Origin: a virus
Reading direction: 5' to 3' (one strand)
Virus record (IMG/VR): IMGVR_UViG_3300021964_000021
Coordinates: 55,142-119,141 of that record
Length of the DNA stretch: 64,000 nt
Below the pieces are notes generated by a model. It saw only the letters and a list, made by a program, of their open reading frames with translations, searched no databases and had not been told where the DNA came from. Every line of letters starts with the position of its first letter. Within the stretch, counting starts at the first letter, position 1. The translations under genes and the position numbers were made by a program. Positions 1 to 64,000 of the stretch are shown in pieces.

Positions 1-2348
1 AGGGATCTGGAGACATAACCTCCAGATCCTTTTTTATATGGCATGATATCTTCTAAGTCATTGAATAGCATACCAAGATACTCTTTTTTAAGAACATATA
101 TTTGTCTTTTTTCGCTTTCTTTTTTATCTTCGTACTGATAATTTGTTATAGGTACAGAAGATAATCTGCCATTAATTTCAGTCAATTCATCTGCTACTTC
201 ATCAAAGTAGACAGTCCCGAATGTTATTCTTCTTCTCCAATTGAATCCATCAAACTTCCATTCTTGACCATTTCTCTCATATACTTCATCTACTTGTGGT
301 GTATATGTTGGTCCTGGTTTACTGAAGAAGAGTTCTGGCATTGAATTATAACCTCTTCCAGGATTTGTCAATGTAATTTCTTTTACTCCTCCATTCTCTG
401 TTTTTAAGACTGCTTCGGCAGTAATTGGAGGTAATGGATTTTCTACAGTTGCAATTGGTGCAGTTCTATAATTGTATCCACGGTCTTGTATTACAACCTG
501 GTTTACGGAACCATTGACAATCGTAACATAACCCTTTGCAGTTCTATGTGGGATTGGTGGTTGAATTACTATCGATGGTAGTGGTGCGGTTGTATATCCA
601 GATCCAGGTTTTGTGACTGTAATATCAACAATTGTCTCTGCTCTAGTTCCGACACCCACAGTTGCAGTTGCTTTTGCAGTAACATCAGTATCATATGTGT
701 AGATTCTTCTGTTAATTGAACCACCAATGAAGAATAAAGTTTCAAAGGGATTTGTAAATACATCTAATGGTGTTGAATCTCCACTAGCAGCTTGAACGTT
801 TAATACGCCAAGTAAAGATAGTGCAGAAAGATCCCAAGCAGTACCTAATGTAATTACGAACGTTGAGTTGTTATCCGTACCACTAACATACATTTTTGTG
901 CCATCATCTTTAAAAGAGAAACCACGAATTGATGATTCTGTTGGTTGGCATATTACGGATATATTTGCTGTTTGTACTGGAAGTGGGAAGATGGAAGTTA
1001 TATCCCAAGGAACAGTACATTCATATTTTTTGATTGTGTCTGGATCTTGAGTATCAAGAACAAACATATGATCGCCATTATCTTGGAATCTAACTCCTGC
1101 CAGCGCAGGGAAGCTAACGTTACCTGCCAATGTTGCTGTGAGTACATCCCATGGAGTACTTAAGTCATACTGAGCAATTTTATTACCAGAATTGGTTAGA
1201 CCACTAACATACATCCTTGTGCCATCTGGTTTAAATTCAACGCCAGTAGCATATGTGAAGTTAAGACCACCAGTATTTAAGGTAAGTACATTTACTTGAG
1301 AGGCAGTATTTGGATCGTAACCACTGCTCATCTCATATTGTTCAATCGTTCCTTGAGTATAAGAATTTGCACCATGAGCAGTGTAGAAGTAAGTACCTGC
1401 AGGATCCATGTACCAACCTTCAAAACCACCATCAACAGTTACGCTACCGTTATTAACAAAAACAGCACTCTCAATGACATTTGGTGGGGGTGGGAAGGTA
1501 ACTATAGGCGTGAATGTATATCCATCACCTGCAGATGTAATGCCAACACTTTGAATTGTTCCACCAGCACCGATCACTGCTTCAAGAACTGCAGGAACCG
1601 TTGGAGGAGGCTCACTGAATGTTAACAATGGTTGGAATGTATAACCAGTTCCTGCATCAACGACAGTTATAGTTCCAATCTCTCTATCATCTGGTGGGAC
1701 ATTGAGTGTAGTGGTAATTGTTGCTAATCTTGGATTTGGTGGATCTGCAAATGTCACCTCTGCAAATGCTGTATATCCTGTTCCTGGATTAGTAACTGTT
1801 ACTGTCTTAACTTCACCACTAACTGGATCATATGTACCTGTTCCTGTTGCAAAATCTCCAGGAATTTCTGATGGTAAAATTACACTTGTGTCTAACTCAA
1901 TCTCATATTCTGGTGCATTGAAGAATCCTTCATTGACTTCAACACCACCTTCTAAGATTACATATCCATTTCTGGATTTAGTTTGAATGGTTTCATAATG
2001 ATGAATACCATTATATAATGTATTATAATCCCCATACTTTTCTATAAGGTGCTTATCAAAAGAATATTGTGTTTTTGGCCATTCTTCATATACATTATGA
2101 ACATTATTTGATAAGAGAACCACCCAATCTAAAGAAGAATCTCCATACAACTTATCAGCAACCTGATCTGGTCGTTCATCACCAACGATAGTATACTTAT
2201 TGAAGTAACTTATGCTTTGAAATATATCTTCTCTTATTTTGGCACGCTTAAATAAGTTCTTTGTGACTGTGTAGTCATTCAAAGAATTATTCTCAAGATC
2301 TCTTGAGATATATGCAATGCTTGGAACGTGGGTAAAGTAATTTGCCAT
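1..2348 (-). CDS. 53: Baseplate wedge protein gp53 with large internal insertion (3' end outside window)
   Basis: This is a reading frame of 782 codons that stays open from the ATG at 2348 down to the window edge, so the C-terminus is missing. Residues 1-115 match the gp53 fold region (motif DERPDQVADKLYGD followed by LDWVVLLSNN, as in T4 gp53 YGNPQLYWVLL). A gp53-like C-terminal segment reappears near residue 720 onward (EKRQIYVLKKEYL). Between them lie six PGxGYT-type repeats in two blocks of three (about residues 188, 236, 276 and 585, 624, 666). These flank beta-propeller-like repeats of the form DGTxMYVSG and STPWD (about residues 330-550). T4 gp53 is about 196 residues, so this homologue is greatly enlarged. 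It starts 4 bases after the gp48 stop and belongs to the same leftward operon. It should act as a wedge component; the insertion could bind a ligand or another fibre protein, which is inference. Confidence 0.85.
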   Translation of the reverse strand, partial: MANYFTHVPSIAYISRDLENNSLNDYTVTKNLFKRAKIREDIFQSISYFNKYTIVGDERPDQVADKLYGDSSLDWVVLLSNNVHNVYEEWPKTQYSFDKHLIEKYGDYNTLYNGIHHYETIQTKSRNGYVILEGGVEVNEGFFNAPEYEIELDTSVILPSEIPGDFATGTGTYDPVSGEVKTVTVTNPGTGYTAFAEVTFADPPNPRLATITTTLNVPPDDREIGTITVVDAGTGYTFQPLLTFSEPPPTVPAVLEAVIGAGGTIQSVGITSAGDGYTFTPIVTFPPPPNVIESAVFVNNGSVTVDGGFEGWYMDPAGTYFYTAHGANSYTQGTIEQYEMSSGYDPNTASQVNVLTLNTGGLNFTYATGVEFKPDGTRMYVSGLTNSGNKIAQYDLSTPWDVLTATLAGNVSFPALAGVRFQDNGDHMFVLDTQDPDTIKKYECTVPWDITSIFPLPVQTANISVICQPTESSIRGFSFKDDGTKMYVSGTDNNSTFVITLGTAWDLSALSLLGVLNVQAASGDSTPLDVFTNPFETLFFIGGSINRRIYTYDTDVTAKATATVGVGTRAETIVDITVTKPGSGYTTAPLPSIVIQPPIPHRTAKGYVTIVNGSVNQVVIQDRGYNYRTAPIATVENPLPPITAEAVLKTENGGVKEITLTNPGRGYNSMPELFFSKPGPTYTPQVDEVYERNGQEWKFDGFNWRRRITFGTVYFDEVADELTEINGRLSSVPITNYQYEDKKESEKRQIYVLKKEYLGMLFNDLEDIMPYKKGSGGYVSRS

Positions 2349-2351
2349 TTA

Positions 2352-3764
2352 TCAGTATCCGATTGGGTGTTCAGCGTTAGTTCCTTCGTTATAATCTTTA
2401 GCATATATTGGAACGAGTTCCATGAATTGCAGTTGTAAATCATATGAGAACATGGAACCGTCGTCATATCTCATATACGTTCCATCTGGCGTATAGTCTA
2501 CGGTACATGCTTGTAAAGCACAGTCCTTAATAAGATTTATACCAGAGTGCTGTTGACCACCCTTAAAGTATTCAATTCTGAAAATATTTGGTGCTTTTAA
2601 GAATAAGTTTGCATCACTAGTTTTTGGTGCCATGTGGAATTTGAAGAATTTGATGATACTCTTCACTATGGCTGCTTCTGTTGATGATCTTGGAGTTAAC
2701 TTAAAGTTAAAAGAAAATGCTCTTAACTGAGGACCTTGGAACAGAAGTTCTGTATTTGGGTTGAGGATTGCCCTCTCAGTTCTTCCTATAACATTAGATC
2801 CCACTGCTTGACCTGCCATTGCAGTCTTAATGGCAGTCTTTGCTGGACCAGAATTGCTACTTAAAGTTCTAGCTTGATCAAGAAGGGTATTTACAGCAGC
2901 ACTAACACCCTTTCCAATAAATTCTGTTGCAATCTCCGCTCCAGCAGCTTGTAAGACGTTCATAGTGTCTTCATTCCATCCAACTGCATTGGAATCTTGA
3001 ATGCCACCTTGAATTGGAAGTTGTACGCTTTGCCCAAGTGATGTTCCACTTTGATATGATGTACCAAAGGAACCACCTGAAGTGTTTAGTGTTCCTGGCA
3101 AGTATTTTAGTGCGGTAAATTTCATATAATCGGATTCATTACCTATTGCACCTTCTGGATAAACTAAATCACTTTTTCCTGCGGCAAAACTTTTTACTGT
3201 CTCTTGATTTGCTGCTGAACTTACAGTGAGTCCGTTTAAAGATCCATCACCAGTAACAGGTTCTGTTTCTCCATCTCCACCACTTGGGTTTTCTGGATTG
3301 TCTGGCGGTATTGGCGTCTCTGGTTTTTCACCTTTTGCTTCTGCAACTTGTGCTGGCGTAAATGTTCCGTCTCTAGACGTTTGTTTTAAAGCACTTTTTA
3401 CTGTATAGTCTACAACGTTCTCAAAAGTTGCTTGAGCGGTGTCCTCTTGCAATCTTTTTACTAAACTCTCATTAAGATTACCTGATGCATATTCGGTAGG
3501 AAGGAATGTACCATCAGGTCCTTTAACTGCTATTGCCTTATCTGGATCTATTCTTTGTAGAGCTCCAATAATATAAGTTCTTTCGTATATTGTTTGTTTT
3601 TTTGTTACTGGGTCAATTACAACTGAATAGTTTATCTCCTTACCGTCTGATGACGAAAGTTTATGTGGTGGGGAAGTGTGAACTGTATTTTGGCCCTCAT
3701 TAGAATTATATGTACCAAAAATAAACGTTGAATTTGCAGATTCAACTTTTGCTGGTGTTGGCAT
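2352..3764 (-). CDS. 48: Baseplate tail-tube cap protein gp48
   Basis: A 470-residue protein whose C-terminal half carries the signature of T4-type gp48: NPNTELLFQGPQLRAFSF, then a KLTPRS segment, and near the end YDLQLQFMELVPIY. In T4, gp48 sits on the central baseplate hub and, with gp54, caps it so that the tail tube can polymerise. The N-terminal half is hydrophilic with a Pro/Gly/Glu-rich stretch around residues 145-175 that looks like a flexible linker. It lies between the gp2-like gene (6-base gap) and gp53 (4-base gap) on the minus strand, consistent with one late operon. T4 gp48 is about 364 residues, so this form is longer. Confidence 0.8.
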   Translation of the reverse strand: MPTPAKVESANSTFIFGTYNSNEGQNTVHTSPPHKLSSSDGKEINYSVVIDPVTKKQTIYERTYIIGALQRIDPDKAIAVKGPDGTFLPTEYASGNLNESLVKRLQEDTAQATFENVVDYTVKSALKQTSRDGTFTPAQVAEAKGEKPETPIPPDNPENPSGGDGETEPVTGDGSLNGLTVSSAANQETVKSFAAGKSDLVYPEGAIGNESDYMKFTALKYLPGTLNTSGGSFGTSYQSGTSLGQSVQLPIQGGIQDSNAVGWNEDTMNVLQAAGAEIATEFIGKGVSAAVNTLLDQARTLSSNSGPAKTAIKTAMAGQAVGSNVIGRTERAILNPNTELLFQGPQLRAFSFNFKLTPRSSTEAAIVKSIIKFFKFHMAPKTSDANLFLKAPNIFRIEYFKGGQQHSGINLIKDCALQACTVDYTPDGTYMRYDDGSMFSYDLQLQFMELVPIYAKDYNEGTNAEHPIGY

Positions 3765-3769
3765 GTTAA

Positions 3770-4402
3770 TTAACCTTTAAAATCTTCATCGTTTGATCCA
3801 TATCCTTTATATATTAGTGCTCCACGGAGCATCTTCCTAAAGGATCTGTTATTATTCTTCCAAACGTCTGTAATATTAATAGAGCGAGATTTGCCGTCTT
3901 TAATATTAACGAAGTCTTCTATTGGTAAATTAGAAGCGGATGTCCACTCAGACCTAGCAACGTCTAGCAACAGACCTTTAATTTGACTTATATTATATTT
4001 AGATACTGAATTATAAGGTAATGTTAATTTGTTGCGTCTTAAATTTTCAACGACTATCCCTCTTTTAAGTGGATGAATGTAATGAAGATTACATCCTAAA
4101 AAAGAAGTTCCCTCAACTTTAATTACAAATACTAGTGGAAATGGGTCAAATACAGATACATTATCTTTTTCAGAGGAATATTCAAACATAAAGAGATGTC
4201 CCTGTTTTGGGAATCTTCTGATCATATTGTCATCTGGATCATCACTGGTGCGATCTTTCATCTCATCTCTGATAAGACGTTGTGGATCTGCTGCATATTT
4301 TTTTGATAGTCTCCTGAATGCTTTTCTGTAAAAGAATGGAGATCTACCAGGTTCTACATCAACTTCCTGTCTTAAATCTTCAAAAAGAGTATTCTTAGAC
4401 AT
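3770..4402 (-). CDS. Probable gp2-like DNA end protector / head-tail completion protein
   Basis: A 210-residue basic protein. The central block GHLFMFEYSSEKDNVSVFDPFPLVFVI followed by FLGCNLHYIHPLKRG corresponds to a conserved pattern (GxxYxFxY...YDxFPLV...FLGxNLHYLPP) in proteins that T4-like phage annotations usually call gp2, the protein that protects packaged DNA ends from host RecBCD. Its start codon overlaps the stop of the gp4 gene by one base, and in T4 genes 2 and 4 are adjacent, which supports the call. The family name comes from memory of the motif rather than an alignment, so an unspecified neck or baseplate protein remains possible. Confidence 0.55.
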   Translation of the reverse strand: MSKNTLFEDLRQEVDVEPGRSPFFYRKAFRRLSKKYAADPQRLIRDEMKDRTSDDPDDNMIRRFPKQGHLFMFEYSSEKDNVSVFDPFPLVFVIKVEGTSFLGCNLHYIHPLKRGIVVENLRRNKLTLPYNSVSKYNISQIKGLLLDVARSEWTSASNLPIEDFVNIKDGKSRSINITDVWKNNNRSFRKMLRGALIYKGYGSNDEDFKG

Positions 4403-4848
4403 TACTTGATTCCTAGTTCGTCTTCGGTTATAATTTTAAATTCAAGTCGTCTATCCTTACACCATTCTGTTGCTGCCTTCCATTTGGCTTTGTTCACTTC
4501 ATATGTCTTTGCTTCATAGATGAAGGATTTAGTCACTTTTTTAGACTTTCTCTCAGGTGGTTTAGTTTGTTTTTTAGGTTTTACTTCAACCACATATGTT
4601 TTTGTAGATCCATTTTTTTCTTTGACTTTTATAAGAAAGTCTGGGAAGTAACGATGAACTCTACCATCAATTGGCGATACATATGGAATACAAAACTCCT
4701 CACTTGCCCACTCTAAGATATTCTCATTAAGGTCACACCAAGCACAGAATCTACGCTCCCAACTACTTCTACAAATAATATTGTTGGGGTTACCCTTGTA
4801 TTTTTTGGGGAACGATGGGCGGTATCTACTTTTAATACTTTCGCTCAT
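4402..4848 (-). CDS. 4: Head completion protein gp4 (nuclease-fold)
   Basis: A 148-residue protein matching T4 gp4 (gp50/65), which completes filled heads before tail attachment. Visible features are CRSSWERRFCAWCD around residues 26-40, a PDFLI element and a VEVKPKK element. The latter pair (D-x-n-E-x-K) is the classic PD-(D/E)xK endonuclease-like core. The C-terminal third is lysine-rich. It is the first gene of the leftward operon and starts just downstream of a CTAAATA late-promoter-like element on the minus strand at 4885-4891. Confidence 0.85.
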   Translation of the reverse strand: MSESIKSRYRPSFPKKYKGNPNNIICRSSWERRFCAWCDLNENILEWASEEFCIPYVSPIDGRVHRYFPDFLIKVKEKNGSTKTYVVEVKPKKQTKPPERKSKKVTKSFIYEAKTYEVNKAKWKAATEWCKDRRLEFKIITEDELGIK

Positions 4849-4891
4849 AAACTTGGCTACATATAATATAGGGATCCTTAAACTTATTTAG
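4849..4891. promoter_or_regulatory. Divergent late promoter region between gp4 and gp54
   Basis: This 43-base gap separates the leftward gp4 operon from the rightward gp54 operon. On the minus strand it contains CTAAATA (4885-4891), about 37 bases before the gp4 start. On the plus strand it contains ACATATAATATAGG (about 4859-4872), an AT-rich late or -10-like element about 20 bases before gp54. Both resemble the TATAAATA-type late promoters of T4-like phages. The assignment is by consensus only. Confidence 0.5.
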
Positions 4892-5701
4892 ATGGCAAAT
4901 CCTATCAATCCTGGCGTTAAGATGACGGACTTAAAGTCCAAAATAATGCGACCCTCTTTGTCATCTGTTTATGGCGTAGTGGTTAAAACGCCAAAAGGTT
5001 TTAAATTTGATGGATTTGAATCTGGTGGACAGGAGCTACTTGAATTAACTTGTGTGGAAGCTACTCTTCCAGGATCCAGTCTTGGGACAATAGAAACTAA
5101 TAGAGATTTTCGTGGAGTTATCGAGAGGCACGCATATTCAAAATTATATGATGAAACTATTGATTTCACCTTTATGGTGACAATGGATCCAGGTAATAAT
5201 TCTCAAAAATCATACTTACAGATCAAGTTTTTTGAGGCTTGGATGAGATATATTGTTGGGGAGGACGTAGGAGATAAAGCATTACAAAAACCAACATTTC
5301 AATCTACTCTAAGATATCCACAAGATTATCAGGCACCTCTTGCTATTGTTAAATTTGAGAAAGATTTGGGTTTTGGACTTGAATCTAAACAAAACATACT
5401 AGTATATGAGTTTGTCCAAGCATTCCCTAAAGCAATTAGTTCTGTTCCAGTTAGTTATGAGGGATCTAATGTCTTAAAAACTACAGTATCCTTTACTTAT
5501 ACTAGATACTTTATTTCTGAAGTTGCAGATAAGGAAGATGTAAAATATGCACCACCATCACTTGTATTTAATCCATGGGATTTCAATTCAACGAAAAATT
5601 TATATAATAGATCTGGATTGGATTTAGATATTTTCAACTCTAATCCTGGTGCTTCATTATTTGGAGAGTCTTCATTCCCAATATTCAGAACTACTGAATA
5701 A
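4892..5701 (+). CDS. 54: Baseplate tail-tube initiator gp54
   Basis: A 269-residue protein with the tube-protein superfamily pattern: KAPKG-like N-terminus (VVKTPKGFKFDGFESG), a LPGSSLGTIETNRDFRG block near residues 55-75, and the C-terminal FPKAISSVPVSY...TVSFTYTRYF element shared by T4 gp19 and gp54. In T4, gp54 joins gp48 on the hub and starts tail-tube assembly. Placement next to gp26 and opposite gp48/gp53 favours gp54 over the major tube protein gp19, which normally follows gp18. Confidence 0.7.
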   Translation: MANPINPGVKMTDLKSKIMRPSLSSVYGVVVKTPKGFKFDGFESGGQELLELTCVEATLPGSSLGTIETNRDFRGVIERHAYSKLYDETIDFTFMVTMDPGNNSQKSYLQIKFFEAWMRYIVGEDVGDKALQKPTFQSTLRYPQDYQAPLAIVKFEKDLGFGLESKQNILVYEFVQAFPKAISSVPVSYEGSNVLKTTVSFTYTRYFISEVADKEDVKYAPPSLVFNPWDFNSTKNLYNRSGLDLDIFNSNPGASLFGESSFPIFRTTE

Positions 5702-5704
5702 CCC

Positions 5705-5712
5705 CATAAATA
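5705..5712 (+). promoter_or_regulatory. T4-type late promoter (CATAAATA)
   Basis: CATAAATA lies in the 32-base gap between gp54 and gp26, 21 bases before the gp26 start. It closely matches the TATAAATA late promoter recognised by the gp55-type sigma factor in T4-like phages. Confidence 0.6.
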
Positions 5713-5733
5713 AACACATGAATTGATAAGTTT

Positions 5734-6453
5734 ATGCCATTACCTACTATAGCAGCCCCAACTTATGATCTGGTTCTTCCTTCCACTGGAGAAGAGTTGC
5801 AGTTCAGACCATTCTTGGTAAGAGAGGAAAAACTTCTTGTTCTTGCCTTGGAAAGTGAAGATCCGAAACAAATCACTACAGCAATTAAGACCGTAATTAC
5901 AAATTGTATTTTGACAAAGGGAGTAAAAGTAGAGACTCTTCCTACTTTTGATATTGAATATCTCTTCTTGAACATTCGTGGTAAGTCTGTAGGTGAAGAG
6001 ATTGAAGTAAATGTTCTTTGTCCAGATGATGAAGAGACTTATGTCCCAGTGACTATTAATATTGATGATATTAAGGTCAAGAAGTCGGAGGGTCATGATA
6101 GATTGATTAAGATTGATAGTACCATTGCTATGGAGATGAAGTATCCATCTTTAGAGCAATTTATCAAGAGTAATTTTGATTTCTCTGGTGAGAATAATGT
6201 TGAACAGTCATTTGATTTGATCGCTACTTGTATCAGTCAGATTCTTACTGAAGAAGAAACTTGGGATCTTGATTCTGTTCCTAAAAGTGAAGTTACTGCA
6301 TTCTTAGATCAAATGAATTCTAATCAGTTCAAACTGATTGAGAAGTTTTTTGAAACTATGCCCAAGTTGTCACATGAGATTGAAGTTACCAATCCAAAAA
6401 CTAAAGTAAAAAGTACAGTCTTATTGGAAGGATTGTCGAGTTTTTTCGCATAG
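5734..6453 (+). CDS. 26: Baseplate hub assembly protein gp26
   Basis: A 239-residue protein whose N-terminus (PTYDLVLPSTGEELQFRPF, then VREEKLLVLALES) is characteristic of the T4 baseplate protein family that contains gp26. In T4, gp26 is a hub assembly factor that works with gp51 and gp28. Length is close to T4 gp26 (about 208 residues). The protein is acidic and lacks membrane segments. It is followed after 11 bases by the small gp51-like gene, the same order as T4 genes 26-51. Confidence 0.85.
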   Translation: MPLPTIAAPTYDLVLPSTGEELQFRPFLVREEKLLVLALESEDPKQITTAIKTVITNCILTKGVKVETLPTFDIEYLFLNIRGKSVGEEIEVNVLCPDDEETYVPVTINIDDIKVKKSEGHDRLIKIDSTIAMEMKYPSLEQFIKSNFDFSGENNVEQSFDLIATCISQILTEEETWDLDSVPKSEVTAFLDQMNSNQFKLIEKFFETMPKLSHEIEVTNPKTKVKSTVLLEGLSSFFA

Positions 6454-6464
6454 CCCTCTCCCAT

Positions 6465-6638
6465 ATGGATTTGGAGAACTACTATAAGTTAAACTTTGCT
6501 TTGCTCCAGTACCATAAATACTCATTAACTGAGGTAGAGAATCTAATTCCATGGGAGCGGGAAGTTTATGTTGCATTGTTGAAGGCTCATTTGGAAGAGG
6601 AAAAACTCAAAGCGCAACAAGCAAATAATAGTAACTAA
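6465..6638 (+). CDS. 51: Baseplate hub assembly catalyst gp51-like small protein
   Basis: A 57-residue protein beginning MDLENYYKLNFALLQYHKYS, with the central IPWEREVYVALL motif. T4 gp26 is followed by gp51, and short cyanophage homologues with the IPWERxxYVALL pattern occupy this place. Its stop overlaps the start of the downstream tape-measure-like gene (TAATG at 6636-6640), indicating translational coupling. T4 gp51 is about 249 residues, so if homologous this is a minimal version retaining only the core helix pair. Confidence 0.65.
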   Translation: MDLENYYKLNFALLQYHKYSLTEVENLIPWEREVYVALLKAHLEEEKLKAQQANNSN

Positions 6639-9169
6639 TGGCGAGAACACCAACATTTATTCGCGAATTTGTACCATACTCCACAGTTAAGCAGAACGAG
6701 CTTAAGTGGAGTAGTTATGCTGCCAGCCGTATTTCTTACAATAGAAATCTTCTTGCTCGCGAATTTGGTGTAGATCCAGATAAAGTATATTCAACTTTTG
6801 CAAGGAATTTTAAGAAGCATACAAAAGATTTTCCTTTAGCAGCAGTAGATACTGGAACAGAGAAGAATAAGGCAGATTATGAGAAGCAGGAGCAGTATGT
6901 TCTGTTCTTGTGGAATTATTATGTTGTAGATAAACCGAAAAAGGTAAGTTTACCTAAGAAACCAAAAGAGACTACGGTACAAAAACCTAAGGTAGAGGAT
7001 TCTTATGACGAACAAGAGGTAGATCCAGATAACCCTTATGCTGGTGATACTGATGACCCTCCAATGATTGCGGAGATGAGTCGTGTTAAACCAAAAAAGG
7101 GTGGTGCATTAAAAAAACCAAAAGCAACAGTATCAAAAACATATGTACCAGCGGGACCATCAAAAGATGATCTTCTTGGTGATGCTGCAGAAGAGATTGA
7201 TCCAAGGATAGCAGAACTTCTTGGATTGGAAGATGGTTTTGATTTCAGTTATGATGATTATCTTACAATGTTAAAAGAGTGGCAAGTTGCTGCTCGAATG
7301 ACAGATAGCAAGGTATCTACTGAAGATTCCATGCTGATTGACGAGGAGAGGAAGAGAGTAAGAAGTAAGACTGGCAAATTTAAGGTAAATGTAAAGAGAG
7401 TTGATAAAACAACAACAAAACCTGCAACAAAACCAACCAGTGGTATGGTTGGAAGTGGTCCAGAAAAACAGCAACTTCTTCTTGCTCCTGGAGAAGATAG
7501 TAAGAAGAAGAGGAAGCGTAAAGCATCTCTTGAAGAGAATGTTGCTGCGATAAGAAAGTCTGTTGAGAAGATATTCAAAGTTCTGAATGGTCAATTTGAG
7601 GCTATAAAAAAGAAGTCAGAACTTGATAGACGTAATAAACAAAAAGAGAAGAGAAGAAAGAAGGAGAGTGCTTTAGAGGGAGCTGGAAAGTTTATGATGA
7701 ATCAGGCAATGAAACTTGCCGCTCCTACGTTTGATTTGTTAGACAGATTATTTAAATTCATCGGAACTATTTTACTCGGAAGAGTAATGATCAAGTTGCT
7801 TGAGTGGTTGGCAGATCCAAAAAATCGGGAGAAAGTTGAGTCACTGGGAAGATTCTTACAAGATTGGTGGCCAGTATTATTATCTGCATTTGTTCTGTTT
7901 GCAACTCCATTAGGTGCATTGATTCGGTCTGTTCTTGCAGGAGTAGTGAAACTGTCTATGTTTATGGCAAAGAAGGCAATTCCAGGTCTTCTTAAATTTG
8001 CTAGAGCACATCCTCTTGCAGCAGCTGCTACGGTAGTTGTTGGTGGTGCAGCAATTGGTGGCATCATGCAATCTCAAACACAATCAAATGATCCTGAGAG
8101 AGCAAAAGACGGTAAGACTCAGTTAGATGATACTCTAGAGTTTGGTGGCGCTACTGGAGATCCCATGAGTGTATTGGGTACTATGTCTGGCGGTGGTCGA
8201 GTTCCAAGATACTCTAGAGGTGGAGGGGTTCAAAGAAATAGAAGAACTATGCCATCTGGTGGAAAGGTAACACATTCCACTGGTAAGAGAGTTAGGGGTG
8301 CAGGAAAAGATACTCAGATGATTGTTGCTCAACCTGGTGAGATTGTAATGTCTAAACCAGCAGTTGATAAGATTGGAGCACCCTTCCTCCTTGGTCTTAA
8401 CAAGATGGGTGGTGGGACAAACCAACCAACATATTCTAAAATGGGAGATATTCAATTTGCTCAGGGTGGTGGACAAATTGGAGTTAATATTAATGATAAT
8501 TTAAATAATTTAAGTATACAGGAGTTAAGTAAGTTATTAGATCCAACAGAACCAGGTGCAAGAAGACCTCACGTATTCAGAGCAGCAAGAGAAGCAAGGC
8601 AAAGATATTCTGCTGCTCCAAGAGAAGAAATAGAAAGACAGGCATTAATTGCAACTATTCGTGCTGTTAGATCTCCAGAACCACAACAATCATCTAGATC
8701 TCCCCTATCGTCTTCCACATCAAGAAGAGAATCGACATCTGGTACTTCTATGGCAGGAGCGATGACTGGACGTAGAACCTCTCCACCCCCATCTTCACCT
8801 TCACCTCAAATGCAAACTCAGGAAAGTGAGAGTGATTCTGAAATGGGTGTACAAGGTCCTGGTAATATGTTATCGAGTTCTGCGGGAGCAGCGCCATTTT
8901 CTGGTGTCATACCAAAACCAACGAAACCACCATCAGCAACACCTAAACCTCCCCCAGCAATGCTAGGTAAAGGTAATTTGCCTCCTACTCCAGAAGCACC
9001 AACACCTCAGGTTAGTGTTATGGCATCATCTAATGTTGTTGATTCTGGAGGTAAACGTGCTCCTGGATCCACTGGTGCTAGAGATTTACCCACAGATTTT
9101 CAGGCATTCTATCAAACAGAATTGAGGATTCAGATGCTTGCTATCTATGGAATCACTGAGGTAGAGTAA
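6638..9169 (+). CDS. Tape-measure-like tail structural protein A
   Basis: An 843-residue protein. The N-terminal 100 residues are globular. Residues about 100-365 are highly charged and include the module SLEENVAAIRKSVEKIF and a Lys/Arg coiled-coil run. Residues about 365-480 hold hydrophobic segments (IGTILLGRVMIKLL, LLSAFVLFATPLGALI, AAAATVVVGGAAIGGI) typical of tail tape measures. A later segment (TQMIVAQPGEIVMSKPAVDKIG) is also a common tape-measure motif. The C-terminus is Ser/Pro-rich. It occupies the position of T4 genes 28-29, so it probably fills the tube and sets tail length or forms part of the hub. It shares the SLEENVAAIR module and the following ILLGR hydrophobic element with the next gene. 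Confidence 0.65.
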   Translation: MARTPTFIREFVPYSTVKQNELKWSSYAASRISYNRNLLAREFGVDPDKVYSTFARNFKKHTKDFPLAAVDTGTEKNKADYEKQEQYVLFLWNYYVVDKPKKVSLPKKPKETTVQKPKVEDSYDEQEVDPDNPYAGDTDDPPMIAEMSRVKPKKGGALKKPKATVSKTYVPAGPSKDDLLGDAAEEIDPRIAELLGLEDGFDFSYDDYLTMLKEWQVAARMTDSKVSTEDSMLIDEERKRVRSKTGKFKVNVKRVDKTTTKPATKPTSGMVGSGPEKQQLLLAPGEDSKKKRKRKASLEENVAAIRKSVEKIFKVLNGQFEAIKKKSELDRRNKQKEKRRKKESALEGAGKFMMNQAMKLAAPTFDLLDRLFKFIGTILLGRVMIKLLEWLADPKNREKVESLGRFLQDWWPVLLSAFVLFATPLGALIRSVLAGVVKLSMFMAKKAIPGLLKFARAHPLAAAATVVVGGAAIGGIMQSQTQSNDPERAKDGKTQLDDTLEFGGATGDPMSVLGTMSGGGRVPRYSRGGGVQRNRRTMPSGGKVTHSTGKRVRGAGKDTQMIVAQPGEIVMSKPAVDKIGAPFLLGLNKMGGGTNQPTYSKMGDIQFAQGGGQIGVNINDNLNNLSIQELSKLLDPTEPGARRPHVFRAAREARQRYSAAPREEIERQALIATIRAVRSPEPQQSSRSPLSSSTSRRESTSGTSMAGAMTGRRTSPPPSSPSPQMQTQESESDSEMGVQGPGNMLSSSAGAAPFSGVIPKPTKPPSATPKPPPAMLGKGNLPPTPEAPTPQVSVMASSNVVDSGGKRAPGSTGARDLPTDFQAFYQTELRIQMLAIYGITEVE

Positions 9170-9170
9170 G

Positions 9171-11876
9171 ATGGCAGTTAATACTCAAAGATTTTTGCCT
9201 TCAAGTGGTGGAGCATCTGCAACAACAAGACCAACAGCAACACTTGTCCCTTACAAAAAACCTTCTGGTGGGGCACTTGTAAAGCAACAATCTGATGATA
9301 GTAAAGAAGAAGAAATCACTCCTTCGTTGGAGGAGAATGTTGCTGCTATTAGAGTAACAACAAAGAAGATTGAAAAAATTATTGGTCGAACTTTAAAACT
9401 TAACAAGGATACAATGAGGTTCGAGGCGAGAACGAACCAAAAAAATCTTCGTGAAGAAAAGGAGAAAAAAAGAGAAAATAAAAAGAAGAAGGGTATAAAA
9501 ATGCCCAAGGGAATTAATATTCCTGGAACGGGATTTTTGGATGGAATTAGGAATTTTTTAGGAACAATAATTCTAGGTAGATTATTGGTGCTTTTGGTTG
9601 ATTATGCACCAAAAATTGCAGAGTTTGTTAAATTTATTTCCCCTATCGCTAAATTTATTGGTGATGTTGTTAGTGGACTTGCGGATAAATTAGTAACTGC
9701 AATTGACTTTGGATATAAAGTAAAGGATAAAATAGAAGAGACAACTAAAAATCTATTTGGTGATGATGGACTAAAGAAATTTAAAGAATTTCAAGGTCAT
9801 TTTACTAAATTCATGAATCTGGCAATGATCGCAATTATGCTTGCTGGAACTACTTCTTATGATGTTAACAAGGGAAGACGTGGAGGAGGTGGTAATAATC
9901 TTAATCGTAGAGGTGTAGATGCTGATGGATTTAAAAATCGTACTGGCAATGCTCTTCAAACTCAAAGAAATGCAAAAGGAAAATACACCCTTCTAGAGGG
10001 AGGTAGTTATAGAGACGATATTAAACAGAGATATACTCGAAGGTTTGGTGAAAAAGCTACTAGAAATAGATTTGGAGCAGCTGCTTCAAATGTTAGTAAG
10101 AAGGTAGCTACTAAAGGTCTTCGTGCTGGTGCAGGTAAGATCGCTGGTAAGATTCCAATTGTTGGTCCTCTGATTGACTTTGGAATCAGAGCATTTATTT
10201 TTAAAGAACCACTTGGTAAAGCAGCAGCAGGTGCTGTTGGTGCTGGTGTTGGACAAGCACTTGGAACTTGGTTAGGTGGTGTTGTTGGTGGTCTTGCTGG
10301 ATCCGTCGTACCAATTGTTGGTAATCTTCTTGGTGCTGCAGGTGGTGCTACATTAGGTGGACTGATTGGTGGTGTTATTGGTGATCAAATTGGTATCAGT
10401 CTTTACAATGTTCTTACAAATAAAGAAGATGCAGGTGCTGTTGAAGATGCTAGTCTTGAAGCGAAGGAAAAGGGTGGTGTAGTTGGTAAGGAAGAATATG
10501 AATCGGAGAGAGAGAAGAGAGCAAGAAATGCAAGAATCCAGAAGATAATGCCCTCAAGTGATCAACACATGAAGGTTAATGTTGCGAGAGCAAAACAAGC
10601 CAAAGGAAGGAAGGGCAATATTTTTAATAGATTATTCTCCTTTATGACAGATGCTGCTGAGACTGTCACTTCATTTGTCAATCCATTTGATAAAATTAAA
10701 GACGCTGTAAAGAAATTAAGAGCAACTAATAGTGGTATTTTAAGTAAGATCATGGCACTTGGTGCTGATCTTATTGCGGGTAAAAAACCAGACGCTAGAT
10801 CAATTAAGGCTATTGTTAAAACATTAATAACATTTTTTGATGCTGCTATCCCTGCACCAATAGGATTAATCACTAACATACTGCAAAAGTTAGCAAATGG
10901 TGGTTATGTTCTTGAGACTCCACAAGAACAAAAGAAGAGAACTCGTGAGTTTACTAAAATAGTTGAACGTAAGTTTCTGCGGGATGCTACTAGAGACACT
11001 ACACGGGCACTGAATGTTATTAAGGGTATTAAGGGGGAGACGGATGAACAAGCTGCTCGTAGGAGTGGTGGTGGTAATAATCCAACTACTCCTCTTGTTC
11101 CTGGAGGAAATAGACCAGCAAGTGCGGGAGCAACATTAAGCGGTTCTGATAAATTGGGTGGTGTGAGTGGCACTTCTGGTAGTGTTGCTATTAATGGTGC
11201 AGAGCAGACTGCCTTAAGTGTATCTTATACTCCTTTTGCAGAATCAGACATTCAAAAGGGTGGTGTTGTAATTACATCGGCTAAAGGGTACAGGAGAAGA
11301 ACTAATAGTACTCATAATGGATATGATATCGCTGCACCTACGGATACCCCAATGTATGCATATTTGGATGGAGAAGTGACTCATGCCAATGCCACAGACA
11401 TTAATGGTGCTGGATATGGTTACTGGATTGTATGGAAAGATTCTGTTCATGGTGCTTATCACTTCTTCGGTCATTTACATAGACCCCCTGCATTGGGTGT
11501 TGGTGCTAAGTTCAAAGCGGGTGCATTACTTGGCAACGTTGGTAGCACTGGTAGATCTACTGGACCACACTTGCACTGGGAAATATCTAATAGTCCTCCC
11601 GCAGCGAATGGTCAGTTCAGTAGTTACCTAGATCCTGGAAATTGGGTTAATACTCATGGAGCTCAAAAGAAAGAACCTCAAATAACACCACCTACCCCTA
11701 CAACCACTCCAGATGATATATCATCAAAAGCAGACTATGAAATAACTGGAACGGTTATTGCAGTCCATGAAACTACTAAGATTGTAAGAGTTCCTGTTCT
11801 AAACCGTAGGGGTCGTGAAGTAGGAACTAAGAATGTGACTGTTCATAAGGATGCTACAGTCATTGCACCTACTTGA
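9171..11876 (+). CDS. Tape-measure-like tail protein B with C-terminal M23 (LytM) peptidase domain
   Basis: A 901-residue protein starting one base after the upstream stop. Residues about 50-65 repeat the upstream protein's module (SLEENVAAIRVTTKKIEKI), followed by Lys-rich coiled coil and the GTIILGRLLVLLVDY hydrophobic segment. A long Gly/Ala-rich hydrophobic stretch lies around residues 345-410. Residues about 710-820 form an M23 endopeptidase domain: HNGYDIAAP (zinc His and Asp), a GHLH element, GNVGSTGRSTGPHLHWE with the HxH zinc ligand pair. Such domains cleave peptidoglycan cross-links, so this may open the host wall during DNA injection. That would complement the gp5-like protein, which lacks a visible lysozyme domain. 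Confidence 0.75.
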   Translation: MAVNTQRFLPSSGGASATTRPTATLVPYKKPSGGALVKQQSDDSKEEEITPSLEENVAAIRVTTKKIEKIIGRTLKLNKDTMRFEARTNQKNLREEKEKKRENKKKKGIKMPKGINIPGTGFLDGIRNFLGTIILGRLLVLLVDYAPKIAEFVKFISPIAKFIGDVVSGLADKLVTAIDFGYKVKDKIEETTKNLFGDDGLKKFKEFQGHFTKFMNLAMIAIMLAGTTSYDVNKGRRGGGGNNLNRRGVDADGFKNRTGNALQTQRNAKGKYTLLEGGSYRDDIKQRYTRRFGEKATRNRFGAAASNVSKKVATKGLRAGAGKIAGKIPIVGPLIDFGIRAFIFKEPLGKAAAGAVGAGVGQALGTWLGGVVGGLAGSVVPIVGNLLGAAGGATLGGLIGGVIGDQIGISLYNVLTNKEDAGAVEDASLEAKEKGGVVGKEEYESEREKRARNARIQKIMPSSDQHMKVNVARAKQAKGRKGNIFNRLFSFMTDAAETVTSFVNPFDKIKDAVKKLRATNSGILSKIMALGADLIAGKKPDARSIKAIVKTLITFFDAAIPAPIGLITNILQKLANGGYVLETPQEQKKRTREFTKIVERKFLRDATRDTTRALNVIKGIKGETDEQAARRSGGGNNPTTPLVPGGNRPASAGATLSGSDKLGGVSGTSGSVAINGAEQTALSVSYTPFAESDIQKGGVVITSAKGYRRRTNSTHNGYDIAAPTDTPMYAYLDGEVTHANATDINGAGYGYWIVWKDSVHGAYHFFGHLHRPPALGVGAKFKAGALLGNVGSTGRSTGPHLHWEISNSPPAANGQFSSYLDPGNWVNTHGAQKKEPQITPPTPTTTPDDISSKADYEITGTVIAVHETTKIVRVPVLNRRGREVGTKNVTVHKDATVIAPT

Positions 11877-11883
11877 TTAAATA
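11876..11883 (+). promoter_or_regulatory. Late-promoter-like element (ATTAAATA)
   Basis: ATTAAATA overlaps the stop of the M23 tail gene and lies 20 bases before the gp27-like gene. It differs from TATAAATA at two positions, and position relative to the gene matches the other late elements in this window. Confidence 0.4.
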
Positions 11884-11903
11884 ATAAGTAATCTATAGAT
11901 ACC

Positions 11904-13526
11904 ATGCCTACAGCAAATCTAGCAACTAATTCAGGTAATATCTCAAAACTTGAGATATTCTCAAATAAAGTAAATGGCAGCAAAGACATCTCTGCTGGTG
12001 TTGTAGAGTGTGATTATTATGAGAGTATTCTTGAACCGACAGTAAGATTTTCTATTCTAGTTGCAGATTCTGGACATGAAGTTGGTGGTGGAGAACAGGC
12101 AGTATCTGCAATTCAATATTTAAAATTATCAGGTTCAGAGAAGGTGCATCTTACACTAGAAGATGCTTATGGTAATAAGTTGAAGTATGAGGGTGATAAT
12201 GCTTTATATGTGGAGAAGGTAAGGAATATAACATCATCTCAAAGTGGGGTGATGTATGTTATTGATTTGTTTTCAAGAGAGGCAGTTGCGAATGATCTTG
12301 TAGCATGTGAAGTTTATCGTAGATTTGATGGTGAAATAAGTGCTACAGCAACTGCCATTCTTAATGATGCACTAAAGACTACAAAAAATATTATTGTTGA
12401 TAGCACTGCAAATAAATTTAATGTTGAAGGTAGAGGTAAAAAACCATTCAGACTATTGGCAGAGATTGCTACTAGAGGAGTATCTGCCAAGTCTCAGAGT
12501 AGTGCAGGATACCTATTTTTTGAGACATATGATGGATTTAATTTTAGATCAATTGACAATTTATTTGATGATTCTGAAGGTGCTAGAGCATACATTTATA
12601 ATAATAGTACAGAACTTCCTGCGGGATATGAGGCAAAGATTATCAGTTATGATGCAGATCAAAGCATAAGTGTATCTAAAAATCTAAAGTCTGGTTCATA
12701 TGGTACAGTATTAGAAACGTCTAATACATTCTCTCACATTTTTAATCCAAGGGAACAAGAGATAACCACTGATGAGCAAAAGATACATGGTGGACTAGAA
12801 GTTCCAGAACTAGCCAAAGAATTTATTGAAGTATTCCAGAGCACTGTATCAAAGAGGTTCTCTAAAAAGGATGATGTTGGAAATCTTCCTACGGGATCTG
12901 TAGAGGAGCAGGTCGATCAAGCAACAGAACCAAATTTAAAGTTGGATGAAGTCATATTGCAGAGTGCTATGACCTATAATAAATTATTCAGTTTAGACAT
13001 TACTATTGTAGTTCCAGGAGATTACACTTTAAGAGCTGGTTCTATTGTTCATGCTGACTTCCCACAAAAAGACGCCAAGATGGAGAAGGGGGATGATTTT
13101 GATAAGGAATTAAGTGGACTTTATATTGTATCTGATATCTGCACTCACTTGACTCAGAGTCATACTTTGACTAAAATGAGATTAGTTAGGGATTCATATG
13201 GTAGACAACCAAATAGAAGCACTGCGACTTCTGGAGCTCCTATTTCAATAGGTCAAGAGAGTTCAAAGGGTATATTTGGTTCTGGATTATCCAATCCATT
13301 CTCTGTATTGGGTAATACTGATGATTCTATTGCAAAATTCTTATCAGCAGAAGAGAGAGATCTCGTCAATAAATGGAATAGTGGTACTTGGGAACCAAGT
13401 GGAACTACTGATAACATTACAAATGTGATTGATAAAACATCTGTTGGTAAAAATATTGATGTTGATTTGGATGCTGGTTATGATGACCCTAACTTCAAAC
13501 CAGAAGATTATCTGGATTTAGACTAA
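11904..13526 (+). CDS. 27: Baseplate hub protein gp27-like
   Basis: A 540-residue protein with hub features: KLEIFSNK near residue 16, VVECDYYESILEPTVRFSILVADSG (residues about 33-57), KLSGSEKVHLTLEDAYG, and an internal RLLAEIATRGVS...GYLFFETYDGFNFRSIDNLF block. This arrangement is that of the gp27-type trimeric hub, which connects the spike gp5 to the tail tube. T4 gp27 is 391 residues; the extra C-terminal 130 residues are acidic and low in complexity. It lies three genes after gp26/gp51 and two before the gp5-like protein, as expected for the hub. Confidence 0.7.
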   Translation: MPTANLATNSGNISKLEIFSNKVNGSKDISAGVVECDYYESILEPTVRFSILVADSGHEVGGGEQAVSAIQYLKLSGSEKVHLTLEDAYGNKLKYEGDNALYVEKVRNITSSQSGVMYVIDLFSREAVANDLVACEVYRRFDGEISATATAILNDALKTTKNIIVDSTANKFNVEGRGKKPFRLLAEIATRGVSAKSQSSAGYLFFETYDGFNFRSIDNLFDDSEGARAYIYNNSTELPAGYEAKIISYDADQSISVSKNLKSGSYGTVLETSNTFSHIFNPREQEITTDEQKIHGGLEVPELAKEFIEVFQSTVSKRFSKKDDVGNLPTGSVEEQVDQATEPNLKLDEVILQSAMTYNKLFSLDITIVVPGDYTLRAGSIVHADFPQKDAKMEKGDDFDKELSGLYIVSDICTHLTQSHTLTKMRLVRDSYGRQPNRSTATSGAPISIGQESSKGIFGSGLSNPFSVLGNTDDSIAKFLSAEERDLVNKWNSGTWEPSGTTDNITNVIDKTSVGKNIDVDLDAGYDDPNFKPEDYLDLD

Positions 13527-13532
13527 TAAATA
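13524..13532 (+). promoter_or_regulatory. Late promoter (TAATAAATA) before CP12 gene
   Basis: TAATAAATA overlaps the gp27-like stop codon and lies 22 bases before the CP12-like start. It suggests that this metabolic gene is transcribed with the late structural genes. Confidence 0.5.
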
Positions 13533-13554
13533 ATCAATAACTCGATCAACCATT

Positions 13555-13782
13555 ATGGATAACATCGAACAACACATCGAGGTAGATAAAAATATCCTTG
13601 AGGATCCTACTACCTCTCCACAACAACGTCGTCACATCGAGGAAGAATTACACGACCTCGAAGATTGGGTAGAGCATCATAAAGAAGAGATCGAAGCGGG
13701 GGATCATCATGATCCATCTCCACTTGAACTTTATTGTGATCAAAACCCATCCGCACTTGAATGCAAGATTCACGATAATTGA
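13555..13782 (+). CDS. cp12: CP12-like Calvin-cycle inhibitor
   Basis: A 75-residue, acidic, His/Glu-rich protein. The C-terminus LELYCDQNPSALECKIHDN reproduces the CP12 C-terminal signature: a Cys pair spaced C-x8-C (C61 and C70) within CDxNPxxxEC, ending in an acidic YDD-like tail. In cyanobacteria CP12 bridges GAPDH and phosphoribulokinase, shutting off the Calvin cycle. Cyanophages use it to push carbon through the pentose-phosphate pathway. The N-terminal Cys pair of many plant and cyanobacterial CP12 proteins is absent here. It sits between two baseplate genes, far from talC (43469) and gnd (50587), which serve the same metabolic switch. Confidence 0.8.
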   Translation: MDNIEQHIEVDKNILEDPTTSPQQRRHIEEELHDLEDWVEHHKEEIEAGDHHDPSPLELYCDQNPSALECKIHDN

Positions 13783-13791
13783 TTTATATAA

Positions 13792-16563
13792 ATGGCAACC
13801 TATCTTACACACCCATTTTATGATGAAGGCAAGTCGTCCATGTTTTGGACGGGTATTGTTGCACCTAGAGAAGTCTGGGCAAGAGATGATGAACTTCTTT
13901 CAGATCGCTCAGAACTTAAAAATTGGGGTTATCGTGTAAAGGTTAGGATAGAAGGAGTTCACTCTCCAGATAAAAACGTACAAAGTGATGACCAGCTCCC
14001 TTGGGTTGTGGTTGGTTCGTCAAGTGCAGGGTCTGGTCATAAAAAGACAGGACTAACACCAGGGATTACTCAAGGATCAAAGGTTGTAGGTTATTGGGAA
14101 GACCCTGCAAAAAAAGAAGGACCAGTTTATCTTTATACTGTTCCAAATAATGATCAGCTTCTTCTGCCTAAGAATCAACCAGAGAATAATGGATTCATTC
14201 CTTATAGTGGATATAAGGATTGGGATCTTGTTGGTGGTCATTCTATTCCTGCATTTCAGGGTAATCCTTTAGAAGGTTTTACTTCTCCAAATATTATGTC
14301 ACTCAGTGATAAGACAATGATGAAGGAACCATCCTTCCCCTTGTCTACTCCTACAGAGTGTGGGGAAAGTGAATTGAGTTCCATTGGAGTTTACATGAAG
14401 GAACTCATTGCAAAGATTGAGAGGGCAACTGATCAATTAAATAGTTGGGAGAGTGCTGCTCAAGGATGGATTGCTGATAAACAGAAGTGGATTAATGAGA
14501 AGGCAGCAGAAGCTTCTGAGTTTATATCTCTTGGATTAAAAAACTTATTTAAGGATATTAGGAAGTTTGTTGAAGAGCAAATTAATGAAAAAACTAAATT
14601 TTTAGCGGAACTTATAAATCCACCAGATAGAGATAAAGCAAAAGTTGCTAAGGATGCTCTGATTGAACTGATTGTTTGTCTGTTCAATAAAATGATTGGC
14701 AACCTTAAAGCAATGGTTGGCAACTTTTTGACTCAGATGCTTGATCGTTATATTAACGTTCCTGCATGTGCAGTTCAAAATTTTATTGCTAGTCTTTTAG
14801 GAAATACTCTTGGTGCTCTTACTGGTGCTATAAATTCAATTATTAATAATATATCTTCTCTACTTGGTGGTGCATTTAGTATTGCTGGAGCTATTCTTGG
14901 TATTCTTGGTCAAATTGCAGGATTCCTTGTTTGTGAAGAAAAGCAAGAGTGCCCAGATACGAAAGAGTGGAATATCTTTGAAGGTGGATCTCCTCCAATA
15001 ACTTTAGATTTAGATAGTATTATTAATCAAGCAAAGGGAATCGCAGCATCTGCATCAAACTTAGTAGATATTGATAATCTTGCATCTATTGATTTTGATG
15101 GTCTAATTAGCGATGCAGTTCAGTCTATAAATGGTTGTAATGTTGGACCTTTATTTTGTGGACCACCTCAAGTAACCTTCTGGGGTGGTGGTGGATCTGG
15201 TGCGAGGGGTAATGCAATCGTCAGTGCTGCTGGAGAACTTTTGGGTGTTGATTTAATTGCTGGTGGTCTCGGATACAAAAAAGCACCAGGTATTCAAATT
15301 AAGGATAATTGTGGCAAGGGTGGTGGAGTTCGAGCTCAAGTAATAACTGCTCCAGATGGTGGAGTAGATCCTCAGACTGGGGATCCAACACTTAGAGTTG
15401 TTCAAGTTGTGATTAAAGATCCTGGTGGTGGATTTATATCTAGACCAAATGGAGATCTTGGTGGTGATGGTAGAGTCTGGGCACCATCAGATTATACTGT
15501 TGTTAAAAGAGGTGATGGAAGATGGGAGAAGTTTCCACCTGGAAGAGATTCTGATGAAGATATTGATCCTCGTGAGGGAGACACTGTAATTCGTCCTGAA
15601 GATAGGGCGGTTTATGAGGGTGGAATTCCTATTATTGGACCAGGTGGCAGAATAACTCCAGGTGTAGGTGGTAGAGAAGATGATAGTGGAAGTGGAATCC
15701 CAACTGGAGAATCTCAAGAAGAAAGACTTGCAAGACTTAGAGGTACAACTACTATTCCAGGTACAGGTCCAGGTGGTGCAACTGAGTTTGATGCATTCCC
15801 AACTATAGATGTTGGAAGTTATCCTACAATTCTATACTTGTGCGATATTAATATTGAGAATCATGGTATCAATTATAGCGATGGCGATCGAGTTGTTATT
15901 GAACCAAGCAATGGAACTGAAGTAGTTCCTACTTTTGGACCATTCGGTGTATTGCAGTCACTTAGAATTGTAAAAGCTGGTAAGGGATTTGTTGAAAGAC
16001 CTCTTATTTACATTGAATCAGAAACAGGTTATAATGCTATATTGAAACCAGTATTCTGTGTTGAGAGAATTGGTGATGATGTAGATGGCAATGTCCCAGA
16101 AGATCCTATTCTTGGTGGCATTGTATCTGTTGTAAATTGTGTTGGTATCATTGAGAATAAAGAATTTGCTGGTTATATCAATGGACAGCCATATTATGGA
16201 CCAACACATCAACATAGGGGAGTGAAGATGGTTGGTGCTCAGCATACGCAGAGAGCACATCCTTTAGTTTGGGATACTATTGGTGAAAGTTTATCTAATT
16301 ATGATAATCGTTTCCAATGGTTAGATGGTAATTTACTTCAGGTTATACGACCAACAAGTACAACATCACCAATATCATCACAACCATCTCCACCTTCAAG
16401 TTCAAACTCTGGAGGTCAATTGAACATGGGAACACAGGTTGTCGAGACTTCATCTTCTACTCCAGCACAACCCTCTAGTGCTCCACCTTCACCAACTCCA
16501 CCTTCACCAACCCCAACTCCACCATCACCTCCTTCTTCTGGTGGTGGAGGATACGGATACTAA
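13792..16563 (+). CDS. 5: gp5-like baseplate hub/spike protein with N-terminal OB-fold
   Basis: A 923-residue protein. Residues 1-115 align by eye with the gp5 OB-fold: MFWTGIV, VRIEGVHSPDK, LPWVVVGSSSAGSG and GSKVVGYWED. Residues about 200-300 are helical and charged, followed by a hydrophobic Gly/Ala/Ile-rich stretch (about 325-375). Gly-rich repeats of the form LDLIAGGLGYKKAPGI and GPGGR follow, and the last 65 residues are Pro/Ser-rich. No T4-type lysozyme domain is apparent, and the C-terminal beta-helix seems to be encoded separately by the next gene. It should form the hub centre with the gp27-like protein. Confidence 0.7.
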   Translation: MATYLTHPFYDEGKSSMFWTGIVAPREVWARDDELLSDRSELKNWGYRVKVRIEGVHSPDKNVQSDDQLPWVVVGSSSAGSGHKKTGLTPGITQGSKVVGYWEDPAKKEGPVYLYTVPNNDQLLLPKNQPENNGFIPYSGYKDWDLVGGHSIPAFQGNPLEGFTSPNIMSLSDKTMMKEPSFPLSTPTECGESELSSIGVYMKELIAKIERATDQLNSWESAAQGWIADKQKWINEKAAEASEFISLGLKNLFKDIRKFVEEQINEKTKFLAELINPPDRDKAKVAKDALIELIVCLFNKMIGNLKAMVGNFLTQMLDRYINVPACAVQNFIASLLGNTLGALTGAINSIINNISSLLGGAFSIAGAILGILGQIAGFLVCEEKQECPDTKEWNIFEGGSPPITLDLDSIINQAKGIAASASNLVDIDNLASIDFDGLISDAVQSINGCNVGPLFCGPPQVTFWGGGGSGARGNAIVSAAGELLGVDLIAGGLGYKKAPGIQIKDNCGKGGGVRAQVITAPDGGVDPQTGDPTLRVVQVVIKDPGGGFISRPNGDLGGDGRVWAPSDYTVVKRGDGRWEKFPPGRDSDEDIDPREGDTVIRPEDRAVYEGGIPIIGPGGRITPGVGGREDDSGSGIPTGESQEERLARLRGTTTIPGTGPGGATEFDAFPTIDVGSYPTILYLCDINIENHGINYSDGDRVVIEPSNGTEVVPTFGPFGVLQSLRIVKAGKGFVERPLIYIESETGYNAILKPVFCVERIGDDVDGNVPEDPILGGIVSVVNCVGIIENKEFAGYINGQPYYGPTHQHRGVKMVGAQHTQRAHPLVWDTIGESLSNYDNRFQWLDGNLLQVIRPTSTTSPISSQPSPPSSSNSGGQLNMGTQVVETSSSTPAQPSSAPPSPTPPSPTPTPPSPPSSGGGGYGY

Positions 16564-16577
16564 ACGTATAATAACAA

Positions 16578-17165
16578 ATGGCAGGACCAAAGATACATAA
16601 CCCAATAGACTTGGGTAACGACTTCGGGCACATTAAATTTGGGCACATAACTCCTAGATATGAATATGCTGGAGTTTTAGTTCGCAATGGGCATCCAGGA
16701 ATGTCTGCTGAGCACTACATGATGCTCATGTCTTCTGGTACGATGGCAGGAGGAACTATCAATAGATGTCCTGGTGTTTATCAAATTCATTGTGGCGAAG
16801 ATCCTGTTAATGACACTGCCATGGTGATAAATGCAGCAAGAGGTGATATAATTCTAAAGGCACCAAAAGGTAGAATCAGGTTAGATGCTAGAAATATTGA
16901 TTTAAAAGCAACTGGTCCTAATAACCAGAGTGGACATATTAATATTGAATCTAATGAAAAAGTTACCATTAAATCTAAAAATATAGAGGTTAATGGTGAT
17001 GCTGTTGCAAAATTTCTATCTTCAGGAACATGTGAATTAGTTGGTAATGCATCTCTTAATTTTTATGGGGGTATGATTGATTGTGCTGATTCTGCAACAA
17101 CTGTTAAACCATCTAAAGGAACATCGCCATTTGAATCTCAACAAAGAACTGGAGGATTTTTATAA
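16578..17165 (+). CDS. Spike beta-helix protein (separate gp5 C-terminal needle)
   Basis: A 195-residue protein. Residues about 75-165 contain short alternating beta-strand repeats (GDIILKAPKGRIRLDARNI, then GHINIESNEKVTIKSKNIEV, then AKFLSSGTCELVGNASLNF) typical of the triple beta-helix of gp5C and VgrG spikes. The N-terminal region (GHIKFGHITPRYEYAGVL, HPGMSAEHYMML) is likely the docking part. It follows the OB-fold protein after 14 bases, so hub OB-fold and needle appear to be two polypeptides. The stop overlaps the next start. Confidence 0.7.
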   Translation: MAGPKIHNPIDLGNDFGHIKFGHITPRYEYAGVLVRNGHPGMSAEHYMMLMSSGTMAGGTINRCPGVYQIHCGEDPVNDTAMVINAARGDIILKAPKGRIRLDARNIDLKATGPNNQSGHINIESNEKVTIKSKNIEVNGDAVAKFLSSGTCELVGNASLNFYGGMIDCADSATTVKPSKGTSPFESQQRTGGFL

Positions 17166-17935
17166 TGAAAGTACCTGATTTAGAAGTTAAAAAGACTCTA
17201 TATGTTGGAGAGGGTGATCCTAGTGTCCCTCTAGGAAAGGGTCCTCTTCAAATTAGAGGAGGTGCTTATATTGAATCTCCAGCAGTCTTTGGAGCAATTC
17301 CACCATTTTTATTGGCTAATGTAAATATTGGACCAGCTATCAATCCAGATATTACAGTACCTCCACTGATTCCTGGTGCTCTTTGTACAGGAATTAATAA
17401 TCCATATTCTCTTGCAGTTCAAGGATCCTCAGCATTTTTGGGTGTTATTGATACTAACTCTAGCATTAATGCTGGAATGAATATCATCGCTCAGGGCGAG
17501 GTCATGTCTCGTTGTGGTGGACATATTTTATCTGCTAAGAAGAACTTTGACATTCCTCACCCAACAAAAGAGGGATGGAGATTACGCCATACTTGTCCTG
17601 AGGGACCAACAAATGACGTATACATAAGAGGTAAACTTAAGAATAATAGTGTAATTGAACTTCCTGAATATTGGAGAGAATTGGTAGATCCTGATTCAAT
17701 TACAGTGTCTATTACTCCAGTTGGCAGTCATCAAGATATTATTATCCACAGAATTGAAGACAATAGAGTCTTCCTTCACTCTGCTAAACCTATTAATTGT
17801 CATTATCATGTATATGGTGAGCGAGTAGATGGTGAGAAACTAATTCCAGAATATGAGGGTGCAACTCCCGCAGACTATCCAGGTAATAACGACGAGTATT
17901 CGGTGTCTGGATATCATTATGATACTAAGAGGTAA
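17165..17935 (+). CDS. Virion structural/fibre protein, tandem paralogue 1
   Basis: A 256-residue protein. The N-terminal half is Pro/Gly/Ile-rich; the C-terminal half holds the block FDIPHPTKEGWRLRHTCPEG, VYIRGKLKNNSVIELPEYW, LVDPDSITVSITPVG and EYEGATPADYPG. The same block order recurs in the adjacent gene, so the two arose by duplication. Cyanophage fibre-like proteins carry this domain, but its exact role is unknown to me. Location directly after the spike suggests a baseplate-associated fibre or tip. Confidence 0.6.
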   Translation: MKVPDLEVKKTLYVGEGDPSVPLGKGPLQIRGGAYIESPAVFGAIPPFLLANVNIGPAINPDITVPPLIPGALCTGINNPYSLAVQGSSAFLGVIDTNSSINAGMNIIAQGEVMSRCGGHILSAKKNFDIPHPTKEGWRLRHTCPEGPTNDVYIRGKLKNNSVIELPEYWRELVDPDSITVSITPVGSHQDIIIHRIEDNRVFLHSAKPINCHYHVYGERVDGEKLIPEYEGATPADYPGNNDEYSVSGYHYDTKR

Positions 17936-17937
17936 TT

Positions 17938-18645
17938 ATGGCAGAATTTATTCCACAGCAATCTGATACATCTGATTGTGCAGATCGTCCTGTTAATGGA
18001 ACCCCATCGTCAAAATATGATTACATTGTAAAATCTAGTACAGGTGATCCTGATTATCCAGCAGAGGCATGTACTCCATATCTTCTTTATAATGTTAAAG
18101 CTCAAAATCTTCAACTAGATAAGGATATTGTTGCTTGTCAAAATATTACCGCTGCTGGCACGATCAAAGCATCGACCTTTAATGGTCAGATTAATGTACA
18201 ATCTTGGAAGGGATTTGACATTACTCACCCCAATAAAGAAAATCATAGATTGAGGCACATCTGTGCGGAAGGTCCTGAAGCAGGTGTTTATATTAGAGGG
18301 ACACTAAAGGATAAAAATGTTATTGAACTTCCTTCTTATTGGGAAGGATTGATTGATCCAAATACAATTACGGTTACTTTGACTCAAATTGGATACTCTC
18401 AAGATCTAATTGTAGATAGAGAAATTCCTGAGTGGGGTAAAGTGATCAAGGTTAGATCTGGTTCTGGTGCTAATGTCTATTGCTTCTATGAAGTATGGGC
18501 AGCGAGAATTGATGGTGAACCTTTGATTGTTGAATATGAAGGTGCAACTCCTGCCGATTATCCTGGCAGTGACAAGCAGTTTTCTATCTCTGGATATGAT
18601 TATGATGCACGCGGTGATAAAAGCACTAAAGACATCAAATTATAA
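17938..18645 (+). CDS. Virion structural/fibre protein, tandem paralogue 2
   Basis: A 235-residue protein sharing with the upstream gene the blocks FDITHPNKENHRLRHICAEG, VYIRGTLKDKNVIELPSYW, LIDPNTITVTLTQIG and EYEGATPADYPG. The N-terminal 80 residues differ (SDTSDCADRPVNGTPSSKYD), which suggests a different docking partner with the same distal domain. It is followed by an AAGGAG ribosome-binding site for the next gene. Confidence 0.6.
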   Translation: MAEFIPQQSDTSDCADRPVNGTPSSKYDYIVKSSTGDPDYPAEACTPYLLYNVKAQNLQLDKDIVACQNITAAGTIKASTFNGQINVQSWKGFDITHPNKENHRLRHICAEGPEAGVYIRGTLKDKNVIELPSYWEGLIDPNTITVTLTQIGYSQDLIVDREIPEWGKVIKVRSGSGANVYCFYEVWAARIDGEPLIVEYEGATPADYPGSDKQFSISGYDYDARGDKSTKDIKL

Positions 18646-18655
18646 GGAGTAATTT

Positions 18656-19405
18656 ATGGGAGTTGTTGTAGATAGATTGTCTGAAGAAAGAGATAATCTT
18701 ATAAAATCGAATGATTCAATTCCTGATCGCCGTAAGCGAGTAACGGAAGATATTGCAACATTTGGTCCTCCCGCAGAGGCAACCACTAATAATACTCTGG
18801 TTAATATTAATTCTGGTAATTCTTTTAAGAATGATATTATTGCAATAGGTGGAAATGTTGGACTTGGATCTGTTAGATATGGTTCTAGTACCAGCAATAT
18901 AACTTCTCAGTATGGATCTATTGTTGCTGGAGTTGGTACAACTACTGGTAATTTTACCTCAATCACTGGAATTGGATCAACTCAAGTCGTTGCATTTGGC
19001 AGAGTTAATGCTGATGTTGCGAAGATTTATGATTATCCAAATCTAACAAATTATAATACGGATTTGGTGCTTGATGGTGAGGGTTTTGTTACTTTAACAG
19101 CATCTAATGTTGGGCAAGGAGTTAGCACTAGGGTTTATCAGTCTGGTGGATCTCAACTAGGACTTGTTTATGATATTACTGGACCTGCAGTTGATGTGAC
19201 TTCGTTGATAAGTCAGTACAATACCGTGTGGGATAAATCTCAGAGTTATGCTGACGTTGCTACCAGGGCTCAAGAGTTAGTTGGTGACGCTCGTTTTGCT
19301 GATTGGGGTCTTTATAGGCAAGAGGCAAAAAATAACGTTGAGATTGGCAATCTCAATACTTCTATTGGGATTGCTTCTGATACTACATATGGTGGTCCAT
19401 GGTAG
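18656..19405 (+). CDS. Putative virion structural protein
   Basis: A 249-residue protein of unknown function. It begins MGVVVDRLSEERDNLIKSND after an AAGGAG site ten bases upstream. The middle is Gly/Ser/Thr-rich (GIGSTQVVAFGRV, TASNVGQGVSTRVYQSGG), like a beta-rich fibre component, and the last 60 residues look helical. It is the last gene before the sigma70-type promoter and tRNA region, ending the tail block. Confidence 0.5.
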   Translation: MGVVVDRLSEERDNLIKSNDSIPDRRKRVTEDIATFGPPAEATTNNTLVNINSGNSFKNDIIAIGGNVGLGSVRYGSSTSNITSQYGSIVAGVGTTTGNFTSITGIGSTQVVAFGRVNADVAKIYDYPNLTNYNTDLVLDGEGFVTLTASNVGQGVSTRVYQSGGSQLGLVYDITGPAVDVTSLISQYNTVWDKSQSYADVATRAQELVGDARFADWGLYRQEAKNNVEIGNLNTSIGIASDTTYGGPW

Positions 19406-19408
19406 GAG

Positions 19409-19437
19409 TTGACAACAACACCTGATCAGTGTATAAT
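19409..19437 (+). promoter_or_regulatory. Consensus sigma70-type promoter before tRNA region
   Basis: TTGACA (19409-19414) and TATAAT (19432-19437) are both perfect consensus hexamers separated by exactly 17 bases. Transcription would start near 19444 and run into tRNA-Gly. The -35 element overlaps the region just after the stop of the preceding structural gene. Confidence 0.85.
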
Positions 19438-19499
19438 ATAAAGGTAATCAGTTGAGGGGTCGCCCAAGTCTCAGTCTAGATCTCTTACAGATTACACTC

Positions 19500-19571
19500 G
19501 CGGAGTTAGTTCAGCGGTAGAACGCTATCCTTCCAAGTTAGATGTCGTCGGTTCGATTCCGATACTCCGCT
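19500..19571 (+). tRNA. tRNA-Gly (anticodon UCC)
   Basis: A 72-base cloverleaf. The acceptor stem GCGGAGT (19500-19506) pairs perfectly with ACTCCGC (19564-19570). The D-loop contains TTCAGCGGT, the anticodon loop is CTTCCAA, and the T-arm contains GGTTCGATTCC. One T-T mismatch is visible in the anticodon stem. No CCA is encoded. It reads GGA codons, frequent in this AT-rich phage. Confidence 0.9.
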
Positions 19572-19572
19572 T

Positions 19573-19585
19573 CCCCCTTCGGGGG
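19573..19585 (+). other. Short GC hairpin after tRNA-Gly
   Basis: CCCCC (19573-19577), TTC loop and GGGGG (19581-19585) form a compact hairpin two bases after the tRNA. No T-tract follows, so it is more likely a processing or stability element than an intrinsic terminator. Confidence 0.35.
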
Positions 19586-19604
19586 CAATCATTATAAAAG
19601 GTCT

Positions 19605-19760
19605 ATGCGTCCAGAAACACGTAAATCGATGGAAATGTTGTTCACTGCAAAGTGGAATTTACCAAAAGCAGCAGAACATGCTAATCTGACTAATAAGGAA
19701 ATGAAGATTACTTTTAATGAGTATTGTCATTTTCATCCACCAACTTATAAAGTATCTTAA
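19605..19760 (+). CDS. Small conserved-looking phage protein of unknown function
   Basis: A 51-residue protein starting MRPETRKSMEMLFTAKWN, with a NLPKAAEHANLT helix-turn-like element and ending FHPPTYKVS. The ATG at 19605 is chosen because AAAAGG lies seven bases upstream; the frame is open upstream only through tRNA-Gly. The AAEHANLTNKEMKITFNEY segment could be a small helix-turn-helix, which is a guess. It lies between two tRNA genes. Confidence 0.65.
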   Translation: MRPETRKSMEMLFTAKWNLPKAAEHANLTNKEMKITFNEYCHFHPPTYKVS

Positions 19761-19791
19761 TAAACGTCATTTATTAAGAATACTTATTTTT

Positions 19792-19875
19792 GGGAGCGTG
19801 GCGGAATCGGTAGACGCACCAGACTTAAAATCTGTTGAGAATTATCTCGTGGGGGTTCAAGTCCCCCCGCTCCTA
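19792..19875 (+). tRNA. tRNA-Leu (anticodon UAA)
   Basis: An 84-base class II tRNA. The acceptor stem GGGAGCG (19792-19798) pairs with CGCTCCT (19868-19874, one G-T pair). The anticodon loop is CTTAAAA, the long variable arm GAGAATTATCTCG is visible, and the T-arm contains GGGTTCAAGTCCC. It reads TTA codons. Confidence 0.9.
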
Positions 19876-19928
19876 TTGGGAAGGAGTACCCAAAGACTCT
19901 ATGTAGAAAGAGCGCCTTCCCTTAAAAA

Positions 19929-19935
19929 CTAAATA
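19929..19935 (+). promoter_or_regulatory. CTAAATA late-promoter-like element
   Basis: CTAAATA lies 18 bases before the next start codon, after a GGGAAGG...CCTTCCC inverted repeat (about 19878-19921) that follows tRNA-Leu. It would give the downstream gene late expression independent of the tRNA transcript. Confidence 0.4.
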
Positions 19936-19953
19936 TTAGGAAACGGTAACAGT

Positions 19954-20256
19954 ATGAGTACGAAGCTCAAGCTTACTAAAGCATACTGCTGGTACGATTC
20001 AATGGAATTGGGAGTACCAGAAAGAGTAGTCAAAATGTACTTCATAAATGGCATACCTTTTACCTGGGATGAATTGACAGAAGCAGAAGAAGAAAATTAT
20101 TCTTGTAGAATTGCTGCTGACACACATAAACTTCGTTATACGCCAGAACACTTATTCCAATCTTCTGGATATTTAATAATGGAAGAATGTCATCCTTGTT
20201 TTTTTGAATTGGAATTAGAAAATCCAGAAATGCTTGCTGAGTTAGATGAATCTTGA
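19954..20256 (+). CDS. Hypothetical protein
   Basis: A 100-residue acidic protein (MSTKLKLTKAYCWYDSMELG...) with four cysteines and a Trp-rich centre (GIPFTWDELTEAEEENYSC). I do not recognise the family. The downstream oxygenase gene begins inside its last codons, so the two are probably translated together. Confidence 0.55.
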   Translation: MSTKLKLTKAYCWYDSMELGVPERVVKMYFINGIPFTWDELTEAEEENYSCRIAADTHKLRYTPEHLFQSSGYLIMEECHPCFFELELENPEMLAELDES

Positions 20257-20797
20257 TTATTCTAGAGAACCACATGCAATGTTCTCTGTTCCATTTTTTG
20301 TTGAAAAAGTTGATCTAGATAAGATTGACTTTAATGATAATCCTACTTTTGCCCCATCTTTTTTGAGTGGAGTAAATTCAAGCCTTTCTGGGGATTCTTT
20401 GACTGATGAAGCTTATGAATATTTGGGATCTATAATCTCAGAATGTATTGGTAGATTTTCTGATAAACCTTTTGCTATTGGTCAAGTATGGAGGAATGAA
20501 TATAATAAAGAGGATTGGCAAGATCCTCATATTCATTCTGGTGCTCAATGGAGTTTTATCATATATGATACCGTTCAATGTTCTAAAACAGTATTCATGA
20601 ATCCTGCCAGGAAGGAATACATGAATCAATGGGGAATGTATGCCCATACTATTCCAATGGACTTTATTCCAGAAATTCCCTCTGGTGGTATGATTATATT
20701 CCCTTCCTGGGTCGAGCACTTTGTAATGTCTGGTAATGAAGGATCAACAATATCTGGGAACATTTACCTTGTGGAACCTCCAGCAGGACCACAATAG
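20246..20797 (+). CDS. Putative 2OG-Fe(II) oxygenase-like protein
   Basis: A 183-residue protein in the style of the PF13759 oxygenase family: DPHIHSGAQWSFIIYD (His ligands, residues about 92-107) and GGMIIFPSWVEHFV (second His, residues about 150-163). The Arg that normally binds 2-oxoglutarate after the second His is not obvious (GSTISGNIYL), so activity may be altered or lost. A later start at 20279 (MFSVPFF) is possible and would remove the overlap with the previous gene. It ends just before tRNA-Thr. Confidence 0.6.
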   Translation: MNLDYSREPHAMFSVPFFVEKVDLDKIDFNDNPTFAPSFLSGVNSSLSGDSLTDEAYEYLGSIISECIGRFSDKPFAIGQVWRNEYNKEDWQDPHIHSGAQWSFIIYDTVQCSKTVFMNPARKEYMNQWGMYAHTIPMDFIPEIPSGGMIIFPSWVEHFVMSGNEGSTISGNIYLVEPPAGPQ

Positions 20798-20799
20798 AC

Positions 20800-20871
20800 G
20801 CCCTTGTAGCTCAGTGGTAGAGCAGCTGTCTTGTAAACAGCAGGTCGTCCGTTCAAATCGGATCGGGGGCT
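20800..20871 (+). tRNA. tRNA-Thr (anticodon UGU)
   Basis: A 72-base cloverleaf. The acceptor stem GCCCTTG (20800-20806) pairs with CGGGGGC (20864-20870, two T-G pairs). The anticodon stem GCTGT/ACAGC encloses CTTGTAA, and the T-arm contains CGTTCAAATCGG. It reads ACA codons. Confidence 0.9.
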
Positions 20872-20874
20872 TTT

Positions 20875-21990
20875 ATGTTTGACGCAGAAATATATAACTA
20901 TGATTCTGATAAATATCGCTTTCGTGATATTATATTAGATTCTATTCATAAGTATTACCCAGATGTGGTTGATCTGGAACACCTTCATGAAATAGTTCCA
21001 TATAAGCATATTGGGGATCTTGCTAAAAAAATTGGCAAGGATATTGCAGACACTGATTTTTATCAAAGATTTGATGAACTAATTGCTGAGAAAGTTCTTC
21101 CACTGTTGCCAACTGATGTTTTAGTGCAGAGGTTTGGTAATATTAGAATAACTGTTCCAGATCAAGATAAGGTTGGTACAGTTCTTCCATTCCACCAGGG
21201 TAAATGGGTTGGCAATGGTTTGGGGTTGAGAACAATATGGTTACCTTTTACTGATGCATATGAATCTAATTCTCTACAGATACTTGACATAGAGAAGAGT
21301 AGATGGATTACTGAGGGTTGTCTCAAAGAGAACTGGGATTATCAGAGATTCCAACACTTTTGTTTAAATCATTGTAAACCTGTTAACATAACTCAGAATC
21401 AGTTTTTGCTGTTCACTCAAGAGAATATTCATGGTGCGGTTCCCAACAGAACTGGTAAGACTAGAATAAGTATTGATGTTAGAGTTCTGTTGAGGGATGG
21501 ACAACCTCACAGGAAATGGCCAGGATCATATTTTAGAATACTTGGTGATACGGATATTCAGTCAAGGAGTGTTCCTATTCTGGATCACGAGAACGTTGTC
21601 ATGTATGCAGAATATGATGGATTTAAAACTCAATATATAGATTTGTATTTCCAGACGTTGACAGTAAAAGAATATTGTCATAGGATGGGATATACGTTCC
21701 CCCATCAAACAGGTGATAACGAGGGAAGAAATCATGTATATTTGGAATATTTGATCAAACAAGGTAATGTTGATCATATACTGATGTTCAGTATATTCTC
21801 TCTGCCTGATGATAAAGAGAGAAGACAGCATATTATGGAATTGGCTTTAGAGTTTAGAGTCAAACTCCACTTTGCTAACGAGGAATTTGTTCTCGATAGT
21901 CAAGATAACTTGGATAAGATTGAATATATACGCAATTTTACCAACGACTGGAGTAATCCTACGCATGAAAATAAATCTTTGGTACTCTAA
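20875..21990 (+). CDS. Fused sporadic carbohydrate-cluster protein: 2OG-Fe(II) oxygenase plus LIC12192-like domain
   Basis: A 371-residue protein starting four bases after tRNA-Thr. Residues about 60-215 resemble the sporadic carbohydrate-cluster 2OG-Fe(II) oxygenase (LPFHQGKW, GLRTIWLPFTDAYESNSLQI, ENIHGAVPNRTGKTRISIDVR with second His and Arg). Residues about 240-355 match the LIC12192-type carbohydrate-cluster protein (YFQTLTVKEYCHRMGYTFPH, YLEYLIKQGNVDHILMFSIF, LPDDKERRQHIMELAL, ELHFA-like KLHFANEEFV). The two are usually separate neighbours in bacterial surface-polysaccharide loci, so this is a fusion. In the first domain the iron HxD is seen as FHQG, so the Asp ligand may be replaced. 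A role in modifying a sugar on virion or host surface is inference. Confidence 0.65.
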   Translation: MFDAEIYNYDSDKYRFRDIILDSIHKYYPDVVDLEHLHEIVPYKHIGDLAKKIGKDIADTDFYQRFDELIAEKVLPLLPTDVLVQRFGNIRITVPDQDKVGTVLPFHQGKWVGNGLGLRTIWLPFTDAYESNSLQILDIEKSRWITEGCLKENWDYQRFQHFCLNHCKPVNITQNQFLLFTQENIHGAVPNRTGKTRISIDVRVLLRDGQPHRKWPGSYFRILGDTDIQSRSVPILDHENVVMYAEYDGFKTQYIDLYFQTLTVKEYCHRMGYTFPHQTGDNEGRNHVYLEYLIKQGNVDHILMFSIFSLPDDKERRQHIMELALEFRVKLHFANEEFVLDSQDNLDKIEYIRNFTNDWSNPTHENKSLVL

Positions 21991-22147
21991 AAGTATGCAA
22001 CAGTGGCGCTGGACACTCGCACAAGAGTGTAGAAACGGCACTACAAAAGGGAGGCAACATTCTGGTCAACAACCGTTCCTTAGGGATGCAATGAATGATG
22101 TTGCTAACACTGTTGAATATATTTTGAGTGCGACAGAGAATGAATAA
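21965..22147 (+). CDS. Small hypothetical protein
   Basis: A 60-residue protein (MKINLWYSKSMQQWRWTLAQ...) overlapping the end of the previous gene by 26 bases. The start at 21965 is preferred over an upstream one because the peptide before it is low-complexity and hydrophobic. LWYSxxMxQWRWTL followed by RDAMNDVANTVEYIL is a pattern I associate with small cyanophage proteins lying next to tail-fibre genes. Function unknown. Confidence 0.6.
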   Translation: MKINLWYSKSMQQWRWTLAQECRNGTTKGRQHSGQQPFLRDAMNDVANTVEYILSATENE

Positions 22148-22150
22148 ATA
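22142..22150 (+). promoter_or_regulatory. Late promoter (GAATAAATA) of the long fibre gene
   Basis: GAATAAATA followed directly by AATC lies about 30 bases before the 1942-residue fibre gene and overlaps the stop of the small upstream gene. It matches the T4-type late element ATAAATA. Confidence 0.55.
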
Positions 22151-22180
22151 AATCATAGCAAAAGCATCTAGTGGAATAAA

Positions 22181-25100
22181 ATGGGTCTTAGTCGCTTAGA
22201 TAATTTCCTCAAGAATAGTAAAGGTGATATCCTTTACGTCGATCCTTCTAGTATTGACTCGACGGATAGTATTGAAAACCAGGGCAATTCCCTTGTTAGA
22301 CCCTTCAAGACTATTCAAAGAGCACTTTTAGAAGCAGCAAGATTCTCTTATCAGAAGGGTCTGGATAATGATAGATTTAGTAGAACAACGATCATCGTTT
22401 ATCCTGGTGAGCACCTTATTGATAACAGACCTGGATGGATTCCCATTCATGATAAACCATTAGTTGGTGACAACTGGTTGACTCGTAGTGGATCTACGTC
22501 AAATGATCTTACTCAGTTTACCTTAGATACTAATTTTGATATTGATGATCCAGAGAATGATCTTTATAAGATGAACTCTGTCTACGGTGGTGTAATTATC
22601 CCCCGTGGTACATCTATTGTTGGTATGGACCTTCGTAAGACGAAGATCCGTCCGATGTTCGTTCCTGATCCTGCAGACGCAGATATTAAACAGACCTGTT
22701 TATTCCGTGTAACTGGTACTTGCTACTTCTATCAGTTCACATTCTTTGATGCTAATCCCAATGCGTCTGTCTTTAAAGACTATGGTCTGACAAAGTACGT
22801 TCCTAATTATTCTCACCATAAAGTTACTTGTTTTGAGTATGCTGATGGTGTAAACGATGTTGGATTTAATGATAATTTCTTAAATTATTCTTCTGAGAGA
22901 ACTGACCTTGATATCTTCTATGAGAAGATTGGACTTGTCTTTGGTCCTTCTAGCGGAAGAAATGTATCTCCAGACTTCCCAGACTCTGGACTTGACATTC
23001 AAACCAAGATTGATGAATTTAGAATTGTTGGTTCTAAGGGTGAGAATGTTGGTATCAATAGTATTAAAGCAGGTGATGGTATCACTGCAAATACAACTAT
23101 TGAAGTTGAACTCACCGAAGCTATTGGTGGACTTGATGTAGATACTCCGATTAGAATTGAAGGTGTACCTACTGGTGGATATAATGGTTCCTTTGTAATT
23201 AGTGAGGTTCAAAGTCCCACTAAGATTGCTTACGAAGTATCTACTCCACCAGCAAATGCACTTCCATCTATTGTTGCAGGTGCTCCAACACTGAATATTG
23301 TTGTTGACTCTGTAACTTCTGCATCTCCATATATCTTTAACTGCTCACTCCGTTCTGTATACGGTATGTGCGGTCTTCATGCTGATGGTAGTAAGGCAGA
23401 TGGATTCAAGTCCATGGTTGTTGCCCAGTTTACGGGTATTGGACTTCAAAAGGATGATACTGCATTCGTAAAATATAATGCAATCTCTGGTGTATATGAA
23501 GACTCTACTGCCGTAAGTAACTTACACACCGACACCTCTGCAGTTTACAAACCAGACTACGAGAACTTCCATATTAAAGCATCTAATGATGCATTCTTGC
23601 AGTTGGTTTCTGTGTTCGCTATTGGATATGCGAATCACTTTGTTGCTGAGTCTGGTGGTGACCACTCAGTTACGAACTCTAACTCCAACTTTGGTGCAAA
23701 AGCACTTGTATGTTCTGGATTCAGAAATAATGCATTCCCAAGAGATGATACTGGATTTATCACTCACGTTCTTCCTCCTCAAAAACTTGATGATAATGAA
23801 GTAACTATTGAATTTGCATCGATTGACGTACAAAAAACTATCGATGCTGGTAATGATAATAGATTATATCTTTATAATGAGATCAATCAAAATATTCCTC
23901 CAAAGTCTGTACTTGAGGGATATCGAATTGGTGCAAAAGTCGATGATAGACTGAAAGTTATCATCAACGAGAATAATGTTCCTCAGACTAAAACTGCCAA
24001 AATTGTAATGCCAGACACCCAAGGAACGGGTGTCTATGAGGTAACTTCCACGAAGTTATCTACTGTTGGTAGAACTGCTATTGGTATCAATAGTATTACC
24101 TCCAATATTTTCACTCTGACTGAAGGACATCAGTTTAAGTCTGGTGAATCTGTACGTATTCTTAGTGATGATGGTGAACTCCCAGATGGTCTGGATCACA
24201 ATAGAGTTTATTATGCTATTACTGCTGGTATTAATACTGACCAGATTAAATTAGCACAAACTCTGAATGATACTATTAGTGCTTCTGCCGTTGTTGTAAA
24301 CAGTAAGGGTGGTATTCTTCAGATTGAATCTAGAGTATCTGATAAGAAGTCTGGTGATATTGGTCACCCAATTCAGTATGATGCTAATATTGGGCAATGG
24401 TATGTTAATGTATCCGATAACAATGAGATTTATAATACTGTTGTAGGACTTGGCACAAGTTCTCTTGGCGCAGCAACTCCAAAAACATTTATTAGCAGAA
24501 CTCCAGATAACAGAGGTCTTGAGGATGGAATCTATAAGGTAAGATACGTTGTACCAAAAGATTCTACTGTTCTTGGTAGACCACCTGAGGATTCATTTGT
24601 TCTTCAAGAATCTAGCACTACCGTTGGATTTACCAATCAAGAAGTCGCTAAATTTAAAAGTACATCGCCAGTAGTCCTCTCAAATACATCTGAGATCAGA
24701 AATCCAAGATTTATTTCGGATACTGAATGGGATGCAATCGTTGGTATTGCTACAATTAAAACTGAAATTCCCCATGATTTGTCTGTAGGATCTAAAGTAC
24801 AAATCTCAAATATTATCTCGACTGCAAATACTACTGGTCTTGGTAATACTGGATTTAATGGTGTTTTTAGTGTTACTGCTACTCCTGATAGAAAATCTTT
24901 TAGTGTTGGTCTGACTACTAATCCTGGTATTTTTAGTAACAATATTAATCTTAGAACTACAAGCCTTCCTAGATTTGAGCGTAAAGAGTATAATACTACT
25001 TTATTTGTATACAGAAAGGAAGAGATTCAAGAATATATTCCTAATGCAAAAGATGGTGTCTACCATCTGACTTTGATTGCTGCAGATTCTCAACCACAGG

Positions 25101-28009
25101 TTGCACCATTCCAAAATCTTAGATACAGTCAACCTCTTAAGAATCTTTATCCTCAGCTTGATAGAGATAATCCAACATCTGATCCTGAACAGACTAGAAC
25201 CTTCGCTCTGCCAACTCCACTTGGTTTGACTGAAGTTAATAATCCAAAGAATAGTCTTACAAAAGAGGTTATTAATAAGAGAACTAGAGACTTTGTATCT
25301 GGTATTAATATTGTTGAGATTACATCTTCCTCTGGAACCGCTCATACAGTAACTACTTCTGGAGACCACGGTCTTAATTACATCACTAAAGTTGGCATTA
25401 CTAGTGTTGGTGCTAATTACGGTGATGGATCTGGTAGTGTTCAGACACTTCATAACGCAAAATTGGTCGGATTTGCTGGATCTACAACTGGTAAATATGC
25501 AACTGCTAATATTGAGATTGATGCTACTGGTTCTATCTCTGACATCAAGATTGTTGATGGTGGATCTGCATATGGAATTGGTAATACCCTGTCTGTTGTT
25601 GGTGTTGGTACAACTACGGGACACATCCGTGGTTATGTAACAGTTGAGCACATTCACAATAGTATTGGTGATGTTCTTCGCATTGATGGAATCAGAGATG
25701 ACAGATTCAGGGATTACAATAACCTCTACAGAATTACAAGTATAGGTAATGGTGATGATGTAAACATTAATGTTGCTTCTGCAAGCACGGTATATTATAG
25801 AGAACAATTCGCTGCTCCTGCTGCTATCACTGGTATTAACACCAATGGATTAACTCAGATTAGCTCTGCTGTTCTCTCTGACACTACTGCTTATCTAACT
25901 GGTGATGCAATTGGTATCAGTTCTATTACATATGATAACTTATCTGGTATCTCCAGCATTACTACTGTTGATTCTCATGGTTTGTTGGTTGGCAACTCCA
26001 TTGTAATTGGTGGAGCAGGTAATTCCCTGATTGATGGACACTGGAGTGTTGATACTGTCTATAATGTCAATAGTATTGCAGTTAAGATTGGTATTGGTAC
26101 AACCACAGTAACACCAACTGGTGGTGGATTTATCTATAGAACTGGTGTTAATGCACAAGCATCTGGAATTGATCGTGCAGATGAAGCATCTTCTTCCAGA
26201 CTCGTACCACAATATGCTGGTATTACTACTACCTTGGCAGCTGCGCTGACCGATCCAACACTTAATACGTTGACTGTTACTAATGCATCTCACATGGGAT
26301 GGGATGTTGGTGACTATCTCATTATTGATAATGAAATAATGAGAATTGGTGAGTCTGTTACTAGTGATACTGCGATTGATGTCTTCCGTGGACTGTTTGG
26401 ATCTCAGAAGCAAAACCATGTAATTGGTGCTGTCGCAAGAAAAGTTAAGTTTGAACCAGTTGAATTTAGAAGAAACTCTATTATTCGTGCATCTGGTCAT
26501 ACCTTTGAATATCTTGGATTTGGACCTGGTAACTACTCCACTGCTCTTCCTGAGAGACAAGATAGGCAGTTCAAGCAAGTTGAGAGACTTCTGTCTCAGT
26601 CTATCTCTGTTAATGCAGGTACTCCGTTCTATAATGGACTTGATGACCAAGGTAACTCTTATACTGTTAACAAGTTTACTAGTGGTACTACAGGACAAGA
26701 TTTAATTACCAATGCACCAATTCCTACTGTAACTGGTGAGGATATTACTAGCGATACTGGTGCAGTTGGATTTGATGTAGATCAAACCGAACAACTGTCT
26801 GTTACTAGAGGTATTAAGGTTGACGGTGGTAAAGATAATGTTATTATCTCTCAGTTTAACGGTCCTCTTGTTGTTAATAAGAAACTGACTGTTAATGACT
26901 CTCTGGAAGGTAATAGTCTTTTGATCCAGGGTGATCAAACTATTGCTAGAGAGTATACAGTTGGCATCTCCACACCACAAATTGCAGGTAATGTTGGTAA
27001 TGTTGTCTATGATGCAGAACCAAATTCTGGTGGTGAGATTGGATGGGTTTATACTAATGACAACAACTGGAAGAAGTTTGGTCCTATTCAGGCAAATCCA
27101 GACAATTATTATGTTGGTCTCTGGAGTGGAACATTTAGAGGTGATGGATCTGGTCTGACAAACGTATCTGACGTTTGGGTGTTTGACGGTGTTGGTATCT
27201 CTACTACTGCAAACGTTGGTATTGAGACGACCTCAGCAAAACCAGGTTATTCTCTGTATGCTAGTGGTCCTGTTCTTTTTGAAAATAACGTTGAGTTTAG
27301 AACTCAATCGCTGGTTTGGAACATTCCAAACGGTTGGATTGTAGAGACTGGTATTAGTACCTTTAATCAGCAAGTCAACTTCAATACTGTCAATGCAGTC
27401 GGTGTTGCTACATTCTTGCAGAGTGTCATTGTCTCTACTGATCCTGCAGTTACAAATGATGCGTCTGATAATGATGGTAACTTTGTCAGATTTGTTCAGA
27501 CTGACCCAGCACTTAATGCCTCTTATGGATATGGTGGTCTGAAGTTTGAAGGTAATGACATTGGTAACACTGGTGAGCGTGGATACATCAAGGGTCTATC
27601 TGAGGGTACTTCTGGACAATTTGCTCTGGTCTTTGGTACAATGGAGAACGGAGTCTCCAATCCTCAGGAGAGACTCAGAATCAACGCTGCTGGTAATGCA
27701 AACTTCTCTGGCACAGTCACTGCTAACTCTGATGAAAAACTGAAGGAGAATGTTGTTGGTATCACCAACGCACTTGAGAAGGTCATGGATCTTAGAGGTG
27801 TCTACTTCAACCGTATTGGTAAAGAAGAGCGCGAGATTGGTGTTATTGCACAAGAAGTTGAGAAGATTCTTCCTGAACTTGTTAAGGAAGGTCCAGATGG
27901 AACCAAAGCAGTTGCATATCAAAATATGGTTGCGGTGCTTGTTGAAGCAATCAAAGAGCAACAAGAACAAATTAATGAACTAAGATTGAGATTGGATTAT
28001 CTTAAATGA
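22181..28009 (+). CDS. Long tail fibre / virion structural protein with C-terminal S74 chaperone
   Basis: A 1942-residue protein. The N-terminus (LDNFLKNSKGDILYVDPSSI, LVRPFKTIQRALLEAARFSY, then TTIIVYPGEH) is the opening of a pectate-lyase-like beta-helix. The body is rich in short beta elements (GISSITxD, VGTTTG, GLNYITKVGITS). Near residue 1850 the motif NSDEKLKENV marks an S74-type intramolecular chaperone with the Ser-Asp self-cleavage pair. It is followed by MDLRGVYFNRIG and EIGVIAQEVEKILPELV, ending in a coiled coil. Such domains trimerise fibres and are then released. It is the largest gene here and likely contacts the host receptor. The stop overlaps the next start as ATGA. Confidence 0.85.
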   Translation: MGLSRLDNFLKNSKGDILYVDPSSIDSTDSIENQGNSLVRPFKTIQRALLEAARFSYQKGLDNDRFSRTTIIVYPGEHLIDNRPGWIPIHDKPLVGDNWLTRSGSTSNDLTQFTLDTNFDIDDPENDLYKMNSVYGGVIIPRGTSIVGMDLRKTKIRPMFVPDPADADIKQTCLFRVTGTCYFYQFTFFDANPNASVFKDYGLTKYVPNYSHHKVTCFEYADGVNDVGFNDNFLNYSSERTDLDIFYEKIGLVFGPSSGRNVSPDFPDSGLDIQTKIDEFRIVGSKGENVGINSIKAGDGITANTTIEVELTEAIGGLDVDTPIRIEGVPTGGYNGSFVISEVQSPTKIAYEVSTPPANALPSIVAGAPTLNIVVDSVTSASPYIFNCSLRSVYGMCGLHADGSKADGFKSMVVAQFTGIGLQKDDTAFVKYNAISGVYEDSTAVSNLHTDTSAVYKPDYENFHIKASNDAFLQLVSVFAIGYANHFVAESGGDHSVTNSNSNFGAKALVCSGFRNNAFPRDDTGFITHVLPPQKLDDNEVTIEFASIDVQKTIDAGNDNRLYLYNEINQNIPPKSVLEGYRIGAKVDDRLKVIINENNVPQTKTAKIVMPDTQGTGVYEVTSTKLSTVGRTAIGINSITSNIFTLTEGHQFKSGESVRILSDDGELPDGLDHNRVYYAITAGINTDQIKLAQTLNDTISASAVVVNSKGGILQIESRVSDKKSGDIGHPIQYDANIGQWYVNVSDNNEIYNTVVGLGTSSLGAATPKTFISRTPDNRGLEDGIYKVRYVVPKDSTVLGRPPEDSFVLQESSTTVGFTNQEVAKFKSTSPVVLSNTSEIRNPRFISDTEWDAIVGIATIKTEIPHDLSVGSKVQISNIISTANTTGLGNTGFNGVFSVTATPDRKSFSVGLTTNPGIFSNNINLRTTSLPRFERKEYNTTLFVYRKEEIQEYIPNAKDGVYHLTLIAADSQPQVAPFQNLRYSQPLKNLYPQLDRDNPTSDPEQTRTFALPTPLGLTEVNNPKNSLTKEVINKRTRDFVSGINIVEITSSSGTAHTVTTSGDHGLNYITKVGITSVGANYGDGSGSVQTLHNAKLVGFAGSTTGKYATANIEIDATGSISDIKIVDGGSAYGIGNTLSVVGVGTTTGHIRGYVTVEHIHNSIGDVLRIDGIRDDRFRDYNNLYRITSIGNGDDVNINVASASTVYYREQFAAPAAITGINTNGLTQISSAVLSDTTAYLTGDAIGISSITYDNLSGISSITTVDSHGLLVGNSIVIGGAGNSLIDGHWSVDTVYNVNSIAVKIGIGTTTVTPTGGGFIYRTGVNAQASGIDRADEASSSRLVPQYAGITTTLAAALTDPTLNTLTVTNASHMGWDVGDYLIIDNEIMRIGESVTSDTAIDVFRGLFGSQKQNHVIGAVARKVKFEPVEFRRNSIIRASGHTFEYLGFGPGNYSTALPERQDRQFKQVERLLSQSISVNAGTPFYNGLDDQGNSYTVNKFTSGTTGQDLITNAPIPTVTGEDITSDTGAVGFDVDQTEQLSVTRGIKVDGGKDNVIISQFNGPLVVNKKLTVNDSLEGNSLLIQGDQTIAREYTVGISTPQIAGNVGNVVYDAEPNSGGEIGWVYTNDNNWKKFGPIQANPDNYYVGLWSGTFRGDGSGLTNVSDVWVFDGVGISTTANVGIETTSAKPGYSLYASGPVLFENNVEFRTQSLVWNIPNGWIVETGISTFNQQVNFNTVNAVGVATFLQSVIVSTDPAVTNDASDNDGNFVRFVQTDPALNASYGYGGLKFEGNDIGNTGERGYIKGLSEGTSGQFALVFGTMENGVSNPQERLRINAAGNANFSGTVTANSDEKLKENVVGITNALEKVMDLRGVYFNRIGKEEREIGVIAQEVEKILPELVKEGPDGTKAVAYQNMVAVLVEAIKEQQEQINELRLRLDYLK

Positions 28010-28194
28010 ATCTGTGGAGAATCTGGGCAAAAGCACTAGGTCAAAAGGAGGGTAAAAATGATAGAGAGGCAGATATTGTTGCTTGCATACGCACCTTTAT
28101 TCTTATTTGTTACATGGTCACTAATGTGGCTATCGTGGCAAATGCCGTAAGGCATTGGAACGATGTTCCTACGCCAGCTTGCGAAGTGTCATAG
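28006..28194 (+). CDS. Small single-pass membrane protein
   Basis: A 62-residue protein (MNLWRIWAKALGQKEG...) with one hydrophobic segment, FILICYMVTNVAIVANAV, around residues 31-48 and a short polar C-terminus. It overlaps the fibre stop by four bases and is the last gene before a strong terminator. Function unknown; a membrane role in late infection is possible. Confidence 0.6.
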   Translation: MNLWRIWAKALGQKEGKNDREADIVACIRTFILICYMVTNVAIVANAVRHWNDVPTPACEVS

Positions 28195-28197
28195 TAT

Positions 28198-28218
28198 GGG
28201 GGCAATGCCCCCTTTTTT
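28198..28218 (+). terminator. Intrinsic terminator after fibre operon
   Basis: GGGGGC (28198-28203), AAT loop, GCCCCC (28207-28212) and TTTTTT (28213-28218) form a textbook rho-independent terminator. It separates the late fibre operon from the helicase/methyltransferase block. Confidence 0.9.
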
Positions 28219-28256
28219 ATGGTGTATACTTACTGCATACAACGATCTTCGCATTC

Positions 28257-31200
28257 GTGCTCAACATCTACGTCGATACTCTCAAGGGTTCTAAGAACTC
28301 CTTCAACGTTGGCGAGACCCACTTCACCTGGGAGCACCGTCATCGTGGACGTGACTATGGTAAAGCGAAGCAGGTTCTTACCCAGTTGGATTCCAAGTAT
28401 GTTCGTTGTGCTTGGTGGGAGAACGTGTCTACCCGTGATGACAAGGATCATCACCATGACACCATCATTCATGAGTGGTTGATGACTCTTCCTGGTGTCA
28501 AGAAGATTGGTCAGGAGACTTTTGAGTTTGATCTCAAACTTTATACAATTGAGATCCTTGTTCAGATGATGGAGGAGAAGTTTTTCTCTGGCAAGAAGAA
28601 GGAATATGTTGAGTTTGTTCCCCGTCCATATCAGCAGAAGTTCCTTAAGAAGATTGCATGGTGTACTAGCAACGAGTTCTTGCTGTTCGCTAAGTGCCGT
28701 GCAGGTAAGTCTGCAATGGTCCTTAAACATATTGTTGATACCAACTATAAGGTATCCCTGGTTTGCTCCCGTCAGAAGTCTCCTGAGGGGTCCTGGAAGG
28801 CGGATTCAAACCAGTTCTTCCCTTCAGTCAAGTACATCTCTCTCAAGGATCCTGGTTGGGAGACCTACCTTGAGTATTGGCGTGATCGTGATGTGAACGT
28901 TGTTCTCTGGGGTACAGTTCAGACTTGCCTGAAGCGTCTGGATAAGATCAAGAACGTTGACTTTGTTGCTTTTGATGAGGCACACATTGGTGGTAATGCA
29001 CCAGAGTTCGTTCAATTGCGTGAGGCACTTGACACTCGTATCTGCTACATCTCTGGAACTGCCCATAAACTCTGTTGGATGTTCCCTGATGAGAACCAGA
29101 AGTTTGTCTATACCTACTTTGATGAGCAACTGGATGTTCAGCGTGGGATCTTTAAGCGTCCTAAGATGAAGGTTGCCTTTGCCAAGTATCAAACATCTGC
29201 ATATCAGGAGATCTTCGGTGATGATCCTGATGCAATGAAGAATATTTTCACCATGAAGGGAACTAAGTTCCTGTATGAGGATCTGGTAAGGGAGTTCATT
29301 CATAATTACTTTGGACCGCAGCGTAATATCCGCATTGGTGATCGCCTTCTTAAAGGTACATATCACATGATGGCACTACCTAGTGTCAAGGCATGTCATG
29401 CATTCCAAAAACTGGTTGAGTGTTATTATCCTGCACTGGTTGTTACTTCTGATGCTAAGAAGAATCAGGATGACATCAATCGATTCTTGGATGAGCATTC
29501 CAAGGCATTGATCATCACTCAGTCTGCAAATGTTCTGGGTGTGACTGCTGAGAAGATTGATACTGTTATCAACTGCCGTGGTGGTGAGTCAATCGAGTTC
29601 TGGACTCAGTTTGCGTTCCGTGGTGGATCTGGTGATCATGACTGGTGGGTCATTGATTTTGATGCTCAGAGGTGCCTCCGTGCTATTCACACGGCATTCC
29701 AGTTGGCATGTGATAGCAATCCTTCTTTGTCACAATATAGTGTTGTTGACTTCACCAACATTCATGAATGGAACGATGGGTTCCAGGAACTGAGCAAGGA
29801 AGCATTTGAAGATGCTTTAGCGGCAGATGTTGAGAGCAGCATCTCTACTGTTACCAGCATCGTTGAGTCACTGGATCTCAGTGGACTGAGTGACTTTCAT
29901 CTCAATTTGAAGTCTGCTCTTACCTCTGTTGTCAAGGAGACCCAGTTGAATGACAATGGTGCAAACAATCGGAGCTGCATTGAGCGGGAGACTGAGATTG
30001 CAAAAAAGTCTGATGACCTTGATACTCTGAAGAAGCAGACTGTCAAGGCACTCTTGGAGTCAATTCCACTGTCTATGTTTTATATTATTCGTAATGGACA
30101 GAATGTTTATTCTATCAATGATGTGATTGGGTCTGATGTATATACTTCTGTCACTGGTGACAAGGAAGGTATTCTCTCTGAGGTTATCTCTAAGAATCCT
30201 CAGAGTATGGAGTTGTTGACTCGCCGCATTGGATTAGTCTCCAACAGCATCCAGAAGAGCATGAGGCAGTCTGTCTCTCAGACTATTAACAGTCTCTCAG
30301 TCTCATCTGCGATTCAGCAGTCAATTCCAACCACGTTGCTTGACAACATGATTGATCAGTGCAAAGATATGAGCAACACATACATGTTTGGTGATCCCAG
30401 TGGTTCCCATTCTGCTCGACTCCTGGAACGTGGTATCGATCCCAACCGTCTCACTGTGTGGGAGAGTTGCGATAGTCATCGCAGTCGTGTAGAATATATT
30501 CATAAACAGATCAACGTCGTTGCCTCCCACCCAAACATGAAGTTCACCGCCATCCTTGCCAATCCCCCATACAACGACCCCACAAAGAAGGCACGGAACA
30601 ACAAACTGTGGACCAAGGTGGTTGAGCAGCATCTGGAGATGCTTGCTCCTGGTGGAGACATGTGTGAGGTGACCCCTGCATCGGTGTTGGGTAACACAGG
30701 CAAGGGTAAGAAGTTTATGAAGTTGTTCTCTACTATCTACAACCTCAAACTCATTGACTACACTGCCGATGATTACTTCACTGAGGGTGTGGATATCTGT
30801 CGCTGGCACCTGGTGAATGAACCATATCAGGGCAAGACTACTGTGATTACTCATGATGGGTCCTTCACCTGGGATCTCCGTGATGGTCTGCCTCTCTTCG
30901 GTGATGCTGCTTTTAAGCACTCCATCCTGGAGAAGATTGCAAACTCAAACCACCCTCGTATTCCCTTGAAGATTGGTCAGGAGATTGCCAATGAGGACTA
31001 CGTTCCTGATGGTAAGTATGAGGTCTTCAAGACTGGTGACAAGATTGCTCGTACCAACGTGGTCCCAAACACTGGAGACGTGCTAAAGTTCATTGTACCG
31101 TTCTCCTCCAGCTACAAGAAGAGGTTCATCTCTAATGGATTTGTGGGTATGCTTAATGTTTGGTGCCCTATTCCTTCTCAAGAGGAGGGGACGCGCCTTA

Positions 31201-31382
31201 GTGAGATCTTTGATAATTCGATCATTCGGTTTTTTGTGGAGAACTATAAGCGGACTTCGGGATTTACTCCAGCTATTAAGAATGCGGAAGTACCTGACAT
31301 CACGAACTATGAGGATCTGCCTGGTCAATTTGGTCTCACCTCAGAAGAACTAAACTACCTCCAACGAATCAATGTCCTCTAA
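28257..31382 (+). CDS. Helicase-adenine methyltransferase fusion (restriction-modification-like enzyme)
   Basis: About 1041 residues from a GTG at 28257. No in-frame ATG exists near the N-terminus; an upstream TTG at 28155 would run through the terminator, so GTG is the best guess. Residues about 148-152 form a Walker A-like site (CRAGKS) and residues about 239-242 are DEAH, giving an SF2 helicase core, with QFAFRGG as a motif VI-like element. Residues about 711-718 (GDPSGSHS) look like a degenerate SAM-binding motif I, and residues 769-772 are NPPY, the adenine-N6 methyltransferase catalytic motif. The C-terminus (YKRTSGFTPAIKNAEVP) resembles the target-recognition end of TaqI/Eco57I-type enzymes. 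The N-terminal 90 residues (IYVDTLKG...NVGET...RHRGRDYG...HEW) could be a GIY-YIG-like nuclease, which is very tentative. Base composition is richer in G+C than flanking genes. Confidence 0.75.
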   Translation: MLNIYVDTLKGSKNSFNVGETHFTWEHRHRGRDYGKAKQVLTQLDSKYVRCAWWENVSTRDDKDHHHDTIIHEWLMTLPGVKKIGQETFEFDLKLYTIEILVQMMEEKFFSGKKKEYVEFVPRPYQQKFLKKIAWCTSNEFLLFAKCRAGKSAMVLKHIVDTNYKVSLVCSRQKSPEGSWKADSNQFFPSVKYISLKDPGWETYLEYWRDRDVNVVLWGTVQTCLKRLDKIKNVDFVAFDEAHIGGNAPEFVQLREALDTRICYISGTAHKLCWMFPDENQKFVYTYFDEQLDVQRGIFKRPKMKVAFAKYQTSAYQEIFGDDPDAMKNIFTMKGTKFLYEDLVREFIHNYFGPQRNIRIGDRLLKGTYHMMALPSVKACHAFQKLVECYYPALVVTSDAKKNQDDINRFLDEHSKALIITQSANVLGVTAEKIDTVINCRGGESIEFWTQFAFRGGSGDHDWWVIDFDAQRCLRAIHTAFQLACDSNPSLSQYSVVDFTNIHEWNDGFQELSKEAFEDALAADVESSISTVTSIVESLDLSGLSDFHLNLKSALTSVVKETQLNDNGANNRSCIERETEIAKKSDDLDTLKKQTVKALLESIPLSMFYIIRNGQNVYSINDVIGSDVYTSVTGDKEGILSEVISKNPQSMELLTRRIGLVSNSIQKSMRQSVSQTINSLSVSSAIQQSIPTTLLDNMIDQCKDMSNTYMFGDPSGSHSARLLERGIDPNRLTVWESCDSHRSRVEYIHKQINVVASHPNMKFTAILANPPYNDPTKKARNNKLWTKVVEQHLEMLAPGGDMCEVTPASVLGNTGKGKKFMKLFSTIYNLKLIDYTADDYFTEGVDICRWHLVNEPYQGKTTVITHDGSFTWDLRDGLPLFGDAAFKHSILEKIANSNHPRIPLKIGQEIANEDYVPDGKYEVFKTGDKIARTNVVPNTGDVLKFIVPFSSSYKKRFISNGFVGMLNVWCPIPSQEEGTRLSEIFDNSIIRFFVENYKRTSGFTPAIKNAEVPDITNYEDLPGQFGLTSEELNYLQRINVL

Positions 31383-31788
31383 GAACCGCCACAACCAACA
31401 GCACGGGTCTAATATTGAACGCTCTGATGAGCGTATTAAGCAGACACAGGAGGTCTTCACTCCAATTGCTCTGATTGAGCAGATGATTCTGGAGATCCCT
31501 GTGTCACAACTGAAGGATCCCGAATCTAAATTCATGGACAACTGTGCTGGTAGTGGTAACTTCCTTGTTTGTCTGTGTGAGATACTGCAGGAATATCACA
31601 GCAGAGATCACATCATCAACAACATGATGTATGCTGTGGAGTTGATGGAAGATAATCACAAAGAGATGTGTAGGAGACTTGACATCCCTACAGATCATCC
31701 GCACTTCGTCTGTGCGGACGCACTTCAGTATCACTACAGGTTTGATGGGACCACAGGACCTGTCACGATGGATCAGTTTGTGGTATAG
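31372..31788 (+). CDS. Truncated or split N6-adenine methyltransferase, SAM-binding half
   Basis: A 138-residue protein overlapping the previous gene by 11 bases. It has motif X (QEVFTPIALIEQMI), motif I (DNCAGSGNF), motif II (YAVELME) and motif III (CADALQYHY) of an N6-adenine methyltransferase. It stops before motif IV (NPPY). A complete motif IV sits in the upstream fusion protein, whose own motif I is degenerate. The two could therefore complement each other as a split enzyme, or this could be a decayed stand-alone methyltransferase. Confidence 0.7.
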   Translation: MSSKNRHNQQHGSNIERSDERIKQTQEVFTPIALIEQMILEIPVSQLKDPESKFMDNCAGSGNFLVCLCEILQEYHSRDHIINNMMYAVELMEDNHKEMCRRLDIPTDHPHFVCADALQYHYRFDGTTGPVTMDQFVV

Positions 31789-31801
31789 TATCTCTATCGA
31801 T

Positions 31802-33037
31802 ATGAGTTCAATGCAACTTCGTCCCCATCAGGCAAAGGCACTTGATGTCATGACTCAGTGGTCAAACGGCATCATTGTGGTCCCTACTGGTGGGGGCAAG
31901 ACCTTTATTGCTATCTCTGATGCTAAACGTGAGCTTGCTACCCCTGGTCGTAAGACTATTGTAGTGGTTGCTCCTCGCTTGCTCCTGGCACAACAGTTGT
32001 CTGCTGAGTTCACTGAGCACATCACTAACGCTGCTGTCTTGCACGTTCACTCTGGTAGTGGATCGCATCACACGACAACCAATCCTGAAGAAATTCGGTT
32101 GTGGCAGGAGTATACTCCTGGTCACTTGTTAATATTTACTACATATCATTCTCTGCATCGTATCCAAGAGTCTAAAATTGATGTAGATGTAGTTTACTTT
32201 GATGAAGCACACAACTCAATCAAGAAGAACTTCTTTGGTCCTACCAGGTTTATCTCTGCTGGTGCTCGCCGCAGTTACTTCTTTACTGCTACTCCTAAGT
32301 ACACTGCCACTTATCGCAAATATGGCATGAATGATCCTATCTATGGTGGAATCATCTATAACGTCCCTGCTACAGAGTTGGTAAAGAATGGTTCTATCCT
32401 TCCCCCTAAGATCAATGCTATTCCTATTGCTGGTCACAGGGAGAAGGGAGAGGATGCTGCACAGGGAGACTGTGATACTCTCCTAGATACTTTGAAGTAT
32501 GAAGACTGCATGGATAAGGTGCTGATTGCAGCACCTAACACAAAGGTTATGATGCGTATGCTTGCAACCACAGACTTCATGTCTGAGGTTCGTGCCTTAG
32601 GTTATGACCTGCTCTGGATCACCAGTAAGCATGGTGCCTTCCACAACGATCAGAAGGTTACTCGTGAGCACTTCTTCAACCTTGTTCGCGCTTTTGGTGC
32701 TGACCCTGATAAGAAGTTTGTTGTTCTCCATTACTCTATTCTGAGTGAGGGCATCTCTGTTCCTGGTCTGACTTCTCTTGTTCTCATGCGACAGATGAAC
32801 GTTATTGAGATGTGTCAGTCTGTTGGACGTGTCATTCGTCTGCACCTGGATGACATTCAAGGTATCAAGCAGGGCACTCTCATCCCTGGTGATACTAAGC
32901 AATACTCCAAACCATTCGGTTTAGTCCATGTTCCTGTCTACAGCAACGTTGGAATCTCCACAGTCAAACGCCTTGAGAAGGTCGTTAACACTGTATTTGT
33001 TCAGGGTCAACCCGCTATTGCCACCATTAAACGATGA
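31802..33037 (+). CDS. SF2 DNA helicase (type III restriction/UvsW-like)
   Basis: A 411-residue protein from the ATG at 31802 (MSSMQLRPHQAKALDVMTQW, the usual Q-motif start of this family). Walker A is VPTGGGKTF (residues about 28-36), DEAH is in VYFDEAHNS (about 130), motif III is FFTATPKY, and motif VI is QSVGRVIR. It resembles the Res-type helicases of type III restriction systems and the UvsW/RadD branch. The close spacing (13 bases) after the methyltransferase half and the matching base composition suggest one functional block. Confidence 0.8.
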   Translation: MSSMQLRPHQAKALDVMTQWSNGIIVVPTGGGKTFIAISDAKRELATPGRKTIVVVAPRLLLAQQLSAEFTEHITNAAVLHVHSGSGSHHTTTNPEEIRLWQEYTPGHLLIFTTYHSLHRIQESKIDVDVVYFDEAHNSIKKNFFGPTRFISAGARRSYFFTATPKYTATYRKYGMNDPIYGGIIYNVPATELVKNGSILPPKINAIPIAGHREKGEDAAQGDCDTLLDTLKYEDCMDKVLIAAPNTKVMMRMLATTDFMSEVRALGYDLLWITSKHGAFHNDQKVTREHFFNLVRAFGADPDKKFVVLHYSILSEGISVPGLTSLVLMRQMNVIEMCQSVGRVIRLHLDDIQGIKQGTLIPGDTKQYSKPFGLVHVPVYSNVGISTVKRLEKVVNTVFVQGQPAIATIKR

Positions 33038-33468
33038 TTGAGTACATACACCACAAGAAGCAGTATCTATTTGCCACTAATGTTAGTTGGCTGGATGTTG
33101 CAAGTCAGATTGAATTAGAGAAGGTTAACGACACTTACAGAGCAATCAGTGATGAGACTGATCTTTGTATTGATTGTGGATGTGTTCCTGGATTTTTGGC
33201 AAACATCTATCAAAAATTCAAAAGAGATTATGGATATAATGCGATGCACATGTACACTTCTCGTAAGATTGGTGCTGAGACACTAGGTAGACACAATGAT
33301 GATCAAGACGTTCTTATTGTGCAGTCAAGAGGTAGGATGACATACAAATTTGATGATAATAATGTGGTAACATTGTACCCAGGTGATGGATTGTATATTC
33401 CCGCCTGGGTACACCACAACCCAATCACCATTGAACCACGAATTACCCTAAGTTTGAGCAGAGGATGA
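33034..33468 (+). CDS. Cupin/JmjC-like oxygenase
   Basis: A 144-residue protein overlapping the helicase stop (ATGA). Residues about 88-140 have the JmjC/cupin-4 pattern: LGRHNDDQDVLIVQ (HxD-like iron ligands), YPGDGLYIPAWVHHNP (second His) and a terminal RITLSLSRG. Such enzymes hydroxylate proteins or nucleic acids using 2-oxoglutarate. It opens the oxygenase-rich cluster. Confidence 0.65.
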   Translation: MIEYIHHKKQYLFATNVSWLDVASQIELEKVNDTYRAISDETDLCIDCGCVPGFLANIYQKFKRDYGYNAMHMYTSRKIGAETLGRHNDDQDVLIVQSRGRMTYKFDDNNVVTLYPGDGLYIPAWVHHNPITIEPRITLSLSRG

Positions 33469-33692
33469 CCACTGACAAAGAACTAAAAGAAATTTACAAT
33501 TTTTACAAAGATTGTGATGAAGGATTTGTTACTAGGGACGGGTATGCCGCTGTCCCACTTATGGGTTCAAAATCCCTTGTAGTAGTGTATAATGGAGAGC
33601 AACTAAAGGTGTGTAGGACTGAGAAGTCTGCTCACACTTTTATCAAAAAACATCGCACCCAAGTCAAAAAAGGAACTGTTTTTGTATCATGA
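33465..33692 (+). CDS. Hypothetical protein
   Basis: A 75-residue basic protein (MTTDKELKEIYNFYKDCDEG...) with no recognised domain, containing a compact VPLMGSKSLVVVYNGEQLKV beta region. It overlaps both neighbours by four bases, so its expression is coupled to the cupin gene. Confidence 0.5.
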   Translation: MTTDKELKEIYNFYKDCDEGFVTRDGYAAVPLMGSKSLVVVYNGEQLKVCRTEKSAHTFIKKHRTQVKKGTVFVS

Positions 33693-33910
33693 TGAACGCT
33701 GATCCACATCCAGATACCCTGGTGACAATCACATGTGACAAGGAAGGTCTGAAGACTATGATTCAAGCATCTATTGCTGCTATTCAGCAAGGAGATAACT
33801 GGAACTTTGGTGACGAGTATGATCTGGATCTCACACCATATCACGATATGCGTGATTCCCTGATTAAAAAGTATGTGGAGGTGTATGGTGACGAAGATAT
33901 CACGATCTGA
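33689..33910 (+). CDS. Hypothetical acidic protein
   Basis: A 73-residue protein (MMNADPHPDTLVTITCDKEG...) rich in Asp and with a helix LKTMIQASIAAIQQG. No family recognised. The next gene starts within its last 26 bases in another frame. Confidence 0.5.
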   Translation: MMNADPHPDTLVTITCDKEGLKTMIQASIAAIQQGDNWNFGDEYDLDLTPYHDMRDSLIKKYVEVYGDEDITI

Positions 33911-34085
33911 GTTGGTACATCTTCAATTGCAGGCGATGCTCAGGGAGAACAAGTTCCCTAGTAGTGAGATTATGTACTGTGGTCAGAGAGAAGGAGAGCA
34001 CTGGTATCTTATTGGCGGTGAACATGAAGTGCCAGTGTCTCAAATTGTAGACATTAATCCAGTAGATGAAGATCAAGAAGTTTGA
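33885..34085 (+). CDS. Small hypothetical protein
   Basis: A 66-residue protein (MVTKISRSELVHLQLQAML...) ending QIVDINPVDEDQEV. The ATG at 33885 is chosen over one four codons upstream. The middle segment GEHWYLIGGEHEVPVSQI looks like a folded beta hairpin. It overlaps both neighbours, and the call rests on its plausible composition only. Confidence 0.4.
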   Translation: MVTKISRSELVHLQLQAMLRENKFPSSEIMYCGQREGEHWYLIGGEHEVPVSQIVDINPVDEDQEV

Positions 34086-34557
34086 AGTCGATGAAAAAGT
34101 AACAGAGTATTTTACTTTGTTATTAAAGGTTTGCATGGCAAAACCTGAAGTAATTGATCATAAGCAGAGCTCTTTATCTCCAAGTTGCTCTGCTACTTTA
34201 AACTTACTCAATTTTAAGATGCCTGAAAAGTTTTATAACTATACTGGCAGATTACTAAGAAAGTCTGAAGAAGTTACTGGTGAGATATTAAGATACCATT
34301 ACATGCATATGGTGGATTATACTAATGGTGGTATAATGTCAGTACACTCACACAAACACAACGAGGACTATAGTTTTATCCTGTATCTTAACGATTGCTC
34401 TGACGGGGATACTGTTCTTCATTTAAAGAATCAGTATAGAGTAACTCCAAAAAAGGGTACTGTTCTATTATTCTCCTCGTTAATTCCACACTCGTCTGAA
34501 TACTCAAAAAGTAAGCAGGTATTTGTGGGTGGTCTTAAAGTAAAACACGAGGTCTAA
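34066..34557 (+). CDS. 2OG-Fe(II) oxygenase-like protein
   Basis: A 163-residue protein. The C-terminal half shows SVHSHKHNEDYSFILYLND (iron-binding His residues near 105-110) and KKGTVLLFSSLIPHSSEY (second His), the double-stranded beta-helix layout of small 2OG oxygenases. The 2-oxoglutarate-binding basic residue would be a Lys near the end (VGGLKV). The last 11 bases of its stop region abut the next start directly. Confidence 0.6.
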   Translation: MKIKKFEVDEKVTEYFTLLLKVCMAKPEVIDHKQSSLSPSCSATLNLLNFKMPEKFYNYTGRLLRKSEEVTGEILRYHYMHMVDYTNGGIMSVHSHKHNEDYSFILYLNDCSDGDTVLHLKNQYRVTPKKGTVLLFSSLIPHSSEYSKSKQVFVGGLKVKHEV

Positions 34558-34749
34558 ATGGATTGGGACAACACCACTAAACTAGAGAAGCGTAAAGATG
34601 CATTTTACATCTTTTATGAGAGTGTATTGAAGCCAGACCATGAGTTGCGTCAAGATGCTCATGAACAGAAGTGTTATCATGAACTGCTTGAATGGCGTGC
34701 AGAAATTATTGAATACCTTGACCGACGAAGGAATGAAGAATTCTATTGA
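34558..34749 (+). CDS. Hypothetical helical protein
   Basis: A 63-residue highly charged protein (MDWDNTTKLEKRKDAFYIFY...) predicted by eye to be almost all helix, beginning immediately after the preceding stop. The next oxygenase gene overlaps its end by 17 bases. Confidence 0.5.
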   Translation: MDWDNTTKLEKRKDAFYIFYESVLKPDHELRQDAHEQKCYHELLEWRAEIIEYLDRRRNEEFY

Positions 34750-35266
34750 TAAGTTTGCTATTCCGTTTTATCAAACAAAGATTGAGAACTGGGAAGAGAA
34801 GAAGCAAAAACTCCTGGACATTTACGATAGATTTGCCCAGGATAATATGGATGAGGGAGAACAAAATTCTGACTTTGAACAGGATAATAACTATCATATT
34901 TTGATTGAGACTATCCTGTTTGATGATATTAAGCGTGCAACAAAGGAACTTGATCTATTCAAGAGAGCACCGAGAGTTGCTAATGCATGGTTCCAAACCT
35001 ATGACTTAGCACACTCTCATGCCCTCCATAATCATGGATTGGGTAATCTTAGTATGGTCTGCTATATAATGTATGATCCTGAGCATCATAGACCAACTAC
35101 TTTTGTAGCACCATTCATGAGTCTTACTGACGGTAATATTATGGAATGGGAACCAGAAGGCGTTGAGGAAGGAACTTTAGTCATGTTCCCTTCTGGATTG
35201 GCACATTATGTACCAACAAACCAGTCTGATGTCAGAAGAATGATTTTATCTGCAAATATAGGGTAA
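34733..35266 (+). CDS. 2OG-Fe(II) oxygenase (PF13759-like)
   Basis: A 177-residue protein from ATG 34733 (MKNSIDKFAIPFYQTKIENW), chosen because family members begin with such an IPxYxxxI strand. Motifs are SHALHNHGLGNLSMVCYIMY (His ligands) and GTLVMFPSGLAHYVPTN followed by DVRRMILSANI, giving the second His and the 2-oxoglutarate Arg. All expected catalytic elements are visible, unlike in the gene at 20246. Its stop overlaps the radical SAM start by one base (TAATG). Confidence 0.7.
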   Translation: MKNSIDKFAIPFYQTKIENWEEKKQKLLDIYDRFAQDNMDEGEQNSDFEQDNNYHILIETILFDDIKRATKELDLFKRAPRVANAWFQTYDLAHSHALHNHGLGNLSMVCYIMYDPEHHRPTTFVAPFMSLTDGNIMEWEPEGVEEGTLVMFPSGLAHYVPTNQSDVRRMILSANIG

Positions 35267-36084
35267 TGTTAAAAGTACCTCATGAAATTCAGTTGCATTT
35301 GACTCACTCATGTAATCTTACATGTGAGGGATGTACTCACTACATGAATCAGGGGCACTCTGGTAAGGTTAGTATAGAGACTGCAACTGAATGGTTTGAT
35401 CAATGGAACGATAGGATACTTCCAAAAAGAATTACATTGATGGGTGGAGAACCAAGTCTTCATCCAGATCTTACTGAGTTTGTATATCTGACCAGAGAGA
35501 AATGGCCACATTCTTATATTGAGATTGTGTCTAATGGATTCTTTTTGCACAAGCACGGGAATCTTCCTGTAGCATTGAAGGAGACTAATACGACACTTGC
35601 AGTGTCTGTTCATGATGACAGTCATCCAACTTATCGTGAGAAGTTTGAACCAATCTATAGGTTAATGAAGAACTGGATTGATTTGGGCGCTCCAGTTGAG
35701 ATGAGACCATCTGTCATCCATTGGTTGGCACAATACAAGGGTTTTGGTGATAAGATGGAACCCTTTGAGGATAATAACCCCAAAGCAAGTTGGAAGGCAT
35801 GTGTATCAAGATTGTGTGTGCAACTGCATGAGGGTAAGTTATGGAAGTGTCCTGCATTAGCGTATCTTCCTATGCAGGCAGAGAAGTATAACTTGTCTGA
35901 GAAGTGGAATCCATATCTAAAATATATTCCACTTCATCATGATTGTACTGCAGAAGAACTAAAAAACTTCTTTACTCGTAGGGAAGAATCATTCTGCTCC
36001 ATGTGTCCTGCTACTGAGCAATATTTTAAACCAGAAAATCCTTTGTTACCTGTGAGTTATTGGAAGAAGAAGTATGATACTTGA
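35266..36084 (+). CDS. Radical SAM protein, paralogue 1
   Basis: A 272-residue protein with the radical SAM cluster motif C16-x3-C20-x2-C23 (SCNLTCEGC) and the GGEP motif (LMGGEPSLHPDL). A C-terminal Cys set (ACVSRLCVQ, WKCPALAY, FCSMCPA) suggests a SPASM-like auxiliary iron-sulfur cluster, as in enzymes that modify peptides or small molecules. The paralogue at 39144 has every Cys of the core and most of the C-terminal motifs. The substrate cannot be deduced. Confidence 0.85.
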   Translation: MLKVPHEIQLHLTHSCNLTCEGCTHYMNQGHSGKVSIETATEWFDQWNDRILPKRITLMGGEPSLHPDLTEFVYLTREKWPHSYIEIVSNGFFLHKHGNLPVALKETNTTLAVSVHDDSHPTYREKFEPIYRLMKNWIDLGAPVEMRPSVIHWLAQYKGFGDKMEPFEDNNPKASWKACVSRLCVQLHEGKLWKCPALAYLPMQAEKYNLSEKWNPYLKYIPLHHDCTAEELKNFFTRREESFCSMCPATEQYFKPENPLLPVSYWKKKYDT

Positions 36085-36829
36085 TGGTGAATTACTAGAT
36101 CTTTTAGAAAAACTTGCAGACAAAGCAGGAGTATCTCCTTCAGACCGTCTGGATGAGATAATAAGAGATGAATACTATAGAATCAATAGAATAATACCGC
36201 AACAAGTATCTACAGATCCTTATTGGAGAGACAATAGGGATGTGGAATACTTCCATTTTTGTGGTAATACAATTTACAGGGCATATAATATGCTCAGTCG
36301 CCATCATATGGATAATCTTTTGGATGATATTGATGATGAGTTAAGATTTAGTAAAGATAAGTGGGACAGATCTGTAGAGGCAACAAATGGATTGCCGCAA
36401 AGGAAATTAAGACACTTTACCAGTTGGTATGTGTTTTTTAGTATGGTAAAGAAGCACCTTCACAACTATGCGAGGATAACAAATAATCCCAGAGTAAAAG
36501 AATATAAGGTCCAATCATATTGGGCGAAGAGAATGAAGGGTACAAATCCAGAAGATTATAATAATGAACTGGATATAAATTATAGGAACAGTCATAGTCA
36601 TGAGAACTTTGACCTGGGAATGATATACTATCTTAATAATCCATCAAGAATGTTTGGAACACTGATTGAGAATCAAGATAGAGAGATTATTGTTCCAGGT
36701 GATGAGAACTCTCTTCTCATTCATCATTCGCACATTAATCACCAACCAGTAATGCCTCCAAAGCAGATTGCTAACAAGTATTACAGGTGTGTTCTTGTTG
36801 TTGACTTTATGCATCCCTCAAAAATATGA
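36074..36829 (+). CDS. 2OG-Fe(II) oxygenase-like protein
   Basis: A 251-residue protein. The first 160 residues are helical and polar. The C-terminal part holds NSHSHENFDLGMIYYLNNPS and GDENSLLIHHSHINHQPVMP, followed by YYRCVLVVDF with the Arg. This is the layout of the PF13759-type oxygenases with a long N-terminal extension. It overlaps the radical SAM gene by 11 bases, suggesting that the two act on the same substrate. Confidence 0.55.
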   Translation: MILDGELLDLLEKLADKAGVSPSDRLDEIIRDEYYRINRIIPQQVSTDPYWRDNRDVEYFHFCGNTIYRAYNMLSRHHMDNLLDDIDDELRFSKDKWDRSVEATNGLPQRKLRHFTSWYVFFSMVKKHLHNYARITNNPRVKEYKVQSYWAKRMKGTNPEDYNNELDINYRNSHSHENFDLGMIYYLNNPSRMFGTLIENQDREIIVPGDENSLLIHHSHINHQPVMPPKQIANKYYRCVLVVDFMHPSKI

Positions 36830-37059
36830 ACGCTTCTGACAGGATTAAATACTTTAGTATAGTATCAAAGATAAACAAGGGTCGGCTTGATGATATTAAT
36901 CCAGACGAATTTGCCTGGTTGCAAAAAAACCCAAACATTTTGAAGGATATGAATCTAACAAGAAAAAAAGAAGAGATCCTACAAAAATCTATGGGTTGTC
37001 AAGGTACTGTAGAAGAGATCCTATTTTCTTTAGACTTGTCAGATAGAATGTATCGGTGA
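36826..37059 (+). CDS. Hypothetical protein
   Basis: A 77-residue Lys/Asp-rich protein (MNASDRIKYFSIVSKINKGR...) with the segment PDEFAWLQKNPNILKDMNLT. No family recognised. It overlaps its upstream neighbour by four bases and ends within the promoter of the HNH gene. Confidence 0.5.
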   Translation: MNASDRIKYFSIVSKINKGRLDDINPDEFAWLQKNPNILKDMNLTRKKEEILQKSMGCQGTVEEILFSLDLSDRMYR

Positions 37060-37065
37060 TATAAT
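37036..37065 (+). promoter_or_regulatory. Sigma70-like promoter before HNH endonuclease
   Basis: TTGTCA (37036-37041, five of six consensus) and TATAAT (37060-37065, perfect) are separated by 18 bases and lie just upstream of the HNH gene at 37087. Confidence 0.6.
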
Positions 37066-37086
37066 GTCCTTAATGCCCTTGCCAGT

Positions 37087-37563
37087 ATGGAACATCTCAA
37101 GATACAACCACACCAGACAGTATTAGTTCTTAATTCTAGCTACGAACCAATCAACTTTACTAATTGGAGGAGAGCAGTTGTTTTAGTTCTAAAAGATAAG
37201 GTACAGGTTCTATCGTCAAGGGTTGTTAGATTGTTGACTTATATTAGAATTCCTGTGAGGAGTATCATGCAGAATCGTCCAACCAGAAGTCAGATTTATA
37301 AGAGAGATAAAAATTCATGTCAGTATTGTGGAGCAACTACTAGACTGACTATTGATCATGTTATTCCAAAAAGTAAGGGTGGTCAGGATACTTGGGAAAA
37401 TTTGGTAGTCGCATGTTCTTCATGCAACGTTAAAAAAAGTGATAAATTACTTGAGCAGACTAAACTAAAACTCAGGAAGGAACCAAGAGCACCATTTAAT
37501 ACAGTTGCTATTGACCTTGCAGAATCCAATGTCCCTGAATGGAGGGAGTACAGTTACACCTAG
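37087..37563 (+). CDS. HNH endonuclease
   Basis: A 158-residue protein. The N-terminal half (VLVLNSSYEPINFTNWRRAV) is the typical start of free-standing phage HNH proteins. Residues about 78-116 contain CQYCG, TIDHVIPKSKGG, NLVVACSSCN: the His/Asn/His core framed by two zinc-binding CxxC pairs. It has its own promoter, so it may be a homing-type insertion into the oxygenase cluster. Confidence 0.85.
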   Translation: MEHLKIQPHQTVLVLNSSYEPINFTNWRRAVVLVLKDKVQVLSSRVVRLLTYIRIPVRSIMQNRPTRSQIYKRDKNSCQYCGATTRLTIDHVIPKSKGGQDTWENLVVACSSCNVKKSDKLLEQTKLKLRKEPRAPFNTVAIDLAESNVPEWREYSYT

Positions 37564-37571
37564 GAGATGAG

Positions 37572-38126
37572 ATGTTCTTTCGTAAATTGAATGAGAAGTT
37601 TGTAATTGATCATTACAACAAAACTGGCAAGAAGATTGAATATGGGTTGGATAGTCCCATAGGTTTTATGGGAATTAAGTATTCATATATCAATACTACT
37701 AATGATGAGGATCTTCTGCAGGTAATTCCTAGAGAGTATAGGTCTCAGTGTACTTTTTCATTGATGGAATTGAACTATCAGATTCCTCCTCATACTGATA
37801 GTGATATTGAAGCAATTATTAATTTCTATATTAGTACGGATGATTGTATCACTCAGTTCTATTATCCTCCAGATGATAGTGTTCCCCGTCAACAGATTGA
37901 CAACCAGACTGATGGTGCTATATTCCATGAAGGATATTTGAAGAAGGCAGTTAGGTTCATGGCAAAACCTGGTGATGCATATCTTCTGGACGTATCAAAA
38001 CCACACTCTGTTATTCCAACTAATCCTGGGATTACAAATCGTAAGTGTGTTTGTCTACAGATTCTGCATAAGTCGTTTGATGAAGCTGTAGAGATGCTTA
38101 AATCTACTGGTTATATTGATGATTGA
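37572..38126 (+). CDS. 2OG-Fe(II) oxygenase
   Basis: A 184-residue protein from ATG 37572 (MFFRKLNEKFVIDHYNKTGK). The motif IPPHTDSDIEAIINFYIS gives a clear HxD iron triad start, and KPGDAYLLDVSKPHSVIP then NRKCVCLQI give the second His and the Arg. An upstream ATG at 37539 would overlap the HNH stop; the internal one is preferred because it has GAGATGAG just before it. Confidence 0.7.
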   Translation: MFFRKLNEKFVIDHYNKTGKKIEYGLDSPIGFMGIKYSYINTTNDEDLLQVIPREYRSQCTFSLMELNYQIPPHTDSDIEAIINFYISTDDCITQFYYPPDDSVPRQQIDNQTDGAIFHEGYLKKAVRFMAKPGDAYLLDVSKPHSVIPTNPGITNRKCVCLQILHKSFDEAVEMLKSTGYIDD

Positions 38127-38640
38127 GATTATCGATGATTATCTACCTCAACGTGAATTTGAGAACATTCGTTCATATTTTGAAGGTGATACTGATGATG
38201 GGACATTGAATGGATCATGTTCATGGGTATTCTTTCCTGGATGTGTTGGATTGAATGATCCAGATGACCATTTTCATTTCACTCATTTAGTATTTGCTCA
38301 GCATAGCATCCTTAGTCCTGCATTTAATTTGATGACACCAATCATCAAGAAGGAGGGTATGTCATCTATCGCTAGAATAAAGGTAAATTGTGTCATTAAG
38401 ACTGAGAAGTTAAAAGTTCTTATCAAAGGATTTCATACTGACTTCCCACAAACATTAACAACAGGCATATACTACATTAATACCAATGATGGGTATACCT
38501 TGTTTGAAGATGGGACACGATGTGATAGTGTTGCGAATAGATTTTGTAGATTCCCATGCACTACAAGACATACTGCTACAACATGTACCACAACTGATCG
38601 TAGACTACTAATCAATTTTAATTATTCAACATATGATTGA
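38116..38640 (+). CDS. 2OG-Fe(II) oxygenase, tandem paralogue A
   Basis: A 174-residue protein starting inside the previous gene's end. Motifs are FHTDFPQTLTTGIYYINTND (HxD), FEDGTRCDSVANRF, TRHTATTC (second His) and DRRLLINFNY (Arg). This is the layout of prolyl-4-hydroxylase-type phage dioxygenases. The next gene repeats the whole architecture. Possible substrates include proteins or nucleobases. Confidence 0.7.
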   Translation: MMIEIIDDYLPQREFENIRSYFEGDTDDGTLNGSCSWVFFPGCVGLNDPDDHFHFTHLVFAQHSILSPAFNLMTPIIKKEGMSSIARIKVNCVIKTEKLKVLIKGFHTDFPQTLTTGIYYINTNDGYTLFEDGTRCDSVANRFCRFPCTTRHTATTCTTTDRRLLINFNYSTYD

Positions 38641-39154
38641 AGTCATTGATGATTACCTGGATGCAGAGATGCATAGTGATTTGTATAATTACTGGACAGG
38701 TAATTATGACAATGGTGATATTGCTAATTCATGTGTATGGACATTTAACAATGGTATAAATGCTCCTGGAGATGGTCATTCTCAATACGTTCATTTAATT
38801 TACTCAAAGCATCATATTATTAGTAATGCATATAATATTGTAGAACCAATAGTTGACAAGGAGGATATGAGTGCGATTGCTAGAATAAAGGCGAACGCAA
38901 TCAGTCAGACTGAAGAATTAGTTGTATTTGATTGGGCATTTCATTGTGACTTTGGTCCCCATGCAGATAATATGTTGACTGGTATATACTATGTTAATTC
39001 AAATGATGGATACACTCTGTTTGAAGATGGATCTAAAGTAGAGAGTGTAGCAAACAGATTTGTTAAATTCCCTGCTACCATGATGCATACTGGAACATCA
39101 TGCACAGATGACTACAGGAGAATAGTTATCAATTTTAACTATTATGCAATTTAA
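38633..39154 (+). CDS. 2OG-Fe(II) oxygenase, tandem paralogue B
   Basis: A 173-residue protein overlapping paralogue A by 8 bases. Equivalent motifs are FHCDFGPHADNMLTGIYYVN, FEDGSKVESVANRF, MMHTGTSC and YRRIVINFNY. The two copies differ most in the N-terminal 70 residues, so they could have diverged in substrate choice after duplication. Confidence 0.7.
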   Translation: MIEVIDDYLDAEMHSDLYNYWTGNYDNGDIANSCVWTFNNGINAPGDGHSQYVHLIYSKHHIISNAYNIVEPIVDKEDMSAIARIKANAISQTEELVVFDWAFHCDFGPHADNMLTGIYYVNSNDGYTLFEDGSKVESVANRFVKFPATMMHTGTSCTDDYRRIVINFNYYAI

Positions 39155-39995
39155 TACTAAGCAGATAGAACTACATGTAACTCATGCATGTAATTTTACA
39201 TGTGAGGGTTGCTCTCATTACTCCAATCATGGATACTCTGGTAACTTATCTTTAGATACTGCTAGAGAATGGCTATATAATTGGAGTCAAAGGGTGGTGC
39301 CTGATACATTTGTCATCCTAGGTGGAGAACCAACATTAAACGAAGAGTTAACAGAGATTGTATATCTGGTTAGGATGATATATCCTGACCCATCAACTAA
39401 GATTGATTTAGTATCAAACGCTAGTTTCTTACATAAACACCCTAGACTCCCTCAAGCACTAAAAGCAACACAAACAAACCTAGCGATATCGATTCATAGC
39501 ACTAAACATAAAGATTATGTAAGGAGGTTCAAGAGAGGATATAAATTAGCAAAGGAATGGAAGCATAATTTGGGTGTACATGTAGAGTTTTGGGACTTTA
39601 CAAATACCCATTGGATACCTCAGTACAAGGGATATGGTAATAACTTTATGCCATATGAGGATGACAATCCTAGATTAAGTTGGGAGAAGTGTGTATCTAA
39701 ACATGCTATGCAAATACATGAGGGTAAGTTATGGAAGTGCCCTGCACTAGCATATCTCCCTATGCAAGCAAACAAGTATAATCTGAGTCAAAAGTGGGAT
39801 CCTTATCTAAAATATGAACCATTGAGTTTAGACTGCACTGACGAAGAGTTAAAAGAGTTTTTGAGTAGAGAGGACGAATCGTTCTGTTCTATGTGTCCAG
39901 CAAACAAGACCGAACCTTACATCAAACAAGATCCAACATTACCTGTTAGTTATTGGGAGAAAAGATATGATAACATGGGGGATATCATCGAATAG
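39144..39995 (+). CDS. Radical SAM protein, paralogue 2
   Basis: A 283-residue protein with the cluster motif ACNFTCEGC (C16, C20, C23), LGGEPTLNEEL, and the C-terminal set ENCVSKH-like KCVSKHAMQ, WKCPALAYLPMQ and FCSMCPA. The segment KLWKCPALAYLPMQA is the same as in paralogue 1, so they are recent duplicates. It lies directly after the oxygenase pair and overlaps the carbamoyltransferase start. Confidence 0.85.
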   Translation: MQFNTKQIELHVTHACNFTCEGCSHYSNHGYSGNLSLDTAREWLYNWSQRVVPDTFVILGGEPTLNEELTEIVYLVRMIYPDPSTKIDLVSNASFLHKHPRLPQALKATQTNLAISIHSTKHKDYVRRFKRGYKLAKEWKHNLGVHVEFWDFTNTHWIPQYKGYGNNFMPYEDDNPRLSWEKCVSKHAMQIHEGKLWKCPALAYLPMQANKYNLSQKWDPYLKYEPLSLDCTDEELKEFLSREDESFCSMCPANKTEPYIKQDPTLPVSYWEKRYDNMGDIIE

Positions 39996-41391
39996 TCACA
40001 ACGCTGCTCTAGCAGTGTTTTCTAATGACTCTCTCATGTTTGCTAGTCAAAGTGAACGTTTTAGTAGAAAGAAGAACGATCCATATATTTGTGAAGAACT
40101 GATTCATCATGCATTAAAGTATGGTGAACCTGAACTAATTTGTTGGTATGAGCAACCACTTAGGAAGAAGTTGCGACAAATTAGGGCGGGTCAAGGGATG
40201 TTCCAAGATAACTTCACCAAATACTTTAATTGTAAGCATAAGTTTATTGACCATCATTACAGTCATGCTTGTGCTGGATACTTCACTAGCAAGTTCCAGA
40301 GTAGTGCTATTCTTGTGATTGATGGTATTGGTGAGACAACTACTATGAGTATTTGGTCTGCCAAAGGTAGTAATATTAAGCAGTTATGGAAGCTCAAGTA
40401 TCCAAATAGCATTGGTCTCTGGTATTCTGCAATGACTCAACGTTGTGGATTTAAACCAAATGAAGAAGAATACCTAATGATGGGTCTATCAGCATATGGT
40501 AATGGTGGAGAATATGTTGGTAAGATTATGAGTGAATTGATTGGGATGGATTTTGAGTGCAAACAAAACATGCATAGGGGGATAGGTGACTGGCAACCAG
40601 AGGCATCTCCTGAGGAGATCGCTGCTGCATCTCAAACTGTTTATGCTACTTTATTTTGTAATGCACTCTCCCTCACAAAAAGATTGACTGGTAGTGATAA
40701 CATTGTAATTATGGGTGGGTGTGCATTGAATTGTGCTGCAAACACACATGCATATGACTTCTTTAAACGAGTGTGGATTATGCCAGCACCAGATGATGCT
40801 GGATCTGCTATTGGTGCGGTGCTTGCCCATAAGAAGATAAGAATACCATTCACTCCCTACTTGGGATACAAGATTCTACAAAAGGATACTAATGCTTCAA
40901 TCGTTGAATACTTGAGGTATCATAAGGTATGTGGTCTTGCTAGGGGTAGAGCAGAGTTTGGACCCAGAGCACTTGGTGCCAGGAGTTTGTTGGCAGATCC
41001 AACAGTTCATAACATTAAGGATGTTGTCAATACTATTAAGAGAAGGCAATCATTCCGACCATTCTCACCTGTGGTTCCGATTGAATATGCTTCAAAATAT
41101 TTTGATATGCATGATGACATGGTAGAGAGTCCATTTATGCAGTACACTGTTAAATGCAAAATGCCAGAGTTGTTACCTGGAGTGGTGCATGTTGATGGGA
41201 CCAGCAGGGTGCAGACAGTGAAGAAGACTGATACACCAAGATTGCATGATTTGTTACTTCGTTGGGGTAAAGTATCTGGCCATCCAGTGCTTCTTAATAC
41301 CAGTTTAAATATCAAGGGGCAACCGATAGTCAATGATGAATATGATGCTGGGGTTTGGTCTGAGACGCATGGCATAAGAGTATTCCAATGA
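39967..41391 (+). CDS. Carbamoyltransferase (NodU/TobZ family)
   Basis: A 474-residue protein. The N-terminus (ITWGISSNSHNAALAVF) and the motif FIDHHYSHACAGYF are those of the YrdC-independent N-terminal Kae1-like domain that handles carbamoyl-adenylate. NIVIMGGCALNCAANTH and EFGPRALGARSLLADPT are further family signatures. Such enzymes transfer a carbamoyl group to a hydroxyl on sugars or other small molecules. Neighbouring hydroxylating oxygenases could create that hydroxyl, which is inference. The start overlaps the radical SAM gene by 29 bases. Confidence 0.85.
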   Translation: MITWGISSNSHNAALAVFSNDSLMFASQSERFSRKKNDPYICEELIHHALKYGEPELICWYEQPLRKKLRQIRAGQGMFQDNFTKYFNCKHKFIDHHYSHACAGYFTSKFQSSAILVIDGIGETTTMSIWSAKGSNIKQLWKLKYPNSIGLWYSAMTQRCGFKPNEEEYLMMGLSAYGNGGEYVGKIMSELIGMDFECKQNMHRGIGDWQPEASPEEIAAASQTVYATLFCNALSLTKRLTGSDNIVIMGGCALNCAANTHAYDFFKRVWIMPAPDDAGSAIGAVLAHKKIRIPFTPYLGYKILQKDTNASIVEYLRYHKVCGLARGRAEFGPRALGARSLLADPTVHNIKDVVNTIKRRQSFRPFSPVVPIEYASKYFDMHDDMVESPFMQYTVKCKMPELLPGVVHVDGTSRVQTVKKTDTPRLHDLLLRWGKVSGHPVLLNTSLNIKGQPIVNDEYDAGVWSETHGIRVFQ

Positions 41392-42101
41392 ACATTTACG
41401 AACTTGAGGATAGACCTGATCAAAGTGGTTCTTGGTTTGACCAAGATAGTAAGGAACTGTTTGTAAAGAATGCCAAGTCACAACCAGCTAGTTGGAGATA
41501 TAGGAATATTGGTGTCAGTTATCGGTTGAATTCTATGGGATATAGAACTCAGGAGTTTGATCGTATTCCATGGCACAAGTGTATTGTTTTGTTTGGATGT
41601 TCTTATGTTTTTGGTGTTGGATGTGAATTAAGTTCAACCATTGCTGCACAGTTAAGTGGAATGACTGGTCGTCCAGTTATCAACATGGGAGCACCTGGAT
41701 CATCTCCTATGTTCTCTCTACATAACTCTGCTAAGCTAAAGGCACTATACCCAGAACCACTTGCAGTGGTGTTCTCATGGTCTTCATCTCAAAGATGTCC
41801 ACTATATTTGAATGATTCTGTGGTTCATTGTGGTCAGTGGAAAGAAGACATTGGTGGACTTGGTAAAGCATGGAGAAGATTTGATCATCATAATGAAGAG
41901 CATCTAAGAATGACAAGGTTGACCGCACAGATGATGTGGAGCAGTACAAAATACTATGACTTTACTCTTTACCCGTCAAATAGGAAGGCAATAGATTGTG
42001 ATTACATTAAACAAGTAGATACTGCTAGAGACTTAGTACATTCTGGTATTGTGACTAATGAGATTATTGCGAAGAAGATTGCAGAATCCCTTGATATGTG
42101 A
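41388..42101 (+). CDS. SGNH/GDSL-like hydrolase domain protein
   Basis: A 237-residue protein. CIVLFGCSYVFGVGCE (residues about 65-80) is the block I nucleophile region, with Ser in GCS rather than GDS; VINMGAPGSSPMF is block II/III-like. The final Asp-His pair of block V is not clear, so the activity may be esterase-like or lost. It overlaps the carbamoyltransferase by four bases, and such proteins often accompany acyl or carbamoyl sugar modification. Confidence 0.6.
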   Translation: MNIYELEDRPDQSGSWFDQDSKELFVKNAKSQPASWRYRNIGVSYRLNSMGYRTQEFDRIPWHKCIVLFGCSYVFGVGCELSSTIAAQLSGMTGRPVINMGAPGSSPMFSLHNSAKLKALYPEPLAVVFSWSSSQRCPLYLNDSVVHCGQWKEDIGGLGKAWRRFDHHNEEHLRMTRLTAQMMWSSTKYYDFTLYPSNRKAIDCDYIKQVDTARDLVHSGIVTNEIIAKKIAESLDM

Positions 42102-42128
42102 TAAAATCGAGACAGTCAGGAGAATAAA

Positions 42129-42290
42129 ATGACAAAGAAAACTTTTACTGGCAAAGGTGGAGAGACTTGGGAGTGGGAAGAGACTCCTGAGACTGTCGAA
42201 GCACTTAAGAATCTCCACAATTCCCTTGTCAACAATCGAGTAAACAGACCCCATCCCTATAAGAATGAACAAAGCACCACTAACTCCTGA
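42129..42290 (+). CDS. Small hypothetical protein
   Basis: A 53-residue protein (MTKKTFTGKGGETWEWEETP...) preceded by CAGGAGAATAAA, a good ribosome-binding site. Its last 26 bases overlap the following gene. No domain recognised. Confidence 0.55.
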   Translation: MTKKTFTGKGGETWEWEETPETVEALKNLHNSLVNNRVNRPHPYKNEQSTTNS

Positions 42291-42492
42291 AGAAGTACAA
42301 GAAGCAGCGAATCAGTTCTTCCCTCTGTTTGATATTGTTCTTAGGAACATGCCAGAGGGATCTAAAACTGAAGATACCCTAAAGGTTATGGAGACAGTTT
42401 GTGGTCTCGCACATAAAATGAGGGCAGAGAGAGAAGAAGAATCTCTCCCCTTTGGATTTAACAAAAAGAAAGATGACGGAACAGAAGACTGA
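42265..42492 (+). CDS. Hypothetical protein
   Basis: A 75-residue acidic protein (MNKAPLTPEEVQEAANQFFP...) of mostly helical character, ending in a charged tail (FGFNKKKDDGTED). I associate this style of protein with cyanophage small gene clusters but cannot assign a function. Confidence 0.55.
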   Translation: MNKAPLTPEEVQEAANQFFPLFDIVLRNMPEGSKTEDTLKVMETVCGLAHKMRAEREEESLPFGFNKKKDDGTED

Positions 42493-42775
42493 GACCAAAA
42501 ACAAAGCACGCCTTCAAGATTCCTTTGGTGGAACTGTTGAGAAGGACATTCCCGAAGATGTAGAGTGGATTGATGATGCGTTCTACATCAAAAAGACTCG
42601 CTTTGGTATGCACACCAGTATTCTAAAAGATCCCTTGGGACAACACTTTATCACTGGAATGGAGTATGATACTGTTCTCAGTGTGACTCGTTGGCGTCTT
42701 AAAGCATTACAAGAAGGTAATCTTGATGAATATACTCGTGTTGTAAATAGTGGGGTTGTTGGAGGCAAACTATGA
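42473..42775 (+). CDS. Hypothetical protein
   Basis: A 100-residue protein (MTEQKTETKNKARLQDSFGG...) from the ATG at 42473; an earlier TTG is possible. The middle contains EWIDDAFYIKKTRFGMHTSI, a mixed beta segment. It overlaps both neighbours. Confidence 0.5.
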   Translation: MTEQKTETKNKARLQDSFGGTVEKDIPEDVEWIDDAFYIKKTRFGMHTSILKDPLGQHFITGMEYDTVLSVTRWRLKALQEGNLDEYTRVVNSGVVGGKL

Positions 42776-43011
42776 AACCAACTGAAAACTATGAACAATT
42801 GATTGAGCGGTTCACTAAAAGAACTGCTCAACTTACTGCTAGGGCAGATGAGTTGTACGAAGCATACTCTGAATATGTGAAGATTCAAGAAGATCTTGCA
42901 CGATTGACAGGTTCACTACAAGTAGCAGAGTATCTTGCACATGGTAAATTACCAGGTGATGGTAACCATGATGGTATGAAGGATCACCAACCTATGAGGA
43001 AATGGCGATGA
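42772..43011 (+). CDS. Hypothetical coiled-coil protein
   Basis: A 79-residue protein (MKPTENYEQLIERFTKRTAQ...) whose first 55 residues form an amphipathic helix suited to dimerisation. It overlaps the following 26-residue frame by four bases. Confidence 0.5.
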   Translation: MKPTENYEQLIERFTKRTAQLTARADELYEAYSEYVKIQEDLARLTGSLQVAEYLAHGKLPGDGNHDGMKDHQPMRKWR

Positions 43012-43088
43012 GAAAACTAATTAATAAGGTCAGAGATTTTATTCAAAGGTTTAGGAACAAAAACCGTGACCCATTCATCTACAAGTGA
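43008..43088 (+). CDS. Very short basic peptide gene
   Basis: A 26-residue basic peptide (MRKLINKVRDFIQRFRNKN...) beginning with an ATGA overlap. Spacing fits the coupled gene train, and the peptide is an amphipathic cationic helix, but a frame this short could be fortuitous. Confidence 0.35.
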   Translation: MRKLINKVRDFIQRFRNKNRDPFIYK

Positions 43089-43239
43089 TTACCCATACCA
43101 TGAGTTAGATCCTACTACACCATGGTATGAATGGTTAATGTATTGTGAGATTTGCCATCAGTTAGATGTAAAAGATCAACCACGACTGGGTAGATTCATG
43201 GCATATCGTCGTTACCTTAAATACATGGGGATTATATGA
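43066..43239 (+). CDS. Small hypothetical protein with GTG start
   Basis: A 57-residue protein read from GTG 43066: VTHSSTSDYPYHELDPTTPW, then YEWLMYCEICHQLDV and RFMAYRRYLKYMG. The aromatic-rich composition and fit between neighbours (overlaps of 23 and 4 bases) support it. A CxxC pair could bind metal. Confidence 0.5.
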   Translation: MTHSSTSDYPYHELDPTTPWYEWLMYCEICHQLDVKDQPRLGRFMAYRRYLKYMGII

Positions 43240-43472
43240 AACAAAATCCATATTGGTTTTTTGAGAAGTGGGGAATTAAAGAACAACCACCAATCAATAA
43301 TATTCTTGATAAAGTAGAAGAACTTGAAGAACGAGTAAAGTATCTTGAGTTGGAACGAGTCGGTTTAATTAATGATTTGTATGAACTTGAGAACAGACTT
43401 CAAGCACAAATTGACAAACATCACCCTCCAACGTATAATTTGGGGGAGAATTATTCTCTAGGAGACAAATGA
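43236..43472 (+). CDS. Hypothetical coiled-coil protein upstream of talC
   Basis: A 78-residue protein (MKQNPYWFFEKWGIKEQPPI...) with a heptad-like helix from about residue 25 to 60 (KVEELEERVKYLELERVGLI). It overlaps the talC start by four bases, so it is co-translated with transaldolase. Confidence 0.55.
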   Translation: MKQNPYWFFEKWGIKEQPPINNILDKVEELEERVKYLELERVGLINDLYELENRLQAQIDKHHPPTYNLGENYSLGDK

Positions 43473-44143
43473 AAATCTTTCTTGACACCGCAGATACCGA
43501 AGAGGTCCGTAAATATTTTGCGACTGGACTTGTTGATGGTGTCACTACTAATCCTTCCCTGATTCGCAAGGCGGGTCGTGATCCCGAAGAAGTATATCAG
43601 GAGATGATTGATATTGGTGTTCCTGATGTCAGCATGGAAGTTGTTGGCACCGTGGGTGAGATGTACGATGATGGTGTTCGCCTTGCTGAGAAGTTTGGCA
43701 CTGCTGCCACTATTAAACTTCCCTGCACTCCAGATGGTCTGCTTGTTTGTAAGCGACTGACTGGGATGGGTATCAAGACTAACGTAACTCTTGTGTTCTC
43801 TGTTGCACAAGCATGTATGGCAATGAAGGCAGGTGCTACCTATCTGTCTCCCTTTGTTGGACGTTGTAATGACAATTCCTTCAGTGGTGTTGAATTGGTT
43901 CGTGCTATTGCTACTACTAGGACTGTTCATGGGATGAAGACTGAAGTGCTTGCTGCATCTCTGCGTGATGCACATCATGTCTCTCGCTGCTTCATGTATG
44001 GTTCTGACATTGTTACCATGCCAACCAAAGTGTTCAATGCAATGTATGATAGTGTGTTGACTCGTGAGGGACTTGCTATCTTCCAACGTGATTATGAAGC
44101 ATCCCTTGAGGCACTTAATACACCTGAAGTAACGGTGTTCTGA
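43469..44143 (+). CDS. talC: Transaldolase TalC (short fructose-6-phosphate aldolase-like type)
   Basis: A 224-residue protein with the TalC signature: MKIFLDTADTEEVRKY, GVTTNPSLI (residues 24-32), Schiff-base lysine K83 in TIKLPCTPDG, KTNVTLVFS and LSPFVGR. It exchanges dihydroxyacetone units in the non-oxidative pentose-phosphate pathway. Many cyanophages carry talC and pair it with CP12 (13555 here) and gnd (50587 here) to raise NADPH and ribose-5-phosphate supply. The short form differs from the host's longer transaldolase. Confidence 0.95.
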   Translation: MKIFLDTADTEEVRKYFATGLVDGVTTNPSLIRKAGRDPEEVYQEMIDIGVPDVSMEVVGTVGEMYDDGVRLAEKFGTAATIKLPCTPDGLLVCKRLTGMGIKTNVTLVFSVAQACMAMKAGATYLSPFVGRCNDNSFSGVELVRAIATTRTVHGMKTEVLAASLRDAHHVSRCFMYGSDIVTMPTKVFNAMYDSVLTREGLAIFQRDYEASLEALNTPEVTVF

Positions 44144-44145
44144 TC

Positions 44146-44328
44146 ATGTATGAAGAACTAAATTGTTTTGAAGAAGCACTGAAGCACTTTGGCACCCGTG
44201 TTGAGATCATCACTGCTATGGAGATGTCTAAGAAACTTTCTCCTGAAGATGCTTATCAGTTGATTAAGGATGAACTGAAGGAAGTGAAGAAATGTCGTAA
44301 ATTGTTTAACAAGAACAATGACTGCTAA
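44146..44328 (+). CDS. Hypothetical helical protein
   Basis: A 60-residue protein (MYEELNCFEEALKHFGTRVE...) starting two bases after talC. Two helices separated by KLSPEDAYQLI and a basic C-terminal CRKLFNKNNDC. No family assigned. Confidence 0.5.
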   Translation: MYEELNCFEEALKHFGTRVEIITAMEMSKKLSPEDAYQLIKDELKEVKKCRKLFNKNNDC

Positions 44329-44593
44329 AATCTATGAGTCACCTGATGGTGGCAAGACAGTTTATATGCGTGAGATGGGTAGTGATGAACCACGTCGTCA
44401 GATCTACCCTGATCTCATGAATGAAGTTCAGGCAACATCACCATATAATGATGGGTGGACACAGAAATTCTATAGAGAACAGTGGCCACCTTTTGTACCC
44501 GATGGGTTTAAAGATCAGTATGAGAACTATCAAGCAGTTCTTGCAGATGGTTGGGAGTTCACTGATGATGGATTCTGGATTAAATGTACTTAA
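44318..44593 (+). CDS. Hypothetical protein
   Basis: A 91-residue protein (MTAKIYESPDGGKTVYMREM...) with an aromatic-rich C-terminus (ADGWEFTDDGFWIKCT). It overlaps its upstream neighbour by 11 bases and ends at the late promoter of the collar genes. Confidence 0.55.
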   Translation: MTAKIYESPDGGKTVYMREMGSDEPRRQIYPDLMNEVQATSPYNDGWTQKFYREQWPPFVPDGFKDQYENYQAVLADGWEFTDDGFWIKCT

Positions 44594-44599
44594 TAAATA
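44591..44599 (+). promoter_or_regulatory. Late promoter (TAATAAATA) for tail-collar genes
   Basis: TAATAAATA, followed by a second AAATAAA, lies about 30 bases before the first collar gene; AAGGAAG is its likely ribosome-binding site. Confidence 0.55.
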
Positions 44600-44626
44600 A
44601 GTAAATAAAGGAAGTATGGTTGTAAG

Positions 44627-45190
44627 ATGGCAGCACAATTAACCGCCACTGGGGTTACTTTTAGTGATGGTACATCATTATCTTCTAAGTATTCCGTATT
44701 AGCACAAAACACTGTAAGTGTATTCTACCAGGCAGCAGCACCAACTGGTTGGACACAAGTTACTGCACACAACGACAAAGCGTTGCGCTTGGTTAATGGT
44801 GCTGGTGGTGGATTTGGATTTGGTGGTAATTCTGGTTCTGGTGGTAGTAGTTTTACAACAGTTTTTCCATCAACTACTTCAAGTGTTGCCGTTAGTTTTA
44901 CTGCAACAGCCCCTGTAAGTGGCACTGTTGGTGGTCATACTTTGACTACCTCTGAGATTCCTGATCATACTCACAACTCTAATGTTGGTGGAACTGCAAA
45001 CGCTTCTGGTGGTGGTAGTAGTTTTAGAGTTCCAGGATCTTCCAATACTGGTGGTGTTAATTCTCCTGGTGGTATTGGACAGGCTCACGATCACCCATTC
45101 TCTGGTACAGTAACTCTTAATGCTTCTGGATCTGGCAATATTGACTTGAGGATTCAGTATATTGATGTAATCCTTTGCTCATTCGCTTGA
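44627..45190 (+). CDS. Phage tail-collar domain protein, paralogue 1
   Basis: A 187-residue protein. VSVFYQAAAPTGWTQVTAHN with KALRLVNGAGGG is the opening of the tail-collar domain found in T4 gp12-like fibres. His-rich metal-site motifs (IPDHTHNSNVGG, AHDHPFSGT) follow, with Gly/Ser-rich loops between. The next gene has the same motif order, so the pair arose by duplication. Likely a short fibre or adhesin tip. Confidence 0.75.
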   Translation: MAAQLTATGVTFSDGTSLSSKYSVLAQNTVSVFYQAAAPTGWTQVTAHNDKALRLVNGAGGGFGFGGNSGSGGSSFTTVFPSTTSSVAVSFTATAPVSGTVGGHTLTTSEIPDHTHNSNVGGTANASGGGSSFRVPGSSNTGGVNSPGGIGQAHDHPFSGTVTLNASGSGNIDLRIQYIDVILCSFA

Positions 45191-45191
45191 T

Positions 45192-45770
45192 ATGGCACGT
45201 TTAACAGGCAATGGGGTTCAATTCGATCTGCTGGACCCAAATAATAAGATAGATTCTTTTTATTGGTTGTATCCTGCAGGAACTAGGAAGTTATTTTTCC
45301 AAGCGACTGCACCAGTTGGGTGGACTCAAGATACATCTATGGGTGGAGATAAAGCTTTAAGGGTTGTGAATGGAACTGGTGGTGTTCAGGGTGGAACAAC
45401 TGCCTTTACTACTGTCCTTAGTTCAACAAGTGGTAATCTTAGTGTTACGATTAATGAGACTTTGCCAGTAAATGTAACGCAGGGTCAAGGAACTATTATT
45501 GGTAATCATACTCTATCTTTAACAGAGTTACCAGATCATACACACCCATCTAATGTTGGTCCTACTGGTGGTGCTAATGCTACACCATTTAGTAATACTG
45601 GTGCTCGCACTATCAGTGGTAATAATGCCACAGGAACTATGAATGAGTCAAGTGGTGGTGGAGCACACAATCACCCATTTAGTGGATCTACAACAATTAA
45701 TGATACATTTGCTAATAGTATTGATCTTGCAGTAAATTACGTTGATGTTATTATCTGCTCATTGAACTAA
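45192..45770 (+). CDS. Phage tail-collar domain protein, paralogue 2
   Basis: A 192-residue protein starting one base after paralogue 1. Matching motifs are KLFFQATAPVGWTQDTSMGG, KALRVVNGTGG, LPDHTHPSNVG and AHNHPFSGS. The insertion between the first and second motif differs, which may alter receptor contact. Confidence 0.75.
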   Translation: MARLTGNGVQFDLLDPNNKIDSFYWLYPAGTRKLFFQATAPVGWTQDTSMGGDKALRVVNGTGGVQGGTTAFTTVLSSTSGNLSVTINETLPVNVTQGQGTIIGNHTLSLTELPDHTHPSNVGPTGGANATPFSNTGARTISGNNATGTMNESSGGGAHNHPFSGSTTINDTFANSIDLAVNYVDVIICSLN

Positions 45771-45773
45771 ATA
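45767..45773 (+). promoter_or_regulatory. CTAAATA late-promoter-like element
   Basis: CTAAATA overlaps the stop of the second collar gene and precedes a TGG-TATACT extended -10-like sequence (about 45775-45783). Either could drive the following gene. Confidence 0.4.
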
Positions 45774-45803
45774 TGGTATACTAAATTAATTAAGTGATTT
45801 GTT

Positions 45804-46136
45804 ATGGCGCAAATTAAACCTGGTAATTTTTGTCCTTTAATTGGAGAGGACTGTAAAGGACTTGAATGTTCCTGGTATACTCAAATTAGGGGTCAGAATC
45901 CTAATACTGGGGAATCTGTAGATGAATGGGGATGTGCTATTACATGGATGCCCATGTTACTTATTGAAAACTCTCAACAGCAACGTTCAACGAGTGCTGG
46001 CGTGGAGTCATTTAGGAATGAGATGGTGAAGGCAAATTCAACTAACATCGATGTCTTATCTGCAGCGGCACAGATGCTGAGTCAGGCAAGAGATCAAAAA
46101 GTAATTACAGCAGATGTAAAAGAGGTAGAAGAATGA
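45804..46136 (+). CDS. Conserved-looking Cys-containing phage protein
   Basis: A 110-residue protein beginning MAQIKPGNFCPLIGEDCKGL. The CPLIGEDCKGLECSWYTQIRG segment with a later WGCAITWMPMLLIEN carries four cysteines, possibly a metal site; the same style is common in many tailed phages. The C-terminal half (SAGVESFRNEMVKAN...) is helical. Role unknown. Confidence 0.65.
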   Translation: MAQIKPGNFCPLIGEDCKGLECSWYTQIRGQNPNTGESVDEWGCAITWMPMLLIENSQQQRSTSAGVESFRNEMVKANSTNIDVLSAAAQMLSQARDQKVITADVKEVEE

Positions 46137-47095
46137 AACAGTTTACCTTAATCGAGGCAGACAAGTATATCAGAATTGATGGTCTTGGTATCTTCTTTAC
46201 TGAAGAGAACTGGCCATTTGCTGATATTGAGCATCTGTGGGCAATTCAGTGGAAGGATAATGGCACTGAAGATGGTGTCGGTGAGGTAGAATATGATTCT
46301 CCTGTCCCAAATACTCCTGCTACTCGTAAAATGATCGAACGTTATGTTGATCATTTTAATGCTGAGAAGGAACGTCAGGAGGAAGAGAAGCGTAAGCAAG
46401 AAGAGGAAGATAGGAAGCAAGCATTGTCTTGGCAAGAGGCAATGGCAGAATTAGAAGGTCAGATGGAGGAGATGCAGAAGAGACATGATGATAATCTTCG
46501 TAGCATGAACTCTGATCATGATCAGCAACTGCAGAAGATGGTCGCTAATCATGATAATCAGATGGTCTCAATGCACTCTCTTCAAGAGAAGGTTGCACAC
46601 GATGCCAGTGAAGAGATTCATAAAACTCACCAGCGTATTGCACAAGCACATGAAGAATTCTTCTATGGTGAAGAAAGAATTCAAACTAATGTCAGTGAGA
46701 GTGAGAGGAACTTCCAGTTTGAAGCAGGATATGAGAACCTAACTGTATTTGATGGTAACGTTGATCCTTCACTGTTTGATGATGCTGTAGATGAATCTCT
46801 CTTTGAAGTTGAAGAAGCAGATATTGTATCACCAGATCAGGTTCCTACAGCAGTTCTCCTTCCCGAAGAGGAAGAGCAAGAGGATAATGTGGAGGAGGAA
46901 GATGATGATACTCCAACAGTAAGTAATTTTGATGACATTGACCTTGGTCTGCTTGACAATGAGTTCAGTCTTGAGTTATTATTTGAGGAAGACAGCACGG
47001 AGCAAGTCGTCTCTGAGATCGAAGAACTGATCGCAGAGGAAGAGTCTGAAGTCCCTGACGCCTCAATCCCTGATAATGAACCAACAACTGATTGA
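46133..47095 (+). CDS. Coiled-coil acidic protein, probably structural
   Basis: A 320-residue protein. Residues 1-65 are globular (FTLIEADKYIRIDGLGIFF). Residues about 78-175 form a long Glu/Lys/Gln coiled coil. Residues 200-320 are very acidic and low in complexity (LPEEEEQEDNVEEEDDD). It overlaps neighbours at both ends. A scaffold or structural role is possible; no family is assigned. Confidence 0.5.
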   Translation: MKQFTLIEADKYIRIDGLGIFFTEENWPFADIEHLWAIQWKDNGTEDGVGEVEYDSPVPNTPATRKMIERYVDHFNAEKERQEEEKRKQEEEDRKQALSWQEAMAELEGQMEEMQKRHDDNLRSMNSDHDQQLQKMVANHDNQMVSMHSLQEKVAHDASEEIHKTHQRIAQAHEEFFYGEERIQTNVSESERNFQFEAGYENLTVFDGNVDPSLFDDAVDESLFEVEEADIVSPDQVPTAVLLPEEEEQEDNVEEEDDDTPTVSNFDDIDLGLLDNEFSLELLFEEDSTEQVVSEIEELIAEEESEVPDASIPDNEPTTD

Positions 47096-48218
47096 TAACA
47101 ACTACGTCATTGTTCCTGACTTTATATCTAAAGAGAAAGCACAAAGTTTAGCAAAGCAATTCAAAGAGTATTGTGATACTCATGAACTTCCCGATGACCC
47201 ACAAGTGTCGGGAAGTAATGCTAAGTATGAGTTTAAACCATTCATTGAATTGTTGGTTCAGAAGAATCAACATGTATGTGAGTTAGTTGGCGAATCTGTT
47301 TTGCCAACTTATTCTTATGCCAGAGAATATAAGAAGGGTAATGTCCTTGTAGGGCATGTAGATAAACCACAATGTGAGATATCACTCACCATTAACTTGG
47401 AGTGTGATGAAGTATGGACTATTTGGATCTATACACCTTCAGGTGAGAAGAAGTGTGTTGATTTGCATCCAGGTGATGCTATGTTGTATTTGGGTATGGT
47501 TGGTGAGCATGGTAGGGATGCTTTTAATGGAGAATCTTGCACACAAGTATTCTTACATTATGTTAGGTTGCATGGTCCATGTTTCAAATACTATTTTGAT
47601 AAAGATCACCGATACAGGGAAGACTTGGTTAAGACTACTACAACAATTTCTGGTGAGAATAAGTTGCTAGAGTATATCAAAGTTTATGATAACATCTTCA
47701 CACCAGAAGAATGTGAGATGATTCTTGATGAGTATCAGGACTGTGAGCACTGGGCACCAGCAGGTGTTAGTTCTAATAATACACAGAATCCTAGTGTTCG
47801 TAACTGCGATATTATATCCATCTCTACACCACAGATCATCAATAAGAATAGATTACATCGTAACATGATTGATAAGATGATCTTCAAGAAGGCAAATGGA
47901 GCAGCACAGAGATACATTAAAGACTTCCCCACATGCTTCTTGAAGTCTGATAGTGGATATGATCTGCTGCGATATAATAAGAGTGGGTTCTATAGAGAAC
48001 ATACTGATAGTTATCAGGAACAACCAAGAACTGTTGCTATGTCTATCAATCTAAATGATGATTATGGTGGTGGTAATATGGCATTCTTTAATGAAGAAGT
48101 ACAAATTAGAGCAGGAGCGGGAAGTGTAATCATGTTCCCCGCTAACTTCATGTATCCGCATCAAATTATGGATGTCACGGAAGGAACACGTTACTCTATT
48201 GTAACTTGGTTTACTTGA
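47076..48218 (+). CDS. Double-domain 2OG-Fe(II) oxygenase
   Basis: A 380-residue protein with two oxygenase modules. Module 1 (residues about 1-185) has VGHVDKPQCEISLTINL (HxD), HPGDAMLYLGMVGEHG (second His). Module 2 (about 195-380) has YREHTDSYQEQPRTVAMSIN (HxD), FPANFMYPHQIMDV (His) and GTRYSIVTWF (Arg). Module 2 is closest to prolyl-4-hydroxylase types. Two active-looking sites in one chain suggest successive oxidations. It is followed by a sigma70-like promoter. Confidence 0.75.
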   Translation: MNQQLIDNNYVIVPDFISKEKAQSLAKQFKEYCDTHELPDDPQVSGSNAKYEFKPFIELLVQKNQHVCELVGESVLPTYSYAREYKKGNVLVGHVDKPQCEISLTINLECDEVWTIWIYTPSGEKKCVDLHPGDAMLYLGMVGEHGRDAFNGESCTQVFLHYVRLHGPCFKYYFDKDHRYREDLVKTTTTISGENKLLEYIKVYDNIFTPEECEMILDEYQDCEHWAPAGVSSNNTQNPSVRNCDIISISTPQIINKNRLHRNMIDKMIFKKANGAAQRYIKDFPTCFLKSDSGYDLLRYNKSGFYREHTDSYQEQPRTVAMSINLNDDYGGGNMAFFNEEVQIRAGAGSVIMFPANFMYPHQIMDVTEGTRYSIVTWFT

Positions 48219-48228
48219 TGCTATAATA
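48200..48228 (+). promoter_or_regulatory. Sigma70-like promoter with extended -10
   Basis: TTGTAA (48200-48205) and TATAAT (48223-48228) are spaced 17 bases, with TGC directly before the -10. It overlaps the end of the oxygenase gene and precedes the gene at 48249. Confidence 0.6.
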
Positions 48229-48248
48229 ATAAAAAATGGAGTTAATTA

Positions 48249-48479
48249 ATGGCGTTGGCTGAATCGGTTAAAGAATCTCTTGATGATGCAAGTTCATCAC
48301 TTCGCAATGCTTTGGCATTTGCTGCTCGCGGTGAAAAACCACATGTGTGTAAGAGCATCGCAGAGATGATTGCTAACATTGAGAACCTTACTACCATTGA
48401 GGACATCTTTGATAAGTTGGAGAATCGTAAAGATGGTGACTCTGGTAAGTGGGGTCCATTGACCGATCTTGGTGAATAA
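48249..48479 (+). CDS. Hypothetical helical protein
   Basis: A 76-residue protein (MALAESVKESLDDASSSLRN...) with Ala/Ser-rich helices and an acidic end. GGAG lies 12 bases upstream of the start. First gene of the early-type block behind its own promoter; function unknown. Confidence 0.6.
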   Translation: MALAESVKESLDDASSSLRNALAFAARGEKPHVCKSIAEMIANIENLTTIEDIFDKLENRKDGDSGKWGPLTDLGE

Positions 48480-48499
48480 TTAAGCGATCCCAAAGAAAT

Positions 48500-48528
48500 C
48501 GGACATCTCTTATAGATACTGTTATAAT
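48500..48528 (+). promoter_or_regulatory. Sigma70-like promoter
   Basis: CGGACA (48500-48505, four of six consensus) and TATAAT (48523-48528, perfect) with a 17-base spacer, just upstream of the gene at 48552. Confidence 0.55.
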
Positions 48529-48551
48529 ATGAACACACAACAGAGGTGCCC

Positions 48552-48764
48552 ATGCCAGTCAATCTTCATCAGAAGTTCAACCATTATCTGCACACTCCTA
48601 AAAAATTAGATCTGCAAGATGTTGATGAGTGTGTCATTGGATATGGTTGGACTGATGATGGTAAGAATCTAACTGGTTACTATGTCCAAACAGAGACTCA
48701 TCGTATGTACTTTGATTTGAAGGAGAACTTTAAATACAAAGAGATATGGGAGAAAACTGCATAG
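48552..48764 (+). CDS. Hypothetical protein
   Basis: A 70-residue protein (MPVNLHQKFNHYLHTPKKLD...) with aromatic-rich centre IGYGWTDDGKNLTGYYVQTE. The ATG at 48552 is chosen because AGAGG lies seven bases upstream, not the GTG two codons before. Function unknown. Confidence 0.55.
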   Translation: MPVNLHQKFNHYLHTPKKLDLQDVDECVIGYGWTDDGKNLTGYYVQTETHRMYFDLKENFKYKEIWEKTA

Positions 48765-48787
48765 ATAATATATTACGATAGTGATCT

Positions 48788-49189
48788 ATGGAATGGGACG
48801 ATCAAAAAAGAAGAGTTTTAAATAGGGTGGGGTTATTGTGCCTCGCCCTTACTAATGACTATAGAAAAGAGAACTACTGGCGTATTGATAGAATAGAAGC
48901 GACTGAAGGGGTTACTCTTGAGACAAAGTTTAAGCGTAGAGAACTTGATAATAACTTAGACATTGGTCTATTTGTTATCGATTGTGAAAAACGCAATAAA
49001 AAATACTTTAAAATTGGTATGATTAATGAGGATCTTGATCTGACTCCTCATGCCTTTGTAGACTTTACTACATCCAGAGTACACAGAGTAAAGGGCAAAA
49101 CAGCAGACAAGAATGTACACTGGGACCTCGATGAATGCATAAGATTATGTGATTGGAGAGGATATTATCTTAATAAGGATCCTAAATGA
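48788..49189 (+). CDS. Hypothetical protein
   Basis: A 133-residue protein (MEWDDQKRRVLNRVGLLCLA...) with alternating Lys and aromatic residues (YWRIDRIEATEGVTLETKFK, LDLTPHAFVDFTTSRVHRVK). No known domain. It overlaps the next gene by four bases. Confidence 0.5.
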   Translation: MEWDDQKRRVLNRVGLLCLALTNDYRKENYWRIDRIEATEGVTLETKFKRRELDNNLDIGLFVIDCEKRNKKYFKIGMINEDLDLTPHAFVDFTTSRVHRVKGKTADKNVHWDLDECIRLCDWRGYYLNKDPK

Positions 49190-49560
49190 TGATTGAACCA
49201 TTGATGTATGATACTATTTTGAATCACTATGACATTGGTCCTGGTTGGTTTAAAAAGACTTTGCGGGTAAAATCTATCACTGGAACACCATTGATGAGAA
49301 TATTTTGGTTAGATCCCTCTGCAAGACTATGGGAGGTTACTTGTGAAGGAACTCATGACTTCCATGAAGATGAAGGAGAATCAAAGTTTACATGGGTTGC
49401 AAATGGTAAGCATGGCAAATGCTCGCCATTTTATTATTCGGGTAAAATAATTGTTGCTCCAGAGAGGTGGGATGCTTATTATGCACCATATCCAGAGTGT
49501 AATCTCCTCTTCCGTGATGGTATTTTGGAGGTGGTAACGCATTTAAAAAAATATGTTTAA
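49186..49560 (+). CDS. Hypothetical protein
   Basis: A 124-residue Trp/Tyr-rich protein (MMIEPLMYDTILNHYDIGPG...) with a beta-rich centre (MRIFWLDPSARLWEVTCEGT, FTWVANGKHGKCSPFYYSGK). Not recognised. It is followed by a strong promoter. Confidence 0.5.
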   Translation: MMIEPLMYDTILNHYDIGPGWFKKTLRVKSITGTPLMRIFWLDPSARLWEVTCEGTHDFHEDEGESKFTWVANGKHGKCSPFYYSGKIIVAPERWDAYYAPYPECNLLFRDGILEVVTHLKKYV

Positions 49561-49565
49561 GATTC

Positions 49566-49594
49566 TTGACTTTTGATTGAAAGAGTCTTATAAT
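49566..49594 (+). promoter_or_regulatory. Near-consensus sigma70-type promoter
   Basis: TTGACT (49566-49571) and TATAAT (49589-49594) with an exact 17-base spacer. It starts the transcript leading to the small genes before gnd and probably gnd itself. Confidence 0.8.
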
Positions 49595-49617
49595 TGGTCC
49601 ACACCGTGTGAGAAGAC

Positions 49618-49863
49618 ATGCAACCCTGGGAACGCATTGAACTTAGACTCAAAGAGATTGAGAAGAAGATCGAAGACATTCGCGAGGATGTTAATTCTTG
49701 GAAGCCTGCTGAGTGGGAATCATACTATGAGCATGATCCATTTGCGAAGGCAAATCTTCAAAAAGAAAGAGAATATAACATAGCAGAACGGCGTTACGCT
49801 GACATGCGGGCACAACTTGATCTCACTGGTGATGTAGATTTAGATTATTGGTATGGATCATGA
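49618..49863 (+). CDS. Hypothetical helical protein
   Basis: An 81-residue, highly charged helical protein (MQPWERIELRLKEIEKKIED...) ending DLDYWYGS. First gene after the 49566 promoter; GAGAAG precedes the start. Overlaps the next by four bases. Confidence 0.55.
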   Translation: MQPWERIELRLKEIEKKIEDIREDVNSWKPAEWESYYEHDPFAKANLQKEREYNIAERRYADMRAQLDLTGDVDLDYWYGS

Positions 49864-50048
49864 ACCCAGATGACATAAAGTTAGAGAGCATGGGTAAATC
49901 TTTTGAATATGAGAAGGTTGCCCGTGAGATTGATGCGCTTGAAGATGTGAATATGCTGCGTAAAGTAGCAAAGTCTTATGTTAAATTGTTCCTTAAGCAA
50001 AAGGAGACTATTGCATCTATAGCAAATATGAAGATTGAGGAGATATAG
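49860..50048 (+). CDS. Hypothetical helical protein
   Basis: A 62-residue protein (MNPDDIKLESMGKSFEYEKV...) from ATG 49860. The pattern EYEKVAREID...LRKVAKSYVKLFLKQ is common in small cyanophage genes; no function known. Confidence 0.6.
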   Translation: MNPDDIKLESMGKSFEYEKVAREIDALEDVNMLRKVAKSYVKLFLKQKETIASIANMKIEEI

Positions 50049-50098
50049 TTGCACATTTGGATACATATGTTAGACTCGTATCGAAAAGGACGAATCGA

Positions 50099-50320
50099 AT
50101 GAATCCAAAGTTCGACAAACGACAATGGGAACTTATTCTTAGTGCCCTAAAAGAGCATCAACGACATGAAATGTGTGGTACTAAGTGGTATCGGGAGTAT
50201 GCTGATGTAATCACTGCAATTGAAAATAGTATGCTCAATATTAGTGAGGCAACTGAAGGTGACTGGGATGACTTTTGGGCAAGCGATTCACCTGGATTAA
50301 CATCAAATAGCATGTACTAA
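50099..50320 (+). CDS. Hypothetical protein
   Basis: A 73-residue protein (MNPKFDKRQWELILSALKEH...) from ATG 50099, chosen over an upstream TTG. Residues 10-45 look helical; the end is Asp/Ser-rich. One-base overlap (TAATG) with the next gene. Confidence 0.55.
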   Translation: MNPKFDKRQWELILSALKEHQRHEMCGTKWYREYADVITAIENSMLNISEATEGDWDDFWASDSPGLTSNSMY

Positions 50321-50553
50321 TGACTGTTCCATTTTATATTGAGGAACCTAATACCTGGAAGCAAGTACAGGTTCCTCCTGACATCATTGAATATTGTGAC
50401 GAGTTTACACTCGATGCAGATCGTGAAGATTTGCGTTATATTGACTGTGTATGGATGCATATGGGTTACTATGGCACACCAGCACATATTATGAAGGCGG
50501 TTCGTGAGGAATATCGTCAACGAATCATGACAGTAACCCCAATCTTTAATTGA
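50320..50553 (+). CDS. Hypothetical protein
   Basis: A 77-residue protein (MTVPFYIEEPNTWKQVQVPP...) with a CVWMHMGYYGTPAHIMKAVR core. It ends 33 bases before gnd and is likely co-transcribed with it. Confidence 0.5.
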   Translation: MTVPFYIEEPNTWKQVQVPPDIIEYCDEFTLDADREDLRYIDCVWMHMGYYGTPAHIMKAVREEYRQRIMTVTPIFN

Positions 50554-50586
50554 TTCTTTATAGATACATTGAACCATAAGGTGACT

Positions 50587-51654
50587 ATGAAAGTAGGAAT
50601 GATCGGACTTGGACGGATGGGCGAAGGAATGTCCCGCCGTCTCATTGCAGCAGGACACGAAGTGCATGGATACAGAAACAATGTTAAAAAAGCTGATGAG
50701 CAATACGAAAAGGGTTATATCAGTGGATATACCACTTCTCTGGAAAGCCTTGTTCAAGTAATTAAAACCAAGGAAGTATATGGTGAGAAGTCTGGAGAAA
50801 CTCTACACTTCCCACAACCAGGCGTCTTTATGATGGTAGTGCCTGCAGAAACTGTAGAGGAGACACTCAATGAGTTATTACAATTTTGTCGTGAAGGAGA
50901 TATTATTATTGATCATGGCAATAGCAATTTTAAGGACAGTAGGAAGAGAGCAGAGCGTCTGGCAAAGTTGGGCATCGCGTATATTGACTGTGGCACTAGT
51001 GGTGGTGTTTATGGTCTGGAGCGTGGATACTGTCTTATGGTTGGTGGCGGAAATACTGCAGTCGATACCTGCCGTCCAATCTTTGATGCACTCGCACCAG
51101 GCATCAAGTCTGCCCCCAGGACTCAACCTGACAGCAACTTCACTTGGTATCCAGAGGAGTATGGATGGATGCATTGCGGCGGTCCAGGCGCTGGTCACTT
51201 CGTGAAGATGGTGCATAATGGTATTGAATACGGTATAATGCAAGCATATGCTGAAGGATTTAATATCCTACATGAAGCAAACGCGGGTGCCAAATATGTC
51301 AAAGCAGGAGACGCAGAAGTCGCCCCAATGGACAACCCTGCCGATTATCAGTACGACATTAACGTTGCTAAGGTTGCTGAGTTATGGCGTCGTGGTAGCG
51401 TGGTTGGCAGTTGGTTACTTGATCTTACCGCTGATGTTCTACGGAGCGATAGAGAGCTTAGCAAATTCGATGGGGGAGTTAGCGACAGTGGTGAGGGTCG
51501 TTGGACGGTTCACGCTGCTGTGGATCTTGGTGTACCCGCTCCTGTCATCAGCAATGCGCTGTTTGCGCGTTTTGAGTCGCGCCGTTTGGGTGCTTTCACT
51601 GCCAAGGTTCTGAATGGTATGAGAGCAATGTTTGGAGGACACGACGTGCGATGA
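50587..51654 (+). CDS. gnd: 6-phosphogluconate dehydrogenase (decarboxylating)
   Basis: A 355-residue enzyme from ATG 50587 (MKVGMIGLGRMGEG), preceded by ATAAGG. The NADP Rossmann motif GLGRMG is at residues 7-12. IIDHGNSNFKDSRKR, CGTSGGVYGLERGYCLMVGG and GGPGAGHFVKMVHNGIEYG are the substrate-binding and catalytic signatures (Lys of HFVKM). It converts 6-phosphogluconate to ribulose-5-phosphate, making NADPH. The length fits the short-form family. With talC and CP12 it would shift host carbon flow to the pentose-phosphate route. Upstream frame extension to 50569 is possible but lacks a ribosome-binding site. Confidence 0.95.
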   Translation: MKVGMIGLGRMGEGMSRRLIAAGHEVHGYRNNVKKADEQYEKGYISGYTTSLESLVQVIKTKEVYGEKSGETLHFPQPGVFMMVVPAETVEETLNELLQFCREGDIIIDHGNSNFKDSRKRAERLAKLGIAYIDCGTSGGVYGLERGYCLMVGGGNTAVDTCRPIFDALAPGIKSAPRTQPDSNFTWYPEEYGWMHCGGPGAGHFVKMVHNGIEYGIMQAYAEGFNILHEANAGAKYVKAGDAEVAPMDNPADYQYDINVAKVAELWRRGSVVGSWLLDLTADVLRSDRELSKFDGGVSDSGEGRWTVHAAVDLGVPAPVISNALFARFESRRLGAFTAKVLNGMRAMFGGHDVR

Positions 51655-51749
51655 TCTCTTCAATCTTTATATTCTCTTTCGTCATTCTCTTGACAATTAC
51701 GCTAGAATTAACCTGGCCAGTTAAAAAATCCAAATATGGACCACGCTGA
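51651..51749 (+). CDS. Tiny membrane peptide gene downstream of gnd
   Basis: A 32-residue peptide (MISSIFIFSFVILLTITLEL...) overlapping the gnd stop (ATGA). Residues 3-20 form one hydrophobic helix, followed by a basic tail (KKSKYGPR). It could insert in the thylakoid or plasma membrane; the family is unknown. Confidence 0.45.
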   Translation: MISSIFIFSFVILLTITLELTWPVKKSKYGPR

Positions 51750-51870
51750 TCATACTACGTTGGAGCACGCAATTCACATGTTACTCTGTTGTCTCGCTGG
51801 ACTAGGTATTGGCACTCTCGCAGTTTGGGGGTATAATAAGATCAAGGAGAACAAGAACCACAATCCTTAA
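51736..51870 (+). CDS. Small single-pass membrane protein
   Basis: A 44-residue protein (MDHADHTTLEHAIHMLLCCL...) with a hydrophobic segment LLCCLAGLGIGTLAVWGY (about residues 16-33) and a Lys/Asn tail. It overlaps the previous frame by 14 bases. Three His residues precede the helix and two Cys lie at its start. Confidence 0.5.
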   Translation: MDHADHTTLEHAIHMLLCCLAGLGIGTLAVWGYNKIKENKNHNP

Positions 51871-51872
51871 TC

Positions 51873-52172
51873 ATGTACGAATCTTCTGAGGAACAATTAA
51901 TGATGTCTTACGCTGAACAACGAGAAGAGCGCCTGCGGAATGCAATCTCTGAGTGGACTCTTGAAGATGAGGTCACTGCAAGTGATGCTTATGATTCCAT
52001 TATTAAAATGGTTAAAGAAGATGCATTGTACTTTAAAAAGAACTACGACAAGTGCAGGGATCTCCTTTTTAAGATGGGACACTATGGTCCACTAGAGGAT
52101 ATGGTATCAGAACCTGAACCACATCTCAAACCTGTACCAGGCACATTTGAGTTGCTGCAAGACCAGACGTGA
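51873..52172 (+). CDS. Hypothetical protein
   Basis: A 99-residue acidic helical protein (MYESSEEQLMMSYAEQREER...) with a Pro-rich end (SEPEPHLKPVPG). Its helical core, DAYDSIIKMVKEDALYFKKN, is followed by DLLFKMGHYG. Function unknown. Confidence 0.55.
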   Translation: MYESSEEQLMMSYAEQREERLRNAISEWTLEDEVTASDAYDSIIKMVKEDALYFKKNYDKCRDLLFKMGHYGPLEDMVSEPEPHLKPVPGTFELLQDQT

Positions 52173-52206
52173 TGTGATATGATATTGGGGTAACGCACAA
52201 GACACC

Positions 52207-52377
52207 ATGTCTTATCCCCTTGGCATTGACAACCCCATCGTCGTTAAGCAGGTGATGGGTAGCACAAACTGGGCACTGTACTGGAGGGAAGATTGGATCA
52301 AGATCGGCACCTTCCCCAATGAGTTCGTAGCAATGGGTGCTCGCCGTGCCATCCTGAATGGCATGGGTTACAACTGA
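52207..52377 (+). CDS. Small hypothetical protein
   Basis: A 56-residue protein (MSYPLGIDNPIVVKQVMGST...) with Trp/Gly-rich NWALYWREDWIKIGTFPNEF. It is transcribed alone or at the end of the gnd transcript and is followed 16 bases later by a terminator. Confidence 0.6.
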   Translation: MSYPLGIDNPIVVKQVMGSTNWALYWREDWIKIGTFPNEFVAMGARRAILNGMGYN

Positions 52378-52392
52378 ATAACTGTCACAGGG

Positions 52393-52425
52393 GGGTTGCC
52401 AGGATACTGGTGACCCTTTATTATT
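52393..52425 (+). terminator. Intrinsic terminator downstream of gnd transcript
   Basis: GGGTTGCCAG (52393-52402), GATA loop and CTGGTGACCC (52407-52416) give a 10-pair stem with two wobble pairs, followed by TTTATTATT. This ends the gnd-associated transcript. Confidence 0.75.
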
Positions 52426-52446
52426 AAATCAGTTCAGACATCCACC

Positions 52447-52815
52447 ATGCGATCCACATTCACTGAGTTCAAAGAGACTCAGCAAGCGCGTGAGGACATT
52501 GCTGCTGCTGTTCTCAAGCACACCCATGCTCTGTGCAGTGCCTTGGAGCAGAACTTCAAGCAACGTCATCCCAATTCTGATCCTTACAAGTTCCACATTG
52601 AGACTGGTCGTAAGTATCACAAGATTCTGATGGAGACTGAATCGCAGTCTCAATCTGTCCATGCATTTGTGGATAAGAAGACTGGTGAAGTGTATAAGTC
52701 CGCCAGTTGGAAGTCTCCTGCTAAAGGTGTTCGCTTTGATCTGCGACTGATTGAGCAGCGTGAGTGGTTGTTTGAGCACGCAGATTGGGCAGGTTCTTAC
52801 TTGTATGTGAGGTGA
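52447..52815 (+). CDS. Hypothetical conserved-looking protein
   Basis: A 122-residue protein (MRSTFTEFKETQQAREDIAA...) whose second half, HAFVDKKTGEVYKSASWKSP, RFDLRLIEQREW and HADWAGSYLYVR, resembles a frequent small cyanophage family of unknown role. First gene after the terminator. Confidence 0.65.
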   Translation: MRSTFTEFKETQQAREDIAAAVLKHTHALCSALEQNFKQRHPNSDPYKFHIETGRKYHKILMETESQSQSVHAFVDKKTGEVYKSASWKSPAKGVRFDLRLIEQREWLFEHADWAGSYLYVR

Positions 52816-52817
52816 TT

Positions 52818-52970
52818 ATGAATCGAACTGAATCTGTAGCATATGGTTCTCTTATTCTTTTATTGACTGTGTTGACTATTCACACTGTAAATGTTGAACA
52901 AGAGAGACCAGAACGTCGGGAAAGTATTTGTACAACACTTCCACAACCACATCCAGATTGTCCCCAATGA
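52818..52970 (+). CDS. Small membrane-anchored protein
   Basis: A 50-residue protein (MNRTESVAYGSLILLLTVLT...) with one hydrophobic helix at about residues 8-24 and a Pro/Cys-containing tail (CTTLPQPHPDCPQ). Possibly a signal-anchored peptide with a disulfide; family unknown. Confidence 0.5.
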   Translation: MNRTESVAYGSLILLLTVLTIHTVNVEQERPERRESICTTLPQPHPDCPQ

Positions 52971-53170
52971 ATTATACAAAGGAGCAGCTGATTGATGCAT
53001 TGTGTGCAGAGTATGATTATCTCTGCCACGATGATTTTAATCCTGATACTGATCCTACATTGGATGAGTATCGTGAGGATATTGAAAAACTTACAGTTGA
53101 TGAGTTAATTGAAGAGACATCAACTGATGAACACTTCACCCTTGAGGAGTTTATGGAACGATGGGCATGA
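52967..53170 (+). CDS. Small acidic hypothetical protein
   Basis: A 67-residue protein (MNYTKEQLIDALCAEYDYLC...) rich in Asp and Glu, with repeated YxEDI and DELIEETS helices. ATGA overlap with the previous gene. Common in style among cyanophages; function unknown. Confidence 0.6.
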   Translation: MNYTKEQLIDALCAEYDYLCHDDFNPDTDPTLDEYREDIEKLTVDELIEETSTDEHFTLEEFMERWA

Positions 53171-53265
53171 CCACCACACATAAACTGATCTTTGTGGCAT
53201 CCTTCATATGGATGCTACAATGGGGAACAAGAGTTACCACGGTAGCGATCAATGCTCTATTTTGA
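53161..53265 (+). CDS. Tiny membrane peptide
   Basis: A 34-residue frame (MGMTTTHKLIFVASFIWMLQ...) that is one hydrophobic helix. It overlaps the preceding gene by 10 bases and the SprT-like gene by 14. The start could also be the ATG at 53167. Confidence 0.35.
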   Translation: MGMTTTHKLIFVASFIWMLQWGTRVTTVAINALF

Positions 53266-53683
53266 GACAAGTGGGTATGGTTATCCAAAGTATCTCTGTG
53301 AGGATATACTTTGGTGGTTTGCTAAATCATTCTACCCACGGCATAAGATTGACATCACTGTAAACCATCGTGGTATGAAGCGCGAGGGTGTTTATGGTTG
53401 GTGTGACATCATGGAGAGGGAGCGTAAACCACGCACCTTTCTGATTGAGATTCAATCTAATCTTGATAAGAGAACCTATGCAGAGACATTGGTACATGAA
53501 CTTATTCATGTAGGACAGTGGATCGATGGTGATCTTACCTTGAAGCAAGGCACACTTTGCTACAAGGGACGCAAGGTCAGTGGTGACATGAATGCACCAC
53601 ATGAGATTGAAGCACATGAAGGTGAGAGAGATCATCTTCTCAAGTTCATGTGTGACAGTGGCAGAGTATGGACGGGGTTGTAA
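53252..53683 (+). CDS. SprT-like zinc metallopeptidase
   Basis: A 143-residue protein with the zinc motif HELIHVGQW (HExxH, residues about 83-91) and a preceding TYAETLVHE helix, as in SprT/Spartan-like peptidases. The third ligand may be His or Glu in HEIEAHEGERDH near residue 122-132. Phage SprT-like enzymes may remove DNA-protein cross-links or process proteins; the target here is unknown. Confidence 0.7.
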   Translation: MLYFETSGYGYPKYLCEDILWWFAKSFYPRHKIDITVNHRGMKREGVYGWCDIMERERKPRTFLIEIQSNLDKRTYAETLVHELIHVGQWIDGDLTLKQGTLCYKGRKVSGDMNAPHEIEAHEGERDHLLKFMCDSGRVWTGL

Positions 53684-53696
53684 GTGTCACAATCAC

Positions 53697-53725
53697 TTGG
53701 CCGCGACGACCATACCATGTATACT
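53697..53725 (+). promoter_or_regulatory. Sigma70-like promoter
   Basis: TTGGCC (53697-53702) and TATACT (53720-53725, five of six) with a 17-base spacer, lying just after the peptidase gene and before a structured leader. Confidence 0.6.
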
Positions 53726-53731
53726 AAGCAA

Positions 53732-53777
53732 AGAGGGGTAAACCATAATGTGTTCCCTTACGCGGAACCGCCCCTCT
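53732..53777 (+). promoter_or_regulatory. Structured 5' leader (two-tier hairpin)
   Basis: AGAGGGG (53732-53738) pairs with CCCCTCT (53771-53777), and inside it GTTCC (53752-53756) pairs with GGAAC (53764-53768). Transcripts from the 53697 promoter would begin with this stem. No T-tract follows, so it may be a regulatory or RNA-stabilising leader of the 46-residue gene downstream. Confidence 0.5.
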
Positions 53778-53799
53778 CATCAACCCCATGGAGAACACC

Positions 53800-53940
53800 A
53801 TGTTTGAAGATCAAGTCAACTCTGAACTCAACATCATCGAGGACGAAGAGATGATCGATCTCAGCGTACCTGATGAGTACAACGAGTACAACTATGACAC
53901 GATGGTGCGCTGGCGCAACCTCAATCCTCTGTCTGAGTGA
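53800..53940 (+). CDS. Small acidic protein
   Basis: A 46-residue protein (MFEDQVNSELNIIEDEEMID...) starting six bases after GGAGA. An in-frame ATG four codons earlier is possible. It has its own promoter and structured leader, which suggests separate control. Function unknown. Confidence 0.5.
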   Translation: MFEDQVNSELNIIEDEEMIDLSVPDEYNEYNYDTMVRWRNLNPLSE

Positions 53941-53943
53941 CAC

Positions 53944-53972
53944 TTGACACTCTGACATTTATAAATTAAAAT
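53944..53972 (+). promoter_or_regulatory. Near-consensus sigma70-type promoter
   Basis: TTGACA (53944-53949, perfect) and TAAAAT (53967-53972) with a 17-base spacer, immediately after the previous stop. Confidence 0.75.
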
Positions 53973-53994
53973 CAAGGAGTCTAATTACCGAGCA

Positions 53995-54240
53995 ATGGCA
54001 TCTAAGTATCTTTACATCGTTGAGCACTATGTTCCCTTCCCACAATCTGAATACGGTGGTATTTGGAATGTGATTGCTGACAATGATGAAGAGTGTTTTG
54101 ATCTGATCACAGATGCAGACAGTTCTGACTTCAATGTGCAATACTATGGTGATCTTCGTGAGAACATCACCAATGCCCAAGTTTACAAACTTGATGAAGA
54201 GAACGTTGTCTCTGGCATTGTAGAGGAGTTCACTACATGA
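53995..54240 (+). CDS. Hypothetical acidic protein
   Basis: An 81-residue protein (MASKYLYIVEHYVPFPQSEY...) with the element GGIWNVIADNDEECFDLI. AAGGAG is 14 bases upstream, further than usual, so an unusual start codon nearer to it cannot be excluded. Function unknown. Confidence 0.6.
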   Translation: MASKYLYIVEHYVPFPQSEYGGIWNVIADNDEECFDLITDADSSDFNVQYYGDLRENITNAQVYKLDEENVVSGIVEEFTT

Positions 54241-54380
54241 ACATTACTACACTGGATCCCCAGTTCGTCAAATCACAAAAAGATCGGATGACGCACCTCC
54301 AATCACAATTGGAGAAGATTGTCACTGAGATGAAGAACATTCAGGAGTTTTTAAATGAATTCGACCGACCCAAAGCATGA
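54237..54380 (+). CDS. Small coiled-coil protein
   Basis: A 47-residue protein (MNITTLDPQFVKSQKDRMTH...) with a heptad-like helix LQSQLEKIVTEMKNIQEFL. ATGA overlap with the upstream gene and 26-base overlap with the next. Confidence 0.5.
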   Translation: MNITTLDPQFVKSQKDRMTHLQSQLEKIVTEMKNIQEFLNEFDRPKA

Positions 54381-54543
54381 TGAGTCTATGCTAGAGATTG
54401 AGGAGTTCTACATGGGACGACTCGGTGATCTGGTAGAGAGTAGTCGCTTCAATGATGCAGATGCTATCTTTGAGGAGTTCGTTATTGATGGCGAAGAACC
54501 GACTGAGTACCTCTTCATCTCTGATATGACCAATGCCATATAG
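54355..54543 (+). CDS. Hypothetical acidic protein
   Basis: A 62-residue protein (MNSTDPKHDESMLEIEEFYM...) of acidic helices, preceded by AGGAG within the upstream gene at a suitable distance. Function unknown. Confidence 0.5.
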   Translation: MNSTDPKHDESMLEIEEFYMGRLGDLVESSRFNDADAIFEEFVIDGEEPTEYLFISDMTNAI

Positions 54544-54769
54544 TCCACGTATCGATGACTATGTAATCTGGCATACAACTCCCCACCCTCAATCGGGGTG
54601 GGTTTATTTTGTATCTGAGTATTACATAACAATAGAGATTGGTGTCAGATGTAAGGACGATGAGAACATCAAGGATTGTCCTATACATAAGAAGACACAT
54701 TGTTTATTATTATGCTTCCCAGAGAATTGGGGAGAACTTGAATATGTGAAGAATAGGAGACAAGAATGA
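54533..54769 (+). CDS. Hypothetical protein
   Basis: A 78-residue protein (MPYSPRIDDYVIWHTTPHPQ...) with a barrel-like SGWVYFVSEYYITIEIGVRC segment and Cys/His pairs (CPIHKKTHCLLLC) that might bind metal. Overlaps the next gene by four bases. The fold looks like a small SH3-type barrel. Confidence 0.6.
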   Translation: MPYSPRIDDYVIWHTTPHPQSGWVYFVSEYYITIEIGVRCKDDENIKDCPIHKKTHCLLLCFPENWGELEYVKNRRQE

Positions 54770-55563
54770 TCACATCAGGCATTTTAGATATTTTAGATCA
54801 GGAAGGGATTGATAACACCCTTGAACGCATTGATTTGCTGCAAGAATGGTGGATTCCTCGCGGCATTTATGGTGGTAAAGAGAAGAAGTTTGCTCCCGAT
54901 GAGGACAATCCGATTGACTTCCATACCATTGGTGCTGCAACATATATGGATGATCCTATGATCTACCATATGATTTTGGAGGAAGCAGGTCCTATCATGA
55001 AGGAGTATTTTGAATGGTTGTATGGAGTCATTGAATACCATCTTTATGATGCTATTGGTCCTTGCAGAATAAATAAGGATCTTGCACCACCAGGATTTCA
55101 TATCTTTGGTGCTAAACCAGAGCAAGAACCAAAACCTGCAAGTAAAGAATATCTTGAACGCCCATGTGCTACAATTCATTATGATGAACAGCATTTGCAA
55201 CATAATGCAGTGTGGGATGATTATGAGAAGGTAGGTGCAACTGTGGACCTAGATAATCCTCTATCTTTTACATTGTGTCTTGCTGCACCTGAGACTGGTG
55301 CTGGTCTGAGTACCTGGGAGGAGGATTCTCTCAAGTGCTATGACAAGAATGATGATTATAGTAATCATGTCAAGTCTCTTGAATATGGTGGATATGGACC
55401 ACCAGATGCAGTTATTCCATATAATCCTGGTAAAATGTTCTATTGGATTGGTGCATTGAAGCATCAAATGTCACCAGGATTCAACCTTGACTTGCATGAT
55501 AAGCGCATTACTCTGCAGGGACATGGTGTCAAAGTCAATGATACTTGGGAGCTTTACTTCTGA
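54766..55563 (+). CDS. 2OG-Fe(II) oxygenase-like protein
   Basis: A 265-residue protein. CATIHYDEQHLQ (HxD ligand, near residue 135), LSFTLCLAAPETGAGL, FYWIGALKHQMSP (second His) and KRITLQGHGV (Arg) outline a double-stranded beta-helix oxygenase. It is larger than the other copies in the window and sits directly before a glycosyltransferase, sharing stop/start bases (TGATG). Confidence 0.6.
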   Translation: MITSGILDILDQEGIDNTLERIDLLQEWWIPRGIYGGKEKKFAPDEDNPIDFHTIGAATYMDDPMIYHMILEEAGPIMKEYFEWLYGVIEYHLYDAIGPCRINKDLAPPGFHIFGAKPEQEPKPASKEYLERPCATIHYDEQHLQHNAVWDDYEKVGATVDLDNPLSFTLCLAAPETGAGLSTWEEDSLKCYDKNDDYSNHVKSLEYGGYGPPDAVIPYNPGKMFYWIGALKHQMSPGFNLDLHDKRITLQGHGVKVNDTWELYF

Positions 55564-56672
55564 TGATTAGATATCAACAACAATATACTGCTAGTGGCAC
55601 TGGTCTGGGTTGTCAGATCTCCACCTATGTTTTGATGCGGGCACTGGCACAAGACACTGGGTTTGATTGGTCTATCTCAAGTAAGGATTTTAATCTACTG
55701 CGTAATACATTCTCTGAGTTGCCACTGGTAATTGATGATAGTGATCAAGAGTATGTGGATATGGAGTTGGATGATGAGGTAGGATACAACTATATTAAAG
55801 ATAATATCCAAGATAATTCTAAATTGTTCATTTATCCAACAATTAAGAACATCAACTCTGAGCATACTATTCGTCTTTACAATGAGTTGAGATTTAGGCA
55901 GGACATTGTAGATAAGTGTCGCGCATTTAGGGATAAGTTTGATGGTGAAGTCATTGCCATGCATGTTCGTAGAGGTGACTTTATGGATCTAAGCAGTGGT
56001 ATGTTCCTTTGTGGTGCAGATTACTATCGTAATGCACTTAATGAATTACCATCAGATTTGCCTGTACTGATCTTCACCAATGACAAAGATAATGTTATTG
56101 CTGATAATGATCTGATTGCAAGTAATCCAGAGAGATTTACATTTATCACTGATCTATATAATGACAATGAATTGATTAATTGTGATGTAGGTCAGGAATT
56201 AGATCGTTTGATTGATAATGATGGTTTGAATTGTAAGTTTAACTATCAGAATGCTATTCTACGATTGGCTCATAATAATCTGAAGAGTTTTGCTCGTGAT
56301 GCCTCTGGGTATACAATGGAGCAACTGAAGAGTGAAGTCAAAGAAATCACGGCAGAACTACATCCCACATATAAGAGTAAGATTAAATCTCAGTCATATA
56401 ATGCATCATATGACTTATGCTTGATGTCTATGTGTGATTACTTCATCATGGCAAATAGTACATTTGGCATGTGGGGTGCAAAACTTGGTAATCCAAAAAA
56501 AGTTGTTTATCCAATGTATTGGATTCAAGGACATCCTGAAGAGGGTGCAGCAGCAATTAAAACTGATTTAAATGGATTTAATCAAACAAAGCATCATGCT
56601 GGTTCATTTATTAAAGAAAACTTTATTCCTGTAGAGAATCCCGATCCACGTTCATTTGAGGTTGTAAGTTGA
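55563..56672 (+). CDS. Glycosyltransferase family 11-like (alpha-1,2-fucosyltransferase-like)
   Basis: A 369-residue protein from ATG 55563. The motifs GTGLGCQISTYVLMRAL (N-terminal helix region), VIAMHVRRGDFMD (the HxRRGD signature, residues about 133-146) and YFIMANSTFGMWGAKLG (residues about 295-312) are characteristic of GT11. Such enzymes use GDP-fucose to decorate glycans. The paired oxygenase upstream suggests a sugar-modifying cassette, which is inference. Confidence 0.7.
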   Translation: MIRYQQQYTASGTGLGCQISTYVLMRALAQDTGFDWSISSKDFNLLRNTFSELPLVIDDSDQEYVDMELDDEVGYNYIKDNIQDNSKLFIYPTIKNINSEHTIRLYNELRFRQDIVDKCRAFRDKFDGEVIAMHVRRGDFMDLSSGMFLCGADYYRNALNELPSDLPVLIFTNDKDNVIADNDLIASNPERFTFITDLYNDNELINCDVGQELDRLIDNDGLNCKFNYQNAILRLAHNNLKSFARDASGYTMEQLKSEVKEITAELHPTYKSKIKSQSYNASYDLCLMSMCDYFIMANSTFGMWGAKLGNPKKVVYPMYWIQGHPEEGAAAIKTDLNGFNQTKHHAGSFIKENFIPVENPDPRSFEVVS

Positions 56673-56673
56673 C

Positions 56674-56880
56674 ATGTCTGACAGAGCACGACGTTTAGAA
56701 CAAGAGTATTTGAAGCAGATGCAAGCACTGCTCAGGACTACTCATGATAAAAAGTCTAAGATTGGTGCTAGGGCACTGGGTGGATTTGTTCGCGCCCTTG
56801 TAGATGAGAGTCCTAGCATGAATTTGAAGACTGCAAGGGAATTATTCCAAATTGCAGAAGAACTGGAGCAACTATCCTAA
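56674..56880 (+). CDS. Hypothetical helical protein
   Basis: A 68-residue basic helical protein (MSDRARRLEQEYLKQMQALL...) one base after the glycosyltransferase stop. Composition suggests possible nucleic acid contact, but no domain is recognised. Confidence 0.5.
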   Translation: MSDRARRLEQEYLKQMQALLRTTHDKKSKIGARALGGFVRALVDESPSMNLKTARELFQIAEELEQLS

Positions 56881-56959
56881 CTAGTTAAACAAGTGGCACA
56901 CAGGCGCTTGTAGGGGGCACTCAGAGCATATATCTTATGGGAGTCAACAAACTACTGAC

Positions 56960-57088
56960 ATGGACGACTACAACGAGTTCCAACTTCAGAACCTGATGAA
57001 CATTGATGACATTGACCTGGAGTCTCTCCTGGTTGAAGAGTTCCCCAAAGAAGAAGAACTACCAATGGACCTATTGAATGAGTACTGA
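56960..57088 (+). CDS. Very acidic small protein
   Basis: A 42-residue protein (MDDYNEFQLQNLMNIDDIDL...) with 14 Asp/Glu. Its style resembles small acidic phage mimics that bind basic proteins. The 79 bases upstream contain possible promoter elements (TTGTAG with TATATC at a poor match) that I could not settle. Confidence 0.45.
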   Translation: MDDYNEFQLQNLMNIDDIDLESLLVEEFPKEEELPMDLLNEY

Positions 57089-57296
57089 TGATTGGCGCTA
57101 CAGTGATGAGCGCATGGACATTAGAACACAGGGACTGAACATTCTACTAAAGAAGTTTGGGTCTGAGCTGTGTTCTGATGGTTCGCCACGTTATTCCAAC
57201 CAAAGTATCTATGAATGCGTTCACGACTGGGTATCCCAGGGCAACGTGAGGACAGATGGCATCGTGGCATACTACAAGGCATATTATGGGAATTAA
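57078..57296 (+). CDS. Hypothetical protein
   Basis: A 72-residue protein (MSTDDWRYSDERMDIRTQGL...) overlapping the acidic gene by 11 bases. Its mixed charge and YYKAYYGN end give no family. Confidence 0.5.
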   Translation: MSTDDWRYSDERMDIRTQGLNILLKKFGSELCSDGSPRYSNQSIYECVHDWVSQGNVRTDGIVAYYKAYYGN

Positions 57297-57438
57297 ACTC
57301 CCAGGACCTAAAAACGGTGCTGGGTTGATCCCCATCGGACTCTGCTTCGTCTTTGCTATTGCAATTATCGTCGCGGGGTACTATCATGGCAACATGCACC
57401 TGATCACGGTGCTCAAAAACGCTGGATTCCTCAACTGA
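57286..57438 (+). CDS. Small membrane protein
   Basis: A 50-residue protein (MGIKLPGPKNGAGLIPIGLC...) from ATG 57286. Residues 14-33 form one hydrophobic helix (IPIGLCFVFAIAIIVAGYY). Overlaps its upstream neighbour by 11 bases. A role in the photosynthetic membrane is possible but unproven. Confidence 0.5.
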   Translation: MGIKLPGPKNGAGLIPIGLCFVFAIAIIVAGYYHGNMHLITVLKNAGFLN

Positions 57439-57440
57439 TC

Positions 57441-57650
57441 ATGTTCACCAAACTGATGGACGACTTCTACACCTATCAGGAGGACAACACCTACCTGATC
57501 TTTGAACTGCAAAGGGACGGTACTGTTGCTGTCCATGAAGACTACTACCGCACTGGTGGTGGTGTACAATATGATCCTAACGTTGGTGCCAGCGACGATG
57601 AGTTGACTGACATCTGCGACCGTGCCTACGCTATCCTCAAAGCAGCATGA
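57441..57650 (+). CDS. Hypothetical acidic protein
   Basis: A 69-residue protein (MFTKLMDDFYTYQEDNTYLI...) with beta-rich LIFELQRDGTVAVHEDYYRT. ATGA overlap with the next gene. Function unknown. Confidence 0.5.
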   Translation: MFTKLMDDFYTYQEDNTYLIFELQRDGTVAVHEDYYRTGGGVQYDPNVGASDDELTDICDRAYAILKAA

Positions 57651-57808
57651 TTACCGACGACACCCAAACTGCTCAACTCCGCCGTCAGATTCTCAACAGC
57701 ATTGAGACCTATGACATTGAGTTGCTCAAGCGCATTGCTTATGAGTGCCGATGTGAAGAGAATGGCATTCACCCTGACATGACGTACATTCGCAACTGGG
57801 ACAAATGA
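57647..57808 (+). CDS. Small hypothetical protein
   Basis: A 53-residue protein (MITDDTQTAQLRRQILNSIE...), helical with a Cys pair (CRCEE). ATGA overlaps on both sides place it firmly in the coupled train. Confidence 0.45.
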   Translation: MITDDTQTAQLRRQILNSIETYDIELLKRIAYECRCEENGIHPDMTYIRNWDK

Positions 57809-58062
57809 TTGTCGAACTCAAGCGTAGTGAGTGGGAGTGTTATACTGACACTCCCGATGGTGTAATTGACACTGTAAATGGTTATTTTACCGATGTTCTT
57901 CGTCGGTGTAATACACCTGCTTTTGCACAACATGAGATGTACAAGTTCTTGAATCTCTATGCAGAGTGGGGATTCCGAGACAGTGAGTGCAATCAAGTTG
58001 TGACTGATGTAGTCAACAAACGGTTCAAAACAAACATCAATCGTTGGGAGTCTTTGGTATGA
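57805..58062 (+). CDS. Hypothetical protein
   Basis: An 85-residue protein (MIVELKRSEWECYTDTPDGV...) with four Cys-containing segments and an aromatic helix YKFLNLYAEWGF. No family assigned. Confidence 0.45.
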   Translation: MIVELKRSEWECYTDTPDGVIDTVNGYFTDVLRRCNTPAFAQHEMYKFLNLYAEWGFRDSECNQVVTDVVNKRFKTNINRWESLV

Positions 58063-58241
58063 TTGAACAGCAAATGAATCTGAGTATTGACTCTGAAGAG
58101 CATGAGATGATTAACATTGCTCTGGGTCATATGATTGATGCCGCCCAAGAGTTTACAACAGAGAAGAATGATCGTGTACTCATTCTTGAACGTGTTCGTG
58201 AGAAGTCATGGAAGTTATGGGCAGAGAGGTTTAAGCAATGA
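58059..58241 (+). CDS. Hypothetical helical protein
   Basis: A 60-residue protein (MIEQQMNLSIDSEEHEMINI...) from ATG 58059, all helical and charged. The C-terminal half (RVLILERVREKSWKLWAERF) is amphipathic and basic. Confidence 0.45.
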   Translation: MIEQQMNLSIDSEEHEMINIALGHMIDAAQEFTTEKNDRVLILERVREKSWKLWAERFKQ

Positions 58242-58393
58242 AGCGTATCACTGTAAAAATGACCTATCTTGATGGTAGGATAGAGGAGCAATCAGTTCCA
58301 GTGGCATGTAGTGCCGATGAATTGATCAATATGTTGATGGAGACAGTTCCTATGATTGCTAATGTTGAGTTTATCAAAGAGGGACCAGCATGA
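58238..58393 (+). CDS. Small hypothetical protein
   Basis: A 51-residue protein (MKRITVKMTYLDGRIEEQSV...) with alternating hydrophobic beta strands. ATGA overlap on both sides. Confidence 0.45.
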   Translation: MKRITVKMTYLDGRIEEQSVPVACSADELINMLMETVPMIANVEFIKEGPA

Positions 58394-58653
58394 AGTATGT
58401 CATAGAACTGGATGAAGCAACATATCAATACTTCAGGGGTATTGTATTGTCTGATGATGGATTGCCTATGTTTTCTAATGCATATGCAGATGAGGGATAC
58501 AAACTCCGTGTTGCAATGAAGCGAGCAGAAGCTGAAGTTGCATGGGAGAAGTATAATGAGTTGATGCCACCAGATACGCAGTTTAGGGAGTATAATAGCA
58601 AGGAAGAGTTCTTCGTCAACGAATACTTTATTAATCCTCATGAAGTGGTTTGA
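58390..58653 (+). CDS. Hypothetical protein
   Basis: An 87-residue protein (MKYVIELDEATYQYFRGIVL...) with a KxxxEVAWEKYNELMP helix. Mixed charge, no recognised domain. Confidence 0.5.
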   Translation: MKYVIELDEATYQYFRGIVLSDDGLPMFSNAYADEGYKLRVAMKRAEAEVAWEKYNELMPPDTQFREYNSKEEFFVNEYFINPHEVV

Positions 58654-58834
58654 TCCCCCCAAGACAATAGAAGGGTTGAAGAAGCGAGGTCAGTTGTATC
58701 TCCTTCTGATTAACATTATTATTGGAACAACCAACTTCTTTGTACTGGTTGATAGATTAGAACGACCGCAAGGTAATTTAATTCTTCTTTGTCGCACCGT
58801 TAATTTTACTGACACTGTTTGTGTAGAACAATGA
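58640..58834 (+). CDS. Small membrane protein
   Basis: A 64-residue protein (MKWFDPPKTIEGLKKRGQLY...) with a hydrophobic helix LYLLLINIIIGTTNFFVLVD at about residues 19-38 and two Cys near the end. Overlaps the next gene by four bases. Confidence 0.45.
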   Translation: MKWFDPPKTIEGLKKRGQLYLLLINIIIGTTNFFVLVDRLERPQGNLILLCRTVNFTDTVCVEQ

Positions 58835-59406
58835 CTTACGAAGCAGAAGTTCAATTCAAGTTTGATGCAACTTACACTCACTCCTATAGTGGTGGGTTTG
58901 GTTCTACCATTGGTGATGATGACTTCCTCCCTGAGGAGCATTTCCTGATCACTGCACCTGCTGCCGATCTGAATGCCAAACAGTATTTCAAACTGTTTGA
59001 GAAGTTCATGCTCTGTGTGGGTATGTGCCCCAGTTCTATTCGCTCTGGTGCTATGTCACTGGTCTTCAACGATTATGTTACTGAGGAAGATCAACGTAAG
59101 GTATGTAATGAGTATGAACTGACCATGGATGAGGACCTGGAGAAGAAATACCAGGACTTCAAACAACGTGATGAAGAATGGGCAAAACTGAATAAACAAT
59201 ACAAAGAACATGTTGTAAGTGAACCCAAGATCAAAGGTGACTGGGAGCAAATGACTGATGAAGAGCGTGAACATCAGTGGGAGAAAAGTTACTGGCAACT
59301 ATATCGTCGCTTCCAACGCTTTGCCATTTATAGTGATGAGCAACTGAATGAAATGGTTGATGCATACGAGCGACTCAAACTTGATAGTGCTAATGGAGTA
59401 GCATGA
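58831..59406 (+). CDS. Hypothetical protein
   Basis: A 191-residue protein from ATG 58831 (MTYEAEVQFKFDATYTHSYS...), the longest in this train. The first 90 residues are beta-rich with FLPEEHFLITAPAADLNAKQ; the rest is a long charged helix (EKKYQDFKQRDEEWAKLNKQ). No known domain. Confidence 0.55.
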   Translation: MTYEAEVQFKFDATYTHSYSGGFGSTIGDDDFLPEEHFLITAPAADLNAKQYFKLFEKFMLCVGMCPSSIRSGAMSLVFNDYVTEEDQRKVCNEYELTMDEDLEKKYQDFKQRDEEWAKLNKQYKEHVVSEPKIKGDWEQMTDEEREHQWEKSYWQLYRRFQRFAIYSDEQLNEMVDAYERLKLDSANGVA

Positions 59407-59627
59407 TGGAAAGTAAGTACTGGGATGTAATGAACAAGTTGGAAGAATCTTTCTCCAACATCAACTCTATTAGTTTCATGTTAGAAGAACTAACTGAAGC
59501 AATGGACAACAACCGTATGGATGCTGCCCATGACATTGCACATGCATTGAATGCATTCCTGCCAGTATATACTGACAACTGGGATCGAAACTTCAAGAAA
59601 GCATGGGATCATGTTGTCAATGAGTAG
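59403..59627 (+). CDS. Hypothetical helical protein
   Basis: A 74-residue protein (MMESKYWDVMNKLEESFSNI...) with Met/Asn-rich helices and a Trp-containing end. ATGA overlap with the previous gene. Confidence 0.5.
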   Translation: MMESKYWDVMNKLEESFSNINSISFMLEELTEAMDNNRMDAAHDIAHALNAFLPVYTDNWDRNFKKAWDHVVNE

Positions 59628-59802
59628 ATTCATTAAAAATCCTGATGAGATCGTCCTTGAAGACGTTTCCATGCTACATTATGAGGTGATGGAACAGGGA
59701 CGTGCTGTGTGGTTGGGAATCTATCTCAACAATGGCAAAATGTATCACCTGAACATCGGTGGTGACAATCTTTATGTGAATTATTCTGATGAAACTCTTT
59801 GA
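59620..59802 (+). CDS. Hypothetical protein
   Basis: A 60-residue protein from ATG 59620 (MSRFIKNPDEIVLEDVSMLH...), with WLGIYLNNGKMYHLNIGGDN suggesting a beta-sheet fold. The start at 59611 is an alternative. Confidence 0.45.
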   Translation: MSRFIKNPDEIVLEDVSMLHYEVMEQGRAVWLGIYLNNGKMYHLNIGGDNLYVNYSDETL

Positions 59803-60067
59803 TTATGTCTACTACGAAGACTTTGGGCACGAGTGGTATTTCCAACTGCTCCCAATCTCTACCAAGTTTGCTCTCATTGATATGGTAGTTCAGTGGGATG
59901 ATTTTGCTTCTCCTGAATGGTATCCATATGGAGTCATTGGCATTGGTCCTCGTGACATTGGTTTCACATTTAGGTGGAGGAAGTTTGAACTTCGTTTTGA
60001 TGTGCTGGACTTTGAACCACGCAATCTAGCAAAGTATCGTCGTTACAAATCAGGTGATTATCGATGA
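59789..60067 (+). CDS. Hypothetical protein
   Basis: A 92-residue protein (MKLFDYVYYEDFGHEWYFQL...) with very high aromatic content (over a quarter of residues by eye) and a basic C-terminus. ATGA overlap with the next gene; no family recognised. Confidence 0.5.
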   Translation: MKLFDYVYYEDFGHEWYFQLLPISTKFALIDMVVQWDDFASPEWYPYGVIGIGPRDIGFTFRWRKFELRFDVLDFEPRNLAKYRRYKSGDYR

Positions 60068-60222
60068 CTAACGAACAAATTACAATGCTTCGTAATCTCA
60101 TTAAAGATGAGATTGAATGTGCTCAGATTGATAGTATGGAGCATGGTCAATGGGGATGGGCAGAGAAACAACTGGATGAAGGATGGAAAGTATTTCAGGA
60201 GAGTTTCAATGACTTACCCTGA
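60064..60222 (+). CDS. Small hypothetical protein
   Basis: A 52-residue protein (MTNEQITMLRNLIKDEIECA...), helical with three Trp. Overlaps neighbours on both sides. Confidence 0.45.
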   Translation: MTNEQITMLRNLIKDEIECAQIDSMEHGQWGWAEKQLDEGWKVFQESFNDLP

Positions 60223-60649
60223 TGACATGTTTGAAGAAGCAGAACGTCGTGAACGTGAAGTTCAAGAAAATATTGAACGTGCTATAGAACTCGATAAAGA
60301 GATCGAAGAAGCAGCACGTAAAGAGAAAGAAGATAGAGTGCTTCAAATCGCCAAAGATGCTATGGATAAGTATGATGAAGCATTCAAGAAACTGGCACGT
60401 ATTGAACGTGCTGAGCGTATCTTAGAACGATACAATCGCTTCTACAACATTGAATGCTCTGGTATCACCTGGGGCACACCTATCACACCTGAGTTTCAAC
60501 AAGCGATGACTCTAGAATGTCTGCTTGATGCTCTACGTTGTGAGAATCTCAACCATGAGTTTGATGTGATTCCCACTGCTGACATCAATGATTTGATCGA
60601 CAATTTGTATCAACAAGGAAAAGATTATCTTGAACGAGTGAAACAATGA
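60209..60649 (+). CDS. Hypothetical coiled-coil protein
   Basis: A 146-residue protein from ATG 60209 (MTYPDDMFEEAERREREVQE...). Residues 8-70 form a Glu/Lys/Arg coiled coil; the C-terminal part is mixed. ATGA overlap with the next gene. Confidence 0.5.
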   Translation: MTYPDDMFEEAERREREVQENIERAIELDKEIEEAARKEKEDRVLQIAKDAMDKYDEAFKKLARIERAERILERYNRFYNIECSGITWGTPITPEFQQAMTLECLLDALRCENLNHEFDVIPTADINDLIDNLYQQGKDYLERVKQ

Positions 60650-60855
60650 CTGAAGAACAACAAGAACTCTATGATATTGTAGCAGATTGGTGGGATGATG
60701 TATTCTGTGCCGCATCCTACAAAGGTAAAGATGCTTCACTCATTGATCTTGTCAATGCTATCACTGAATGGAGAAATCGAGATGAGTATGTAGAAGATCC
60801 CTGGAATCTACAACCACGTCAACCAATGCAACCTGTGAAGAAACCACAACTATGA
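60646..60855 (+). CDS. Hypothetical protein
   Basis: A 69-residue acidic protein (MTEEQQELYDIVADWWDDVF...) ending in a Pro/Gln-rich tail (RQPMQPVKKPQL). Function unknown. Confidence 0.5.
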   Translation: MTEEQQELYDIVADWWDDVFCAASYKGKDASLIDLVNAITEWRNRDEYVEDPWNLQPRQPMQPVKKPQL

Positions 60856-61064
60856 CTCCCGAATTTCGTAATGGTGTCGCATTTAGTATTGCCATCACGG
60901 CATTTGCTTTTGTAGTGATTGCCATGGTTGTTGGTGATAATACACCAATCGATGAGTCATCATTTGAGGTGGTTGACAAATACAAAGAGTGTGATATAGT
61001 AAGATATGCTCCCAATCAGGCAGCAACATACAAGTATTTCATGTATTGTGAGAAGAACAAATGA
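60852..61064 (+). CDS. Membrane-anchored small protein
   Basis: A 70-residue protein (MTPEFRNGVAFSIAITAFAF...) with one N-terminal helix (VAFSIAITAFAFVVIAMVVG) and a soluble, Lys/Cys-containing C-terminus. Likely a single-pass type II protein. Confidence 0.5.
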   Translation: MTPEFRNGVAFSIAITAFAFVVIAMVVGDNTPIDESSFEVVDKYKECDIVRYAPNQAATYKYFMYCEKNK

Positions 61065-61441
61065 GTATTCCCAATTTTAAATCTCAAGAAGATTGGCAAG
61101 AGTTTCTCAACATCTTTGATAGTCAGTGGCATTGTAAGCGAGAAATGCTAAATCGTGTCAAGGATGATATGCTCCCTGGATACAACTGGGATCAACTTCA
61201 ACCACATACAATGGAAGTCATCAATGATATTGTATCTAACCTTGTGTATGAGGTAGAGCGTCAGTTCAAAGAGAACCATCAGGACTATAAGACTGAGGAT
61301 GATGAGATGTTCATTCCTTATCGTTCGTTTAAGGAGAATGTAACAGAAGCACTCGAAAGTGCTCTTGATGCATATCATGTTAAGAAGGAATGTCCTCCAT
61401 GTGATGCATTAGCATGTGTAGATCATTTAGCTGATGAGTGA
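61061..61441 (+). CDS. Hypothetical protein
   Basis: A 126-residue protein (MSIPNFKSQEDWQEFLNIFD...) of charged helices with a Cys-rich end (KKECPPCDALACVDHL), possibly a metal or disulfide site. Confidence 0.5.
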   Translation: MSIPNFKSQEDWQEFLNIFDSQWHCKREMLNRVKDDMLPGYNWDQLQPHTMEVINDIVSNLVYEVERQFKENHQDYKTEDDEMFIPYRSFKENVTEALESALDAYHVKKECPPCDALACVDHLADE

Positions 61442-61643
61442 TCCAAGGGACATCAACAGTTATAAACATGGTGGGTTAAGTGTAACATCCATCAATATTC
61501 TGAGGTTAATATCAGAATTAGAGGGATGTTACCAACTCACGAAGTATATGGCATTTGATGATGACAATGCTATCATTAATGAGATGAAGGGTAGGTATTA
61601 CAAATTGTACCGTCAATTAGCAAAAGCGGAGAATTCCAAATGA
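61434..61643 (+). CDS. Hypothetical protein
   Basis: A 69-residue protein (MSDPRDINSYKHGGLSVTSI...) with a basic helical C-terminus (MKGRYYKLYRQLAKAENSK). Overlaps both neighbours. Confidence 0.45.
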   Translation: MSDPRDINSYKHGGLSVTSINILRLISELEGCYQLTKYMAFDDDNAIINEMKGRYYKLYRQLAKAENSK

Positions 61644-61801
61644 TCAGCACCACATTACAAATCAGTGAGGATGGTATTCTAACAATACCTGATGACATGC
61701 TAGAAGAACTAGGATGGAAGGAAGGAGATGAGTTAGAATGGGTTGAACAAGACAATGGAGCATTTATTCTAAGGAAACCAGATGCCAAGGAAGAAGACTG
61801 A
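61640..61801 (+). CDS. AbrB/MazE-like DNA-binding protein
   Basis: A 53-residue protein (MISTTLQISEDGILTIPDDM...). The pattern TLQISEDGILTIPDDMLEEL followed by GWKEGDELEWVEQDNGAFIL matches the swapped-hairpin SpoVT/AbrB fold used by antitoxins and transition regulators. It may repress its own operon or bind a toxin-like partner; no toxin is evident next to it. Confidence 0.65.
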   Translation: MISTTLQISEDGILTIPDDMLEELGWKEGDELEWVEQDNGAFILRKPDAKEED

Positions 61802-62006
61802 AGTTCCAATTAAATTCAACAACTCAAAGAAGTTTGAATTATTCCCATGGGCAATGTTCTTATGGCGACTGGACAATCTAACAGAGAAGAGGACGTGTTG
61901 GTTTGAATGTTATGAACATGCAGAGAAGTATATAAGACGCTATAATTGTAAGTACACATTGCAGCATTACACAGGTGTCAAACACAGAACTAATTCAACC
62001 AAATGA
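61782..62006 (+). CDS. Hypothetical basic protein
   Basis: A 74-residue protein (MPRKKTEVPIKFNNSKKFEL...) rich in Lys, Arg and aromatics (WAMFLWRLDN, CWFECYEHAEKYIRRYNCKY). It overlaps the AbrB-like gene by 20 bases. Confidence 0.45.
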   Translation: MPRKKTEVPIKFNNSKKFELFPWAMFLWRLDNLTEKRTCWFECYEHAEKYIRRYNCKYTLQHYTGVKHRTNSTK

Positions 62007-62205
62007 TCCCAGGTATTTTACTCAGACGAGTGATGGATCATATGATCGTCACTTGTATCGTATTGTACTTGCCAACGGTGAGAGTCTTACGGTAGATGAT
62101 TATGAGCAGATGCGATCATTTTGGTTTAATTATGATTCAAAGTTACTGAGTCATGTTGAAGTTATTGATGATGTGAAGGAATCAGTCAAGGGATTTGGAG
62201 GATAG
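61975..62205 (+). CDS. Hypothetical protein with GTG start
   Basis: A 76-residue protein from GTG 61975 (VSNTELIQPNDPRYFTQTSD) with a beta-rich SDGSYDRHLYRIVLANGESL segment. GTG is needed because no earlier ATG fits; the overlap with the previous gene is 32 bases. Last gene before the KAS. Confidence 0.45.
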   Translation: MSNTELIQPNDPRYFTQTSDGSYDRHLYRIVLANGESLTVDDYEQMRSFWFNYDSKLLSHVEVIDDVKESVKGFGG

Positions 62206-62211
62206 TACAGT

Positions 62212-63402
62212 ATGTCAGTCAGTAATGCATATGTTGTTGGTTATGGAATGATCGATGCACTGGGGAATACACCAACCCAGTGTTTTGATAATATGCTGAA
62301 TGATTATAATCCCATTCAAAAGTTAGACTGTATGGGTGATCATAAGATTCAGTATGGCATACCATGTCATCATGACACTCTTCTTCCCGAGGGGTTAGCG
62401 CCGCGAAAATTAAAGACAATGACGCGAGCACAAGAACTGGCATTACATGCAACTGAACAAGCACTAAGGCACTCTAAGTTACCACACAGTTCTAATGTCG
62501 CAGTAATTATAAGTTCCTGTTCTAATGATGTAGAGGCACTTGATGCAAACTATCAAAAACTCAAAGATAATAAGCGTGTAAATCCGTTTACTATTGTCAA
62601 TCGTATTCCAGATATGATTGTGGGTCATATCTGTACTGAGTATCAATTCCATGGTGCAAGTTTAGCATTACAAGCAAGTTGTGCTACTGGAATGTATTCT
62701 ATTGATTATGCAATGAGGATACTGGATGAGTATGACTATGTAATTGTCGGAGGTAGTGACGCAGGTGTATTTGAGATGGCATTAAAGTACTTCTCAAGTA
62801 TTGGAGCACTGGGTAATCATAATTGTCCTTTTGATGATAATCGTGAAGGATTTGTAATGGGTGAAGGTGCTGGTGTTTTAATTCTACAGTCAGCAGAGAA
62901 GGTAAGAGAGTATGGATCAAAGATTCATGCAAAGTTATTCCCAGTAGGTTCTGCTACTGATGCATTTGATCTTACGTCACCAGCTACAGATGGTAGGGGT
63001 GCAAAGATTGCAATGAATAAAGCAGTATCAAAGTTACCTACAAATAAGATTGACATGGTATCTGCACATGCTACCAGTACACCAGCAGGTGATGAAGTAG
63101 AGTATAATACTATCACTGATAAGTTCGGAAGTATTCCAATCTATGCACCCAAGTCTAAGATAGGACATACACTATCAGCAGCAAGTATATTGGAGTGTAT
63201 CTACAGTATTGAGAGTATGAAGAATAGAGTGATTCCAAGGTGTTTTAATCTTACTAATGCATCATATGATAATACAAATAGTTTGGTAAGAACACCAGTA
63301 GAATTGTCAGGCACCAATACACTAAGGACACTGAATAATAGTTTTGGATTCGGTGGTAAATGTGCCTCACAAGTTATTGAAGTGAGTTGGTTCTATCCAT
63401 GA
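62212..63402 (+). CDS. Beta-ketoacyl-ACP synthase (KAS II/FabF-like)
   Basis: A 396-residue thiolase-superfamily condensing enzyme. Catalytic Cys157 lies in LQASCATGM, His286 in SAHATSTPAGDEVE and His319 in KSKIGHTLSAAS, giving the Cys-His-His triad of KAS I/II rather than the Cys-His-Asn of FabH. LNNSFGFGGKCAS near the end is the usual Gly-rich loop. Length matches FabF (about 410). It condenses malonyl-ACP with acyl-ACP in fatty acid or polyketide synthesis. No ACP gene is visible nearby, so it would use the host ACP. It follows six bases after the previous stop. Confidence 0.85.
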   Translation: MSVSNAYVVGYGMIDALGNTPTQCFDNMLNDYNPIQKLDCMGDHKIQYGIPCHHDTLLPEGLAPRKLKTMTRAQELALHATEQALRHSKLPHSSNVAVIISSCSNDVEALDANYQKLKDNKRVNPFTIVNRIPDMIVGHICTEYQFHGASLALQASCATGMYSIDYAMRILDEYDYVIVGGSDAGVFEMALKYFSSIGALGNHNCPFDDNREGFVMGEGAGVLILQSAEKVREYGSKIHAKLFPVGSATDAFDLTSPATDGRGAKIAMNKAVSKLPTNKIDMVSAHATSTPAGDEVEYNTITDKFGSIPIYAPKSKIGHTLSAASILECIYSIESMKNRVIPRCFNLTNASYDNTNSLVRTPVELSGTNTLRTLNNSFGFGGKCASQVIEVSWFYP

Positions 63403-63701
63403 ATGCAAAGCAAAGATGGTATCAGAATAATAAGGAGTTGACAAAGAAGAGAGCAGCAGAATCAAAGGCAAGGAAGTATGAGTGGTATAGAGAGTATATG
63501 AGTGATAAGTCATGTAGTATGTGTGGTGTCACAGAGGATCTCCAATGGCATCATATACATGATAATAAACTCGATAATGTGGGGGATTTACTCTATAAAA
63601 AAGGTAAGAATACAATACTCCAAGAGATAGCAAAATGTATCTGTGTATGTAAGGAATGTCATCAAAAAATTCATTCAAATACCCATGGAGATACTCAGTA
63701 G
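63399..63701 (+). CDS. HNH endonuclease-like protein
   Basis: A 100-residue protein from ATG 63399 (MNAKQRWYQNNKELTKKRAA) that overlaps the KAS stop by four bases. CSMCGVTEDLQWHHIH and CVCKECHQKIH give two zinc Cys pairs and the HH/H core of small HNH proteins. The very basic N-terminus would bind DNA. Its placement after the KAS may mark a mobile insertion. Confidence 0.75.
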   Translation: MNAKQRWYQNNKELTKKRAAESKARKYEWYREYMSDKSCSMCGVTEDLQWHHIHDNKLDNVGDLLYKKGKNTILQEIAKCICVCKECHQKIHSNTHGDTQ

Positions 63702-63744
63702 TATCTCAGCAGTATCTCTCTGATATATTGTATTAATTTATACC

Positions 63745-63778
63745 AAATAACGTTTTTTTAATATAATAAATGTTATTT
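63745..63778 (+). terminator. Possible A/T hairpin after HNH gene
   Basis: AAATAAC (63745-63751) pairs with GTTATTT (63772-63778) around an AT-rich loop containing seven T. The stem is weak and without G-C core, so terminator function is uncertain; it is 44 bases past the HNH stop. Confidence 0.3.
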
Positions 63779-63901
63779 TAAATGTATTTGTGTGTTTTGT
63801 TTGCTTTGATACATTGTTTTTCTGCCCTACTAAATATACCCTCTTTTATGTCTTTTTATGCCTTATAATAGTGCTCAGATCCTTGTGATCTTAGACCGCG
63901 T

Positions 63902-63930
63902 ATTCTAGCACAACCGCAAAAAAATGTCAA
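63902..63930 (-). promoter_or_regulatory. Consensus minus-strand sigma70-type promoter
   Basis: Read on the minus strand, TTGACA (63930-63925) and TAGAAT (63907-63902) are separated by exactly 17 bases, with TGC just before the -10. It would fire leftward from about 63895 into the gap and toward the HNH gene, where no minus-strand gene is seen, so its product may be a small RNA. Confidence 0.65.
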
Positions 63931-63963
63931 GGGGCGGGCAAAAAAATTATGAGGATTCTCACA

Positions 63964-64000
63964 AATCTCGACGAGGGGGTCGCTTGACAATCTCGACGAG
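63964..64000 (+). repeat. 12-base direct repeat at window end
   Basis: AATCTCGACGAG occurs at 63964-63975 and again at 63989-64000, 25 bases apart. The second copy follows a TTGACA (63984-63989), so the repeat may be an operator overlapping a rightward promoter whose -10 lies outside the window. Confidence 0.6.

Follow-up and report, generated by a model that had tools for sequence, protein, structure and literature searches.

The window, that is, the complete 64-kb stretch of DNA that was analyzed, is part of a 119-kb contig of a T4-like cyanophage, a virus of marine cyanobacteria that is known solely from metagenomes. Positions 33034–42101 encode seven oxygenase-like proteins (one cupin/JmjC-like and six of the 2OG type by motif), two radical SAM (rSAM) proteins, a NodU/TobZ-type carbamoyltransferase (CTase), and an SGNH-like protein, and the reading frames largely overlap (Table 1). 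This gene set had been proposed in an initial annotation and was confirmed, as every named gene is open at its position, and the starts at 34733 and 37572 agree with the N-termini of homologs. An HNH gene and several small ORFs, which were absent from that annotation, are interleaved among the cassette genes. The cassette adjoins genes for a UvsW-like helicase and a methylase-like protein, and a GT11 gene is also present within the window.

Table 1. Coordinates of the cassette genes and of flanking signals in the window
Feature	Position	Strand	Evidence
cup1, putative cupin/JmjC-like (RoxA-like) oxygenase; accessory	33034..33468	+	PF08007, phrog_4992, HND motif
ox2, 2OG-Fe(II) oxygenase-like	34066..34557	+	PF13640 at cut-off
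ox3, 2OG-FeII_Oxy_5-like; accessory	34733..35266	+	PF13759, phrog_81; start backed by homologs
rSAM1, twitch-type radical SAM protein	35266..36084	+	PF04055; CX3CX2C and C-terminal Cys
ox4, divergent 2OG-like protein; follows rSAM1 among the cassette genes	36074..36829	+	HxH...H...R; weak fold matches
h77, small protein directly 3′ of ox4; partner or possible peptide substrate	36826..37059	+	motif TIEEIL-x-L-x-L
HNH endonuclease; inserted, probably unrelated	37087..37563	+	PF01844, 63.7 bits
ox5, 2OG-like oxygenase	37572..38126	+	HTD...H...R motif; 32/32 contigs
ox6, 2OG-like oxygenase	38116..38640	+	phrog_274; HTD motif
ox7, tandem paralog of ox6 (49% identical)	38633..39154	+	phrog_274, weak PF13640
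rSAM2, twitch-type radical SAM protein, rSAM1 paralog	39144..39995	+	SpeY best solved relative
CTase, NodU/TobZ-type O-carbamoyltransferase; 29-nt overlap with rSAM2	39967..41391	+	PF16861, PF02543
SGNH-like hydrolase/acyltransferase; ATGA overlap with CTase	41388..42101	+	invariant G-x-S, DxxH
Strong terminator-like hairpin between tail-fibre unit and cassette side	28198..28212	+	6 G-C pairs, then T run
Late-promoter-like ATAAATA upstream of next tail-fibre-like gene	44593..44599	+	same place in relatives checked

An exact search of window positions 28200–44590 for ATAAATA yielded no match, and the cassette is thus devoid of this late-promoter motif. That the cassette and the tail fibre form one late operon was rejected in view of the terminator-like hairpin at 28198 and the lack of a late motif after it.

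The assignment of seven oxygenase-type genes was borne out by Pfam and phrog matches together with motifs. In Pfam, cup1 matched JmjC_2 (34.8 bits, cut-off 22) and ox3 matched 2OG-FeII_Oxy_5 (37.7 bits, cut-off 27); ox2 was at the cut-off for 2OG-FeII_Oxy_3 (27.0 bits), and ox7 was below it for Oxy_3 (23.1 bits). Both ox6 and ox7 matched phrog_274 (E 6e-39 and 2e-37, respectively). No usable family match was found for ox4 and ox5 among the Pfam and phrog profiles. Inspection of motifs revealed HxD or HxH plus a distal His in all oxygenase-like proteins, with an apparent Lys in ox2 at the position where the 2OG-binding Arg is expected. The HxH...H...R core of ox4 is conserved across its family, and the top PDB matches of its fold model, which is of low confidence (pLDDT 56.5), are nearly all 2OG oxygenases. 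Both results make it probable, rather than proven, that ox4 is an oxygenase.

The two rSAM proteins are indeed paralogs with additional Cys, being 55% identical and having in common CX3CX2C and five further conserved Cys. The CX3CX2C motif and GGEP are invariant in 14 rSAM sequences, and so are C183, C199, C231, C248, and C251, the Cys of a predicted twitch auxiliary [4Fe-4S] cluster. In a phylogenetic tree, rSAM1 forms its own clade (support 100/99). The best PDB match of the rSAM profile was SpeY (E 1.8e-14), which was matched across both domains, whereas other matches covered mainly the radical SAM core. SpeY was also the top match for the fold of rSAM2 over the full length (E 1e-10, TM about 0.6), and the next different enzyme was four orders weaker. 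SpeY is a radical SAM dehydrogenase of the twitch type from the spectinomycin pathway and acts on a small-molecule sugar. SpeY (PDB 7WZV, 7WZX, 7X0B) resembles the phage proteins in its CX3CX2C core, the C-terminal auxiliary-cluster Cys, and its length, but the identity is only about 20%, and in the phage two diverged paralogs occur side by side and are flanked by 2OG oxygenases. BlsE was rejected as the closest solved relative because its match was far weaker. Viperin was rejected as well, since the likeness to viperin and prokaryotic viperin is confined to the core and is sub-threshold (38–42 bits, cut-off 180), while full-length sequence and fold match SpeY.

Further paralogs of the rSAM proteins were found in sugar contexts. 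In G004 and G009, two contigs in which cassette genes are present as well, they are located directly or closely upstream of the genes for GDP-mannose 4,6-dehydratase and GDP-L-fucose synthase. In contig G017 and in the isolate S-SCSM2R, a paralog has a DegT aminotransferase gene on one side and an amidinotransferase gene on the other, beside glycosyltransferase-like genes; the amidinotransferase of G017 matches StrB (PDB 1BWD, E 1.6e-62). These paralogs belong to a different clade from rSAM1 and rSAM2.

The CTase contains both a Carbam_trans_N and a Carbam_trans_C domain, and the scores of 165.5 bits for PF16861 and 125 bits for PF02543 are far above the cut-offs of 27 and 24, in agreement with its initial assignment. 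The cut-off of 1000 bits of the NodU equivalog model was not reached (138 bits). Relatives in the PDB are NovN-type enzymes, GdmN, and TobZ, which act on hydroxyls of antibiotics. NodU, TobZ, NovN, GdmN, and phrog_1601 ("Nol-like carbamoyltransferase", E 7e-97 with the cassette enzyme) also have both domains, and the GRxEFGPRALGxRS motif is common to them and the cassette CTase. The cassette enzyme is a short form of 474 aa that is coupled to rSAM2 and SGNH, while other cyanophage copies are longer (1.5–1.8 kb), and no radical SAM partner of these was found in the available part of the source (PMC3037559). In the CTase tree, the window enzyme falls into a 14-row clade with support of 100/100; the 5hmC enzyme discussed below is on a branch of length 10, its placement is unreliable, and it was left out of the argument. 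The initial annotation of the SGNH-like protein is supported by S72 (block I G-x-S) and by D215 and H218 (DxxH), which are invariant in 16 sequences, and no Pfam or PDB match was obtained. A CTase adjoining an SGNH gene recurs in other lineages. The same contig encodes three further CTases, one of which is adjoined by a set of ADP-heptose genes (for an HldE-like kinase and adenylyltransferase and an HldD-like epimerase).

Linkage was quantified for the 32 rSAM1-containing contigs in IMG/VR that have enough downstream sequence. The second rSAM gene and ox5 were present in all of them, ox4 followed rSAM1 in 31, SGNH was retained in 31, and CTase in 23. In 8 of the 9 contigs that lack CTase, the rSAM pair is kept and rSAM2 lies directly beside SGNH. 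Carbamoylation therefore looks like an optional last step and not like the core of the pathway. Where enough upstream sequence was available, ox2 preceded rSAM1/ox4 in most contigs. Other genes vary: cup1 and ox3 are missing in the L010/L014 groups, cup1 is present in only some related contigs, ox6/ox7 occur in 0–3 copies, and the HNH gene is missing from L151/L156-type contigs. The dN/dS values of 0.02–0.14 for the genes tested indicate purifying selection, and together with the gene order conserved in many contigs they argue for more than chance. Co-occurrence in related phages had been named at the outset as a test, and the genes travel together, contradicting a random distribution. Among 50,697 isolate phage records, two matches were found for rSAM2, and no relative was detected for ox4, h77, and SGNH. 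A scan for cellular relatives was uninformative as a guide to function; it returned L029, which is probably a misassigned phage contig, L031, a weak fragment, and L030, an rSAM from Acidobacteria whose C-terminal region is cupin-like.

The gene identities, the conserved linkage, the purifying selection, the nearest solved relatives, and the sugar contexts of the rSAM paralogs are direct observations, from which we infer substrate, reaction order, and final location. The cassette is likely, with a probability of about 60%, to serve sugar or glycan tailoring and to operate in the manner of the tailoring steps in an aminoglycoside pathway. This reading is favored because the rSAM proteins are closest to SpeY and their paralogs occur in GDP-fucose and aminotransferase/amidinotransferase clusters; the GT11 gene, the ADP-heptose set, the action of the CTase relatives on antibiotic hydroxyls, and the CTase-SGNH pairing in other lineages were counted as further support. 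One or more 2OG oxygenases would hydroxylate the substrate, and the two SpeY-like rSAM proteins would abstract a hydrogen from a carbinol C-H and oxidatively convert a sugar hydroxyl into a ketone, or alternatively carry out a related deoxygenation or epimerization. The TobZ/NodU-type enzyme could then add a carbamoyl group to a free hydroxyl, and the SGNH protein may remove or transfer an acyl group. The most likely target would be a glycan of the virion, and the host envelope is a less likely one. This target would be assembled by glycosyltransferases and nucleotide-sugar enzymes that the host or other parts of the phage genome encode. Hydroxylation followed by carbamoylation of a common substrate, as originally suggested, is still plausible given the co-occurrence of the genes, but the cassette can do without the CTase. 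A more specific version, in which an oxidized, carbamoylated aminoglycoside-like sugar is made with the dedicated rSAM pair and attached to the virion (less likely to DNA), with a lineage-dependent carbamoyl step, is tentative and rather less probable; antibiotic-type sugar chemistry would in that case serve as viral decoration.

Several points count against sugar tailoring. The identity to SpeY is low, and, to our knowledge, carbohydrate specificity is not common to all twitch enzymes. No glycosyltransferase or sugar-nucleotide gene was found inside the cassette, and the rSAM proteins of the sugar clusters are of another clade. The missing late promoter argues against a virion target, as virion-modifying enzymes might be expected to be late. 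Seven oxygenases exceed the obvious need of a sugar pathway, and cyanophages in any case frequently encode 2OG oxygenases (PMC3037559, PMC9146016).

DNA bases had been listed beside a glycan and a small peptide or metabolite as candidate substrates, and they are now disfavored relative to a sugar or glycan. In a DNA hypermodification pathway, a 2OG oxygenase would hydroxylate a base, the rSAM proteins would remodel it, and carbamoylation would follow, as in 5-carbamoyloxymethylcytosine. A phage-borne carbamoyltransferase of the same superfamily that acts on 5hmC in DNA is known (MetaGPA, PMC8670742) and provides a precedent. In about 30 other phage contigs, CTases of about 50% identity are flanked by a Toprim (primase-like) gene on one side and a DnaB-like helicase gene on the other, and the location of the cassette beside the UvsW-like helicase and methylase-like genes and its lack of a late promoter fit as well. 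Nevertheless, the cassette CTase is only 24% identical to the 5hmC enzyme and has G and R instead of its C and T at two reported specificity positions: at TobZ G421/R423, as mapped in this analysis, it reads GARS like typical family members, whereas the 5hmC enzyme reads CNTT. A thymidylate-synthase/dCMP-hydroxymethylase homolog, the partner in the 5hmC system, was found in none of 24 records, several of them of 200–246 kb and G000 being a partial contig, with a search whose control was positive in 9 of 14 genomes; no TET/JBP match was obtained in G000 or other cassette records. The CTase residues and these two negative searches led to rejection of 5hmC-type DNA carbamoylation as the leading idea, and as the CTase is optional and the rSAM contexts are sugar contexts, DNA modification in general is unlikely. 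A RiPP-like modification, in which rSAM proteins and oxygenases act directly on h77 or a virion protein, is likewise unlikely. The small h77, which was recovered directly 3′ of ox4 with its motif across related contigs and is devoid of isolate-phage relatives, would suit it; moreover, many rSAM homologs are peptide maturases, the cup1 fold includes protein hydroxylases, and prolyl hydroxylases rank first among the weak fold matches of ox4. However, the best full-length rSAM relative is a small-molecule sugar dehydrogenase and not a peptide maturase, the h77 C-terminus is lost in L151-type contigs that retain the rSAM pair and CTase, and no Cys/Ser/Thr-rich core, protease, or transporter was seen.

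The enzyme types would also fit aminoglycoside tailoring that yields a diffusible, antibiotic-like or signalling small molecule from a host metabolite during infection. This is very unlikely, as neither a transporter nor a resistance gene nor an enzyme that builds a scaffold was recognized within the cassette, and there is little obvious benefit to a lytic phage. Finally, the oxygenases might have gathered beside uvsW for DNA repair or 2-oxoglutarate drawdown, with the rSAM, CTase, and SGNH genes as unrelated neighbors; cyanophage 2OG oxygenases are numerous and are reported near uvsW (PMC9146016, PMC3037559). The co-occurrence of the cassette genes makes such an absence of a pathway highly improbable: rSAM1, ox4, ox5, rSAM2, and SGNH stay linked over large divergence, while cup1, ox3, HNH, and talC come and go.

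Sugar pathways encoded by phages are already known, as is DNA modification. Phage-encoded sugar chemistry also occurs in the LPS/glycan clusters of the cyanophages P-SSM2, S-SM2, and S-SSM7 (PMC3037559) and in S-SCSM2R, in which an rSAM gene is found together with glycosyltransferase, DegT, amidinotransferase, and 2OG genes. In contrast, the window cassette lacks glycosyltransferase and DegT genes and has the rSAM pair, oxygenases, CTase, and SGNH. No virus with a pair of twitch-rSAM-dehydrogenase-like proteins together with 2OG oxygenases and an O-carbamoyltransferase was described in the literature searched. Should the sugar tailoring reading be true, antibiotic-type sugar chemistry would be available from marine viruses, and it would become possible to test what many so far unexplained cyanophage 2OG oxygenases and NodU-type carbamoyltransferases do, as the location of rSAM paralogs next to genes of the GDP-fucose and StrB-like types points to a class of substrate. 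Additional 2OG-type proteins are encoded on the same contig outside the cassette.

Judged by its gene content, the source virus is a T4-like cyanophage. The window (G000:C1:55142-119141) is part of a virus record of 119,141 bases, the remainder of which is L026-L028; inspection of the contig revealed psbA-, psbD-, petE-, PTOX-, zwf-, talC- and ThyX-like genes together with T4 structural genes, and gnd was found by Pfam. The initial annotation had described a cluster of oxygenases, two radical SAM (rSAM) enzymes, a carbamoyltransferase (CTase) and an SGNH-like protein. This observation was correct, and family searches and motifs bore out the gene labels, with the reservations that ox4 is only a probable oxygenase and that the SGNH-like protein has no Pfam or PDB match. 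Many neighboring genes of the cassette overlap by 1-29 nt. The small ORF h77 adjoins the 3' end of ox4 in related contigs; it is sometimes larger, with a repeated TIEE-L motif.

Positions of the cassette and of further features (window coordinates unless a locus is named)
Feature	Position	Strand
Cassette: cup1 (cupin/JmjC-like), ox2, ox3, rSAM1, ox4, h77, HNH, ox5, ox6, ox7, rSAM2, CTase, SGNH	33034-42101	+
h77	36826-37059	+
ATAAATA upstream of structural-region genes	5706, 13526, 22144, 44593	+
Terminator-like hairpin	28198	
Methylase-domain protein and small methylase-like ORF	28155-31788	
Sigma-70 consensus promoter	43411-43439	
GT11-family gene	55545-56672	
Beta-ketoacyl synthase	62212-63402	
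ADP-heptose-type set: HldE-like adenylyltransferase and kinase, capsule-type phosphatase, cupin, HldD-like epimerase	L028:361-2963	-
Further carbamoyltransferase-family genes	L027:16533-18329, L028:5594-7222, L028:13185-14318	
Tandem Cys-rich proteins	L027:10938-13354	
CTase in two frames, AG-345-D19	L024:10549-12026	
Toprim/DnaB-side CTase (example)	L052:6912-10912	
rSAM fusion, Acidobacteria MAG	L030:10004-11572	

Sequence comparison indicates that selection maintains the cassette as a unit. A scan of IMG/VR for rSAM2 relatives yielded 20 loci, and the order rSAM1, ox4, ox5, rSAM2, CTase, SGNH was unchanged in those with sufficient flank. Reciprocal scans used CTase, rSAM1 and ox4 as seeds. 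Co-occurrence was counted in the 32 of 36 rSAM1 contigs that had at least 6.5 kb downstream; the counts are not independent because many contigs are near-identical. The second rSAM and ox5 were present in all 32, ox4 was the next cassette gene in 31, and SGNH and CTase were found in 31 and 23, respectively. In one group lacking CTase (L156, L157, L161-L166) rSAM2 still adjoined SGNH, and another without rSAM1 (L188-L190, L192-L194) retained ox4. cup1, ox3, HNH and talC were variable among related contigs. Comparison with two relatives gave dN/dS values of 0.02-0.14 for eleven genes. A tblastn search of 50,697 phage records detected no relative of ox4, h77 or SGNH in isolate phages, and rSAM2 relatives in two records, including S-SCSM2R; by this evidence, isolated phages do not carry the cassette. 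PAHT02000089.1 (L029), a contig placed in a Rhodobacteraceae MAG, is related to the window's phage and is probably a binning misassignment.

rSAM1 and rSAM2 fell into separate supported clades of the tree, which makes the duplication an old one; most contigs retain both copies. Eight cysteines are invariant in the alignment. The family profile matched SpeY, a twitch radical SAM dehydrogenase from the spectinomycin pathway, at profile positions 4-248, most of its length (E 1.8e-14); the remaining PDB matches were much weaker and covered mainly the core. A good structure model (pLDDT 79.8, pTM 0.83) also had SpeY as its top fold matches (E about 1e-10, TM about 0.6, with a high rmsd probably caused by domain placement), and the next different enzyme was four orders of magnitude weaker. 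An Acidobacteria MAG encodes a fusion protein that combines a relative of the cassette rSAMs with a C-terminal region bearing cupin-like motifs.

The cassette is assigned to sugar chemistry chiefly on the genomic contexts of rSAM paralogs. In G004 and G009, two records that also contain cassette genes, a paralog is found a short distance upstream of the genes for GDP-mannose 4,6-dehydratase and GDP-L-fucose synthase. The neighbors of a paralog in G017 and in another record, isolate S-SCSM2R, include glycosyltransferase-like genes, a short DegT-type aminotransferase and an amidinotransferase; the G017 amidinotransferase has StrB from streptomycin biosynthesis as its best PDB match (E 1.6e-62). 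A coherent sequence of steps there would be oxidation to a ketone, then transamination, then guanidinylation. In the marine single-cell virus AG-345-D19, a CTase in two reading frames, C-terminal part first, overlaps a distant rSAM. The window's own contig encodes a GT11-family protein and, near a second CTase outside the window, an ADP-heptose-type set whose HldE and HldD scores are under the strict equivalog cut-offs. In all, this contig has three carbamoyltransferase-family genes outside the window, one with the N-terminal domain only.

Sugar or glycan tailoring is the favored interpretation, with a probability of about 0.6; its substrate, reaction order and location are inferred. Peptide or protein modification comes first among the alternatives and is itself improbable, followed by the likewise unlikely modification of DNA. 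The window CTase is, by its sequence, a NodU/TobZ family member, and CTases about 50% identical to it have a Toprim (primase-like) gene on one side and a DnaB-like helicase gene on the other in about 30 contigs of other phages (within L052-L111, IMG/VR), so a role near replication, and a link to DNA, is possible for the wider family. However, the window CTase is 24% identical to the 5hmC carbamoyltransferase and has GARS instead of CNTT at the positions reported as diagnostic (PMC8670742). The 5hmC pathway also requires a thymidylate-synthase homolog, which was found in none of 24 records; four of these records span about 200-246 kb and two are complete isolates. Synthesis of a diffusible metabolite is very unlikely, and a coincidental grouping of the genes is the least likely explanation.

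ATAAATA, the late-promoter motif, occurs seven times in the window, always on the plus strand and more rarely than expected by chance; four copies are immediately upstream of structural-region genes. The stretch 28200-44590 contains no copy, and there is a strong terminator-like hairpin downstream of the tail-fibre gene. The cassette therefore probably does not belong to the late genes, which counts against a simple role in virion assembly but is not decisive. A perfect sigma-70 consensus promoter (TTGACA-17-TATAAT) precedes the talC-like gene. A big protein with an Eco57I-type methylase domain is encoded ahead of a small methylase-like ORF, both immediately upstream of a UvsW-like helicase. 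Outside the window, three tandem paralogous Cys-rich proteins are possibly structural, and within it the phage contig encodes a full-length beta-ketoacyl synthase with both Pfam domains.

Follow-up and report, generated by a model that had tools for sequence, protein, structure and literature searches.

The open reading frame at positions 62212–63402 (+ strand) of the window is an intact gene for a beta-ketoacyl-ACP synthase (KAS) of the KAS II/FabF type. The window is the stretch of 64,000 nucleotides analysed here, the final 64 kb of a 119,141-base IMG/VR record which represents an incomplete genome. Originally regarded as an oddity of one phage, the gene turned out to have many viral relatives. 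Sequence comparison indicates a widespread viral family, apparently common to uncultured phages and absent as a close relative from the sequenced isolates of INPHARED. This family appears to be an old, deeply branching, virus-only branch of the FabF-type family.

The gene starts with ATG at 62212, ends with a stop codon at 63400–63402 and has no internal stops. A GGAGG sequence at 62197–62201 (+ strand), 10 nt before the ATG, may serve as ribosome-binding site. The protein of 396 residues contains both ketoacyl synthase domains (PF00109 and PF02801), the amino terminal one with E 1.2e-29 (104.1 bits against a gathering score of 20.8) and the carboxy terminal one with E 1.2e-21 (77.3 bits against 20.8). 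Upon alignment with the FabF proteins of Escherichia coli and Listeria (from the PDB), Cys157 (codon at 62680–62682), His286 (63067–63069), Lys314 (63151–63153) and His319 (63166–63168) coincide with the catalytic Cys, His, Lys and His of E. coli FabF, where we take the histidines to be residues 303 and 340. Titles of PDB entries name the FabF mutants C163Q and K335A. The protein thus has the triad and the lysine of an elongating KAS I/II, and the original prediction of a full-length KAS II-like enzyme with an intact triad was exact. Lys121-Arg122 aligns with the Arg-Lys of E. coli FabF, which is part of the ACP docking surface of that enzyme. Near the carboxy terminus, residues 379–384 (63346–63363) form a GFGGKC motif, where GFGG in cellular FabF sequences usually precedes [HTQV]N.

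Among the NCBIfam models, fabF (TIGR03150) scored highest for the window protein, with 254.8 bits against an equivalog cut-off of 493.75; the relative L237 (241.4 bits) is also below this cut-off. As the score is so far under the cut-off, the substrate specificity of FabF is not transferable to the phage enzyme.

The fold is confidently predicted to be FabF-like. A structure model computed from an alignment of 66 sequences (32 phage, 34 cellular) reached a pLDDT of 95.4 and a pTM of 0.95; an earlier model based on a shallow alignment (pLDDT 45.9) was set aside. The model has the thiolase-like KAS fold: its PDB neighbours at ranks 1–32 are all FabF/KASII entries with a TM of about 0.9, and FabB first appears at rank 42. 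A library of predicted viral structures gave four matches at E 0.001 or better, namely two FabF-like proteins (23% and 19% identity) and two type III polyketide synthases. In comparison with bacterial FabF/KAS II (E. coli FabF, PDB 1kas; Listeria FabF, 5sxo), the phage enzyme has the same two domains, fold, Cys-His-His plus Lys set and GFGG loop, but it is only about 25–30% identical, remains under the equivalog cut-off, carries GFGGKC in place of GFGG[HT]N, and is placed outside the cellular FabF proteins in the tree.

The KAS gene closes a run of small + strand genes, the putative early-type train of the original prediction, about 600 bases from the contig end. Its GC content is 0.383 (window, 0.396). 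A promoter scan gave no excess over shuffled sequences, and PADLOC gave no match to a defence system. The gene is preceded by a DUF7441 gene (61975–62205, + strand, 76 residues) which ends 6 nt before the KAS start and also adjoins KAS in contigs L001, L002, L004, L008 and L028; the content downstream varies in this lineage. The upstream gene was considered as a possible ACP partner and was rejected, as it encodes DUF7441 and no ACP. The window's incomplete 119-kb record gave no match to an ACP, a desaturase, a FabI-type reductase or AcpS.

Two further elements lie between the KAS gene and the contig end. An open reading frame of 104 residues (63387–63701) overlaps the KAS stop codon; it has no Pfam match and shows a CxxC...HH...CxxCH pattern which, we assume, resembles that of HNH nucleases. 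The segment 63858–64000, past KAS and this small reading frame, is non-coding and has no Rfam match. Its DNA is 83–88% identical to L003, L004 and L008 and sits in a longer match of 80–82% to L001 and L002. The direct repeat AATCTCGACGAG occurs there in two copies, at the contig end, and four related copies were found in L004.

The carrier is well supported as a T4-type cyanophage, since the record contains two genes of PF00124 (psbA/psbD type), both outside the window, and the window contains T4-type baseplate families (PHROGs for baseplate hub/tail lysozyme and baseplate tail tube cap) and matches DNA of Synechococcus and Prochlorococcus phages, in short parts only. The assignment to a phage genome was thus confirmed. 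The gp23 gene (PF07068) was not found on the window's 119-kb fragment; of 42 records searched, 6 have it, and so do six of the seven among them that are about 100 kb or longer. In the KAS family, genes for T4-type helicase and single-strand-binding proteins are among those flanking KAS. Elsewhere, the window encodes three tRNAs, tRNA-Gly(tcc), tRNA-Leu(taa) and tRNA-Thr(tgt) (19500–20871), a Nol-like carbamoyltransferase (39967–41391), a 6-phosphogluconate dehydrogenase (50569–51654) and a family 11 glycosyltransferase (55545–56672). A protein of 380 residues (47076–48218) matches over its full length a PHROG named ferrochelatase, and its second half also matches a PHROG named 2OG-Fe(II) oxygenase.

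Eight other IMG/VR contigs share the KAS reading frame at 66–84% amino acid identity. Profile searches of IMG/VR extended the family: a profile of nine sequences retrieved 25 distinct KAS loci, and one of fifteen sequences retrieved 122 stretches encoding relatives, the best 80 of which were carried into the analysis, giving a total sample of 83 distinct contigs. The catalytic Cys, His, His and Lys are kept in all 81 uncut contigs, while the remaining two of the 83 end before the active site; a broken triad, named beforehand as a possible refutation, is therefore not the case. The KC dipeptide after GFGG is present in 81 of 81 uncut phage contigs and in none of 131 cellular sequences, a contrast which is partly circular because FGFGGKC was one of the retrieval patterns in the search yielding 122 relatives; the 23 uncut contigs of the 25-locus search and those of the eight-contig search were found without this pattern. 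Besides KC, the phage clade has invariant Asp15, Ser101 and Lys316, at positions where the cellular sequences differ. Five sequences were omitted from one alignment of the family (A4): L189, L230, L042 and L114, as their given ends cross a stop codon, and L238 as a precaution.

The KAS gene is under purifying selection. The dN/dS ratio was 0.12–0.30 over ten pairs including the window (0.28 for the pair with L001) and 0.06–0.31 over five pairs among the relatives, 15 pairs in all. A chance open reading frame is excluded because the frame is conserved in eight other contigs under such selection.

A tblastn search of 50,697 annotated phage records (INPHARED) revealed no close relative of the viral KAS. 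It returned 28 matches, all below 35% identity, and no matching record bears the name of a cyanophage. The five which were examined are bacterial-type FabF or FabB proteins and group with the cellular sequences in the tree, one of them on a long branch. They come from a prophage record, where the match adjoins a bacterial tRNA-modification gene, three unverified wastewater assemblies and one unverified fecal scaffold. We rejected the 28 matches as relatives of the viral KAS, as they look like bacterial contamination or host flanks, judging from their low identity and the five examined. The records OR848561, OR849884, OR846615 and MT835553 are unverified phage assemblies with a bacterial housekeeping FabF, probably as a result of host contamination. 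The original statement that such a gene is unusual in T4-like phages thus holds for sequenced isolates but not for uncultured phages.

To place the family, a tree of 68 sequences was computed with two support measures. It contained 23 phage sequences and 45 cellular ones (7 cyanobacterial, 5 Melainabacteria-type, 10 alphaproteobacterial and 23 others). A branch with 100/100 support separates all phage from all cellular sequences, so that the phage KAS is not placed among the cellular FabF proteins; an earlier tree of 152 sequences agrees with this split. The comparison with cyanobacterial FabF, proposed as a check in the original prediction, revealed no close tie. The cyanobacterial sequences were from Cyanobacteriota genomes, and those with small genomes were judged to be picocyanobacteria. 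Grouping the window lineage with the FabF proteins from two small-genome cyanobacteria costs 409 log-likelihood units and was rejected by the AU test (p 2.8e-50), which argues against recent capture from such a cyanobacterial host. Recent acquisition from the present host, as an auxiliary metabolic gene nested with the host gene, was accordingly discarded. In contrast, a constraint joining all phages with six cyanobacterial sequences costs 6 log-likelihood units and was not rejected (p 0.37). A deep origin from cyanobacterial FabF is thus compatible with the data, as is another placement of the root. Among the matches listed, the top cellular match of the window KAS has about 31% identity over the full length; the cellular sample was picked by conserved patterns of a mixed alignment as the best 80 of the matches listed, so a nearer cellular relative may exist. 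A search of genome contigs with phage-only patterns gave no match.

In related phages the KAS gene is linked to other genes of lipid metabolism. Besides KAS itself, the commonest cluster in its neighbourhood is a fatty-acid desaturase, present within 6.5 kb at 14 of 46 non-redundant loci. A Pfam desaturase was detected in 3 of 26 and 12 of 32 family records; the 43 of 58 records without a match include many short fragments. In 14 of the 15 contigs with both genes, the desaturase is at most 8 kb from KAS, and 13 of these 14 pairs share one strand. Random placement in the same contigs leads to a mean expectation of 6.2, and none of 20,000 simulations reached the observed 14. When the data were collapsed to eight lineages, which were chosen after seeing the data, seven had the desaturase within 8 kb (P 0.00055). 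The exception is G346, where the two genes are 90 kb apart. The desaturases displayed keep the three histidine boxes. As the desaturase is found downstream of KAS in some lineages and upstream in others, the pairing was probably formed or rearranged more than once. In one lineage, a class III aminotransferase gene (L216:1937-3013) is located between desaturase and KAS.

The most extensive set of such genes was found in the L196 lineage, which has gp23. Genes for FabI, an AcpS-like protein, a DesA-type desaturase and KAS are located on one strand within about 6.2 kb (L196:1058-7212 of IMGVR_UViG_3300025151_000017), as identified by domain matches. The FabI protein matches NCBIfam FabI with E 6.8e-78, under the equivalog cut-offs, and the AcpS-like protein matches PF01648 with 1.2e-10, above the cut-off, while TIGR00516 remains under its cut-off. 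FabI was found again in L197, L199, L200 and L204, and AcpS in 3 of 53 records. An ACP-domain match was obtained in none of 26 and one of 32 family records: a protein of 326 residues with an ACP-like domain and a DSLDAIEL site (L242:793-1773), encoded on the same contig as L196 about 33 kb from KAS. The end fragment of L196 has no DNA match among phages.

The linkage was also seen in the reverse direction. With FabI as the starting point, 7 of 15 loci had KAS downstream in the same orientation, the other eight ending within 4.8 kb; with the desaturase, 13 of 18 loci had it so placed, the other five ending within 2.6 kb. A third reverse search with a FabI or desaturase query revealed KAS downstream in two of two loci. 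As these loci are close relatives, the counts indicate stable linkage within lineages rather than independent events.

From these data we infer that the window enzyme is likely to be an active elongating KAS which, in the infected cell, alters the flux or the chain length of fatty acids. Host acyl-ACP would donate a fatty acyl chain to Cys157; His286 and His319 would decarboxylate malonyl-ACP, and the joining of acyl chain and malonyl unit would yield a beta-ketoacyl-ACP longer by two carbons. FabG, FabZ, FabI and ACP for the rest of the cycle would be supplied by the host, since the phage contig gave no match to ACP, desaturase, FabI or AcpS. The flux through elongation would then increase, or the membrane lipid made during infection would contain chains of another length, presumably with some benefit to the phage. 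Viral remodelling of host fatty acids is probably the role of the whole family, because the KAS of relatives belongs to a larger set of genes, with a desaturase and, in one lineage, also FabI, an AcpS-like and an ACP-domain protein. The linked genes favour promotion of synthesis and desaturation, and the proposed role in host lipids has gained support from them. Thylakoid composition and lysis timing, named in the original prediction, are candidate targets of such a role. Against an elongating role speak the lack of partner genes on the window's contig, albeit an incomplete one, and the 43 of 58 family records that gave no desaturase match.

It is unlikely that the enzyme, as a ketosynthase, produces a phage-specific acyl compound or a short polyketide-like one instead of ordinary membrane fatty acids. 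The deep split from all cellular FabF sequences tested and the columns fixed differently in the phages would fit such a product, but the neighbours in relatives are ordinary fatty-acid genes, no polyketide synthase partner was recognized among the flanking clusters displayed, and the best structural matches are to FabF and not to polyketide synthases.

We consider it quite improbable that the enzyme acts as a brake or sink. Expressed at a high level, it would decarboxylate malonyl-ACP or tie up host ACP and its partners, thus stopping host lipid synthesis and either freeing carbon and energy or weakening the envelope. When over-produced, FabF is toxic to E. coli, and this effect would need no more than a lone KAS such as that found on the window's contig. 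However, the FabI, desaturase and AcpS-like genes of the relatives would promote synthesis, and the complete triad is retained. Conservation of the catalytic residues in every uncut contig also makes it very improbable that the protein is a catalytically idle partner modulating host FabF, although KAS paralogues of this kind exist in the chain-length factors of type II polyketide systems.

A host contaminant, an assembly chimera or a very recent theft of cyanobacterial fabF, for which the position near the contig end might speak, can practically be dismissed, because phage DNA surrounds the gene in L001 and other contigs, where it also follows the same gene as in the window, the cellular identity is low, the host-lineage grouping was rejected and the GC content is close to that of the window; the gene is a genuine phage gene.

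In aquatic bacteria, desaturases are the main known means by which viruses control host lipids. Cyanophages are said to encode lipid desaturases, as reportedly described by Roitman et al. in 2018. These resemble the present case as viral lipid enzymes, the desaturase being the commonest lipid neighbour of the KAS family, but KAS is a different enzyme with a different reaction, and the window's contig has no desaturase.

Pelagimyophages predicted to infect Ca. Fonsibacter are listed with fabF and stearoyl-CoA desaturase in one group (PMC7029224). As far as this gene listing allows a comparison, the combination is the same, and the fabF genes may be members of the same viral KAS family. Clusters of acpP-fabF-fabG are described in Rhodobacteraceae prophages (PMC8224337). 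There, too, a phage-associated fabF is found beside other fab genes; according to the description, however, those phages are temperate and have the gene order of the bacterial chromosome, whereas the present family is from T4-type phages without that order. Viral fabF is further listed in deep-sea viromes (PMC10653327) and in one lake-sediment vOTU (PMC12783922). In the passages of the open-access literature (PMC) that mention viral fabF, it appears only in gene lists, and none of these passages gives an account of a virus-specific KAS clade, its signature or its linkage with FabI and AcpS genes.

Rather than a new enzyme class, the KAS clade is a viral branch within a core metabolic enzyme, and one which sequenced isolates do not show. 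It offers enzymes that are ready for expression and assay, and the gene neighbourhood in relatives makes a viral fatty-acid pathway testable. We tentatively propose, as a possibility on the weaker side of even, that an ancient KAS clade with its own gating-loop signature belongs to the T4-type phages of aquatic bacteria. In one lineage after another, it would have been joined by genes for desaturase, FabI, AcpS-like and ACP-domain proteins, giving a viral type II fatty-acid pathway by which acyl chains are made or reshaped for the infected cell, perhaps to a composition foreign to the host. If desaturase, FabI and AcpS-like genes accompany the clade in this way, phages would intervene in chain building itself. 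The gene sets suggest that related viruses may remodel the membranes of infected cells, which is relevant to the maintenance or change of membranes in infected cyanobacteria and to viral lipid turnover in water.
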